A stretch of DNA of 64,000 bases from Loxodes magnus (lineage: Eukaryota > Ciliophora > Karyorelictea > Loxodida > Loxodidae), in contig CAMPDV010000380.1 of the NCBI GenBank assembly GCA_946699065.1, positions 1 through 64,000 of the forward strand, in the 5' to 3' direction. The translations under genes were made by a program, and so were the position numbers. A model generated the notes under the pieces. It was not told the DNA's origin, searched no databases, and saw only the letters and a program-made list of their open reading frames with translations. This document shows, piece after piece, positions 1 through 64,000 of the stretch (the stretch's first letter is position 1; the number at the start of each line of letters is the position of its first letter).

Positions 1-1766
1 CTCATATTTATTAAACCACTTTAAATGTTTTTATGTTTATGAATATTTAGTATCTTAAATTAAAAAATACTAAATTATATATTAAAGCAAGCATTTATTA
101 AAGGAATGCTTAAATTATAAATTATAATTTAGTTGTCTAATAATTTAGAATAAAACAAAAAATAGTTCATTATTAAGATCATTTATGAAATTGTGTACTA
201 TTAGCATTATCGGCTTAATAGAAACTTTGCTTTTTATTATGCTATATATGTTTCTTTTTATATTGTACGAAATATTTCCCATTTTTTATAGATATAATTA
301 TAATAGTTATTAACTTACACTTTGTATATTATTTTAATTATACAAAAAATTAAAGCTTTTAACCTTTTTTGATATAATCAAAACTATATTGATTTCTTAA
401 TTATTTACACTTTCATTTTGCTAATTCTTATTATTTAATATTAGAATATAATTTTATTCTTATTTTAGATGGAATATAAGATAATTTACAAGAAAGTGAA
501 GATTTTTATAATTTTCCATATATTCAAATTATTTATATAGTTTACTAGCAAATGTTTTTATATGATAAATAATCAATCTATTTTTTAAAAAGCTTTCAAC
601 TTTAATAAAATAGCTTCATTAGAAATTCAAATTTTAAGATTAATAAATAAAATCAATTTTCTATATGCACAGTAGATATATTCAAGTTGTTTAAAATCAG
701 AAAGTTTATCTTTAAAGCTATTCCTTTTAATATTACGAAATGAGAAAAAAATTTAAAGATAAAAAATACTTAATATAGCAATTTTTTCTTAAAAACTTAT
801 TTTTCTCTTCTAAATTAACGTCTTTTCGCAAACTAAAAACAGATAGTTAGTCGTAGTAAGTTCTTTTCAAAATTCTTTTACTTACCTTTTCGATTTTTAA
901 TGTTTTTCTAATTATTATAATAAAGCAGAATATTTTTAAACTTGATTAATAAATTTTTGTTTCTATATTTTATATAGTTAGGTTAGATATATTATTTAGA
1001 TCCTTGTTTAAATATTTTTTAGATTCTTTGTGAATTGGCCTAAAATTTATTATTACAGATGCATTATACCTCATTTTTTCTATTTGATTGATCATATTTT
1101 TATAAAGAGATTTTTTAGCTCTTTTTAGATTAATTATTTTTTTAAATTTACAATATCTATTAAAAAAATAGTTTTAAGCCCTCTTATAAAAAAATTTTTA
1201 TTTATTTTGTTTCTTCCTAAAATTGTAATTTATTTTTTTATCTTTACTTCTTAAAAGTAATTTAAAAAACTTCTCAAATCTTTTAAAATTCTATCCCTTT
1301 AAGAAAAAGATTTATCTATCCCGAAAATCTTTTGTAGGGTATAACTCAGAGCGAAAAAAGGATAATTTTTTCACAATTTCATGGTTATTTTATTATATCT
1401 CCTTTTTTCTTGAGATCCTTTTCATTTAAGTAAATTCTTATAACATTAAAAATTTTAAAACAAATTTTTTCATTTACTCGAAAAGAAGTTCAAAATTAAA
1501 AATTGTAATTTTTCCAAAGCATAAACAATAATTTTTTTATCATTTCAAAAATAAATAACCGTATCAAAAATATATTTTTTAATCAAAAATAAAAAATTTT
1601 TTTTTAAAATTTTCAAATCAAAAATTTTACTAACAAAAAAAATGTTTTTTATTTTTACAAAATAACATTTCGACAAAAAAGATTTCCAAATTCTATTTTA
1701 ATATCAAATTTTTTTAATTCCTATTTTTTTCTCAAAAATCTTTTATATTTTGAATTTTTTTTGAAA

Positions 1767-1940
1767 TTTATTTCCTATTTAGGATTTTTTATCCCGAAAT
1801 CAAAAAATTTATTCCGTCCCAGAAATCTTTGGCAGCGTAAAACGCTAAGCAAAAAACAAATTTTTTGTTTTCAATTAATTTAAACTCTAAAATTGATAAA
1901 TAAAAACTTACCATCAGAAAATTTTTCCCCAATTGGAAAC
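1767..1940. repeat. Unit A sub-repeat block, minimal form
   Basis: One copy of a 40-base unit (core tcctatttaggattttttat, then cccgaaat) is followed by a ~130-base block with gcagcgtaaaacgctaagc. Copies 2 and 3 of unit A carry several of the 40-base units and two of the larger blocks, so copy 1 has the simplest arrangement. Confidence 0.6.
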
Positions 1941-2499
1941 ATAAAATTTTAAACATAAAATTTAATATTTAATAATTATAATAAATAAATATCTAATAAT
2001 AATTAATATTAAATATCAATCATAAAAAATAAATAATAAAAAAACAAAATTTAATTTAAAATAAAATACTTAATTAAATTTTTTAATTAATAATCAAGAT
2101 TATAAACTAATTTTGCATGTATAAATAATATTTTAACTACTTCACAAAAAAAATTAAAATTTTTACTTAAATTGAAATGTTTACAAAATCTACAAATAAA
2201 ACCTATAAAATTTATAGCATAAAAAAAACTTAAATTTATTATACGTCTTCATTTAACAAAATTTTATTTTTAAACATAAACACTTTAAATCACATACCTC
2301 ACTAATTTCTATAACCTATATTACTCAACCTTTTTTTTAAACCAATAATATTTAAGAATATAACAAATTTTAAATAAATATATAAAGCAAACATTTCATA
2401 AAATTAAAAACATAATTACCATTAAACATTCATTTAAATACATAACCATCATCTTATATCTTTAATCGTAAAATTAAATTAAGTCAAATAGCAAGTTAC

Positions 2500-3571
2500 T
2501 CAACTCGAAATCCTCCACTTTCTTATCGTCTCGTCCCATGCTCCCGATACCAACCATCTGTTATCAACACTCAATGCTATAGATTCTATATCATCTGTAT
2601 GCCCTTACAAAGTCTATATACACTCACCCTTATCAAAGTTCCAAATCTTGATTGTTCTGTCATCAGAACCAGAAAAGATAACACTTGAATCAACACTTAA
2701 CTGAATACTTGATACACCCCTTGTATGACCTTGAAGAGTACGAAAACACTAACCAGAAGAGAAGTCCCATATCTTAATAGTACTGTCATAAGAACCTGAT
2801 ATTATATACCTATTATCCTTTGACACTATCACCGATCTAACTCAGTCTGAATGCCCAGTAAGATTTCGCACAAGCTGACCAGTCTAGAAATCCCAAATCT
2901 TTATAGTGTTATCGTAAGATCCCGATATAATATATCTAGAGTTATAGGAAATTACTACCGATATAACTATATCAGTATGTCCAGACAAAGTTTTTTGGAG
3001 AGCACCATTGTGGAAATTTCAGATCTTTATGAAGTAATCAGCAGATGACGATAAAATATAGATAGAGTCCGGGGAGATTACTACCGATCTAACGAAGGAA
3101 GTATGTCCCGACAAAGTTCTTTGGAGATCACCATTGTGGAAATTTCAGATTTTTATCGTGTTGTCATCAGATCCTGATACTATATAGCTAGAGTCTGAGG
3201 ATATTACTACCGAGTAAATTGAGCCAGTATGTCCCGTTAAAATTCTTAGGAGAGTACCTGTCTGGAAATTCCAGATCTTTATCGAATTTTCAGGAAATCC
3301 TGAACCTGATACAATTCAATTCAGGTCACTTGATATAGCTACCGAGTAAATAGGTGATGTGTGACCATTAAGGATTTAGTCTAAAAAATATTAAAGAAAT
3401 ACCTTTACTTTGGTCATAACTGATCTTGTTTATTTACTTTTAGTAGCATAAGTTAGGCAGAATTTCATACTTAAAATGAAGTAGAGATACTTTCCCTAAA
3501 ATGTGGCTTCTCGCTCTTAAGAGTTTTCTTAAAAAAATAATTTTAGTAAATTGCTTTTCTTTTTCCTCCAT
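2500..3571 (-). CDS. WD40 seven-repeat protein, copy 1
   Basis: With TAA/TAG=Gln and TGA=Trp, the minus strand reads as one intact protein of 349 residues: exon 1 at 3403-3571, a 22-nt intron, exon 2 at 2500-3380. About 57 N-terminal residues (basic, Leu-rich) precede seven WD repeats, each with the GHT/GHS start, an S-x-D turn, and I-K-I-W near the end; seven repeats make one closed beta-propeller. Several repeat tryptophans are TGA, for example in K-I-W-N-F. The family normally scaffolds protein complexes; nothing here identifies partners. The final TGA after I-S-S is taken as the stop because all four copies end there. The ATG at 3569-3571 is chosen because it gives a conserved exon 1 spliced in frame. 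An unspliced frame starting at an internal ATG is also open and cannot be ruled out. Confidence 0.85.
3381..3402 (-). other. Predicted 22-nt spliceosomal intron (WD40 copy 1)
   Basis: On the coding strand this is GTATTTCTTT...TTTTTTAG, exactly 22 nt, joining AAAG to ACTAA. Removing it keeps exon 1 in frame with the first WD repeat. The same length and the same ends occur in the other three copies. Confidence 0.6.
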
Positions 3572-4877
3572 TTTAATTTTTATAACTTATTTCAATAAAT
3601 ATTTAATTAAAATAACTCAATAAATTTTACTGACTTAATTTCAATAAAATTAAACAATTAAATTATTTATTAAGCATACTTATAAGTATCTTCTAAGAAA
3701 TTGATTTTTCTATTTTTGTCTTAAAACGAGACAAGATATTAAACTAATAGTGTACAAACTTTTACAATTTTAATTATTTTATATCCTTTTATTTTTAAAT
3801 AAAAGGATATATTATTATATCAAAAGTTTATAGTGAAGAATTGTATCCTTATTATAATAACTTTAATATGCATTTATTAATTATTATTTATTTGTGCTTA
3901 AAATAAAAGACTCTTAATAAGAAAACCTTATTTCGTTGTAGATCTTTTAAATGATAAATAAAGTATTGCAATTCTTTTAAAAACTATTGCTATTAATTAT
4001 TATTTTTGCACTTACTTTTAATCAAAAAAAATGATTTCTTTAAGCTATTTACTAATTAAAAAAATTAAATAAAATAAGTTTCTTATTAATTAGTTTGAAT
4101 AAATATTAAAAAACATAAAATTATTTAAAAAAAAACATTTTTAGAATCTATAATATAAACTCTTTTAATTGCCCACTTTCTTACTGCTATTTAATTAAAA
4201 CTTTTTATTTATAAAAGTCTCTCTTATAATAATAAAATAATATAATTTATTATAATGTTGATTCTAAGCAAAATATATAAATGTAATAAATATAAGTAGT
4301 AGAAAGTAAATATTTAAACTAACTATAAATGGTGTATCACTAATTTTATCTTACAATTATTAAATAGTAATATTTAATTTTATAATTAAAATAAGCTTTA
4401 ATATGTTTAATTATGTCTATTAAATACTTAAAATTTTATCCTTTTAGCTTTATTAGTTATTAATTAATTTCTCTTTAATTTAGATATTAGATTAGTTATA
4501 ATTAATACATTTAGATAACTTTCTCTTTTATAGCAAACTAATATTATATTTATTATTTATGTTATTTTTGTAATTATCATTTCTAATTAATAATACCTAA
4601 ATTATTCTAGATTATTTAAAGATAAAAACTTAATTCTGTTATTCTATACTTATCCAAAAAACATAGTTACCACTATTAATACTCACTTTTTTAAAATTAT
4701 TTGTTTGATATTAAGAAAGATATAAGCTTTTTTAAGAAAGAAAGCATATTTTTAATTACTTCTATCATTATTTTCTGAATTAATAGAAAGAGTAAACTTA
4801 GAACAATTTATTTCTTTGTAATAAGTATGAGATAATATAAGTATTAGATTAGCTAATATAAGTTATTTAAAACTAAT

Positions 4878-7800
4878 CTAACAGATTATTATTTACTCTT
4901 AATACATTTTACTAATATACTATTATTCTATATATTTCTGTTCCTAATCAAAAATTCTCTATGTTTTGCTTTATAGCATATCCTCATTTATTAATTATAC
5001 ATTACAAAAGATTAAAATATAAAAAGAAATATAGATAATTATAGAATTATTTGAAACTTAGGCATTAAAATAAGTTTGAATTTTAGATTATTTATAATTT
5101 TCCTAAATTTAAATTATATTTATATATTCCTTTTTATTAACTATCTTTTGTAATTAACTTTTGTTTGGAAAACTGACAAAAAGATACATTTTGTAAAATA
5201 TTTAGTCTTAATTTATCTAAGTTTATTTTAGTGATTATAAGAATATATTAAATTTAAAGTATTAATGATACTAGTTCTATAAAACATTTAGGTAATTATA
5301 TGTACTAAAATAAATAGTAAAGAGAAAACATTATTCTTTTATATAATTAAATAAAGAGAAGCTAGCCTAAATATTCAATAGAGTCAATTATTCATATATC
5401 TAAAGTCCTCTATTTATCTTACAATCAAGTACTTAATATATTATAGTCTCCTTTACTCCTTTAGTAATATTAATTCATAAAAACTTAAAAGAAAATTCCT
5501 TTTTACTTTAACTGTACTTGTGAATAATCTAAATACTTTAACTAGTTAAAGATAGGTTTAATTAGAGACTAATAAGAAATTTTCTTTTCCTCTAGATAAA
5601 ATATTTAATAAAGCTGTGATTGCATTTCTTATTAATGAAGAATAATATTTTAAATTAAAATAAGGAAAATTAATATTTTTCTATTTGTTTAATAAAAATT
5701 TAAAATAATTTATTATATAAAATCTATTAATATTTTATAAAAAACCAAAGTAAATGCAAAAACATCAGCTAAATATAATTTAAAAAATATTAAGAAAATT
5801 TATAATTCTAAATGATATTATAAATAAATATTTTAAATATTTACTAATGTTTAGATAAAACATATAATAAATTATGTAATCTCTATTTTAACCTTAGAAA
5901 TGTAGTAAAATATTTTTAAAAGTTAAATGAAAAATTATAAGGGGAACTTAAGAAATTATATTTTTCTATCAAAAATGAATATAAAATTTACTAATTATTT
6001 AATTGATACTATCAACTTCATTATTATTTAAAATTATTACTAAAAGAAAAAATAAAGTATAAATTAATTATCTTAAAAATTAAAAAAATTATAATTAAAA
6101 ATTTTATATTTAACAATATTTGTGATAAAGATAAATATTAAAGAATATTAAAATCTTACAAATCTAGCATCGATTGACTTTTAAATATAGAAATTCAACA
6201 TAAAAATAATTATTCTTAGAAATTTTCAATTTCAATTTCAATTTCAAAAAATAAAAAATGTTAAAAATGTTAAAAAATTCTCTAACTCTCAGATTTTTAT
6301 AATCAGCCTATTCAAAGATAGTTTATTTTTACTATTTTTCATAGATTATGGATGTATATATGGTATAAGTATTAATTATTTTACTAATCTCAAATTTACT
6401 TCTGCTTAAGTGAAAACTTTTAATAAATAAGTAAAAATAATTTAATTTTTTATTTTCTAAACTTAATATGAAATCCCACTAAATGTTTTTAAAAATAATA
6501 TAATTTATATCAATATTAAGATTCTAACTTTAAATGTTAAGTAAAGTAGCAAAATAAATTATAATTTTGAATTAAAAACATATTTATTTTTAATTTTATT
6601 GATTCAAATATGCCTATAAATAAAAAAATATGAAATTAGAACCATTTTTTATTAAAAGGAGAGTTAAAGATTGTCTAAGAAGAATAAATAAAATTAAATT
6701 AAAGTTTTTGATAAATTTGTATTAATAAAATATAAACTATATAAATTTGAATATTATTCTTGCTTATTTAAAATTTAATATTATTTAAATATTTTAAATA
6801 TTTCTGGTAATTAAATTTTATAAAAACTTACTCATTTATAGTTATTAATTATTAGTGAAAATAATATTATTATAATACTATTTATAATTTATTTACGTAT
6901 ATTTATTATTTTTATATATTAAATTTCATAGAAAAATAATTAGTAATAATTAGTATTTAATAATTAATGCAATTCTACTAATTATAATTAAAATCCAAGT
7001 TTTCAAATTCTAGGTTTAACAGACTGGAAAATGCTATTTTTTTACTTAAAATAGGTACATAAGGAAAAATTATTTATTTATAAAATAAATTATATCAATA
7101 GAGTATATATCCCTTCTTATTTTTAGTTTCAAATATCCCTTTCTATTAACATTTATTTTTTAAACAATTTTGTCGAAACTAATTATAAAAATCTATTTTG
7201 TAATAAATTAAAAACTCTATCAAGTTGATAAGTAATATTTATACTTTTATCGAAGAGAATTTCTTTCTAATTATATTATAGCAAGTGGTTATCATACTTT
7301 CAAATATATATAAAAATTAAAATATAAATGAGAATAGCATTTTAAAGCCTTTACATTATAAAAAGATGTATTTTATAGATAGTAAATTTAAGCAAAGAAA
7401 TGATAAAGTAATAAAGAATATAATAAATAATTTATATAATGAATGGATTCTTTTTATCTATTATAAAAATATTTAATTTCTTATTATATATTAAAATAAT
7501 ATATTTTTATATTTATAAAATAGTTTTAATTAATTTTTCATATAACTTTAGTTTAGCAAAATCTTTATAAATTAAAAAGAATTTAGATATCAAATTTAAA
7601 ATATTTAATTTGTAAAATGATTAAAAATGTAATTAAAATATCATATGATTTTAAGATATAATTAGAAATAAAAGAAAGTATATAATTTATGTATCGTATT
7701 TAAAAAATATAGTTAAAATTATTTAATATATTTAATAGCTTAAAAAATAATTTTCTTTATTTTTAAACATTTTAAGCATAGTTTTAAATAATTTTAAGTT

Positions 7801-8544
7801 ATATATAAATATTATTATTTTAATAAAAATTATAAATCAAATAGTTTAATTTATATAATTCTTTCACACCATATTTATAGCATTTTCATTTCTTATTATT
7901 TTTATTGTTTATGCACATTTATTTATAATTTTTATTATTAGATTCTAAATATTTTTAAAAGTGAAATTTTGTGTTTAGTTTTTAATTGTTTCAATACATT
8001 ATTCTATGTTATAATTTTATTATTAAATTGTATTATTTATAATATTTATCATATTCTTTTAGATTAAATATTATCTTATATTTGTTAAATTCTTGTCATA
8101 ATAACTTATTAATATCGTAATTATATTACTTAAAATTTAAGCTCCAATTAATTTAATTCTATCGAATATCTTCCAATAAATTAAATTTCTTCAACAATAA
8201 ATTAATCTATTTTTTCTATATTTTAAATTATGTTATTTCAAATTGTCATATTCTATTAAAAAATTATTCTGGTGTTTAATAAAGTTCGAAAAGTTATTTT
8301 TTGCTCATTTTTTTATTTCAAGAAAAATTTGACTAAAATCTTAATTCACAGTATCAGGTCAAACTTTTTTCTCAACTAGAATCGAATGATTAAGTTTAAA
8401 TGAAATTCATAGTTTATTTAATAGTATTATTTTAATTTTTCATTTGTATTATCGATATCCTTTTTTATATAAAAGCTTCTAACTTTTGGAGTAAAACAAA
8501 TATCTTTGGAATTAATGAGGAGAAAACGCATACTTAAAATTAAA
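4878..8544. other. AT-rich region, no gene seen
   Basis: About 3.7 kb of low-complexity A/T sequence with no family motif, no RNY codon texture and no match to other parts of the window beyond simple sequence. A short tandem of tttcaa units sits at 6226-6248. Confidence 0.6.
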
Positions 8545-9545
8545 TCATTTGATACTATAAAGTTTTAGATAAAACAACAAATATTAGGTTTTGTAATTAT
8601 TATTATATAAAATTGTTTCTCCATTATTAAGGAGTTTTATCCTCTCAGAAGTGCAGCGCTTCAAGTTTTTCGCTGTTCGTTAAAATACTTGGGGCAACAG
8701 AAAGATTACACGTTCCCATCCGCGGGTTTTTTTAATAGGTTTTACGTTATAATTCCCTTAGGACTTGGTTATAGCTTCATCTTTTTCCTCTTGTTCGTAC
8801 TTCCATTCTCGTGCAAAAAAATTTTGTTCAGCACAATTGCTTCTGTTCGCTTTGCTTATCACAAATTCCTTTGTTTCTATTGAAACTTCTTACAGTTCTG
8901 ATATAGCTTTTATTGGTTTTGGCAGCGAAAGCATCTCTTCTTGATCGGAATTAGTCTCATTCGAGGTTAAGTTTAAGGTTTGACAATCATTGAGATCGAT
9001 CCAGTATTTAGCTATTCCATTCTTGATTCTTTTAGGAGTTGAATTTCCTATTCTTATTTCACTACTTAATCATTCAGCTAAGTTATATTCTTATCCAAAT
9101 GGTATTGGATGTTGAAGAATGCATCCATTTAACGCTCATAATTATATATACAATCCCACTCCATTTAAGTTTTTCTTCTGGCTTGAAATTCAGTTTTTCT
9201 TTCAAATATTTCTACTTTTAAACCTCTTCATTAAATTCACCACCATCAATGCAAATTACTAAATATCAACTTGATCTGAGTTGTATCCAAAGGTTCTTTC
9301 TTTCTTTCTAGCAATGCAATGCAATCTCCTGGTAATTTCGATGTCTCTCTTCCTTTTTGGAGTTTATAGAGTTTGTTTCTGTTGTTTACCCGGCTTTGAA
9401 AGTTGTTAGGTCCATTATTAAGTTTTTTTGCTGATCAAAAGGTTGGTCTAATTAAAGAAAAGACGTGAGGTTAGAAGAAATGGCATCTCGCATGCTCTCT
9501 TCCTTTTTATCTTTGTAAGAGGTAGTAAAGAAGGCCTATTGGATG
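8545..9545 (-). pseudogene. ORF1/Gag-like coiled-coil zinc-knuckle protein, copy a
   Basis: This island has clearly higher G+C than its flanks and reads as protein on the minus strand, but in at least three successive frames. From the N-terminus there is a polar segment with S-N-L-T (about 9490-9440), a Gln/Glu-rich coiled coil opening E-R-Q-M-D-A-F-F-N-I (about 9137-9108), a knuckle C-F-R-C-x9-C at 8892-8935, and a basic C-terminal part with R-G-W-E-R-V (about 8727-8705). The coil opening matches E-R-D-L-N-A-F-W-N-I of the 13.3 kb copy, and the knuckle and C-terminal part match the 29.5 kb copy. The knuckle has CCHC spacing with Lys in the His position. A TGA at 8545-8547 could end it. Nucleic-acid binding for a retroelement is inferred, not shown. 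Confidence 0.5.
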
Positions 9546-9836
9546 TTTAGCATTATTTTAATTTCATATAAATAGATGTATCTTATAATTATCTAAGCTA
9601 GAAAAAGCTTAAAATTTTATAAAGTTAATAATTTAAAATAATTTAATTATTAGATTTAACCTTTTTAAATAAAATTTAGTTTTCAAATAAGCTTACTAAA
9701 TATTATTGCTTTTAAGAAAGCATCTTAAACATTTTTTATTTTAAGTTTTGAAAATTAAATTTTATTTTAAATTAAATTAAATTATTAAATATGTTAATGT
9801 AAATAATCTTAAATAGTTTTAGCTTTTAATATTGCT

Positions 9837-12405
9837 TCAATAAGAGCTTGCAATATTATTAGAATATAAATATTTAAAAGATAGTTTAATTAAAATTGTT
9901 TTTAAAGTTTCTATCTATATAGAGGACAAAAAACTCAAACTCTATAGATATATTTCACATTTCAAATGACGTGGATTACCATGCAAAGCAGCCCCCTAAA
10001 TTTATGAGAATGATGAAAAACATATAGGATATCCTACCACGTCTTCTATTTGCTGTTATATTCTTTCTTTTTCTTGGTTGAAGATTCCTACTACTTAAAT
10101 AGATTTTTCTGAAGGAATATAGTCAGTTTCCTCTTATGTTTCCTCTTATATTTCTTCCTGCTTTTCTTCACTTTCTTCTACATATTTTTGTTATGCATCC
10201 TGATTTGCTCTTATAGTTTATCCAAATTACATTGCTATAAGACTTGCTTATTCTTTACATGATTTTCTTTTTTTTCTCCAATTCATATCGTAATTGTTAA
10301 GCTTGGAAGTTTTTTCTTGAAAACCTCATATACTGCGCTATTTTAAAATACTGTTCTTGCAATTATAAATAAAATAAATTTGACTCCTAAAGGTGGCGTA
10401 GGTTTTTCTTCTTTATAACCATCTAATTTTCTCTTATATAACTCGAGCATTTTCTTCAGTTCGATCTTTTGCTAAACTGAAAATAATAATTTTTCATTCT
10501 TTGCTATTTTAAGATGTATAAATTTGTTTTGAAAAAGGATATCTTAAGATTTGATAAATATTTAACATTTATTTAGTTTTATTTACTTTTTCTTATTCAG
10601 TTTATTAAGTACTAAGAACATTTTAAGTATTTTAGTCTATTTTTAGTGGTATGGGAGCATTTTATTATACTAATCTAAGCATTTCCTGTTCAAACAGCAC
10701 ATCTATTAAACTTACTAGCTTCTAGAATAAATTCGGCAACTCCTGCTTCACTTAAGGAGCTTTTCCCACTTGGACAGATTGCTAAACATAGAATAGTAAT
10801 TCCATTCAAATTTTTACAATTTTACCTTACTAAAAATTAATTCTTCTAAGTAGCATATAAGCTAGACATTCTTCATGGTCTCTAAAATACTGTTCTGAAG
10901 CAATCTAATTCAAAATTTCAACTTATTGTCTTATTTTGCACTGAACTTCATACTTTTTTGTGTAAATATTCAATCAGTTAATCACTTTCAAGTATGCTTT
11001 TCATTTAAAGACTTGGAATATTTCTAGCAAATCTTTCCCAAATCATTCTAAGGATTTAGTCAGATAATCCATCAGCTGTTATATTTTATTGATGAGTAAA
11101 ATATAAACCATAGAAAAAACACCATAAGTCGGCTATTTAAGAATGCTTTACTATTTCAAAATATCTCATATTATAAAGTATGAAGTCATAGTCACTAGGG
11201 TCAATAAAATTTTTATAATCTCTATATTTTAAAGCTGCTTCAAGAGAGCTATTTCTCTTCATCATCAATTCTTCCAATAGCTATATTCCTTACAATTTCT
11301 ACTAAAAGCTTACCAAGTTAGGAACTTTCACGGATTATTCTCTTAGAATTATTTATACAGTATTTATCTTAGCCATATATAGGTTAAATATATGTCTTCT
11401 CCTAATCTATAAAAAGCCATTAAAATACAATGAATACATACTAGGTAAGACTAAACCATTTCAAAGCATATATTTTTTATTTCCCCTCTAATCTTAAAAA
11501 CTTATTCTATGCATCAGGCTCTAGATGTACGAAAAATGATATTAATCAGTTTTAGTTCTCTTGAAGCTTCTCTCTCCAAAATGCATTATTAATTATACTG
11601 CAAGGTAATAATCCTAAAATACCTCGCTAATTTACACGCTTCATTCAGACCCAATTATTAGTTCTAAAATACAAACAGGTACAGTTCCCATTTGTAATGT
11701 TACATCTGTTTCTGGTAGTTAAAAAACTAGCACTAAATACGCATCAGCTTCAGTTTTTCCATCATGATTTTTAAAGGTATCATTAAGCATTTCAATTCCT
11801 ACATTTTATCTCAATAAATTTTATCTCTCTGCAGCTCACTAAGTATGAGATGGTATTTAATAATTAATTATTGGAGTCAGGCAATCTTAATAAGATATAA
11901 AAAGTACAGGGACTGTAAATTTAATAACAATAAAAAGTGTTAATTAATATATAATAGATTTTTAGAATATTTATACTACTGAAGACGCGGTATTTGTCAG
12001 AATTAATTCCTTGAACTATTCTTCAGAGATAAAAAATAAAATGATATAATCACTAGCTAAAGATAAGTAGCAAGATGTACTTTAAAAAAGTCTTATCTAC
12101 TTTTAATGAATCTTAGTTTATTGTCTTGAATTGGTTATTCTTTTAAAATTACATTGCAATGTATTATTTCAAATTCTATATAAAACTTCACACTGAATCT
12201 TAAACGGATCTCAGCTCTTATTTAGCATTTCTTTTTAGTAACCTTAAATATTTAAAGAATTTAAAATAAATGACTTAACATTTTCAAATAGAACTTTAAG
12301 ATGCTAGTAGTAGCAAATAATTTTAAATAAAGTTTAAATAAAATAGAATAAACATTTTATTCAGATGCAATAGGAAGGTTGAGTGCGATGCCTACTTCAC
12401 ATCTT
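9837..12405 (-). pseudogene. Long unidentified coding region with single-base frame breaks
   Basis: The minus strand reads as a protein of about 800 residues ending at TGA 9837-9839 after A-S-S-Y. Frame changes occur near 11635 (G-S-E-W-S-V to N-Q-R-G-I-L), 11255 (D-D-E-E-K to S-S-L-E-A), 10960 (an A6 run, H-K-K-Y-E-V) and again below 10500. Between breaks the codon texture is convincing. The C-terminal part is acidic with repeated Q-E-E, then G-Y-P-I-C-F. I do not recognise the family. The stretch D-V-T-L-x4-V-P-V followed by R-G-I-L-G-L-L-P loosely recalls the P-V-Y-L-T-I-G-N-I / L-L-G-Y-L-P region of Plavaka/KDZ transposases; this is a weak analogy. The start is not resolved; ATG 12403-12405 is simply the most upstream plausible one. 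Confidence 0.5.
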
Positions 12406-12419
12406 TATTTTAAAGATTA

Positions 12420-12945
12420 AGATAATAACATTGATTAATATAAATTTCCAACTTATACTTACACAATATTAAACAAGACAATGATTAGAGAAATAGTATC
12501 AATTTTCAAATTAATGACCTTTAGTTACAATTTTTAGTATTATTTGAAATATAGGTACTATTAAATAAAACACTCTTAAATTTGCATTTGCGGAGAATAA
12601 GAAACCTATTAACATATTTCTTAATGTGAAGCTCTGCAAGATTTAATGGAAGAATTTAAAGACTTGAAAAATTATGATTTGCTTAAACTTATAACTTACA
12701 AAAAATTTAAATTAATCCTAACTTCCATACTCTAAGATAACTTTAACAAATTGACTACAGAATTAAATACTTTCATTCAAAATTGCTTCATAGAAGAATT
12801 TAAATTTTAGAGTAAAAAAACGAACAAGTGGAAGAGTTAATGGAATAATTTGGCTTGTGAGCAAGTGCAGAAGAAAATGATTAAAGAAAATTAAATCAAG
12901 ATTATTGAGATGGAAGTTGTAAAACATTTTTTATTATCTATATGA
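12420..12945 (+). pseudogene. LINE 3' end fragment (post-RT region and zinc knuckle)
   Basis: The plus strand encodes R-E-I-V-S-I-F-K-L followed by S-Y-N-F and then C-I-C-G-E-Q-E-T-Y-Q-H-I-S-Q-C (knuckle at 12583-12627), a C-x1-C-x7-H-x3-C pattern. LINE1 at 60714-60758 has the same spacing and a matching preceding block (R-Q-E-I-I-S-I-Y-K-L...S-Y-N-F), but this copy is clearly a different lineage. About 100 further residues follow, rich in E/K/L, ending at TGA 12943-12945. No RT domain precedes it, so it looks like a 5'-truncated insertion, as is usual for LINEs. Confidence 0.7.
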
Positions 12946-13284
12946 AATATGGTAAACACATATAAATTTTAATTATTATATATATTAATCAATATAAGTA
13001 AAAAAAATAACCATTTTTAATTTTTAACTTAGTTTTTAAATTTTATATCAAAACATTTTAATTTAAATTAGAATTATAATTGAAAATATTATTAAAATTA
13101 AGGCTTTGAAATGAAAGCTAATGTTTTCATAATTAAATAATTTTTTTAATTAAATTAGTAATTAGTTATCATTTTCATATTATATCAAGATTAAAAATTG
13201 CTTTGCAAGCGTAACAATCTTTTTGCTTAATTAAAATGCTGCAAAAATTTTAATTAATTATAAATAATAAAAATTAAAGTTTAG
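12946..13284. other. AT-rich spacer
   Basis: Low-complexity A/T sequence between the LINE fragment and the ORF1-like gene. I see no coding or RNA signal in it. Confidence 0.5.
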
Positions 13285-13813
13285 GTTTAAATCTTAAGTT
13301 ATTGTCACCTTCAATTATCATTGAATCATTTCTTTATTCTTTCAATTCCATTTAAAGATGTAGTTTGTACTGATTTTCTTCTATTTTTTCTAATTTGCTG
13401 ATTAGTTCTTTCTGCTTCTATTGCTAGTTTTGAGATTAACTACTCTAGTCTTGTGATATATTTCAAAATGCGTTAAGGTCTCTTTCTTAGGTCACGAGTC
13501 TCGATTCTATTTCCTCTGCAAGTTCAAGTTTTACATTAACTTCTTATTGTCTTTCTTCAACATTTTTACCTCTTCCTGGAGGTCTACCACCATTTTAACA
13601 AGCTAATCATAGTTTATTTACTATTATGTGGTGAGATTCGAGACTTCCGAGCGCATAATATTCTTATCCTATTTTTAGGTTTTTTTTAGAGGTGGGAGAT
13701 TCATCCTGATTGATGATTTTTTATTACTCTTTTCCTGGTCCTAACCTTTCTAGGATGTCGTTAACTCCTACTTTTTAGGAGCCACGAAGAATCCCGGTTT
13801 GAATCCTGACATC
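13285..13813 (-). pseudogene. ORF1/Gag-like coiled-coil protein, copy b (N-terminal half)
   Basis: The minus strand starts at ATG 13811-13813 (M-S-G-F-K-P-G-F-F-V-A-P), runs through a basic Lys/Gln-rich segment (residues ~13-55), and enters a strong coiled coil (Q-L-V-K-M-V-V-D-L-Q-E-E-V). After a one-base frame change near 13540 it continues as Q-E-R-D-L-N-A-F-W-N-I and a long Gln-rich helix. The W of A-F-W-N-I is TGA, as in the copy at 29-30 kb. Similarity to copies a and c covers the coil. No zinc knuckle follows, so the C-terminal half is missing or has diverged. Confidence 0.6.
13754..13813 (+). ncRNA. Possible D-arm-less tRNA-like sequence
   Basis: GATGTCG at 13754-13760 pairs fully with TGACATC at 13807-13813 (one G-T), enclosing a 5-bp hairpin CTCCT/AGGAG with loop ACTTTTT and a B-box-like GGTTTGAATCC. 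No D arm fits in the 60 nt and the T stem pairs poorly. It lies antisense to the start of the ORF1-like gene, so it may be coincidence or tRNA-derived repeat sequence. Confidence 0.25.
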
Positions 13814-15599
13814 TTTTAAAAAAAATAAGGTTAAAAGATAATAATTAATAAAGATAAAATGTAAGATAAACTTTAGAATTTATAATAAATAAAATTAAAA
13901 AAAGTAAAATTTCATTCAATTAACAGATAATCCTTATTATTTTTAATTTAGATCCTCTTAAAATAAAATAGATAAAAAGATATTTTAATTAATGTTATAA
14001 TCTAAAAATATTAGAAGTAAAAAAAGAGTTAAATCTTAAATGATTCTTTAGTAATAATATTTCTAGATAATCGTTAGTAAAGAAAAAGAAAATCATAAAT
14101 TTTAAGATTTTTTATTAAGTTTATGAAGAAAAAATTAATATTAAAATTCATTCCTAAAATGAATTACAATTTAAACATATTTAACTACTAATTATTTAAA
14201 TTTTACATATTTTTAAAAAGCTAAATTTTTATATAAATTAAAGAACTATTTCTAAAATTAAATAAATATTTTTATTATATATTAAAGAATTAAAAAATTT
14301 ATAAATGTGCAAGGCAATTACAAATAAACCTTTCTTAAAAAAGAGTTTAGCGTTTAGAAAATTATAAATAAATATATAATTACTAAAACATTTAAACTAA
14401 AAATTACATAAATATTCTTATTTTTAGCAAATTTTAGCTTTAAATTCTAAAATTAAAAGGTTATCTTAATTTAATAAATAGAGCGATAAAGATATCTAAT
14501 AGTAAAAGATTGAAATTAAAAGAGATAATATTTATAGGATATTAATGAACCTATTAAGTAAAAAAGAATTTCTAAAGTTTATTATTATTATTAAATAATT
14601 AATTCTAATGCTACATAATTATTTAATTTAGTTTAAACTAGCTAAAATGTAATAAAAATATAATATAAAATTAGTTGTTTAAGTTTAATAAAATAGATTT
14701 AAAATACTTTGATTAATATATAGTTAAATATTCTAAAAGGGATTCCTTGATTATGAAAGTTTTAAATTAGGCTTTTTAATAAATTGAATATGATTTAGTG
14801 ATAATTTTAGAATATTTAAAGTAAATTAGGATTATTTAATAAATGATAATTGAATTTGATTAAAAAGGATAAAATGATTAGTTAGTATTTTGACTTAAAG
14901 TAGTTAATGAATAATAGACTAATGATTTAATGATTATATTGATTTTGAATAATAATGTTTATAGTTTTAAAATATTAGTAGTATAATCCCTTATAATGCT
15001 TTTATATTTTTGATGACTAATTTAAATTAATCTTTTTTGATAAAATAATAATTTAATTAATTAATTTTATTATTTTTAAATTAAATATACTAATTATTTA
15101 TTTATCAATTCATAGTCATTTAACATTATTTAAATAACATTTAACTATATCAACAGTAACTATCAAAACTACTATTACTACTATCAAATATACTATTTAC
15201 ATATTTTTACTAACAAACCTAAATAACTCATTTCAAATTACTTCTTTAATAACTTATATAATATCTATTTATTATTTAACATACAAATATTACATTCTAC
15301 TATTATAACAAAAACTATAACCTATTTTACTTCTACTAAATCCAAACCCATACCTAGTTATTAGATTATTAGAAACTAAAAAAAACTAAATACCATTTAC
15401 TTTATTCCTATTAATATCAAACCTTTACTCAAATTATTTCTATTTCTTAAATAAGAAAGCCAGCAATAGTTTGAAGGGTACTTCTAAAATTAAAATTTAG
15501 AAATTTAAAATGTTTGCTTCAAAGTTTCCTTCTTAATAAACCGTTACTTTAATTATTTGCTTTACTATAATAAAGCATAATATTATTTCCTAAAATAGA
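13814..15599. other. AT-rich region with strand-composition switch
   Basis: No gene is supported. Bases 14690-15005 are C-poor with many G, while 15110-15350 hold about two G in 240 bases and many C, so G/C skew flips within about 100 bases around 15050. Confidence 0.5.
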
Positions 15600-16059
15600 A
15601 TTTTAACATAAGAACAACATTTGTAAGAGAAAGATTTAGATTAGCTATCTATAATTCATTAAATATTGTACAAGTGTTGGGAATAATAGTTTATTTTTAC
15701 CTTTCATTTTAATATCGACAATGATAGCTCCAATTTAGCAAAAATAATTCTACTTAGTAAAAAGATAAAAATTACATCATTTAATCTTTATTCTCAAAAT
15801 AAGAGTAAAGAAATTAATTTGAAGTAAGATAAATATATTTTTTTAATTAAAAGTTATCAAGATAATCAAAACCTTGCTTACTTATGAATATTTGCAAATA
15901 AATATTATAATTGATGATTTCAAAGAGTTTAATAAGCATAGCAATATTTAAATAAAAAAATTTATTCTAAGAATGCCTTTAAAGAAATGCAGTCATATAA
16001 ACAGCAAAAAGATTTGTTGATTTAATAAAAGATATATAAAACGTTTTCTCTTTAATAAT

Positions 16060-16245
16060 ATACGCTAAATACAATAGATATCTAATTTAAGAAACTATTT
16101 CAATCTAAAAACTAATTACTTATACATATAATTTTTAATATGAACTGAATCATCGATATATCAAAACTCAATTCAATAAAGTTTGCTTAAGTAGATAGGA
16201 ATTTGATACATTTGAGCACATTTTCAAACGTAATCTTTTTACAGA
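16060..16245 (+). pseudogene. Decayed LINE 3' fragment in region C (D1)
   Basis: The plus strand reads Q-E-T-I-S-I-Q-K-L, T-Y-N-F-Q-Y-E-L and then C-L-S-R-Q-E-F-D-T-F-E-H-I-F-K-R. This lines up with the C-terminal block of LINE1 (C-M-C-G-D-Y-D-T-F-E-H-I-F-K-C). Two knuckle cysteines are lost (Ser and Arg) but the His remains. The rest of region C (15600-17780) shows no other recognisable coding. Confidence 0.55.
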
Positions 16246-17784
16246 TATTCTAAAAAAATTGTAATAAACTTAAAATAATTAATGGAAAATAGTGTAAAAG
16301 ACTTGTTTTATATGACTAAAACTATATTAATAAATAATTTACAAAAGATAAGATAATTAAATTAGATAAGTACATAAAAATATTTCATCAATAATATTTA
16401 GGAGACCATTTAAGATTTTAAGAACTAGAGTGAAGAGAAAATAAGTTATATTAAAAACCCATAAACAGATTTAATGAGCTTAAAAATTCTTTATCAAGAT
16501 GAGAGTGAAAGAGAACCATGAATGAAATATAGAAACTTTTAAATTTAGCGTAATTTACATGGTTAAATGCCAATAATTATACAATTCTGTCTCAATATTT
16601 AAAATATTTAAACTCTTATAGTTTATTATTATTACTTATTATTTAAACTTTAAATAGTAAATAAGATTTTTTATTTATTAATTTTTTCAAATTAAAATAA
16701 ATTATTTTAATAATTATCATTTATTTTATTATTTTAAGCTAAAATATGGGCCTTTCTAATATAATTGTTGATATATATATATATAAATAATAAAAATGAT
16801 AGGAAAATAAAATTTAATCATTTAGCATTTATAATATTAAAGGATAGTTTTAGTTAAAATATGTTTTTAAATAAAAGAAATAAAGTAATTTAATTATAGT
16901 TAAATATTTTAAGTAAGTATAATTTTCTTATTATTAGCAAATTAATAATAATGACTTATATTTAAATTTCTTTAAACTGACAATGATAAAATAATTAATT
17001 TTACATAATTATACTAAGTTTAATTAAATTTGATATATAAATTAATAATTTATACTTAACTTTAAAATATAATAAAAGTTAGTTAAGATTATTATTATAA
17101 TTACTTATATTACTTAGAACTAAAAATTATACATTCATTAAATTTATAATTATTGATAATTCTTTATTAATTTTATTTTATACAGTTATCTCTAAAGATA
17201 TGTTTAACTATATTTACTTTTTAATTTACTAAATTATTGTTTTAATTATTGTAGACATTAATTATCAAATGTGAATTTTTATATTTTTATAATCTAGTAA
17301 TAAAATGCTTATTCTTAACCAATTATTTAAAACACATATCAAAATTATGAAAAGCATCCTCTTTATTAGTTTTAAATTGATACAAAGATAATTAATTCTA
17401 GCATATAATTATTTAATTATTTGATATAGTATTTTTAATATTAATATCTTACTATTATAAAGGATTATTTTAAACTATATTTTGCTATCATTTAGAATTT
17501 ATATTATTAAAGTAATAAAGCTAAAGTTTCCTTTGGTTTACTTAGAATTTAAATTCCTTTTAGATATTTCTTCCTTTATATTATCTATGTTTTATTAATT
17601 ATAGTTAAATAAAGAGTTCTTTAAATGGCTTAATTAGCAATTTAATTAGTTTTTAGAACTTAAATTTTAATATTTATTTATAAAAATAAATGGTATAAAT
17701 TAAAGCTATTTAGTAATAATATATCAATTTAATAATAGAGTTATTGTATGAAACTGTTTATTTAAATTTTAAATTAAAATAATT

Positions 17785-20700
17785 TTTTACATCTATAACT
17801 GCATGAATTGCTTCCTTCAATTAGACATTAGTAAATGTTTTTAATGCTTTTTAATATAATCTTGATCTCATCAATTTTTAATTACTCTTGTTATAGTCTC
17901 TCTTTTATGTCTTCCTTTTTTACTTTTTCCATTTCTAATAATTCTAATCTTCTTGATATAAGTTTCTAGTGAAATATTTTTATTTATAAATCTAAATATC
18001 CCAAATAAGACTTTGGAAAGAAGTTTATAAGTCCTTAATCATATATTATAAAGCTTCTCAAGTCATAATACCCAATCTTTTACGATAGTCAATCTCTTAT
18101 ATTAGAATAGTATATGCATTTAAAAATGTGCTAAAATGTGCCATACTCTCCACACATACAGTAGGGATTATCAATAGGATAATGATAAACTTAAAGATCT
18201 TTTCAAAAACTATAAGATTGGGTTCTAAGTTTATATATACTGATAATTTATTGTCTAAATTATTTGTTCAACTTAGTGTAAGTAATTACTAGAAATTGGT
18301 TAAGTTAAGATTACTAAACTGCTTAGTATATTAATTAATTTCAACTAAAAAAGTTTTTGGACCGGAAACTCCTTTCCGATTGCACGACTCGACGCTCTCT
18401 TTTTATGGGATAACGGGGATATCCTGTTGTGCTCCAGGCACAGCTGCTAGGGAGCTCCATCGCTATGAGCAGCCAGGCTTCAAGCTCCTACCAAGAGCGG
18501 ATAATTTCAAAGATAGTGTTCTCTTCAGAAAATGACTCTGACCAGGGACTTTCTCAGCGACAGGAAAGGAACTTGCTCCTAGCCATAAAACCAGAAAGTG
18601 TTGTCACGAAGGTCATTCTCAGCTCCCACCATCTTTTCAATTATAACTGTTTAGTATATATTTTAGCTTTTTTCATTCTCTTAAACTTTTGAGTAGCTGT
18701 ATTATAAAAATATTATTGTATTTTGTCTCTTATATATTTTTAAAAAAAAATTTAATTTGTAATAATCTTGGAATTCTACAGGTAGATACTATAGAGGTCT
18801 GATAATTGCTAAACTAAATCATAGCATTGATATCCTTTTATTCAGTTGGTAATGAAAAGAGAGCCTATTGTTGATGTTGAAAAATCAATACTTTCTTATT
18901 TCATTTTATAATAGAATTTAAAAAACTTTATTGCCATAATGTGTTTGAAAGATAACCATTTTAAATATATGAAACATAACTTATTAATGTTGAAGTTGTT
19001 GCCTAAAGTGCTTTTCTTGAAATCATTCTCATATTTGATTCAATTCTATTCAAAACTCCAGTTATTCCTTTTTGAATACACCATGGTACTAGTTCTCTCC
19101 ATATTCTGCTTTAGGTAATGTAAAAAGTCTGCATAAAGTTTTAAAATGTCAAGAAATCACATTCTTATATCTTATAAGTTAAAAAAAAACTTTTTTCATT
19201 GCAGTTAAATACTTGAACGCGACTTCTTTACAATGGGAATTAAAATTCTTCTTCTAATGAAGCATTACATCTAAATGCGTTACTAGTTCCTTTTAAATAA
19301 TTGGTTAATTATCTAATCATAAATTTAAATTTTATTATTTATAATGTTTCTTTAAAATTTAGATACATTCAGATTTGATAACATTTATCTTTAAGTGAGT
19401 TTATGTAAAATACTTACTTGTTTCATTTATTAACTCCTGCATTTACTTTGAAGTTCTGAAAAAAGAATCAAATCATCTGCTCATCATCTGCATGCAAAGC
19501 TAATACTCCAACCCTGGCATTTGAATTCCGATTAAGTACTTTTACTTTCAAAATATCTAATTACTATGTCATAATACAACAATGCTAAAATTAGTCCATA
19601 CTAACTTCCTTACATAACTACATTGTTGCATTATAATGTTCTGGTGTTCTTTCCTTTATTTTAAATGAAGAATTTAGGTTTATGTAAAAAGATTCTAAGG
19701 CTATTATTATTCCAAGTGCTAGTTTAACTCTCTTTAATTTATCTAATAAAAGTCTTCTTTCTATTGAGTCAAACATTTTTTCAACATCTATCAGTGTTGC
19801 TATCAATTTAGTCTTACTTTTAGCACTTTTCCAATAGTTATCAATTATTTGTTATATTATTCAAATTTATTAAGTTGTTTATCTATTTTTCATAAATCCC
19901 ATTTATGAAGAACGAATCAAATTTCTCTAATAAATTAGATTGTATAGTCTTTTTGTTAAAGTTTTATCATATAGTTTTATAATGATATTAATCAGAGAAA
20001 TAGGTAGTCAGTTTTTCCAGTCATCTTTATTTCCTTTTTTAAATATTGGAATTACCGACAATGTATTTAAATTCCTAAGGGATTCTTCTAAATCTTAACA
20101 TATTATTCAGAAAAGAGTGAAGAATTATTAACTAATATTTTCCACCTCATTTCAGAAGTTCACTTTTTATTCTGTCTGGACCAGCTGCTTTTCCATTCGT
20201 AATTTCTTTTATAATTTTTTGTATTTCTTGTATGGTAAAAAGATAAAATCCTTATAAATATGAGAGTTGATAATCTTTAATTTCTTAAATACTATCTTAT
20301 ATTCTATCTATTTTTTAATTACTAAGATTTATTTATTATTTAGTTAGATTAGAATGTTTGTTAAAAGTGCAATGCTCCCATGAATCAATGGATTCATTTT
20401 TGATTTCTTAATTAAAGTTCATTTATTTTATTTTTTAGGGTTTTTAATTTTCTTAGTATTTGAAAATATTTCTTTAGCATTTCCATTTAGAAGTAAAAAT
20501 TTCTTTTTTGCTTTGTTTTTTCAAACTTTCACAAATTAGAATTGAAGTCATTCAGAATGTCGTTTCACTTTTTCATGAATATTAGTTACTTATTAGTTTA
20601 TTCTTCCAGATATAATGTATGCTTCTTATATAATGAGTTAGCTCTTTTAGGCCTACATATTTCTTAGTAAGATCTTGAGGAAATTTGTTATAACTTGAGT

Positions 20701-20811
20701 CTGGAATAAAGAATCCTAATGTTTAATCAGCATTGTATTAGATGTTATTTTTGATAAATTCATATTAAACTTCAAGATTATCTTAATCTATCTAAAAGAA
20801 TTCTAGATAAG
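17785..20811 (-). mobile_element. LINE (copy 3), RT to 3' end, 5'-truncated
   Basis: On the minus strand the element begins at 20811 at a point equal to LINE1 position 58412 and runs to its 3' end near 17785. It retains RT motif A (L-I-D-V-E-K-M-F-D-S at about 19785-19750), motif C A-D-D-L-I-L-F-S (ADD at 19472-19480), the L-P-K-A-E-Y-G-like region and the knuckle C-M-C-G-E-Y-G-T-F-Q-H-I-F-K-C (about 18165-18121). The endonuclease half is absent. Several frame shifts make it inactive. A GC-rich insert interrupts it at 18331-18644. The same 3' end sits at 44020-44640 in D2. Confidence 0.8.
18331..18644. mobile_element. GC-rich 314-nt insertion inside the LINE
   Basis: The insertion is flanked by 14-base direct repeats differing at one base (aactgcttagtata at 18317-18330, aactgtttagtata at 18645-18658). 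The D2 copy is uninterrupted there (about 44531-44545), so this is an insertion with target-site duplication. Its core (18358-18640) is far richer in G+C than anything around it. Both strands give long readable frames and I cannot assign a product. It could be a retroposed gene piece, a SINE, or a small DNA element. Confidence 0.65.
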
Positions 20812-23800
20812 TTTGCAGAAAAAATTCTAAATATTTTTGACGATATATTGCATCTTATAACCTATTTATTTTATATTTCCTCAAATTCTTGCACATCTTC
20901 AATTAATCTCATATAAAATTAAGTTTTGTTTTATAAATCAATTTGCAGGAAAAAAATTTTCTTTTTAAGCTATAATATCATCTTATCACTGTTTATCTTA
21001 TAAAAGAATTGTTTTAATAATTAAGTTTTTATCTTTAAATAATCTAGCAATTTTCAGTTGATATCATACTTTATGAATAAATATAATTACAATCTTTAAA
21101 ATATTAATAAAATAGATCAATAAGGAAAAAATAATGACTATTTAATTAGAAAATGAATATGAAAACATTTTAATTTAATTTCTTGATAAAATATTTTAAA
21201 TTAAAATAAGTGTTTAATCTTTTAAAAATTATATTTATTAAACCACTTTAAATATTTTTATGTTTATGAATATTTAGTATCTTAAATTAAAAATTACTAT
21301 ATTGTATATTAAAGCAAACATTTATTAAAGGAATGTGAAATTAAAAATTATAATTTAGTTGTCTAATAATTTAGCATATAACAAAAATAGTTCATTATTA
21401 AGGTTGTTTATGAAATTGTGTACTATTAGCATTATTGGCTTAATAGAAACTTTGCTTTTTATTATGCTATATATGTTTCTTTTTATATTGTACGAAATAT
21501 TTCCCATTTTTTATAGATATAATTATAATAGTTATTAACTTACACTTTGTATATTATTTTAATTAATACAAAAAATTAAAGCTTTTCTTTTAACCTTTTT
21601 TGATATAATGAAGGTATATTGATTTCTTAATTATTTACACTTTCATTTTGCTAATTCTTATTATTTAATATTAGAATATAATTTTATTCTTATTTTAGAT
21701 GGAATATAAGATAATTTACAAGAAAGTGAAGATTTTTATAATTTTGCATATATTCAAATTATTTATATAGTTTACTAGCAAATGCTTTTTATATGATAAA
21801 TAATCAATCTATTTTTTAAAAAAGCTTTCAGCTTTAATAAAATAGCTTCATTAGAAATTCAAATTTTAAGATTAATAAATAAAATCGATTTTCTACATGC
21901 ACAGTAGATATGCTTAAGTTGCTTAAAATCAGACAGTTTATCTTTAAAGCTTTTCTTTTAATATTACAGAATGAGAAAAATTTTAAAGAGAAAAAATACT
22001 TAATATAGCAATTTTTCTTAAAAACTTGTTTTCCTCTTCTAAATTAACATCTTTTCGCAAACTAAAAACAGATAGTTAGTCGTAGTAAGCTCTTTTCAAA
22101 ACTCTTTTACTCATCTTTTCAATTTTTATCATTTTTATAATTATTATAATAAAGCAGAATATTTTTAAACTTGATTAATAAATTTTTGTTTCTTTATTTT
22201 ATATAGTTAGGTTAGATACATTATTTAGATCCTTGTTTAATTCCTTTTTTTAGATTCTTTGTAAATTGGCCTAAAATTTATTATTACAGATGTATTTACC
22301 TCATTTTTTCTACTTGATTGATCATATTTTTATAAATAGATTTTTTAGCTCTTTTTAGATTAGTTATTTTTAAAAATTTACAATATAGATTAAAAAAATA
22401 GTTTTAAGCCCTCTTATAAAAAAAATTTTATTTATTTTGTTTCTTCTAAAATTGTCATTTATTTTTTTATCTTTACTTCTTAAAAGTCATTTAAAAAACT
22501 TTTCAAATCTTTTAAAATTCTATCCTTTAAGAAAAGGATTTATCCACCCGAAATTCTTTTGTAGCGTATAACTCAGAGCGAAAAAAGGATAATTTTTTCA
22601 CGATTTCATGGTTATTTTATTATATCTCCTTTTTTCTTGAGATCCTTTTCATTTAAGTAAATTCTAATAATATTAAAAAATTTTAAAACAAATTTTTTCA
22701 TTTACTCAAAAAGAAGTTCAAAATTAAAAATTGTATTTTTTCCAAAACATAAACAATAAATTTTTTTTATAATTTCAAACATAATTAACCTTATCAAAAA
22801 TATACTTTTAAATAAAAAAGAAAAAAAGTTTTGATGAAAATTTTTCAAAAAATTTTCTTAAAAACAAAAATTTTTTTTTAATTTTTACAAAAAACCATTT
22901 CAACAAAAAAGATTTCCAAATTCTATTTTAATATAAAATTTTTTTAATTCCTATTTTTTCTCAAAAATCTTTTATATTTGGAATTTTTTCTTGAAATTTT
23001 ATTCCTATTTTAAATTTTTTATCCCGAAATAATTAAATTTGTTCCGTGCCGAAAATCTTTGGTAGTGTAAAACGCTGAGCAAAAAAACAAATTTTTTATT
23101 TTCATGAAATTTAAGCTCTAAAATTGAAAGATAATGATAAATAAAAAACTTAATATCAAAAAATTTTATAATCCAATCGGAAACGAAACATATTAAAATA
23201 AAAATAAAAATTTATTATTGAACTTAAACACAAGAATAAACAAATTTAAATAAATTTATTAACATATAACTTAAAAAATTAAATTACCATCCCAAAATTC
23301 AAAATTTTTTTAGTTTTAAGTCTATTTATAAAAAAAAACCTTTTTTACATATTAAAAAAATGTATCCCGTCCCAGAAATATTTATCAAAAAAATTCCTTA
23401 AAAAAAATTTAAAGATTTTTAAAATTAATTTCCAAATTTAATTTCAAAAACGATTTTAGATAATTATTTTAGAAACGCTTTTCTAAGAAATTTTAAAAAC
23501 TTTTTTTAAAATTACTTTCAAAATTTTTATTCCTATTTAGAATTTTTTATCCCAAAATCAAAAAATTTATTCCTATTTAGATTTTTTTATCCCGAAATCA
23601 AAAAATTTATTCCTATTTAGAATTTTTTATCCCAAAATAAAAAAATTTATTCCGTCCCAGATATCTTTGGTAGTGTAAAACGCTGAGCAAAAAAACAAAT
23701 TTTTTATTTTCATGAAATTTAAACTCTAAAATCGAAAGATAATGATAAATAAAAAACTTAATTTCAGAAAATTTTATAATCCAATCAAAAACAAAACATA

Positions 23801-24339
23801 TTAAACTTAAATATTAAAATTTTATAATATCAATAAATATAATAATCAATCATAAAAAATAAATAATAAAAAAACAAAATTTAATTTAATTTAAAATAAA
23901 TACTTAATTAAATTTTTTAATTAATAATCAAAATTATAAACTTACTTTAACCTTATAAATAATATTTTAACCACTTCACAAAAAAAATGATAATTTATAC
24001 TCAACTTGAAATTTTTACTAAATCTAAAAATTAATCCATAAAATTTTATAGCATAAATTTAAACTTTAACTTATTTCATTCTTTCATTTTACAAAATTAT
24101 ATTTTAAATATTTTTAAACATTACCACTTTAAATCAACATACCTCACTAATTTCAATAACCTATATTACTCAAACTTTATTTTAAGCCAAGAATATTTAT
24201 CAATATACAAATTTTAAATAAATATAAAGCAAACACTTCATATAACAAAAAACATAATTAACATTAAACATTCATTTAAATACATTACCAATAACTTATA
24301 TTTAATCGTAAAATTTAATTAAGTCAAATCATAAGTTAC
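20812..24339. repeat. Unit A, copy 2: left arm with sub-repeats
   Basis: The arm begins at gataagtttgcag right at the LINE junction. No gene is supported in it. It contains three tandem 40-base units at 23531-23650, and a ~165-base block present twice (23030-23195 and 23641-23805) with gtagtgtaaaacgctgagc in each. A third, more distant version, gtagcgtataactcagagc, lies at 22562-22580. Confidence 0.75.
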
Positions 24340-25426
24340 TCAACTCGAAATCCTCCACTTTCTCACAGTATTGTCTCTAGCTCCCGATACCAACCATCTA
24401 TTGTCAACACTCAATGCTATAGATTCTATTAAACTTGTATGTCCTTACAAAGTCTATATACACTCACCCTTATCAAAGTTCCAGATCTTGATTGTTTCAT
24501 CGTAAGATCCAGAAAATATAACACTTGAATCAACACTTAACTGAATACTTCATACAACATCTGTATGACCTTAAAGAGTACGAATACACTAACCGGAAGA
24601 GAAGTCCCATATCTTAATAGTCCTGTCACCAGAACCCGATATTATATACCTATTATCCTTAGACACTATCACCGAATAAACAGAACCTGAATGCCCAGTA
24701 AGAGTTCGCACAAGCTGACCAGTCTAGAAATCCCAAATCTTTATAGTTTTATCCCAAGATCCCGATATAATATATCTAGAGTCATAGGAGAGTACTACCG
24801 ATATAACTGTATTAGTATGCTCAGACAAAGTTCTTTGGAGAGCACCATTGAGGAAATTTCAGATCTTTATGGTTGCATCGTAAGATCCTGATACTATATA
24901 GCTAGAGTCATAGGAGATTACTACCGATCTAACGAAGGAAGTATGTCCCGTTATAGTTCTTTGAAGAGCACCAGTCTATGAATTTCAGATCTTGATCGTG
25001 TTATCAGCAGATCCTGATACGATATAGCTAGAGTCATAGGAGATTACTACCGAATTAACTTAATCAGTATGTCCCGTTAAAGTTCTTATGAGAGAACCTG
25101 TCTGGAAATTCCAGATCTTTATCAAATTTTCAGGATAGTCCGAACCTGATACAATTCAATTCATATCACTTGATATGGCTACCGATAACACAGCTGAAGA
25201 GTGACCAGTGAGGGCTTAGTCTAAAAAATATTAAAGAAATACCTTTACTTTGGTCATAACTGATCTTGTTTATTAACTTTTAGTAGCATAAGTTAGGCAG
25301 AATTTCATACTTAAAATGAAGTAGAGATATTTTCCCTAGGATGTGGCTTCTCGCTCTTAGGAGTTTTCTTAAAAAAATACTTTTAGTAAATTGCTTTTCT
25401 TTTTTCTCCGTTTCTTTTTTCTCCAT
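24340..25426 (-). CDS. WD40 seven-repeat protein, copy 2
   Basis: The gene is intact under the altered code: exon 1 25243-25426, intron 25221-25242, exon 2 24340-25220, giving 354 residues. Exon 1 carries a 15-base in-frame expansion relative to copy 1 (a repeated E-K-K-E near the start). Seven WD repeats follow, with TGA serving as Trp in several K-I-W positions and TAG/TAA as Gln in D-F-Q-T-G and T-L-Q-G-H. Changes against copy 1 cluster at exposed blade loops (for example S-G-S-x-D). It ends at TGA 24340-24342 after I-S-S. It faces away from the Cys-rich ORF that starts at 26819, with 1.4 kb between the starts. Confidence 0.85.
25221..25242 (-). other. Predicted 22-nt intron (WD40 copy 2)
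   Basis: The sequence is identical to the copy 1 intron in length and GT...AG ends, and it sits at the same codon phase. Confidence 0.6.
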
Positions 25427-26818
25427 TTTAGTTTTTATAACTTATTTCAATAAATATTTAAATAAAATAACTCAATAAATTTTACTTACTTAATTTCAAT
25501 ATAATTAAACTATTAAATTATTTATTAAACATACTTATAAATATCTTATTAAACATTGATTTTTCTATTTTTGTCTTAAAACGAGACAAGATATTAAACT
25601 AATAGTGTACAAACTTTTAAGATTTTAATTATTTTATATCCTTTTACTTTTAAATAAAAGGATAAATTATTATTTCAAAAGTTTTATAACGAAGAATTTA
25701 TATCCCTATTATAATAACTTTAATATGCATTTATTAATTACAACTTATTCGTGCTTTAAATCAAAGACTCTTAATAAAAAAACCTTATTTCTTTATAGAC
25801 CCTTTTAAATTATAAATAAAATATTACAATTCTTTTAAATCTACTGTTATTAATTATTGCTTTTCACTTACATTTAATCAAAAAAATTATTTCTTTAATC
25901 TTTTTACTAATTAAAAAAATGAAATAAAATAAGTTTCTTATTAATTAGTTTGAATAAATATTAAAAAACATCAAATTATTTAAAAAAAGCATTTTTAGAA
26001 TTTATAAGATAAACTCTTTTAATTGTCCACTTTTTTACTACTATTTAATTAAAACTTTTTATTTATAAAGGTCTCTCTTATAATAATAAACTAATATAAT
26101 TTATTTTAATGTTGATTTTAAGCAAAATATATAAATGTAATAAATATAAGTAGTAGAAAGTAAATATTTAAACTAGCTATAAATGGTGTATCACTAATTA
26201 TATCTTACAATTATTAAATAGTAATATTTAATTTTATTATTAAAATAAGCTTTAATATGTTTAATTATGTCTATTAAATACTTAATATTTTATCCTTTTA
26301 GCTTTATTAGTTATTAATTAATTTCTCTTTAATTTAGATATTAGATTAGTTATAATTAATACATTTAGATAACTTTCTATTTTTATAGCAAACTAATATT
26401 ATATTTATTATTTATGTTATTTTTGTAATTATCATTTCTAATTAATAATACCTAAATTATTCTAGATTATTTAAAGATAAAAACTTAATTCTATTATTCT
26501 ATACTTATCCAAAAAACATAGTTATCACTATTAATACTCTCTTTCTTAAAATTAGTTGTTTGTTCTTAAGAAAATTATAAGTTTTTTTAAGAAAGCATAT
26601 TTTTAATATCTTCTATTATTATTTTCTGAATTAATAGAAAGAGTAAACTTAACATAATATATTTCTTTGTAGTATTAGATAATATAAGTATTAGATTAGC
26701 TAGTATAAGATATTTAAAACTAAAATTAAAGCCATAATAAATTCTAGTTGGTTTTAGTCATAAAATTTAAAAAGAATACAGTCTTTAGTAGTAATAAGAA
26801 AGTATTTAAATAAACATA

Positions 26819-27950
26819 ATGGAAGTGAGAAAAAAATTAAACCTACAAGATAAGAGTTTTAAATCTTAAATTGAATATTATTAATTAAAAGATTCAAGAA
26901 TATCATTTACGAACTAGAATGAAATAGCTGCTAAGTTACAATTTTTCTCAATAAAATAAAATAATCAATTACAACAAAAATGCATGCTTGATATTTAAAA
27001 AATATTTAAGCTTTTAAGTAGTAATAGATTGGATATTGAGCATGGTTTAACAAGTGTTTCTATAGATAAAATAGAGTAACAAAAGTTTTACAGAAGAATC
27101 AAATAATTATAGAATTCCAGTGTTTCTAAATGAATAAAAAAGTAGTCACTAAAATTTAATTAATCAAAGTCTTAAATAAAAAAGTTGCTATTAAATGAGA
27201 AATGTACATATCCAAAGGGGTTGCCAAAATGTCTATTTTGAACTTATAAATCTAAGAATTGTCCTTTTGAAAAAACAAAAAAGTGTAAATCCTTCTAGAA
27301 CTACAAATATTCAATGATTTTTATAAAATTTAGATTGAAATATTCATGCAATAGTTTGAGATTTAAATTCTCAAAGTAGCATAATTGTACACACTCTTTA
27401 AGTTTTTCATTTTCTTGATTATCTTAAATCAAAAATTTTCAGTTGCATTTATTTTTTATTTTCTAAAGAACCTAAGTGCTTCAGAATGAGAGTGATATCC
27501 TAAAAATTATTTTATTAAGCTGAAAGGCAAACATTATTTAATTTAATTTAATATTTTCTAAGGAATATAAAAAATTGCTGTTTTTTTCTCCAACTTTGCA
27601 ATATCTTAGATTGAATTTGCTACTTCATTCACTACACTATTCAATAGGCATAAATTTAAATCCCAAAATTACAAAAGCATTCATACTTTAGTCTCTTGAA
27701 AACATTATCATTCTAATCCTTTAAAACTCTATCTGCTTAACTTCCCTTTTCTTAATTTAGATCATACTAATCTATTTTGATTTTCCTTATATCTCTAAGC
27801 TAAAATAAATCTAAAATACTAACTACCATAAAAAGCATTAAAGCTAGATTTTATTTTTAAATTAGTTTAATATACTTATTAGCAAATATCTTGTAAATAA
27901 AAGCTTAGAATGAAATATATAGTATATTTAAAGGTTTAATGTATCTTGTT
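26819..27950 (+). CDS. Cys-rich ORF of segment B (D1 copy)
   Basis: ATG 26819-26821 opens M-E-V-R-K-K-L-N-L-Q followed by about 130 polar residues, then a Cys/His cluster from about 27210: C-x8-C-x9-C-x7-C, later a lone Cys and H-N-C-T-H. This resembles N-terminal zinc-binding regions of some transposases and transcription factors (FLYWCH/FAR1 type), but no family is certain. Several tryptophans are TGA, e.g. L-F-W-T-Y. The frame stays open to about 27950, but past 27420 the residues turn low-complexity and hydrophobic, so the true end is unknown. The D2 copy (from 51526) carries a frameshift and lacks one Cys. Confidence 0.4.
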
Positions 27951-28032
27951 AGTTTATTAAATCTTATTTAAAAATAAACGTTTTTTGTTTTCCTTTATTT
28001 TAACTTTTATTTTATTTTATTTTTCTCTTAAA

Positions 28033-28620
28033 ATGTGAAATTTCTGTAAACCTGTTTCATCTGGGAAACTAGATAAAGAGAATCGTTTTGAAATTTTAGA
28101 TATGTAGCGAGGCGTCATCTCTTTTAAAAAATAGAGAAAGAAAGTAGAAATACCAGCTGGGATTTATATTTCGGTAAAAACGGAAAAGAGTTTAAGAAAA
28201 TACATTTTAAAACTTGAGGTTGATATAGATATGAAAAATATCAAAAGGTAACACAAGTATTTGCATTTAAAGAATGGATACTTTTATCTTTATTTGATTG
28301 AAAATAGTAGGACCAGATTTTAAATATTATTATAATTAGTCGTTTTACTACTGAAGCACTGAAATCTACGTTTGTTTAGATGTAGTATATTAAAATTTAA
28401 TTATTACATAGAACAAAACGCTAGTGATATGCAATTAATATGAGTTGAACGATTGATAATCGAATTACTTTATAAAAGCATTGTAATGATTTAAATATCA
28501 GAAATATCTGAGTTATAAAAAAATCTAAAGAGAAGTTACTTTTAAATCAATGATAGATTTAAAAAATAACACCAGAGAAAAAAAAGGTAAAGAAAATGTC
28601 TACTCTATGCTAGGTAAAGT
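28033..28620 (+). CDS. Unidentified protein, partial
   Basis: ATG 28033-28035 opens M-W-N-F-C-K-P-V-S-S-G-K-L-D (W is TGA). The following 90 residues have good codon texture, with R-G-V-I-S-F and I-P-A-G-I-Y-I-S-V-K and then a charged beta-rich stretch ending N-S-R-T-R-F. A second good segment includes S-D-M-Q-L-I-W-V-E-R-L (about 28430). I do not recognise it. It starts just outside the right edge of duplication D1. The 3' end is unresolved; 28621-29440 is AT-rich with only weak continuation of the frame. Confidence 0.45.
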
Positions 28621-29444
28621 TAAAAAAATAAAGAGCTGTAATAATTTAAATATCTTAGTCGTAATTTCGATCTATATAGCAGAGATCTTAAATTATGAAT
28701 ATCTTGACTTTTAATTTATATAAAATAGATCTTACATATATCAGCTTATTTAAAATAGAATGCTTATTTATTTTTTGATTAAGATACTACTTATTTCCTT
28801 AAAGCAACATAAAAATTTGTTAATAATTTTTTTCATATTTCCTTAGTTTGATTCACAGCTGTATACGATTTGAGACCTTTGAAATTATTTAATTCTAAAA
28901 ATTATTGATTCCTTCAGACAATATTTTTATTTTGACTTCTATTTTTATATCAATTAGCTTTGCTTGGCTTTCTATATTACCAAACAACGTAAGCTTACTT
29001 ATTGAATATCGATATTTTATTTTATGATTTTCGCATGATTATAAACGTTTTAAGTAAAAACTCCTCATTACTATTTCTTGTTAGTGCAAAATTTTTAACT
29101 ATGACTGAATATGAAAAGCTTTTTAGTTTAATATCTCTTTCATTTACTAAATTTCCTATTTGTTTCGGAAAATAAAAATGTTCGAATATCTTTTTTAGTA
29201 GATTGTTAATTCACTAAATTTTTATAGCATAAATCACCCAGTTTCTTCTTATCTTTGAACTTTAGATATTGCTTAATTTAAATCTGAGAATACTTCTAGC
29301 AAATTTTAGTATTTAATTTTGAAATAATTCAAATTTTATCTTATAGAGCTGTAATTATAACTCTCTATTTCAATATAAAATGGAACTATGAATGAAAAGA
29401 AAATTAAAGGTATAATATAAGACTTTTTGCAAAAATAAATAAAA

Positions 29445-30060
29445 ATAAAAATGCAAAATTAAATGTTTGGCGATCTTGGAGATATTTCAACCTTTTTCCC
29501 GCCAACTTCTAGATTGATCTAGAAACATAAAATAAAAGTTTGAAAATCTCTAAAACTCTTCTCCTTGCCCATGCTTGTTGTCCTTGAATTCTTAAATCAC
29601 CTAGATACTAGATATCATTTTTTCTTGCAAGTTTAACATATTTGCTACTATATAGTTTTTCTCTTTATAGTTTTAGTTGTTACTATCTCTTCTTTTATTT
29701 TTCCAAATACTTCTACCAGTTTTAATATTCTTTCTTGAAATTGAGAAACTTCTAGCAGCTTTTTCACAGATATATTTGAGAATTACAATATTAACATCTT
29801 TTTACTTGTCTTTTAGTTGAAATCTTGAGTAATTTTTGTCTTCAATTATTATTAGATTATTTCTTATTCTTTCAGTTTCATTTAACGGAGCAATTTTATC
29901 TGATTTTCTAATATTTTTCTAACTTGTGAATCAACTCTTTCTACTTCTATTGCTAGTTTTGAGTTTAGCTGTTCTAGTCTTGCCAAATATTTCAAAATAC
30001 GTTAAGGTCTCTTTCTTATGCCTTTGATCCAATTCTGTATTTAAATTTAAATTTTTACAA
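29445..30060 (-). pseudogene. ORF1/Gag-like coiled-coil zinc-knuckle protein, copy c
   Basis: The minus strand reads Q-E-R-D-L-N-V-F-W-N-I (W=TGA, about 30010-29980), a Gln-rich coiled coil, then a knuckle C-Q-Y-C-x9-C near 29800 with Tyr in the usual His position. A basic Lys/Gln stretch and a C-terminal block with Q-A-W-A-R-R-R-V-L-E-I follow (about 29545). It aligns with copy b over the coil and copy a over the knuckle and C-terminal block. The N-terminal third is missing. Confidence 0.55.
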
Positions 30061-30689
30061 AAATATGAAAATTCTATTTTTAATTTTTAAATAAATAAAG
30101 AAAAAACATACTAATTTTTCTATAATTTAAATTTTCTCAATTAATTTACCAAAGTTTGTTTAAATCTTAAATTAAAAAAATTTTGCATCTATCGACTACA
30201 TATCTTTACGTAAAAATAAAGTTTTTAGTAATTTAAAAAATTTATTTGAGATTAAATTAATTAAACGACAAAGTTAACTTATTTTTTTTAAAATTCTTTC
30301 TTTAAAAACATTAATATGAAAAAAAGTTGCCATTTATACAATAAAATAAACTTATATAATCTATGTTTATCTCATTTAATTTGGTTAATTTATCTATTTT
30401 TTTATATAATAAAGAATTTTAATTATAGAGTGCGTAGAACCAGGTTGGTATGCAACTTTTTCAATATTAATATTAATATAAAAGTGTTCTCATTATTCAT
30501 GTTATTCATTCTATTCATTCAGTAAATCACATCAGCTTTTCCAAGTGGAAAAAACGACCTATTAATAATTAAAAAAATGGAAAATTACTAGTAAAAAATC
30601 TCTTCTAAAAAGGAATCATCTTAGTACAGTTTTGCGTAATAAAAAATAATTTAAAAATCTAAATCATGCAATAAAAAATTTTAAGCTAT

Positions 30690-31226
30690 AAAGAACTGTA
30701 CAAGAAATTGAAAGAAAAAATGAAAACTTGATGAGTAATTCAAAAGAGAAAACATTGAAAATGAAAAGCTAGGAATTATAAGAATAGAATAACTAGAAAC
30801 AAAATTTAATCAAATCGTAGAGCTAACTGAAAGCATATTACTGCAAAAATTTAGATGAATGATCCGATGATTGTAAAGAGAAAGCCTAAAGAAGATTATA
30901 TTCCCGAATGGAAATCAAAAAGATGTTAAAAATTAAAGCAACCTAAGCAAAAGTTAGAAACTGCTTACATATCAAATGAAAAAAAAATAAAATAGAGAAC
31001 TAATAAGAAACAATCTCGAGGATTTTTTGAAAATAAGAAGGTAAATTATACAGGAAAAATAACTCAAGATAAACAAAGAAATTATTAACATAAAGAAGGC
31101 AGCAAACAATTTATTAAAAAAATGAATGAGAATCGATCTTTCAGAAACTCTAAGAAAAAATAGAATAAAAATTTTTAGAAGATAAGATATGCAAAATGGC
31201 CCGAACCCACCAAATTAAGAGTCTGA
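30690..31226 (+). pseudogene. Basic coiled-coil protein, possible ORF1-like copy d
   Basis: The plus strand gives a charged coil (V-Q-E-I-E-R-K-N-E-N-L, then L-E-T-K-F-N-Q-I-V-E-L-T) and, after a frame change near 30850, M-N-D-P-M-I-V-K-R-K-P-K followed by a Lys/Asn/Gln-rich tail. M-I-V-K...I-P...K-R-C recalls the region just before the knuckle in copy a. The frame ends at TGA 31224-31226 inside a tRNA-like sequence. The relation to copies a-c is tentative. Bases 30061-30690 are AT-rich with nothing I can support. Confidence 0.4.
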
Positions 31227-31241
31227 CTGAGCTAGCCGGGC
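31198..31241 (-). ncRNA. Truncated tRNA-Lys-like sequence, copy 1
   Basis: The minus strand reads GCCCGGCTAGCTCAGTCAGA, CTCTTAA, TTTGG, then GTGGGTTCG: the 5' acceptor strand, anticodon arm (CTT) and start of the T arm. The T-arm 3' side and acceptor 3' strand are missing. About 45 bases of 5' flank are shared with the copy at 31856. Confidence 0.5.
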
Positions 31242-31762
31242 TTATTCTTTATAACTCATCTTTCTTAAATAATTTTTATTTGCTTTATTCTCAATATAAA
31301 TGTAAATATAATGTGCGTTTTTTTCGAACTTAGAAATAACTCTTTTATGACTGATTTTCATTACTCAAGTATATTCACATATTTTTCAAACTAAATTGTA
31401 TCTATTTTAACCAGTTTTTAAAACTTAAACATCGTAATAGTTATATCAAAAGAAAACGGGCCATAAAGATGTGCTTATTTTTAACTATATTAAACTTTTT
31501 TACTTTTTAGGAAGTTAAAGATGACTGTATATGGCAGGAAATATTCTGAGATTAAATCTCTTTTTTACAAATTTATTTTTAGACCAAAATCTTAAATAAA
31601 TGTTATTTGAAAATATTTAAAAAAATATTAGAGCATTTTAAATATGCCTTCAAAACTTATGATTTCAAGTTTATAGCAACTACTAAAATGACTAATTTGC
31701 TGTTTTTAAAAATAACATCCTTATAGATACTCATATGAAATAATTTTGCACTAAAAAGATTC

Positions 31763-31824
31763 AAATGTCCAGTGGTTAGAATATTCTACTATAACTCGAA
31801 AGCCCCGAGTTCAAGTCCTGATAT
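31763..31824 (+). ncRNA. tRNA-Glu/Asp-like sequence
   Basis: The D-arm-like motif GTCCAGTGGTTAGAAT and a B-box-like GAGTTCAAGTCC are placed as in a tRNA, followed by TTTTT at 31829. The anticodon arm is TTCTA/TCGAA with one mismatch and loop CTATAAC. The T stem pairs poorly, so this is probably a tRNA-derived repeat or pseudogene. It converges on the tRNA-Lys-like copy at 31856. Confidence 0.4.
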
Positions 31825-31855
31825 TATCTTTTTATTAATTAATAAAAATAAAAAC

Positions 31856-31910
31856 GCCCAACGTGGAGCTCGAACCCACCAAATTAAGAGTCTGGCTGAG
31901 CTAGCCGGGC
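31856..31910 (-). ncRNA. 55-nt D-arm-less tRNA-Lys(CUU)-like sequence
   Basis: On the minus strand a 7-bp acceptor (GCCCGGC/GTTGGGC), a 5-bp anticodon arm CCAGA-CTCTTAA-TTTGG with anticodon CTT, and a T arm GTGGG-TTCGAGC-TCCAC all pair, and TTTTT follows directly. Compared with ordinary eukaryotic tRNA-Lys(CUU), the 3' half of the D arm and the variable region are deleted. The shared deletion in the copy at 31198 marks a repeat family rather than a lone pseudogene. Confidence 0.55.
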
Positions 31911-31919
31911 TTATTCTTT

Positions 31920-33130
31920 ATAACTCATCTTTCTTAAATAATTTTTATTTGTTTTATTATTGTAATTTTTTTTTACTTCATTTTTTTTTACTTTTTAAAC
32001 TTTTATATCATTTTTTTATCAATTTTTATTCGTTTCATTTTTTCTTATTTTTAAATTTTTGATTTATGTTTTATATTTTTTTCTGTTTTTTTTCTAATTG
32101 CTTTATAATGATTTTTTTTTTATTATAATTTTTTTTAAAGTAAGTGATTTGATATATAGATTTATGATAGATACTTATTTTTATTTATTCGAAAATTATT
32201 TTAATTAATTTTTTTTAATTTTTTATTATAATTTAACTTTTCTTTTTTTGTTTTTTCGATGTTTATGTTTACATATACAATATTTAACTTATATACAAAT
32301 TTTTAAGAAACGGTAAATTTTCTTTAAATTTAAATCTTTTTATGTTTGACTTTCTTTTAAATATTGATCAAATAGATTTGTAAGATTTTTTATTCTTTAA
32401 TTTATGAATTTTCGTTTTAAGACATATTAACTAATATTAAAAAAATATTTTAAGTGATTTTTTTATTATTAATCCAAAAAAAGTTTTTTAATCTATTCTT
32501 TTTGAATATAAATCATAAAAAAATTAAAATTAAATAAAAAATAAATAATTTGTTTTCTTTATGTTATGGCTCTTTTTGATTTCTAAGGTTTTTTATATTT
32601 TTCTCGAATCAAATTTTTTTTTTCTTCCAAAAATTTCTTTTTTCTAAGCAGCCTTTATTTTCAATTATTTTCTCATTTATCATAGTTGAAACCTCTATCT
32701 TGTTTTCATCTCTTTATATATAAAAGAAAAATTTATTTTAAAGGTTTTTATTAAGTAAAGGAATGGATATGAAAACGTGACATTTTTTTTTTTAATTATA
32801 ATAATTAAGTCTAATAAATAGGTTTGAAATGTTTACATTCTTTAGTTTATATTTACTTTCTTAATTTAAAAAAAAATTCATTTTTCGAATGTTTTTTAGA
32901 ATTTTTATTCTCTTTATAGGTGATTTTTTTATTATCATGCTTTTAAACTTTCTTAGTTAATAAAGTATCTAAACTTCTATTAAGATTTAGTTTTTTAATT
33001 TTTTAATTTAGTAAATAGTTTCTTATTATTTTTATCTTTTGTTAATTATTAAGTTTTATTTTACTTTTATATTGTAAAAGCTCTGTTTTTGGTAAATTTT
33101 TCTTTGTATTTAGCTCATATAAAGAATTTC
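31920..33130. other. T-rich low-complexity tract
   Basis: The plus strand is overwhelmingly T with long T runs to about 32700, then mixed A/T. No gene is seen. The strong T over A bias sets it apart from the other spacers. Confidence 0.5.
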
Positions 33131-33179
33131 TAAAGGAAAGTTCTGTTTAGGATTTAAACGTTCTAATTTTATATTTTCG

Positions 33180-34170
33180 AAAAATTTTTAATTTTGCTAT
33201 CTTTTTAGTGTAAATGTTAGAGATTTTGAGTATGAATTAAAAAATTGGCTTATCAAAGATATAGATGTAATAGTGCTAGTGATGAGGTTTTTTTGGTATT
33301 TATGTCCAAATTAAAGTACAACTAAGCTAAAAAAGATTAAAGCCATCTGTCCAGTTATTAAAATTGTTAATAAGAAATATAAGATATAAACCTTAAACTA
33401 GGGAAACATTTTTTAGATCATATAAAAACAAATTAAAGTTTTACATTTTTCTGACCTAAATCATTAGATAATAATTAGAAGTTTGAAATCAAATTAAGAA
33501 GATAACTTGAAATTTTTAGTTAAACATGAAGCGCTTTCTGTAATTTATAAACAGTTTCAATGAAATAGAATTAATTCCAATTAAAGAAATAAATAAAAAT
33601 AAAAAGAAACAAAGAAAGGCAAATATCTCGGAACAAGATATAGATTAAACAACAATTTTTGGCTTTACGTGTATTTAGATAATTTTATCTTAACATTCTT
33701 CACATTAAAAGCCTTAATTACAAATATTTTTGCTAGTTTATTGACTCTTTTAATTTAAAATCTTAAAAGCAAAATGGTATTATGATTATTAAAATAGTGA
33801 TGAAAAGAAGTTAATGTAAGAAGTAGCTATAATAATAATTAATAAAGAGATTGTTCAAAGAACTATAAATAAAGCAAAATAATAATAAGTAAAATAATGT
33901 TTAATTAAACATAGTTAACTATACTGCTTATATCATTTAATACTTTGAAGATTATTAATAAATTTAATTTTAATTAAAAAGAGTTCTTATTTAATAAGCA
34001 AATAAAATATTCTATTTTTAAAAGAAATGTTTGGAATACTTAAAAACCTTATCTAAAATCATATTTCTACAAATACAAGCTGAGTAACAGCATAAAAAAT
34101 AAATAATAAGTAATAGCTAGTAAAATAGAATAACTTAGAACAATAATCATTAGGGAGATATTCTATATAA
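33180..34170 (+). CDS. Unidentified coding region
   Basis: The plus strand gives a long readable frame: N-V-R-D-F-E-Y-E-L-K-N-W-L-I near 33210, a Lys/Gln-rich middle with V-K-H-E-A-L-S-V-I-Y, and L-G-T-R-Y-R-L-N-N-N-F-W-L near 33640. A neighbouring frame is also protein-like in places, so frame breaks are likely. No family is recognised, and start and end are unresolved. Confidence 0.3.
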
Positions 34171-34229
34171 CAAAAATTAAATTTTTATGTTAAAATAATC
34201 TATTTAAGCTGAATCACTAGTGAGGAATT

Positions 34230-34690
34230 AAGAACACTTGAAATCGAACTTGTTAAAAAGAAAATCTTCTTTTCTAATGTCTATTAATAGATACTTAAGT
34301 CACTGAAATAGTTCTGCTCGGATTTGAATATTCGGACCTTATCACCTTTTTCCATACTTATTTTTGATTGAAAGGTAGTCAGAATCCATTTCTTTTACGC
34401 TCTGAATACTGTAAATGTCGTGCTTTTAAGAATATTCTTTTTAGGATTAAAAGGTAATTTCATTCTTGATTAATCAGAAGTAGATACGTTAAAGATATCT
34501 CTTGATTTCTTCTTTCTATTTTAGCTATAGATCTTTTTACACAGATAAATCCCTTCTAGTGTTTTTTCCGAGCAAAAGAATCAAATGTGCTATAGAATAA
34601 GAATCTTCTATCAATTTGATTATTTTAAATAGAAAGATTCATCTTTCATCTCTTCTTTATTTTCTAAATATTTGTTAGTTTTTATTTTTA
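34230..34690 (-). CDS. Unidentified basic protein fragment
   Basis: The minus strand reads S-R-D-I-F-N-V-S-T-S-D-Q, P-F-N-P-K-K-N-I-L and K-G-D-K-V-R-I-F-K-S-E-Q-N-Y-F in one frame with good codon texture and somewhat raised G+C. No family is recognised. It lies just left of the inverted WD40 copy. Bases 34691-34879 are AT-rich. Confidence 0.35.
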
Positions 34691-34975
34691 ATATAGATAA
34701 GTGTTTTTTAGTTGTGGCTGAATATTTTCCATTTTGTTTGGCTTTAAAATTTTAAGATTAACTAAAATTAAAAAAATTATTAAGCTAGATTACATCTAAA
34801 GCATTTAAAGAGTTAAAGTTAAAGTTAAAAGATAATTAAAGTGCTTTAGTTAAGCTACTACATATAAGTATGCTTAATAAATTATTTATTAGTTTAATTG
34901 TATTTAAATTAAGTAAGTAAAATTTATTGACTTATTTTAATTAAATATTTATTAAAGTAAGTTATAAAAATTAAA

Positions 34976-36044
34976 ATGGAGAAAAAAGAAAAGCAATTTA
35001 CTAAAATTATTTTTTAAAGAAAACTCTTAAGAGCGAGAAGCCACATTCTAGGGAAAGTATCTCTACTTCATTTTAAGTATGAAATTCTGCCTAACTTATG
35101 CTACTAAAAGTTAATAAATAAGATCAGTTATGACCAAAGTAAAGGTATTTCTTTACTATTTTTTAGACTAAGTCATTAATAGCACTTCAGATGTTTTATC
35201 GGCAGCCATATCAAGTGACCTGAATTGAATTGTATCAGGTTCAGGATATCATGAATTTCCAATAAAAATCTGGAATTTCCAGACTGGTTCTCTCATAAGA
35301 ACTATAACAGGACATACTGATTATGTTAATTCGGTAGTAATCTCCTATGACTCTAGATATATTATATCGGGATATGCTGATAACACGGTCAAGATCTGAA
35401 ATTCATAGACTGGTTCTCTCATAAGAACTTTAACGGGGCATACTTCCTCAGTTAGATCAGTAGTAATCTCCTATGACTCGAGCTATATTATATCAGGATC
35501 TTACGATAACACCATAAAGATCTGAAATTTCCACAATGGTGCTCTCCAAAGAACTTTAACGGGATATACTTCTGATGTTATATCGGTAGTACTCTCCTAT
35601 GACGCTAGATATATTATATCGGGATCTTCTGATAAAACTATAAAGATTTGGGATTTCTAGATTGGTCAGCCTGTGCGAACTCTTACTGGGCATTCAGGTT
35701 CTGTTTATTCGGTGATAGTGTCTAAAGATAATAGGTATATAATATCAGGTTCGGATGACAATACTATTAAGATATGGGATTTCTCTTCTGGTTAGTGTAT
35801 TCGTACTCTTTAAGGTCATACAGATGTTGTATGAAGTATTAAGTTAAGTGTTGATTCAAGTGTTATCTTTTCTGGTTCAAGGGATAAAACAATCAAGATA
35901 TGGAACTTTGATAAGGGTGAGTGTATATAGACTTTATAAGGGCATACAGGATGAATATGGTATATAGCATTGAGTGTTGATAATAGATGGTTGATATCGG
36001 GAGGACTTGACAAGATGATAAGAAAGTGGAGAGTTTCGAGTTGA
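34976..36044 (+). CDS. WD40 seven-repeat protein, copy 4 (inverted)
   Basis: The gene is intact under the altered code: exon 1 34976-35144, intron 35145-35166, exon 2 35167-36044, 348 residues. N-terminal residues 1-57 match the other copies. Repeat 1 has lost its usual L-T-G-H (reads V-I-N-S-T), while repeats 2-7 keep the G-H-T/S-G-S-x-D/I-K-I-W pattern. TGA encodes Trp in five places, including V-V-W-S-I and G-W-I-W. The last TGA (36042-36044) follows V-S-S. Three TAG/TAA Gln codons sit at S-S-G-Q-C and T-L-Q-G-H. The partner and role are unknown. It is the most complete evidence that the family stays under coding constraint after leaving the duplication. Confidence 0.85.
35145..35166 (+). 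other. Predicted 22-nt intron (WD40 copy 4)
   Basis: The sequence is GTATTTCTTTACTATTTTTTAG, with one base changed from the other copies (TAATA to TACTA) but the same length and ends. Confidence 0.6.
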
Positions 36045-37095
36045 GTAACTTGCTATTTGACTTAATTTAATTTTACGATTAAAGATATAAGATATTGGTA
36101 ATGCATTTAAATGAATGTTTAATGTTAATAATGTTTTTAGTTATATGAAGTTTTTTAATTATTAATTAAAAATTTGTTATATTGTTAAATATTATTAGTT
36201 TAAAAAAAAGGTTGAGTGATAGGTTATAGAAATTAGTGAGGTATGTTGATTTAAAGTGGTAATGTTTAAAAATATTTAAAATATAATTTTATTAAAAGAA
36301 GACGTATAATAAATTTAAGTTTTATTTTATTCGATAAAATTTTATAGATTTATTTTTAGATTTTGTAAAAATTTCAAGTTAAGTATAAATTTTAATTTTT
36401 TTGTGGAGTAGTTAAAATATTATTTATAAGGTTAAAGTTGGTTTATAATCTTGATTATTAATTAAAAAATTTAATTATTTCGGGATAAAAATTCTGAATA
36501 GGAATAAATTTTTTTATTTCGGGATGAAAAAAGTTAAAAGGGAATAAAATTTCAAAAAAAATTTCAAATATAACAGATTTTTGAAAAAAATAGGAATTAA
36601 AAAAATTTTTTAGTATAATTAGAATTTGTAAATCTTCTTTTTAAAATGGTATTTTGTAAAAATGAAAACACTTATTTTTGTTTTAAGGAAAAATATTTGA
36701 TTTTTTTTGATTTTAGCAAATTTTTTGTTGCTTTTTTATTTCAAGAAAAAAAATTTGATAAGTTTAATTTTTTTGAAATTGAAAAAAAAAGCTATTGTTT
36801 ATGTTTTTGATAAAAATGAATTTTTTTTGACTTGAACTAAAATTTAAAAAATTTTAATTTCTTTTCAAGTAAATGAAAAACTAGTGATAAAATTTTTTAA
36901 TTTTATAAGAATTTACTTAATTGAGAAGGATCTCAATTAAAAAGAGAGAAAAGAAAGTAAAGAATGAAATTGGGAAAAATTATTTTTTATTTTTTAGCTC
37001 TGAGTCTTACACTTCAAAAGATTTTCGGGATGGATAAATTAAAAAAAAGGGTTAGATTTTTGATAGATATAAAAATTTTTAACAATGGTTTTTAA

Positions 37096-37366
37096 ATTAA
37101 GATATCAAAGATTAAGCTTATGAACTTCTTGACACATTGCTAAATAAGTTTGATGAGAATCCACATATACTGACGGGAAATTTCAACACTCTTTTATAAG
37201 GTTTTGCATACAATCCTGAAAATAATTTGATAATACATATAAATTATAAGAATTTCTCCTAAAAAATGATCTTGAAATAATGAATGATAGTAAAGTTAAA
37301 TACATGTATACAAAGAAACTGTATAATTGTGGTGTAATAATTATATCATTATAAGCACCAATTTAA
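37096..37366 (+). pseudogene. LINE AP-endonuclease fragment
   Basis: The plus strand reads D-Q-A-Y-E-L-L-D-T-L-L-N and N-P-H-I-L-T-G-N-F-N-T-L-L, matching LINE1 around 57960-58130 (H-I-L-M-G-D-F-N-A-L-L). The catalytic Asp of G-D-F-N is Asn here. The fragment stops just before the 5' end of the next LINE. Confidence 0.65.
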
Positions 37367-37374
37367 AGTAAAAT

Positions 37375-40300
37375 AAATGAAAATACTTAAAATTCACTAG
37401 TTTTAACTAGCGACTCTTCTTTAATTGATTATAAAAAAACTTCAAACTCGTAGATAAATCACAGGCAGGCGCATAAAAACCTCCAAATAAAAGAATTATA
37501 GTTGCTAAAAATCAAATAAGTAAACATAATAATGGATTTATTAAGAAAATTACTAAGTATCTGTAGTTAAAAACTAGAAAATAAGTTCTTACGCGTTCCA
37601 CTGAAATCACTTCGAAATTCTCTTCATCATGGACATAAATTTTAGCATCTATTGAAAGAAAAATAAACCTATAGGTAGAAAACTAGCTTAACCGCCTAAA
37701 ATACTTACGCCGAATATTTAAAAAGATCATCCAAAAAATCTTCTCAAAATTAAGATATTATCTAAGACACTCCGATCTCTTAAAATATGCTTTCAAATCT
37801 GAATTAAATATTAAATAAAAATATACTTTTACAATAGTCAAAAAGTACGTAAAATTTGATTTATTTTTGAATAATAGTAACCAGTAATTCGATTAAATTG
37901 AATGTAATAAAAACAGTTAAAAGTAAGACAATAATATTAATTCTGTTAATTCAAAGTATCACTATTTATCTGATCTTAAGAATTAAAATAAACAACTTTA
38001 ATAAAATGTTGACCCAATAAATGCAATATAAAATTAAGCAATTAATAATTAATTTAATGAAAATTAGTTTATTTAATAAATAAAAGTACTTAAATAGGAT
38101 ATATAAAGACTAATAGATAAGAACTTTTTATTAAATGAAAAATTAGATAGTACAGAAACAAAATACGAACTAGAAAAATAAACCTTGATAAATAACTAAG
38201 AATCATCAAAAGCATATTATAAAGCATATATTAATAAAATTAATTAGAAATTAAAAAAAAATTAGTTACTAAAATTTGACTTATAATATTATTAGAAAAA
38301 GTTATTGAAAAATAATTAAATATTATAACAGATAAAAAATAACTTATTAATAATTTTAAAGTAGAAGATTAAACTGAACAATCTCATTAGATAATGTTAC
38401 TTATAAATAATATCTTTCTTTAGTAAAACATAATTAATAACTACTTTTAGAAAATTTTTCAATAAAAATTTGAGAGGAATTAGTTTTAATTTTAATCCAA
38501 AGAGTAAATAAGAATTCATGAATAATCAGTATAAACAACCTATGTCAATTCTAAAGAGATAACTGTTGAAACAGATTTTATAATAAAATATATTGAATAA
38601 AGAACTTAAACTAACAATAGAGTTTTTATAAATTAAGAAGCGTAAGCGCAATAGATAAATTAGAAATGGACCAAACATAAACTGAAGAATCATAATTATA
38701 TTCAAAATAGGAATATTTAAAATAATAAATTTCTCTCTACTAATAGTAATTTTCTGGACAACAACACATTTGTAACTACTTTAAGAAGTTTGATAATAAA
38801 AGGCTAATATTGAACTTGAATTAAACTATATTTTTAATTATAATTAATAACTGAAATCTTAAAATTAAAAAGTAACTGATTAAGTATAAATATTATAAAG
38901 CTAACTTGAAATTTTTAACTTTGAATGAGAAAAGAAATATTCTTAGAAATCGGATTTTTGTAATAATCATTAATAGAATCTATAACTTAAAGAATTGGAT
39001 TATTAAAGCATATTAAGTTCATTACATTTGTAAAAAAAATAAGTATATCCAAGAATTTAAAGATGCTTTCAGATAAACAAAAATACCTTAACTATAGAAT
39101 GATTACACACAGGTTGAAATTTAATCCAGTGATTAAAAAATTCAAACAATTATTTTGACTTTAGATATGGCTACTGGAACAGACCTACTACATTTGAATT
39201 AAATTTCCTAGTGCGACTATATTGATTCTAAATACATAATAAATAATATGATCAATTAAATGAGTAACTAATCAATCGAATCAAAGCTTTTGATAAAGTT
39301 GCATAAGAAAAATGTACTTTAATGGAAAATCTGAAATAGAACCAAATTTTTAAGTAGTTAATTTCTTCCAATTTAACATTTCTATCCATAAAATTCTGTG
39401 AATAATCTTTTTAGATTTTCAACAACTCTCATTCATGAAATCTAAAATAGGATACTTAAGCAAATTCTTTGGAATAAGATTTTATAAATTAATTAAAGAG
39501 AAAACATCCAGATCCATATTTTCCATCTACTAAATAACATATCAATAAAATGGAAGAAAATTAGGCTTTTATAAAAAATTACAATGTTAATTCAAAATAG
39601 CTAAGAGACTTTATATTATCTAACTTTTGAAGAAGAACTAATTTCTAAACTATAATTTAAAGCAGATACGTTGTACTTGACTAAGAACTTGATAAAGGAT
39701 AGATTGACAGTCAAGTAGTTAAAATTAACATTGATAAGAGATTATTAAAGATATATAGCAGAAAATATCTCTATATTATAATTTAATTTTATGACTAAAA
39801 TAAATAACATTAAAAAATAGGTTCATCTTGAAATCAGTGGACAAAAAAAGAAATTTTAATTTATGAACCTGGGTGGAAAAGAGGCTCTTAACTAAATCAA
39901 CAAGGAAAAAAAATTATTTTAGATCAAGATAATCACTAAAGAGAAGTAGCGTCAATCAAATTAAGATTGGATATGTCAACAAAAATGGATTAGCAAGTAA
40001 ACTATATAAAATAGAAGAATTCATAAGAGAAAATAGTATTGACATTTTTCAATTAATGAAACTTGGTAAAAACAAGATTTCCATCCAATATTAATATAAG
40101 GTTATAGGACTTATTACAAAAATTCAGGAAAAGGAGGAGTGTATGTCTAGTTATTAAAGAAGAACTCAGTAGTACTGAAGAAACTAATATAATTGATGTA
40201 TCCTAGAATCGATTAATCATAGCCAAACTAGATAATATATTTATTACGCTCTGTTACATGCCAGATAATAGCTAAAATGAGAACATAAAAAACCAAGCAT

Positions 40301-41855
40301 ATAACTATATTAATTTGCTACTAAATCAATTCCCAAATAGCCCACATATTCTAATGGGAGATTTCAATGCTCCCCTATAAGATTATGGAGATAATCCTAA
40401 TAATGACTATGATAATACAAACAGATTCTAGGAACTTCTTATTCAGAAGTATCTTGAAATAGTAAATAATATGAACAGCAACATTTGCATACATAAAGGA
40501 ACATATTTTATGTATTACAATGGCTATATTGTAATAAATAATCACCTGAATATTAATCAATTTGAAAACTTCTAGGTTCATTATAACTAACTATTTACTG
40601 ATCACATACCAAATATGGTAAATTTTCTCTTCAACACAATTCTCTATTTGGACATAATTACCTAAAGAAAATACAAAATTAGCAGGCTACAAGACCCTAT
40701 TGACAGATAAAAATATTAAGAATCTTTTTTTTTGAAACTTATAATGAATTTTTCAAATTGATAGGAATAATTTAGAGGATTAATACTAATGTATTAAACG
40801 CAATATATAATATAATGCAGATGTAATATTAGGTTCATTTATTCCAGACCCTAAATATAATAAACTTACAAAAGACCTCATGAAGAAGTATATTGAAGTT
40901 AAAAGAGCTAATCAAGTATATAAAGAAACTCACACGTAGTTTGGAAGAATTAATTAATAAGTAATTCCCTTTTTAAGAACAATTGGTAAGAAGGATATTA
41001 GTATAGAGATTAAGTAACAAGACTATCTGAATGTTACGAAATAGATATTAATAATTAGGAATATAGTAGTAGCTTTAATACTTTTACAAAATATATTAAA
41101 AGTAAGATTCAACATAAATTTTATGAAGTAACTATTAAAAGACTAAAAAGAATGACCACTGTAAAGTTATTTATAGAATAATTAGAATAATAATAATAAT
41201 TCCCGTAAATTACCTATCCAAAACTAAATAAATAGTATCGAAAAGAAATAATTAGTATATAGAAACTCAGAACCTGAAGTTACAATTCTCGCAAGGATCT
41301 TTAAGACAGACATTATTTAGTTGAGAATTCCCATTGTATGTGTGGAGATTTGATTAATTTGAACATATTCTGGAATGCGATTGCTATATAGATATGCGAG
41401 AATGGTTAATAGCAAAAATTGGAAAATGCGACATTATAAAATTAATAACCTATGACCAAATTATATCAATTAATTTCCAAAAAACAAATTAGAATACATT
41501 TATCTGCAAATTAAAATTTTTCATAGGATGTTACTTAAAAGGAGATTAGAATTATTCGAATTAGAAAAAAAACTTATAATAAGAAAGTTCTGAGACTAAG
41601 GGTAAAGAAGCGAAAGAGCAAAATAAAGATGAAGAGAATAATGAAAATAAGGAAGGAAAAGAAGAACAAGAAGAAAAAGATGAGCAAGTGGAAGATTAGA
41701 ATGAATAAACTGATAACGAAGATAATAAAGCTGAAGAAGAAGATGAAGTAGAAAGTTTTTGAGTTGAAAAACTTTAAAAAAACATTATAACAACTTTAAT
41801 TGAAGGAAGTAATTCCAACAATGAAAAGATGTCTCAAGACTCTTTTAGTTAAATT
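37375..41855 (+). mobile_element. LINE (copy 2), full ends but no reverse transcriptase
   Basis: The 5' end matches LINE1 from its first codons (D-S-S-L-I) though without an ATG. A Gln-rich coiled-coil region follows, then the endonuclease from about 39965 with S-I-N-E-T-W (W=TGG at 40064-40066), G-K-G-G-V and H-I-L-M-G-D-F-N-A-P-L (about 40345). After G-R-I-N-Q-Q-V-I (about 40945) the element jumps through about 230 unrelated bases to the post-RT block and a knuckle (about 41334-41385, one-base shift inside), so the ~1.9 kb holding RT motifs A-C is gone. The C-terminus carries an acidic Glu/Lys/Asn-rich insertion at 41595-41757 before the usual L-I-E-G-S-N-S ending. It is non-autonomous and frame-broken. 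Confidence 0.8.
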
Positions 41856-42309
41856 TAAATAAAGAACAACATGTGTAAGAGAAGGATTTAGATTAGCTAT
41901 CTATAATTAAATATTGCACTAGTGTTGGGAATACTAGTTGATTTTTGCCTTTCATTATAATATCAGTAATGCTAGCTCCAATTTAACAAAAAAAATTCTA
42001 CTTAGTAAAAAGATAAAAATTACACCATTTAATCTTTATTCTCAAAATCAGAGCAAAGAAATAAATCTGAAGTAAGATAACTATTTATTAAAAATTAAGA
42101 GTTGTCAAGATAATCAAAATCTTGCTTACTTATGAATATTTGCAAATAGATATTATAATTGATGATTTCAAAGAGTTTAATAAGCATAGCAATATTTAAA
42201 TAAAAATGTTTATTCTAAGAATGCCTTTAAAGAATGCAGTCATGTCAACAGTAAAAAGATTTGCTAAATTAATAAAATATATATAAAACATTTTCTCTTT
42301 AATAATATA

Positions 42310-42482
42310 CGCTAAATACAATAGATATCTAATTTAAGAAACTATTTCAATCTAAAAACTAATTACTTATACATATAATTTTTAATATGAACTGAATCAT
42401 CGATATATCAAATTCAATTTAATAAACTTTGCTTAAGTAAATAGGAATTTGATACATTTGAGTACATTTTCAAGTGTAATCT
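42310..42482 (+). pseudogene. Decayed LINE 3' fragment in region C (D2)
   Basis: This is the counterpart of 16060-16245. Here the last knuckle Cys is kept (F-K-C-N) but the His is Tyr and an earlier one-base loss shifts the frame, so the two copies have decayed differently from one parent. Confidence 0.5.
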
Positions 42483-44019
42483 TTTTACAAATATTTTAAA
42501 TTTTTTTTAATAAACTTAAAATAATTAATGGAAAATAGTGTAAAAAACTTTTTTTATATGATTAAACTATATGAAATCGTTTTCAAAAGATAAGATAATT
42601 AAATTAAATAAGTACATAAAAATATTTCATCAATAATATTTAGGAGACCATTAGAGATTTTAAGAACTAGAGTAAATAGAAAATATATTATATTAAAAAC
42701 CCATAAACAGATTTAATGAGCTAAAAATTTCTTTATCAAGATGAGAGTGAAAGAGAACCATGAATGAAATATACAAACTTTTAAATTTAGCTTAATTTGC
42801 CTGGTTAAATGCCAATAATTATACAATTATGTCTCAATATTTAAAATATTTAAACTCTTATAGTTTATTATTATTACTTATTATTTAAACTTTTAAATAG
42901 TGAATAAGATTTTTAAATTATTTTAATAATTATCATTTATTTTATTAATTTTAAGCTAAAATATGAAAATTTTATAATATAATTCTTGATATATATCAAT
43001 AATAAAAATGATAGGATAAATAAAATTTAATCTTTTAGCATTTATAATATTAAAGGATAGTTTTAGTTAAAATATGTTTTAAATAAAAGAAATAAAGTAA
43101 TTTAATTATAGTTAAATATTTTAAGTAAGTATAATTTTCTTATTATTAGCAAATTAATAATAATGACTTATATTTAAATTTATTTAACTGACAATTATAA
43201 AATAATTAATTTTACATAATTATAATAAGTTTAATTACATTTTGATATATAAATTAATAATTTATACTTAACTTTAAAATATAATAAAAGTTAGTTAAGA
43301 TTATTATTATAATTACTTATATTACTTAGAACTAAAAATTAAAAATTCTTTAAATTTATAATTATTGATAATTCTTTATTAATTTTATTTTATACAGTTA
43401 TCTCTAAAGATACGTTTAACTATATTTACTTTTTAATTTACTAAATTATTGTTTTAATTATTGTAGACATTAATTATCAAATGAGAACTTTTATATTTTT
43501 ATAATCTAGTAATCAAATGCTTATTGTTAACCAATTATTTAAAACTCATATCAAAATTATGAAAAGCATCCTCTTTATTAGTTTTAAATTGATACAAAGA
43601 TAATTAATTCTAGCATATAATTATTTAATTATTTTAGATAGTATTTTTAATATTAATATCTTACTATTATAAAGGATTATTTTAAACTATATTTTGCTAT
43701 CATTTATAATTTATATTATTAAAGTAATAAAGCTAAGGTTCTCTTTAGTTTACTTAGAACTTAAATTCCTTTTAGATATTTCTTCCTTTATATTATCTAT
43801 ATTTTATTAATTATAGTTAAATAAAGAGTTCTTTAAATGGCTTAATTAGCAATCTAATTAGTTTTTAGAACTTAAATTTTAATATTTATTTATAAAAATA
43901 AATGGTATAAATTAAAGCTATTTAGTAATAATATTTCACTTTAATAAAAGAGTTATTGTATGAAACTGTTTATTTAAATTTTAAATCAAAAGAGTTTTTT
44001 GACATCTATAACTGCATGA

Positions 44020-44640
44020 ATTGCTTCCTTCAATTATAGACATTAGTAAATGTTTTTAATGCTTTTTAATTATAATTTTGATCTCATCAATTTTTAATTA
44101 CTCTTGTTATAGTCTCTCTTTTATGTCTTCCTTTTTTACTTTTTTCATTTCTAAAAATCTAATCTTCTTGATATAAGTTTCTTGTGAAATATTTTTATTT
44201 ATAGATCTAAAAATCTCAAATAAGACTTTAGAAAGAAGTTTATAAGTCCTTAATCATATATTATAAAGCGGCTTAAGTCATAATTCTCAATCTTTTACGA
44301 TAGTCAATCTCTTATATTAGAATAGTATATGCATCTAAAAATGTGCTAAAATGTAACATACTCTCCACACATACAGTAGGGATTATCAATAGGATAATAA
44401 CAAGCTTAAAGATCTTTTCTAAAACTATAAGATTGGGTTCTAAGCTTATATATACTGATAATTTCTTGTCTAAATTATTTGTTCAACTTAATGTAAGTGT
44501 TTACTGGAAATTTGGCTAAGATTACTGAACTGTTCAGTATATATTTAGCTTTTTTCATTCTCTTAAAATTTTGATTAGCTGTATTATAAAAATATTATTG
44601 TATTTTGTCTCTTATATATTTAGTAAAAATTTTTTAATTG
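44020..44640 (-). mobile_element. LINE 3' end in D2
   Basis: Collinear with 17785-18330 and 18645-18755 of D1: the C-terminal knuckle region and the L-I-E-G-S-like 3' end on the minus strand. The RT body that should follow upstream is replaced by an inverted segment. Confidence 0.7.
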
Positions 44641-44649
44641 AAAGTTTAA

Positions 44650-45510
44650 AAAATTAAAGCAAAAAAAAAACTTTTACTTCTAAATGGAGATGCTAAAGAA
44701 ATATTTTCACATACTAAGAATATTAAAAAGCCTAAAAAATAATTAAATAAACTTTAATTAAGAAATCAAAAATAAATCCATTGAATCATGGAAGAATTTA
44801 TTTTTAACAAAATTTTAATCTAACTAAATAATATAATTCTCAGTAATTAAAAAATAGATAAAATATAAGATAGTATTTAGGAAATTAAAGATTATCAACT
44901 CTCATATTTATAAGGATTTTATCTTTTTACCATACAAGAAATACAAGAAATTATAAAATAAATTACGAATGGAAAAGCAGCTGCTTCAGCTTGAATAAAA
45001 AGTGAATTTCTGAAATATGGTGGATAATATTTGATAATAATTCTTTACTCTTTTCTGAATAATATGTTAAGATTTGGAATAAATCCTTAGGAATTAAATA
45101 CATTGTCGGTAATTCCAATATTTAAAAAAGGAAATAAAGATGACTGGAAAAACTGAATACCTATTTCTCTTATTAATATTATTATAAAACTATATGATAA
45201 AGCTTTAACGAGAAGATTATACAATCTGCTTTATTAGAGAAATGTGATTAGTTCTTCATAAATGGGATTTATGAAAAATAGATAAACAACTTAATAAATT
45301 TGAATAATATAATAAATAATTGATAACTATTGGAAAAGTGCTAAAAGTAATACTAAATTGATAGCAACACTGATAGATGTTGAAAAAATGTTTGACTCAA
45401 CAGAAAGAAAACTTTTATTAGATCAATTAAAGAGAGTTAAACTGCCACTTGGACTAATAAAAACCTTAGAGTTGTTTTACAAAAATCTAAATTCTTCATT
45501 TAGAATAGAT
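44650..45510 (+). pseudogene. LINE RT segment in inverted orientation
   Basis: The plus strand carries the N-terminal RT region (K-K-G-N-K-D-D-W near 45125-45150) and motif A L-I-D-V-E-K-M-F-D-S-T-E-R (about 45373-45411), ending at F-R-I-D-G where unit A begins. It equals LINE1 58690-59559. Against D1 it is the 5' part of the LINE flipped, with both inner flanks lost. Confidence 0.7.
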
Positions 45511-48500
45511 GGAGATAAGTTTGCAGAAAAGATTCTAAATATTTTTGACAATATATTGCATCTTATAACCTATTTATTTTATATTTCCTCGAATTCTTCC
45601 ACATTTTCAATTAATCTCACATAAAATTAAGTTTTGTTTTATAAATCAATTTGCAGGAAAAATTATCTTTTTAAACTATAATATCATCTTATTACTGTTT
45701 ATCTTATAAAAGAATTGTTTTAATAATTAAGTTTTTATCTTTAAATAATCTAGCAATTTTCAGTTGATATCATACTTTATGAATAAATATAATTACAATC
45801 TTTAAAATATTAATAAAATAAATAAATGAACAATAAATAATGACTATTTAATTAGAAAATGAATATGAAAACATTTTAATTTAATTTCTTGATAAGATAT
45901 TTTAAATTTAAATAAGTGTTTAATCTTTTAAAAATTATATTTATTAAACCACTTTAAATATTATTATGCTTTGAATATTTAGTATCTTAAATTAAAAATT
46001 ACTATATTGTATATTAAACCAAACATTTATTAAAGGAATGCTTAAATTATCAATTATAATTTAGTTGTCTAATCATTTAGAATCAAACTAGCTCATTATT
46101 AAGGTTCTTTATGAAATTGTGTACTATTACCATTATCGGCTTAGTAGAAACTTTGCTTTTTATTATGCTATATATGTTTCTTTTTATATTGTACGAAATA
46201 TTTCCCATTTTTTATAGATATAATTATAATAGTTATTAACTTACACTTTGTATATTATTTTAATTAATACAAAAAATTAAAGCTTTTAACCTTTTTTGAT
46301 ATAATGAAGGTATATTGATTTCTTAATTATTTACACTTTCATTTTGCTAATTCTTATTATTTAATATTAGAATATAATTTTATTCTTATTTTAGATGGAA
46401 TATAAGATAATTTACAAGAAAGTGAAGATTTTTATAATTTTCCATATATTCAAATTATTTATATAGTTTACTAGCAAATGTTTTTATATGATAAATAATC
46501 AATCTATTTTTTAAAAAAGCTTTCAGCTTTAATAAAATAGCTTCATTAGAAATTCAAATTTTAAGATTAATAAATAAAATCGATTTTCTACATGCACAGT
46601 AGATATGCTTAAGTTGCTTAAAATCAGAAAGTTTATCTTTAAAGCTTTTCTTTTAATATTACAGAATGAGAAAAATTTTAAAGAGAAAAAATACTTAATA
46701 TAGCAATTTTTCTTAAAAACTTGTTTTCCTCTTCTAAATTAACATCTTTTCGCAAACTAAAAACAGATAGTTAGTCGTAGTAAGCTCTTTTCAAAACTCT
46801 TTTACTAATCTTAAATTTTTAATATTTTTATAATTATTATAATAAAGCAGAATATTTTTAAACTTGATTAATAAATTTTTGTTTCTATATTTTATATAGT
46901 TAGGTTAGATATATTATTTGGATCCTTGCTTAATTACTTTTTTTAGATTCTTTGTAAATTGGCATAAAATTTATTATTACAGATGTATTTACCTCATTTT
47001 TTTTATTTGATTGATCATATTTTTATAAAGAGATTTTTTAGCTCTTTTTAGATTAGTTATTTTTAAAAATTTACAATATCCATTAAAAAAATAGTTTTAA
47101 GCCCTCTTATAAAAAAAAATTTTACTGATTTTGTTTCTTCAAAAATTGTCATTTATTTTTTTATCTTTACTTCTTAAAAGTCATTTAAAAAACTTTTCAA
47201 ATCTTTTAAAATTCTATCCTTTAAGAAAAGGATTTATCCACCCGAAATTCTTTTGTAGCGTATAACTCAGAGCGAAAAAAGGATAATTTTTTCACGATTT
47301 CATGGTTATTTTATTATATCTCCTTTTTTCTTGAGATCCTTTTCATTTAAGTAAATTATTATAATATTAAAAATTTTAAAACAAATTTTTTCATTTACTA
47401 GAAAAGATGTTCAAAATTAAAAATTGTATTTTTTCCAAAGCATAAACAATAAATTTTTTTTATAATTTCAAACATAATTAACCTTATCAAAAATATACTT
47501 TTAAATAAAAAAGAAAAAAGTTTTTTTTTTTATTTTTAAACAAATTTTCTTAAAAGCAAAAACATTTTTTTAATTTTTACAAAATACCATTTCAACAAAA
47601 AAAATTTCCAAATTCTATTTTAATAAAATCTTTTTTTAATTCCTATTTTTTCTCAAAAATCTTTTATATTTGGAATTTTTTCTTGAAATTTTATTCCTAT
47701 TTTAAAATTTTTATCCCAAAAAAATTAAATTTATTCCGTGCCGAAAATCTTTGGTAGTGTAAAACGCTGAGCAAAAAAACAAAATTTTTATTTTCATGAA
47801 ATTTAAGCTCTAAAATTGAAAGATAATGATAAATAAAAAACTTAATATCAAAAAATTTTATAATCCATTCGGAAACGAAACATATTAAAATAAAAATAAA
47901 AATTTATTATTGAACTTAAACACAAGAATAAACAAATTTAAATAAATTTATTAACATATAACTTAAAAAATTAAATTAGCATCCAAAAATTCAAATTTTT
48001 TTTAGTTTTAAGTCTATTTTAAAAAAAAACCTATTTTACATATTAAAAAAATGTATCCCGTCCCAGAAATATTTATCAAAAAAAGTTTTCAAAAAAATTC
48101 CTTAAAAAAAATTTAAAGATTTTTAAAATTAATTTCCAAATTTAATTTCCAAATTTAATTTCCAAAACGATTTTAGATAATTATTTTCAAAATTATTTTA
48201 GAAACGCTTTTCTAAGAAATTTTAAAAACTTTTTTTAAATTTACTTTCAAAAAATTTATTCCTATTTAGAATTTTTTATCCCAAAATAATTAAATTTATT
48301 CCTATTTAGAATTTTTTATCCAGAAATAAAAAAATTTATTCCGTCCCAGATATCTTTGGTAGTGTAAAACGCTGAGCAAAAAAAGAAATTTTTTATTTTC
48401 ATGAAATTTAAACTCTAAAATCGAAAATTAATGATAAATAAAAAACTTAATATCAAAAAATTTTATAATCCAATCGGAAACGAAAAATATTAAACTTAAA

Positions 48501-49038
48501 TATTAAAATTTTATAATATCAATAAATAATAATAATCAATCATAAAAAATAAATAATAAAAAAACAAAATTTAATTTAATTTAAAATAAATAAAATAAAT
48601 ACTTAATTAAATTTTTTAATTAATAATAAAGATTATAAACTTACTTCACCTTATAAATAATATTTTAACCACTTCACAAAAAAAATGAAAATTTATACTC
48701 AACTTGAAATTTTTACTAAATCTAAAAATAAATCCATAAAATTTTATAGCATAAATTTAAACTTTAACTTATTTCATTCTTTCATTTAACAAAATTATAT
48801 TTTAAATATTTTTAAACATCACCCAGTTTAAATCAACATACCTCACTAATTTCTATAACCTATCACTCAACCTTTTTTTTAAACTAATAATATTTAAGAA
48901 TATAACAAATTTTTAATTAATAAATTAAAAAACTTCATATAACTAAAAACATTATTAACATTAAACATTCATTTAAATGCATTACCAATATCTTATATCT
49001 TTAATCGTAAAATTAAATTAAGTCAAATCATAAGTTAC
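45511..49038. repeat. Unit A, copy 3: left arm with sub-repeats
   Basis: Begins at gataagtttgcag like copy 2. It has two 40-base units at about 48259-48340, and the ~165-base block twice (47725-47885 and 48335-48495). No gene is supported. Confidence 0.75.
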
Positions 49039-50126
49039 TCAACTCGAAACTCTCCATTTTCTTATCATATTGTCAAGTCCTCCCGATACCAACCATCTAT
49101 TATCAACACTCAATGCTATAGAATCTATTGCATATTTATGCCCTTATAAAGTCTATATACACTCACCCTTATCAAAGTTCCAGATCTTGATTGTTTCATC
49201 GTAAGATCCAGAAAATATAACACTTGAATCAACACTTAACTGAATACTTCATACATAACTTGAGTGACCTTGAAGAGTACGAATACACTAACCAGAAGAG
49301 AAGTCCCATATCTTAATAGTACTGTCAACATAACCTGATATTATATACCTATTATCCTTAGACACTATCACCGATAAAACTGAGTCTGAATGCCCAGTAA
49401 GATTTCGCAAAAGCTGACCAGTCTAGAAATCCCAAATCTTTATAGTTGTATCAGAAGATCCCGATATAATATATCTAGATTCATAGGAAATTACTACCGA
49501 TATAACATATGAAGTATGACCCGACAAAGTTCTTTGGAGAGCACCATTGAGGAAATTTCAGATCTTTATAGTAGTGTCTTCAGATCCTGATATAATATAT
49601 CTAGAGTCTGGGGAAATTACTACCGAGGTAACTCTAGAAGTATGTCCCGTTATAATTCTTAGGATAGCACCAGTCTATAAGTTTCAGATCTTGATCGTGT
49701 TATCAGCAGATCCTGATACTATATAGCTAGAGTCTGAGGATATTACTACCGAGTTAACTGAGGAAGTATGTCCCGTTAAAGTTCTTATGAGAGCACCTGT
49801 CTGGAAATTCCAGATCTTTATAGAATTTTCTGGATATCCTGAACTTGATACTATTCAATTCAGGTCACTTGATATGGATAACGATAACACAGCTGAAGAA
49901 TGAACAGTAAGGATTTAATCTAAAAAATATTAAAGAAATACCTTTACTTTGGTCATAACTGATCTTGTTTATTAACTTTTAGTAGTATAAGTTAGGCAGA
50001 ATTTCATACTTAAAATGAAGTAGAGATAATTTTCCCTAAAATGTGGCTTCTCGCTCTTAAGAGTTTTCTTAAAAAAATAATTTTAGTAAATTGCTTTTCT
50101 TTTTTCTCCGTTTCTTTTTTCTCCAT
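49039..50126 (-). pseudogene. WD40 seven-repeat protein, copy 3 (frameshifted)
   Basis: Exon 2 (49039-49919) is intact with seven WD repeats and the shared TGA end. Exon 1 (49942-50126) has one extra base near 50029 (gataatttt against gatatttt in copy 2), so the spliced frame breaks inside L-G-K-x-S-L-L. The 15-base N-terminal expansion of copy 2 is present. Repeat 1 begins L-T-V-H instead of L-T-G-H. Either the copy is inactivated, the base is a sequencing error, or translation starts at an internal ATG in the unspliced frame. Confidence 0.75.
49920..49941 (-). other. Predicted 22-nt intron (WD40 copy 3)
   Basis: Same sequence, length and position as in copies 1 and 2. Confidence 0.55.
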
Positions 50127-51525
50127 TTTAATTTTTATAACTTACTTCAATAAATATTTAATTAAAATAACTCAATTAATTTTACTTACTTAATTTCAAT
50201 ACAATTAAACAATTAAATTATTTATTAAGCATACTTATAAATATCTTCTAAAACATTGATTTTTCTATTTTTGTCTTAAAAAAAGACAAGATAATAAACT
50301 AATAGTGTACAAACTTTTACAATTTTAATTATTTTATATCCTTTTACTTTTAAATATAAGGATAATTTATTATATCAAAAGTTTTATAACGAAGAATTAT
50401 ATCCTTATTATAATAACTTTAATATGCATTTATTAGTTACTACTTATTTGTGCTTTAAATCAAAGACTCTTAATAAGAATAACTTATTTCTTTATAGACC
50501 CTTTTAAATAATAAATAAAATATTACAATTCTTTTAAATCTACTGTTATTAATTATTATTTTTCACTTACATTTAATCAAAAAATTATTTGTTTAATCTT
50601 TTTACTAATTAAAAAAAATTAAATAAAATAAGTTTCTTATTAATTAGTTTGAATAAATATTAAAAAACATCAAATTATTTAAAAAAAAACATTTTTAGAA
50701 TTTATAATATAAACTCTTTTAATTGCCCACTTTCTTACTACTATTTAATTAAAACTTTTTATTTATAATGGTCTCTCTTATAATTATAAACTAATATAAT
50801 TACTTATAATGTTGATTCTAAGCAAAATATATAAATGTAATAAATATAAGTAGTAAAAAGTAAATATTTAATCTAACTATAAATGGTGTATCACTAATTA
50901 TATCTTACAATTATTAAATAGTAATATTTAATTTTATTATTAAAATAAGCTTTAATATGTTTAATTATATCTATTAAATACTTAATATTTTATCCTTTTA
51001 GCTTTATTAGTTATTAATTAATTTCTCTTTAATTTAGATATTAGATTAGTTATAATTAATACATTTAGATAACTTTCTCTTTTTTCAGCAAACTAATATT
51101 ATATTTATTATTTATGTTATTTTTGTAATTATCATTTCTAATTAATAATACCTAAATTATTCTAGATTATTTAAAGATAAAAACTTAATTCTATTATTAT
51201 ATACAAATCTATATTATATTGTTAACACTATTAATACTCTCTTTCTTAAAATTAGTTGTTTGTTACTAAGAAAATTATAAGCTTATAAGAAAGCATATTT
51301 TTACTATCTTCTATTATTATTTTCCGAATTAATAGAAAGAGTAAACTTAACATAATATGTTTCTTTGTAATAAGTATGAGATAATATAAGTATTAGATTA
51401 GCTAGTATAAGCTATTTAAAACTAAAATTAAAGCCACAATAAATCCTAGTCTAGTTGACTTTAGTCATAAAATTTAAAAAGAATACAGTCTTTAGTAGTA
51501 ATAAGAAAGGATTTAAATAAACATA

Positions 51526-52560
51526 ATGAAAGTGAGAAAAAAATTAAACCTACAAGATAAGAGTTTTAAAGCTTAAATTTAAATTTATTAATTAAAAGAT
51601 TTAAGAATATCATTTGCTATCTAGAATGAAATAGCTGCTAAACTTTAATTTTTTTCTGAATAAATTAAAATAATCAATTGCAACCAAAAGGCATGTTTGA
51701 TATTTAAAAAATATTTAAGTTTGCAAGTAGTTACAAATTGGATATTGAGCATGGTTTAACAAGTGCTTCTTAAGAAAAATAGAATAACAAAAGTTTTATA
51801 GAAGAATAAATATTATAGAATTCCAGTGCTTCTAAATAGAAAAAAAAGAAGTCACTAAAATTTAATTAATCAAAGTCTTAAATAAAAAAGTTGTGATTAA
51901 ATGAGAAATGTATATGTCCAAAGGGGTTGCCAAAATGTCTATTTTGAACTTATAAATCTAAGAATTTTCCTTTTGAAAAAAACAAAAAAATGTAAATCCT
52001 TCTAGAACTAGAATATTCAATGGCTTTTATAAAATTTAGATTGAAATATTCATGCAATAGCTCGAGATCTAAATTCTCAAAGTAGCATAATTTTACACAC
52101 TCTTTAAGTTTTTCAATTTCTTGATTATCTTAAATCAAAAGTTTTCAGTTACGTTTATTTTTTATTCTCTTAGGAATATAAAAATTGCTGTCTTTTTCTC
52201 CAACTTTGCAATATCTTAGATTGAATTTGCTACTTCATTCACTACACTATTCAATAGGCATAAATTTAAATCCCAAAACTACAACATTCATACTTTAGTC
52301 TTTTGAAAACATTATCAGTCTAATCCTTTAAAGCTCTATATGCTTAACTTCCCTTTTCTTAATTTAGATCATATTACCCTAATTGATTTTCCTTATATCT
52401 CTAAGCTAAAATAAACCTAAAATATTAACTACCATAAAAAGCATTAAAGCTAGATTTTATTTTTAAATTAGTTTATTGATACTTATTAGCAAATTTCTTG
52501 TAAATAAAAGCTTAGAATGAAATATATAGTATATTTAAAGGTTTAATGTATCTTGTTAGT
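51526..52560 (+). pseudogene. Cys-rich ORF of segment B (D2 copy, frame-broken)
   Basis: Starts M-K-V-R-K-K-L-N-L-Q-D-K like the D1 copy, but an extra base near 51650 shifts the frame and the third Cys codon is TTT. About 95 bases present in D1 are missing near 52165. Confidence 0.4.
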
Positions 52561-52677
52561 TTATTAAGATACATAAATAAGAAGTATTATACAGAATTAG
52601 GCTATCTTTAATTAAAGATACTGAGTCTAGTAATCTTAATAATATATTAATTTAACTAGTAATGCTCCAATAAATAA

Positions 52678-54022
52678 TCAATTAAATACTTTAATGGATT
52701 TATTAACTCTGAGGCTAGTACTTTGAAGTTGTTTTTTGGTCAGTTTGAACTTGCTTTCTTCTCTAATCATTTCAATTTACTGCTCATTGATATGTAGTTC
52801 CTCGCTCTTACACTTAGTTTGTCTTTCTTTAACATAAATTTTAAGAAGATAAACTGAAAGAAACTAAGCCAGCAACTAAACTATCTTAATTGATTCATAT
52901 AAGCAAACAGCTACTTTGAAGGTAAATCTACTTCATAGCCTCAATATTGTAAATCTTCTAAAAAAGAGTCATATGAAGTTGTCTATTTTCTTTTACGAAA
53001 AGCTTTAAAATAAATCTATCAAATTTTTTTGTTTTAAGCTCCAGATTCCACTTATTAGGTAAGTAAATGATATATATGTTCCTTAATCCTTAAATCTTAT
53101 AGCTTAAATTGATTATTTTTTTGCTTTTTTCTTCCCTTTTAAAGAAAGTTGCTTATTATCTTTTTACTGCTAGATTAAACTCCTCATTGTAGCTTAGCTC
53201 TGAGACTAAACTTGCAATTTAAAAAATTGAAAGCAGGGAGTTTAAAAAATTTTTACTAGTCAGCTTTACTTGGCAGTTATATTCAGCATGTTAAAAGTAA
53301 TAGGAGACTCATTGAGAATCTTTAATTTTAAATATCTATCGTTGATGGGATATTCCTATACTTTTTTCTTTTTTTAATTCCTTTAGTTCAAACTATTCTT
53401 TCATAGTAATAATTTTTCTAAACCTCTGCTGGTTTTATCAGATAATCTTTAAACTATATTTAGTTTCTTTCAAATCTACCCGTTTATATCCAACGAGGTC
53501 TGGATTAAAAGCTAACCGTCTATTTCGTTTCTATCTTTGAAGATGTGACTTTATTTTAAAGATTAAGTTTCATACTGGGAATGTTTTGTTTTTGGTATTT
53601 CGTCTTTTTCTGTTTCTTTGATTTTATTCGGGTATCAGGCTTAATATTATATATATCAAAATATAGCGAAAAAACTTCCAAAGCTTGATTAGTCTTCTAT
53701 ATATTTTTCTGTTTATCAAGCATTTCTAACTACAAAAATATCGCAATTCTAGCAATGAAGTTAAGTAGAAATCAGACAGCAATTGAATGTTCTCCGCAGC
53801 CTTCATCAAAGAGTTCAAAATTTTTAGCAATCCTTAGAGAAATTAACATCACTAATAAGAATCTCTCGTTTGGAAGTATTTGAGGCTTTTAAATATTTCT
53901 TAGATGAATTCATAGACAAAACCAGTCAAGCAATTAATGACAAATATAAGATTGTCCAAATACCTCGCTTTATCTTAATTTTAAGCTCATTCTTAGTGTC
54001 TATTATTTGCTTCATTCAACAT
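52678..54022 (-). pseudogene. Unidentified protein with frame breaks
   Basis: The minus strand reads as about 430 residues in several frames, each with good codon texture: F-E-L-F-D-E-G-C-G-E-H-S-I-A-V-W-F (about 53805-53755, W=TGA), K-E-T-E-K-D-E-I-P-K (about 53615), L-N-E-S-P-I-T-F-N-M-L (about 53300), L-V-S-E-L-S-Y-N-E-E-F-N-L-A-V-K-R (about 53190) and a C-terminal coil I-N-E-Q-Q-I-E-M-I-R-E-E ending at TGA 52678-52680 after K-V-F-N. ATG at 54020-54022 is one possible start. I recognise no family. Confidence 0.4.
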
Positions 54023-54325
54023 TCTCTACTTTTTACTAAAATTTGGACTATAGAAATTGATATCTGACTCTGTCTTTTAGATCACTGTTTCTTATTAGAA
54101 TAGAATTAAATTTTCATCTTGCTGACTTTTCTTTAATGTTCCTTTATTCACCATATAAAGATCTAAAGGAATTGCCAATAAACAACTTCAAGTAAGTTTT
54201 TAAGCTTCACATATTACTAGACTAGACTAAGGTTTTTATTAGATCTCACTATCTTGAATCTATTAAACTGATTGGTATTCAAACGTAGTAAGCTAATTAC
54301 ACCTCACTCACTATAACTACAAATA

Positions 54326-55149
54326 ATGGTAAACCTTAATATATTTAAAAGAAGTAAAAGCTTGTTATTTTAATAGCAACTTATTTTAACCTAAATAGAC
54401 AAATAATTAGATATTAAAGTAGCAAGGATATAAGATTAACAACCTAGCTTAATTAACTAATCACTATATCCTAATTTTAATAGCCTAGCATTATTATATT
54501 ACAGTTACTAAGACTATTAGCAACCCTTTATTTTAACAAAGCAGCTTATTAGTATTATATATTTAGTGCTTTAATGTAAAGACTATAAGAGATATACTTA
54601 TAACATTTAAATAATTATTAACCATGTATCTTAGTAATAGCACATCTATATACTATTGTAGAACTTTTAATTTTATAGTGGAAATAGTTAATATGCTTAA
54701 TTTATTATATTTTTGGTTATTAAACAATATAATGCTAAAAAGGCTAAAGACTTTTTTAAAAAAACTAATACAAAATTTTATCCTTCAAACAAATTCCTGG
54801 AATACAAATTCTATCAATATTGGAATTTTCGCAAAAGATTTACCCAATAGGTGGAAAATTCTAAAGAGCCTTAAATGATTATTTCTTTTATCCATAGGCT
54901 ATTAGCAAACAGACTTGAATAATATTGTACGACTTTATAATTATAATATGTTAGATTAAAAGTGAAGATCAGTAAGACTCTTAAGAAATAATATAACTAG
55001 GAATAAAGCTAAAATATCAATTCCATTTTGAGGGTTTCTAATACTTATTTACTAATAAGTATCGAATAGCATTTATTTGATAATTATAAACTTGATAGTG
55101 TTTGTTTAATATAATATAGAGAAGGTATTAAAACATTTTGTTAGAAAAA
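54326..55149 (+). CDS. Unidentified ORF upstream of LINE1
   Basis: From ATG 54326-54328 one frame gives about 270 residues with Gln from TAA/TAG throughout: an N-terminal polar part, a hydrophobic Ile/Leu/Tyr-rich centre, and a basic C-terminal part with Y-Q-Y-W-N-F-R-K-R-F (about 54800) and S-F-I-H-R-L-L-A-N-R-L-E. No frame break is visible. It has no TGA before running out of frame into the LINE 5' end (first TGA about 55195), so its own 3' end may have been cut by the LINE insertion, or it may be upstream retroelement sequence. Confidence 0.4.
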
Positions 55150-58100
55150 AAATGGACGAAATATAGAATTCACTAGTTTTTAATAGTGACTCTTCTTTAA
55201 TTAATTTCAAAGAAGCTGCAAATTCATAGGAAAAGCATAGGCAGGTGCATTAAAATCTCCAAACGAAAGATTTGTAGTAACTACAAATTAAATAAGTAAA
55301 CCTAATAATGAATTTATTAAGGTAACTACTTAAAAATTGTAGTCAAAAACCGGAAAACAAATTCATACACGACCATTAAAACTACTTAGGAACTCTCTTC
55401 AACGTGGATATTAATTGTAGCGTATTATGAAAGTGAAATCAACCTATAAATAGATGAACAGATTAACCGCCTAAAATAATACCGCGAAAGATACGAAACG
55501 ATTACCTAAGAAATCTTTCCAAAAATAAGATATTATCTTAGATAGTTAGAATTCTAAAGATATACCTTAAAATCCTAATTAAAATTCAAATAAAGATATC
55601 CTTTTATGATAGTCAAAAATAACATAAACTTAAGATTAATTTTTGAATAATACTAATTAACAATTCTATTAAATTTCAAATAACTAAATTAATCAGAAAT
55701 AAAATAATATTACTAATCCTGATAATTCAAATAATCATTATTTACCTGATCTTCAGAGCAAACAACCTTAAAATTAAACTGCTGATTTAAGAAATGTAAT
55801 ATAAAATCAAATAATTAATTAGTCTAATGAGAACTTATTTACCTTAGAAATAAAAGAACTTAAACATAATATATAAAGACTTATAGATAAGAACCAATAA
55901 TTAAATGAAATGCTAATTAATATAAAAGCAAAATATGAACGAGATATTGAAACATTGATAAGTAACTAAGAAATATCCAAAATATATTATAAAACTTATA
56001 TAAATAAAATTTATTATAAATATAAACAATTATAGAACAATTTTTAGTCAATCAAATCTGATATATAGCAATATCACAAAAAATGCTATCAAAATAACTA
56101 GTTCATAAAATTACTTAAACAAACTTCTCCACTTATTACAGTAACTAAATAGTTTAAACAGATGAAATAATTAGTATAGTTCAAGAAATTTAGATATAAT
56201 AGAAAAACTATGAGAATTAAGTCAATTCAATAGATGAAATATAATCTAATTAAGAGATTCAAATTGAAGCTAATGCTAATTAAAGCTTTACTTAAGCTTA
56301 AATGATAGGAGTAAATAATTCACTATGCCAAAACTTTAATAAAATTAGAAATTTTACTTAGATTGAAATAGATAACTTTCTAAATAAAACTTAGCAAGGA
56401 TATCAATAGACTATATTAGAATAGAACTAATATTTACTTTAACAAATTACCTAATAAAAAATAATAACCGAAATTTAACTCCAAGAGTTATATTCTTAAT
56501 ATTAAAAATTATAAAACTAAAATAAGTAATTTATAGATTAAGAATAGAAAGCTTAAATGGAAATTTTAACTTTTAAAATCGAATTAGATAAGTAAAGATA
56601 ATAAAACTATGAAATAAATATAGCTTTTCAAAATTAAATTCTATTAAAAAATAAGGAAATTCAAATGTATAAAGAATTATTTTAGAAGAAGTAATTAGTA
56701 GATGCATAAACTTAGACATTATATGGAAATATTTAAACAAAGGATAGTATTATCTAAACAGATAATATAAATAAATAATAAACAGCTTTTTTGTGTCAAA
56801 AATTTACTCAAACAAGTATAATCAAGCAAGACAAGTTAATGTAAACTTAAAATAATTAATAGAAAGCATCAACTAATGCTATTATAACATAACATAATAA
56901 CTAATACTGTCAAGTTAAATTGCCAGATGAAGATTTTGTTTTACTATAGCATTAATATCACTAACTCAACTTAAAATTCATTTAAAGTACCCAAAATATA
57001 TAGACACTTGAGATAAAAATAGAAGTGTTTTAAAAACTTAATTAAAATTTGAAAACAGATATATTTAATTATTCTACTAAAAGATGACAAAAAGATTAAT
57101 AAAACTAAACAGATTCGATCGATGCTATTTATCAGAATTAAACCTTATCTTCCAATATTAATCTTAATATTCTTAAAAGGAAACATGAAGAAGAAGATAA
57201 AACAATTCCACCAGCAAAACGTATGAGTAAACATAATAATAAAAAAGAGTGCGATTAAATAATATGTTATTTCAATCTGACTAGTCTATAACTTTAAAAG
57301 TTTATTAAATCAGAAACTTGAAGACGTCCATAGTACGAAATGTACAATATATAAGGTAGATATGTCACAGTTTCTTAAGATTTAGAATAAGGTACATGTG
57401 ATAGTGTGAAAAGTAAAATTGATATAGATAGAAAGCTACTTAAAAAATATACGACGTAAGTAATATATATTTTGATACAATATTTTCATTAACATCCTGA
57501 GTATGGAAAAAGATTAGTACATATTTAGATTAACCAATAAGGATAGAAAAGCATTTGCATTTACGAAAGTAGTCTACCTGCAGGATCGGAAAAAATTAGA
57601 AAGGACTAATAAATTTAAAAAATAAAGATGGGACATATAAATATTAATGGAATAGCGAGCAAGTGCTTGAATATTGAAGAATTTATCAGAGATAACAGTA
57701 TAGATATTTTATCAATAAACGAAACCTGATAAAAAGATGACTTTCCTCCAATATTGATAAATGGATTTAAAACATATTTTAAGAACTCAGGAAAAGGAGG
57801 AGGTGTATGCTTAATTGTAGGAGAAGAATTTAATAGTACAGAAATACATATATAAGTTGAAAAAAAAAAAATCGATTCATAACAATTAAACTGGATAATA
57901 CTTTAATCACGTCTCGTTACATGCCTGATAATGGAAAAAGTTAAGATGTTAAAGATTTAGCTTATGAGCAACTAAATACATTGCTGAATTTATATAATGA
58001 TAATCCACATATACTAATGGGAGATTTCAATGCTCTTTTATAAGGCTTCGGTGATAATCCTGAAAATGCTTATGATAATAACATTATATTATAAGAATTC

Positions 58101-61065
58101 TTACTATAAAACGATCTTGAGATAGTGAATGATAGCAACATTAATACATGTATTCACAAAGGAACAGGAAAAACGTATTGTAATGATTATATCATTATAA
58201 ACAACCATTTGAACGTTAATTAGTTTGCAAATTTCACTGCTCATAATAATAGTTTATTTTCTGATCATATTCCAATCACTGTCGACTTTATCAATAATTC
58301 TATAGTATATTGGGAAAAGATAACTCAGAGAAAATATAAAATAAATAGGTTATAAGATGCAATAGATAGGCAAAAATATTAAGAATCTTTCCTACAAACT
58401 TATCTAGAATTCTTTTAAATAGATTAAGATAATCTTGAAGATTAATATGAATGCATCAAAAGTAATATTTAAGACAATGCTGATCAAACATTAGGTTCGT
58501 TTATTCCAGACTCAAATTATAACAAACTTCCTCGAGCTCGCACAAAGAAATATATAGAGGCAAAAAGAGCTAACTCAGAATATAAGGAAGCTCACATAAA
58601 ATTTGGAAGAATAAACTAGCAAGTAATTAATCTTCATGAGGTAGCAAAACGACTTTGGAAAGGCTTCAAGTATAATCTATGAAAATTAAAAAAAACAAAG
58701 CAAAAAAGAAATTTCTACTTCTTAATGGAGATTCTAGGGAAATTTTTTCACAAGCTAAGAAAATTCTAAACCCTTTGAAGAGAAATACTATGAACTTTAA
58801 TTAAGAAATCAAAAATAAATTCATTGAATCATGGGAAAATTGTGTTTTTAACAAGTATTCTAATCTAACTCAAGAATAGATAAATCTTAGTAATTAAAAA
58901 ATAGATAAAATATACGATAATATTTAAGAAATTAAAGATTATCCACTCTCGTATTTGTAAGGATTTTATCTTTTTACCATACAAGAAATACAAAAAATTA
59001 TAAAAGAAATTATGAATGGAAAAGCAGCTTTTTCAGCTTGAATAAAAAGTGAACTTCTGAAATATGGTGGATAATATTTATTAATAATTCTTCATTCTTT
59101 TCTGAATAATATGCTAAGACTTGGAAGAATCCCTTAGGAATTAAATTTATCGGTGATAATTCCAATATTTAAAAAAGGAAATAAAGATGATTGGAAACTG
59201 ACGACCTATTTCTCTTATTAATACTATTCTAAAACTATATGATAAAGCTTTAACAAAAAGACTATACAATCTGATTTATTAGAGAAATTTGATTCACCCT
59301 TCATAAATGGGATTTATGAAAAACAGATAAACAACTTAATAAATTTGAATAATATAACAAATAATTGATAACTATCGGAAATGTGCTAAAGGTAAGACTA
59401 AATTGATAGCAACACTGATAGACGTTGAAAAAATGTTTGACTCAATAGAAAGAAGACTCTTGTTTGATTAACTTAAGAGAGTTAAACTACCACTTGGAAT
59501 AATAATAGCCTTAGAATCGTTTTATAAAAACCTAAATTCTTCATTTATCATAGATGGAAAGAGCACCAGAACTTTATAATTTAACAATGGAGTTATGTAA
59601 GGAAGTTCTCATGGACCAGTTTTAGCATTATTATATTATGACATAGTAATTAGATATCTGGAAAGTAAAAGTAACTAATTGGGATTTAAATGCCAGGATT
59701 CAAGTATTAGCTTCGCTTGTAGAGGATGGTTAGATGATCTTATTCTTCTTTCCAAATCTGCAAAGTAGATGTAGGAGTTAATAAATGAAACAAGTAAGAT
59801 TTTTGCATAAACTCACTTAAAGATCAATGTTATAAAATCTGAATGCATATAAATTTTAAAGAGAAATTGGGGATAATAAAACTTAAATTTATGATTAGAA
59901 AGTGAACCAATTATTTAAAAAGATCAAGTAACATATTTAGGTGTAATTCTACATAAGAAGAAGAATTTTAATCCTCATTGTTGAGAAGTCGCGTTCAAGT
60001 ATAAAGCTGCAATGAAGAAAGCTGTTTTTTAACTGATGAGATATAAGAATGTGACTCCTTGACATTTTAAAACTTATGAGACATTTTATGCTACCTAAAG
60101 CAGAATATGGAGGAAAACTAGTACCATGGTGTATTCAAAAAGGAATAACTGGAGTTTTGAATAGAATTGAGTCAAACATGAGAATGATTCCAAAAAAGCA
60201 TTTTAAGCAGCAATTTCAGCTTTTAAAAATCATGCTATATAGATTTAAACTTGCTACTTTTTAAGTACATTATGGCAATAAAGTTTTTTAATTATAATAT
60301 AAAATGAATTAAGAAAGCATTGATTTTCCAACATCGACAATAGGCTCTCTTTTCGATACCAACTGGAAAAAAGGGTTTCAATACTATGATCAAGTTTAGC
60401 AACTATCAGACCTCTATAGTATCAACCTGTAGAATTCCAAGATTAATACTAATTAAAAAACCTGAACTAAACATATAGGAGACAAAATACAAAATATTTC
60501 TATAATACAGCTACTCAAAAATTTAAGAGAATGAAAATAGCTAAAATATATACTGAGTAGTTTAGTAATCATAACCAATTTCCGCTAATTACTTATACTA
60601 AGTTGAGCAAATAATTTAGACAAGAAATTATCAGTATATATAAACTTAGAACCAAATCCTATAATTTTCCAAAAGATCTTTAAGATCGTCACTATCTTAT
60701 TGATAATCCCTACTGTATGTGTGGAGATTATGATACATTCGAGCACATTTTTAAATGTATATACTATTCTAATATAAGAGATTGACTATATTATAAAATT
60801 AAGGATTTATAAACTCCTTTCCGAAGTCTTATTGTATATTTAGATTTATAAATAAAAATATTTCGCAAGAAACTTGTTTCAAGAAGACTAGAATTATTAG
60901 AAATGGAAAAAGCAAAAAAGAAAGAAAAAAAGATGATATTATAACAAGAGTAATTATAAATTGATGAGATCAAGAATATAATTAAAAAACATTAACAACA
61001 TTTACTAATATCTATAATTGAAGGAAGCAATTCTTGCAGTTATAGATGTACAAAAACTCATTTAG
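55150..61065 (+). mobile_element. LINE (copy 1), full-length APE-type non-LTR retrotransposon
   Basis: About 5.9 kb. The 5' end is set by where similarity with LINE copy 2 begins (55150 and 37375), the 3' end by similarity with the 3' ends at 17785 and 44020 (motif tgaaggaagcaattc near 61023). The order is N-terminal region, long coiled coil, small folded domain, AP endonuclease, RT, post-RT region, zinc knuckle and a Lys/Glu-rich tail. I see no poly-A tail beyond the general A/T richness and could not define a target-site duplication. Confidence 0.8.
55152..61060 (+). pseudogene. LINE polyprotein: coiled coil, AP endonuclease, reverse transcriptase, zinc knuckle
   Basis: From ATG 55152-55154 (M-D-E-I-Q-N-S-L). 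After early frame breaks, one frame runs from about 56161 to the endonuclease with no stop: Gln-rich coiled coil to about 57160, a basic K-R-K-H...A-K-R-M patch (57173-57255), a domain with G-R-Y-V-T-V-S (about 57345), then M-G-H-I-N-I-N-G (57628). Endonuclease motifs: N-E-T-W (W=TGA 57727-57729), G-D-F-N (58019-58030), S-D-H (58260-58268). RT: motif A L-I-D-V-E-K-M-F-D-S (about 59415), motif B M-Q-G-S-S-H-G-P (TAA=Q at 59598), motif C W-L-D-D (59727-59738). The knuckle C-x-C-x7-H-x3-C is at 60714-60758. Single-base breaks near 57870, 58690, 59195 and 60080 make it inactive as written. It would reverse-transcribe its own RNA at nicked target DNA. Confidence 0.8.
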
Positions 61066-61538
61066 TTTAAAATTAAAATTAAAATAAATTAATTTTCTAT
61101 ATAATTCAAGGTTAAATTCTCAAAATATTTTTTAAAGAGTAATAATAATAAAAATTTAGTTTATTGCTCAAATTAATAAATTAAAGTATAATAAAATATC
61201 TTTACTTTTTAGACTTGAATAAAAATCTAAAGAACAGTAGACTTCTTCATCGATTGTTATTTTAACATATTGTTTAATGTAAAAAAATTTAGAATATGAA
61301 AATTTAAAAATGACCAATATAGAATAATTTCAGTATAATCTAATTTCTTTCTAATTAAAATACCCAAGCTTTTAATACTCTTTTCTTTAAATTTTAAAAT
61401 TTTTCTAGTTTTTCATTCAAACCTTTTAATAATAATTAATATAAATACATCTTCCCATTATTATTTTTTATATTATAGCTTACAATATTATTATACTAAG
61501 TTACTTTGAAATATAAGCTTTTATATATCTATTAATTG
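61066..61538. other. AT-rich spacer
   Basis: No coding or RNA signal seen between the LINE 3' end and the next gene. Confidence 0.5.
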
Positions 61539-61940
61539 TCACTTCTAAAATGTAGCAAATAAATTATATGGAATTAAGATATAAAGTTTAGTTATATCAA
61601 TCTAGTAAATAAATAATAAATAAGATTAGAGAGCGTGTAGCAACTCAATGGCGGGCAGCTCTTTTATTAAGATTTTTAAAGTCAAAAGAATTTTATTTCT
61701 GAAGTCTTCCACGGTGCTAGCATCTTTTTTGAGTTTCGTCTTCTATAGGGTGTGATTGGAAAGCTCCCTAAGAAACCTTAGTAACTGGCATATTTCTTAG
61801 ATAACATTATTTGATGCCTCTTTATTCTTTGCCTTCTTTCTTTGCTCCTACCAAGATTTTTGTTCGTTTCTTCTCCCATGGGTACTTCCTGCTACCAGAT
61901 CTTAAGGCAATCTGAATTAGAGGATTGCTCCTCCCTATTT
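61539..61940 (-). CDS. Unidentified small basic protein
   Basis: A G+C-raised island. The minus strand reads E-E-Q-S-S-N-S-D-C, then in-frame ATG 61877-61879 (M-G-E-E-T-N-K-N-L-G-R-S), a strongly basic stretch K-E-R-R-Q-R-I-K-R and P-Y-R-R-R-N-S-K-K. A one-base gap in an A6 run (about 61728) separates it from D-A-S-T-V-E-D-F-R-N-K, then L-K-I-L-I-K-E-L-P-A-I-E-L-L-H-A-L, ending at TGA 61539-61541. Codon texture is good. The basic segment suggests nucleic-acid binding, but I recognise no family. Confidence 0.45.
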
Positions 61941-62498
61941 ATTTTATGTATAATGATTTCATTTATAAATAAGCATTTTTCTTAAGAGTTAAAGAGAAAA
62001 TTAAGATTAATAATTAGCATTAATAGAAGTCTTATATTCATATAGCAATTATTTAAATACTTGATGAGAAATCATCTAACTTTAAGAATAAAGAACAAAG
62101 TAATAGGCAAATTTTATTAAGTATAATTATGATATTTCTCTATTTATTTGCTATATAGCACAATTCCATAGAGATTATAATTTTTTAATTGGTTAAGTTC
62201 TTAAACTTATCAGTCACTTAAAAAATAATTGTGGCTGATGTTGAGATTGTTTCTTATGATTACGCTAATACTCTGTTCTGCTTATATATAAATGGCTTAA
62301 TTAATATTAAGCTGCACTAATTTCAAAGTGGCTTATAATTATTACTATACGCTAGTTTAATAAAACTTTATCTCTTAGGTTTGTTAAAAGAAAAAGGGTA
62401 ATCGTTTCTATAATCTAAAACATATTTAAACAAGTTATTTCATACTTCTAAAACTAAGAAAAATGATTGCTTTTAAATATCTACAAGGAAATTTATGT
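61941..62498. other. AT-rich spacer
   Basis: Nothing recognisable. It separates two minus-strand genes. Confidence 0.4.
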
Positions 62499-63901
62499 TC
62501 ATTATTAAGAGGAATAATGCCTAATCTGAGAGTATATAAAATTTAAATACGGTGTAGTGATTCTCTTTTTGTAATTAAATAAGATTATTGCTTAAGTGAT
62601 AAAGAGAGTTGTAGATTATTAGAAGATAGTGCAAAATAGCTTAAATAATTATTGGCGTATTTTTTAAATAGGTATGGGATTTTCACTGAAACTATCAAAG
62701 CAATCTAACAGATTTTTATTAGTGCAAGCATCAACATATTAAACATCTCCACTATTTCCATAATGGATAAATCCCCATTAACTTTTATCATTCATCATGC
62801 ATTCTCTTGATAACAATCTTTTCCTTTTCGCTTCTTCCATTGGTAAATTAGAAACGATAAAAGACAAAATTACTCCTACCATGTTTCTGTTTATCTTTTT
62901 TAAAAGAATTTTTCTTGCTTAAGTGTAAAATGAAGTACTTTCTAAAGGTTTTTCGGGATCTACTATAAAAAAGTTTATAAAAAGCCTTGACAGGGGCTCA
63001 TTTGTATAGTTTTCTAGACTTAGAAATTTGTGAGGCAATTCATTAGAAAATACAATTGCGGATCCTTCTTTAACATCTACTGTTTTTGACATCTATATAT
63101 TAATGCTCTTAGCATAACCGGGATCTGGTCCTACTTTATCGACAGGAAATTTTCTATTTTTACGTAGTAAACTCCTGCAGCTACTATATTTTCTGTCTTT
63201 CCTTCTACATGTCATTTTCCTGAATACCATGATTCAGGAGCAATTACATATTTCTATGCCTTTACTACCACTTATAATTTATTCAGTTAATTTTCTTTTA
63301 CAATATCCAACTTCTTAAAAGCAGGAATCATGGCTTTGAAAACAGTAAATAAGTGATTATAGAGAGTGACATTTTTTTGAATATCTAAGTTTCTTATTTC
63401 TCCTCCAATCTTTACTTATTCTTTTTCGTCTATTCAAACATCTACTGGAAGCCATGCATACTTTGATCGCTCGTTATTAAGCTCACTATATTCACATTTA
63501 AGCTATCTTTCAGTCTACTAAGTCTTTTATTGGTTTTTAAGCAGAGGAGCAATGAAGTAGTTAGGATTGAGATCGGGGTCTATGATATCTAAGACAGGTT
63601 TATCTTCATGTCAATCATTAAGTTTTTATCCTAACTGCTCTAATTCCTACTCTAATTCTTCCTTGACTTTTATAGTTACAGGTAGTTATTCCGAAAAAAA
63701 AAGTGGATATTTCAAATTTCCACTTCCTCCATCACCATAAACTACGAATTAATCTTTTCCAATTTAGGTAAAAATTTCACATGGACATTGTTATTCTTCC
63801 TACTACTCTACTTTATCCTCTTGTTAAGGATTGCTCCATTCATATTCTTAAACGTTTTTTTATAATTATTTATCCTTCTTATTTTGCATGCTTTCTTCCA
63901 T
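62499..63901 (-). CDS. DUF4246-family protein (2OG-Fe(II) oxygenase-like)
   Basis: From ATG 63899-63901 (M-E-E-S-M-Q-N-K) the minus strand gives about 465 residues. Family landmarks in order: I-I-D-P-D-L-N-P (about 63585), Y-A-W-L-P-V-D-V (about 63450), V-V-V-K-A-Q-K-Y, W-Y-S-G-K-W-H-V-E-G-K-T-E-N-I-V-A-A-G-V (about 63225-63165), V-K-E-G-S-A-I-V-F-S-N-E-L-P-H-K-F (about 63070-63020), F-F-I-V-D-P-E and S-T-S-F. The H-V-E and later H-K-F would supply the metal ligands if the oxygenase-like fold is active; its substrate is unknown. The Trp of K-W-H-V-E is TGA (63212-63214). One frame break lies near 63146-63156 (I-E-N-F to P-V-D-K-V-G-P). About 150 C-terminal residues beyond the domain are poorly conserved-looking; the end is set at TGA 62499-62501. 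Confidence 0.7.
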
Positions 63902-64000
63902 TTTATTTTAACGGCAATCTAAGCTCACCAAAATATCTTTAATTCTATATATAATTTAAAAGCATTTGCTTATATTGTTTATATACCTACAAAATGCTAA

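Follow-up and report, generated by a model that had tools for sequence, protein, structure and literature searches.

Genes and codons of the window

The window, a stretch of 64,000 nucleotides at positions 1 to 64,000 of the Loxodes magnus contig CAMPDV010000380.1, carries parts of LINE elements, four copies of a WD40-repeat gene and a DUF4246-like fragment. The endonuclease part of one LINE copy, presumably of the APE type, was recognised by eye from its motifs at 57628..58300 on the plus strand, with an apparent frame break by a poly-A run at about 57858. Its N-E-T-W motif ends in TGA (57727-57729), followed by a TAA read as Gln. The reverse transcriptase (RT) domain of this LINE lies at 59172..59951 (+) and matches Pfam RVT_1 with an E-value of 1.2e-29 in the Q/W reading, and Q in its motif B, G-V-M-Q-G-S-S, is TAA (59598-59600). 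A sister endonuclease copy at 39960..40260 (+) has TGG in the N-E-T-W motif (40064-40066), again followed by TAA. The codons at 57727-57729, 59598-59600 and 40064-40066 had been named in the first-pass annotation, and the bases read directly agree with it. The same is true of W in the W-H-V-E-G motif of the DUF4246-like fragment (63212..63676, minus strand; Pfam DUF4246 E-value 2.1e-16, best stretch 63311-63676), which is TGA at 63212-63214.

Parts of the WD40-repeat gene were located at 24340..25299 (-), 2500..3459 (-), 35085..36044 (+) and 49039..49998 (-), with proposed terminal TGA codons at 24340-24342, 2500-2502, 36042-36044 and 49039-49041, respectively. The K-I-W motif, for which TGA had also been claimed as Trp, was counted in 24 repeats, six in each of the four copies. 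W is written TGA in 8 and TGG in 16 of them, and in the copy at 24340..25299 two of the six counted repeats use TGA (24985-24987 and 24859-24861). Three further matches to the pattern fell beyond the WD genes and are not counted.

Only RVT_1 and DUF4246 passed the cut-off when four stretches of the window (8501-13400, 28001-32900, 51901-56800 and 59101-64000) were scanned in six frames against Pfam. ARAGORN, in its bacterial code setting, and Rfam gave no match within the window. Self-trained coding-region models for the window barely moved from their seeds and were dropped. The window holds no standard-code open reading frame of 150 codons or more, and standard gene calling on this contig yields nothing of use.

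Codon meanings in conserved genes and LINE copies

Translations with the stop codons masked were compared with known proteins. The window LINE translations match L1/R2 reverse transcriptases (best E-value 6.4e-14), and the masked codon of motif B faces Q in the alignment with L1 ORF2p. The WD40 translations match WD40 proteins with a best E-value of 8.4e-170. Since the masked translations match known proteins though standard-code reading frames are all shorter than 150 codons, the codon pattern goes beyond chance. Genome-wide searches covered the assembly of 705,730,643 bp that contains the window; the L. magnus macronuclear assembly is described as 706 Mbp (PMC11441545). There, eRF1 gave a best E-value of 4.5e-153 and three actins gave 2e-157, 2.3e-189 and 7e-210. 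We take the PDB chain 4d5n/1dt9 to be human eRF1. The best match to eRF1_1 (L039) was judged by eye from its translation to be pelota and not eRF1.

At sites that we take to be invariant, the glutamine of the eRF1 GGQ motif is TAA, the IQAVL site fits the code reading, the two glutamines of actin FQQMW are TAG TAG, and actin W79 and W340 are TGA. Masked columns were counted by eye in the first alignment of each search, with stops as X. In eRF1 and the three actins, TAA columns face Gln in 13 of 33 cases, with Glu next (4), and TAG columns face Gln in 6 of 20, followed by Lys, Ala and Ser (3 each) and Glu (2). TGA columns face Trp in 3/5 cases in actin and 2/4 in the WD40 gene. Against this count, variable sites face many residues, so that 20/33 TAA and 14/20 TAG columns are not Gln and 4/9 TGA columns are not Trp. 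The full-length conserved genes contain many in-frame standard stops, 20 and 21 in the eRF1 copies and 9, 13, 16 and 17 in the actins.

Single-base exchanges were counted between eight cluster representatives of 24 LINE RT copies, as sequence pairs and not as independent events. This comparison superseded an earlier one in which two LINE families of about 28% identity were mixed. TAA exchanges with CAA 25 times, with TAG 17 times and with TGA never, while TGA exchanges with TGG 24 times and with CGA never; CAG-TAG occurs as a single case. Other exchanges are non-synonymous under NCBI table 27 and count against it (TAA-GAA 17, TAA-AAA 12, TGA-TTA 7, TAA-TCA 2). In the RT alignment columns, Gln amounts to 4.52 of 39 at TAA (background 2.3%) and Trp to 1.55 of 16 at TGA (background 0.5%). 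The ranks there speak against the reading, as Gln is third at TAA, behind Lys and Glu, and fourth at TAG, and Trp is fifth at TGA. Across the genes tested (LINE, WD40, actin and eRF1), the data are consistent with the proposed TAA and TAG as Gln and TGA as Trp.

Gene ends, tRNA genes and eRF1

The first-pass annotation had called all three standard stops sense codons. This holds for their internal meaning, but TGA also terminates genes: it stands at all ten gene ends examined and TAA or TAG at none, in a small sample of related copies from three gene families. In the four actins RKC[FY] is followed by TGA (4/4), and TGA also ends both eRF1 genes (2/2) and the WD40 copies (4/4). In three actins, the distance from the final sense TGA to the stop is 36, 298 and 39 codons, and sense TGA is absent from both eRF1 genes and the fourth actin. 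The nearest in-frame TAA and TAG lie 14 and 17 codons before a gene end. In eRF1 and the main actin, Trp is written with TGG only.

Of the two tRNA-Gln anticodons that had been anticipated, TTA was found, while CTA was absent from the matches listed (best 100 of 351). The TTA tRNAs share 57-61 of 72 nucleotides with tRNA-Gln(TTG) and 29 of 73 with tRNA-Lys. TAG is common in the genes, yet a CTA-anticodon tRNA is absent among those matches. A tRNA-Trp with anticodon TCA gave no exact match, and the near matches listed (best 100 of 129) all carry CCA. Many tRNA-Trp(CCA) genes stand in two tandem arrays, C67 with units of about 187 bp and at least 48 copies, and C148 with 241-bp units and 51 copies or more. 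The top pair of the anticodon stem (27-43) is open in every one of the 71 array copies retained by the script filter. The unpaired bases are A-C or T-C and differ between the two arrays. Three tRNA-Trp copies on C110 have five anticodon-stem pairs. The eRF1 here has Ala at the Ser70 position.

The genetic code and its closest relatives

Two explanations other than a reassignment to Gln and Trp bear on the internal codons. The in-frame stops could stem from decay, in pseudogenes or inactive LINE copies whose stops had been passed over in reading by eye. Repeats are abundant and the window LINE copy shows at least two apparent frame breaks, as judged by eye. However, each conserved full-length gene of eRF1 and actin contains 9 to 21 in-frame standard stops, and the exchanges track synonymy, with TAA-TGA and TGA-CGA at 0 and TGA-TGG at 24. 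Decay is thus extremely unlikely. Equally slim are the chances of a Blastocrithidia-type code, in which TAA and TAG mean glutamate and TGA tryptophan. It would account for the Glu in 4/33 masked TAA columns and for the 17 TAA-GAA exchanges between LINE copies, but Gln (13/33) is about three times as frequent as Glu at TAA and TAG columns face Gln in 6 and Glu in 2 of 20 cases. In addition, the GGQ glutamine is TAA, TAA-CAA exchanges number 25 and the TTA tRNAs resemble tRNA-Gln.

The Condylostoma-type code (table 28), in which all three codons are sense internally and stops near the mRNA end, has identical sense meanings and is published for Condylostoma magnum (PMC4967479). Tables 27 and 28 had both been put forward. 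With TGA at 10/10 gene ends and TAA/TAG at none, table 27 fits and table 28 is unsupported. In-frame TAA and TAG also come within 14 and 17 codons of the end. Table 28 therefore appears highly improbable, though slightly less so than the two explanations above.

We are thus confident that this nuclear window of the karyorelict Loxodes magnus, from a macronuclear assembly, uses NCBI table 27, with TAA and TAG as Gln and TGA as internal Trp and gene-end stop. What the data show directly are the codon meanings, the gene-end codons, the tRNA genes and the eRF1 sequence. The karyorelict code of the window is a known one; the earlier decoding was correct and no new code is involved. Of the two groups first named as possible sources, karyorelicts and Condylostoma, the former very probably includes the source, and the species is almost certainly Loxodes magnus. 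The decoding confirms that raw sequence by itself can expose an unusual genetic code.

Under table 27, glutamine-type tRNAs with a UUA anticodon would read both TAA and TAG, UAG through wobble, if they are expressed and charged accordingly. The altered eRF1 would be inactive on UAA and UAG. At UGA it would compete with the 4-bp-stem tRNA-Trp(CCA), which we predict to read this codon in Loxodes cells, and would prevail only near the mRNA end. Competition at UGA and its 3'-end dependence follow a published model. It is conceivable, although rather doubtful, that gene dosage sets the balance between Trp and stop, with the 4-bp tRNA-Trp amplified in two arrays and few 5-bp genes for UGG. If so, LINEs would depend on the array tRNA pool more than eRF1 or the main actin, because most LINE Trp codons are TGA (35 of 42 in six RT copies). 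A row for the window RT in this codon count was out of frame and was left out. What makes the code important is the double meaning of a single codon, TGA, and the tRNA arrays and eRF1 changes offer concrete parts for testing how the cell decides between Trp and stop.

The closest known system is the published L. magnus code, NCBI table 27, in a genome with about 2,700 RVT_1 copies. The genome here shares with it TAA/TAG as Gln, internal TGA as Trp, TGA as stop, many RVT_1 copies and, in six genes looked at, no sense TGA near the stop; no differences were found. Condylostoma magnum (table 28) has the same sense meanings and a reported 4-bp-stem tRNA-Trp(CCA), but uses TAA and TAG as stops too, in contrast to 0/10 gene ends here. 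Such a tRNA reading UGA is known from Blastocrithidia and Condylostoma and was earlier reported for Blepharisma and for Loxodes itself (PMC13092985). The genes here share with these systems a tRNA-Trp(CCA) open at the stem top and an eRF1 changed at Ser70; among the matches listed (best 100 of 129) there is no TCA tRNA-Trp. In contrast, A-C or T-C stands at the open positions here and C-U in the 4-bp case described in print, the eRF1 position is Ala here and Gly in Blastocrithidia, and, unlike in the described 4-bp systems, tRNA-Trp forms two tandem arrays with 5-bp-stem genes alongside.

Coding content of the window

The window is AT-rich, with a GC content of 14-28% in 2-kb steps, and under the standard code its ORFs all stay below 150 codons. 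Once the usual stops are masked, translations nevertheless align with known proteins, in one case for a LINE reverse transcriptase and in another for a WD40-repeat gene. The reverse transcriptase (59172-59951) is similar to L1 ORF2p and R2 proteins and gave an RVT_1 E-value of 1.2e-29 when TAA and TAG were read as Gln and TGA as Trp; a DUF4246-like fragment was detected under the same reading. In the LINE copy at 57628-60200 the reading frame appears, by eye, to break two or more times (near 57858 and 59197), and the copy looks dead. The WD40-repeat gene has four copies in the window. The segment bearing it, up to about 5 kb long, occurs three times in the same orientation and a fourth time, partial and inverted (1-4740, 21377-26595, 34859-36477 and 46078-51295).

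The assembly that holds the window (contig 380) comprises 705,730,643 bases in 7843 contigs. For Loxodes magnus, placed in Karyorelictea by its taxonomy entry, a passage of PMC11441545 describes a macronuclear assembly of 706 Mbp with about 2,700 RVT_1 and about 1,200 endonuclease copies. We counted 3403 RVT_1 candidates genome-wide, and all 150 that were scored matched.

Meaning of TAA, TAG and TGA inside genes

The first-pass annotation had read TAA and TAG as Gln and TGA as Trp, and every codon it named was present at its position when the bases were read directly. For a hypothesis-neutral test all three codons were masked as X, and the facing residue of the first aligned PDB chain was scored by eye. 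In the eRF1 gene L040 (436 codons; 13 TAA, 7 TAG), Gln stood opposite 7 of 13 TAA and 2 of 7 TAG. In the actin genes L087, L088 and L089 it stood opposite 6/20 TAA and 4/13 TAG; a fourth actin, L090, was translated and left out of the alignment. Pooled, TAA faced Gln at 13 of 33 sites, followed by Glu (4), and TAG at 6 of 20, followed by Lys, Ala and Ser (3 each). Motif sites which we take to be invariant agree: TAA stands at the catalytic glutamine in GGQ of eRF1 and at the glutamine in IQAVL of actin, and FQQMW of L088 is written TAG TAG. A TAA also faces the motif B Gln of L1 in the LINE reverse transcriptase. Trp stood opposite three of the five actin TGA sites (W79 twice, W340 once; Thr and Gly at the other two) and two of the four in the WD40 gene, both K-I-W (Thr and Arg at the rest).

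Six LINE reverse transcriptase representatives (L091, L093, L094, L095, L096, L103) write Trp with 35 TGA and 7 TGG codons, while in L089, the main actin, and in each of the two eRF1 genes it is TGG only (4/4 each). The main actin gene has dozens of copies scoring almost alike, often several per contig (C266, C437, C707, C711 and others); most carry 7 TAG versus 2 or 3 TAA, and divergent actins differ.

The reverse transcriptases (23 genomic copies plus the one in the window) fell into 8 clusters at 95% identity, and single-base exchanges were tallied between representatives at least 60% identical. Counted as sequence pairs, not independent events, TAA exchanged with CAA 25 times, TAG 17, GAA 17, AAA 12, TCA 2 and TGA 0; TGA with TGG 24, TTA 7 and CGA 0; and TAG with CAG 1 and TGG 0. 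The comparison exchanges were CAT-TAT 3 and CAC-TAC 0. Since TAA-TGA and TGA-CGA are transitions, as are TAA-TAG, TAA-CAA and TGA-TGG, these zeros would be unexpected under plain decay. Gln ranked third at TAA and fourth at TAG columns and Trp fifth at TGA columns, so the column tally alone picks out neither. Against background, both shares are well above expectation (Gln 4.52 of 39 TAA columns versus 2.3%; Trp 1.55 of 16 TGA columns versus 0.5%).

TGA at gene ends and the release factor

Ten gene ends were placed by homology or loss of coding character, not by transcripts. TGA followed RKCF or RKCY in all four actins, DEDFL in both eRF1 copies and the last WD40 blade (WR[IV]SS) in all four window copies; TAA or TAG was terminal at none of the ten. 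From these ten ends the code is therefore table 27, not table 28. The earlier reading was right in its sites and sense meanings and had omitted that TGA also stops. The final sense TGA lay 36, 298 and 39 codons ahead of the end in three actins; no sense TGA occurred in the remaining actin or in either eRF1 gene. This agrees with the depletion of sense TGA over about 20 codons before the stop described in a section of PMC11441545. The same section assigns karyorelicts, Loxodes among them, to table 27, and the code in the window has already been described for Loxodes magnus.

The two eRF1 genes, L040 and L041, share contig C196, with 35 kb between them. Compared with human eRF1, both keep GTS, NIKS and GGQ and carry Glu55 to Ala, Thr58-Ala59-Ser60 to Arg-Ala-Gln, Ser70 to Ala and Tyr125 to Phe (numbering derived from the alignment with human eRF1). 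Judged from sequence, these changes would suit a factor that ignores UAA and UAG and is weak on UGA.

tRNA genes and a proposed model for decoding

ARAGORN assigned anticodon TTA to 3 of 9 scanned loci and TTG to the other six. The TTA tRNAs are identical to tRNA-Gln(TTG) of this genome at 57-61 of 72 nt, versus 29 of 73 for tRNA-Lys. One pattern search gave 86 matches (6 TTA, 80 TTG), and a second gave 78 TTA and 22 TTG among the matches listed (100 of 351). Of the UUA and CUA anticodons suggested for tRNA-Gln in the first-pass annotation, the former was thus found; these pattern-dependent searches gave no exact match to CTA or CTG among the matches listed (86; 100 of 351), and UAG may be read by wobble. 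Contig C214 (232599-237600) carries a tandem array of at least 19 TTA-anticodon genes in units of about 275 bp. Genes for tRNA-Lys likewise occur in tandem repeats, so the amplification of tRNA-Trp genes described below is not peculiar to them.

For tRNA-Trp, the anticodon was CCA in all matches listed (100 of 130), at least 48 on C67, 49 on C148 and 3 on C110. The UCA anticodon, also suggested earlier, had no exact TCA match, and all near matches listed (100 of 129) carried CCA. The open-stem tRNA-Trp(CCA) genes form two tandem arrays (L043-L055, L058), with units of about 187 bp and 241 bp, on C67 and C148. Pair 27-43, at the top of the anticodon stem, was unpaired above four pairs in all 71 array copies passing the filter in the stretches analysed (35 L058, 10 L054, 26 L055). 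The mismatch is A-C on C67 and T-C on C148, the arrays differing at position 27. On C110, L042 and L057 have five anticodon-stem pairs, as does L056, which has an odd T-loop box and falls outside the filtered set. The assembly may affect array copy number; misassembled low-complexity repeats are suspected in a passage of the Loxodes paper (PMC11441545). Tryptophan tRNAs with a 4-bp stem are said, in parts of PMC13092985 and PMC12005148, to have been reported in Loxodes.

Codon meanings, the terminal codon, tRNA genes and the eRF1 sequence are shown here from sequence. We propose that Gln-charged tRNAs with the UUA anticodon would read both UAA and UAG, and that UGA would be read by the 4-bp-stem tRNA-Trp, which eRF1 would outcompete solely near the mRNA end. 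For Condylostoma and Parduczia, a model in which eRF1 prevails near the mRNA end has been published, as set out in a portion of PMC4967479.
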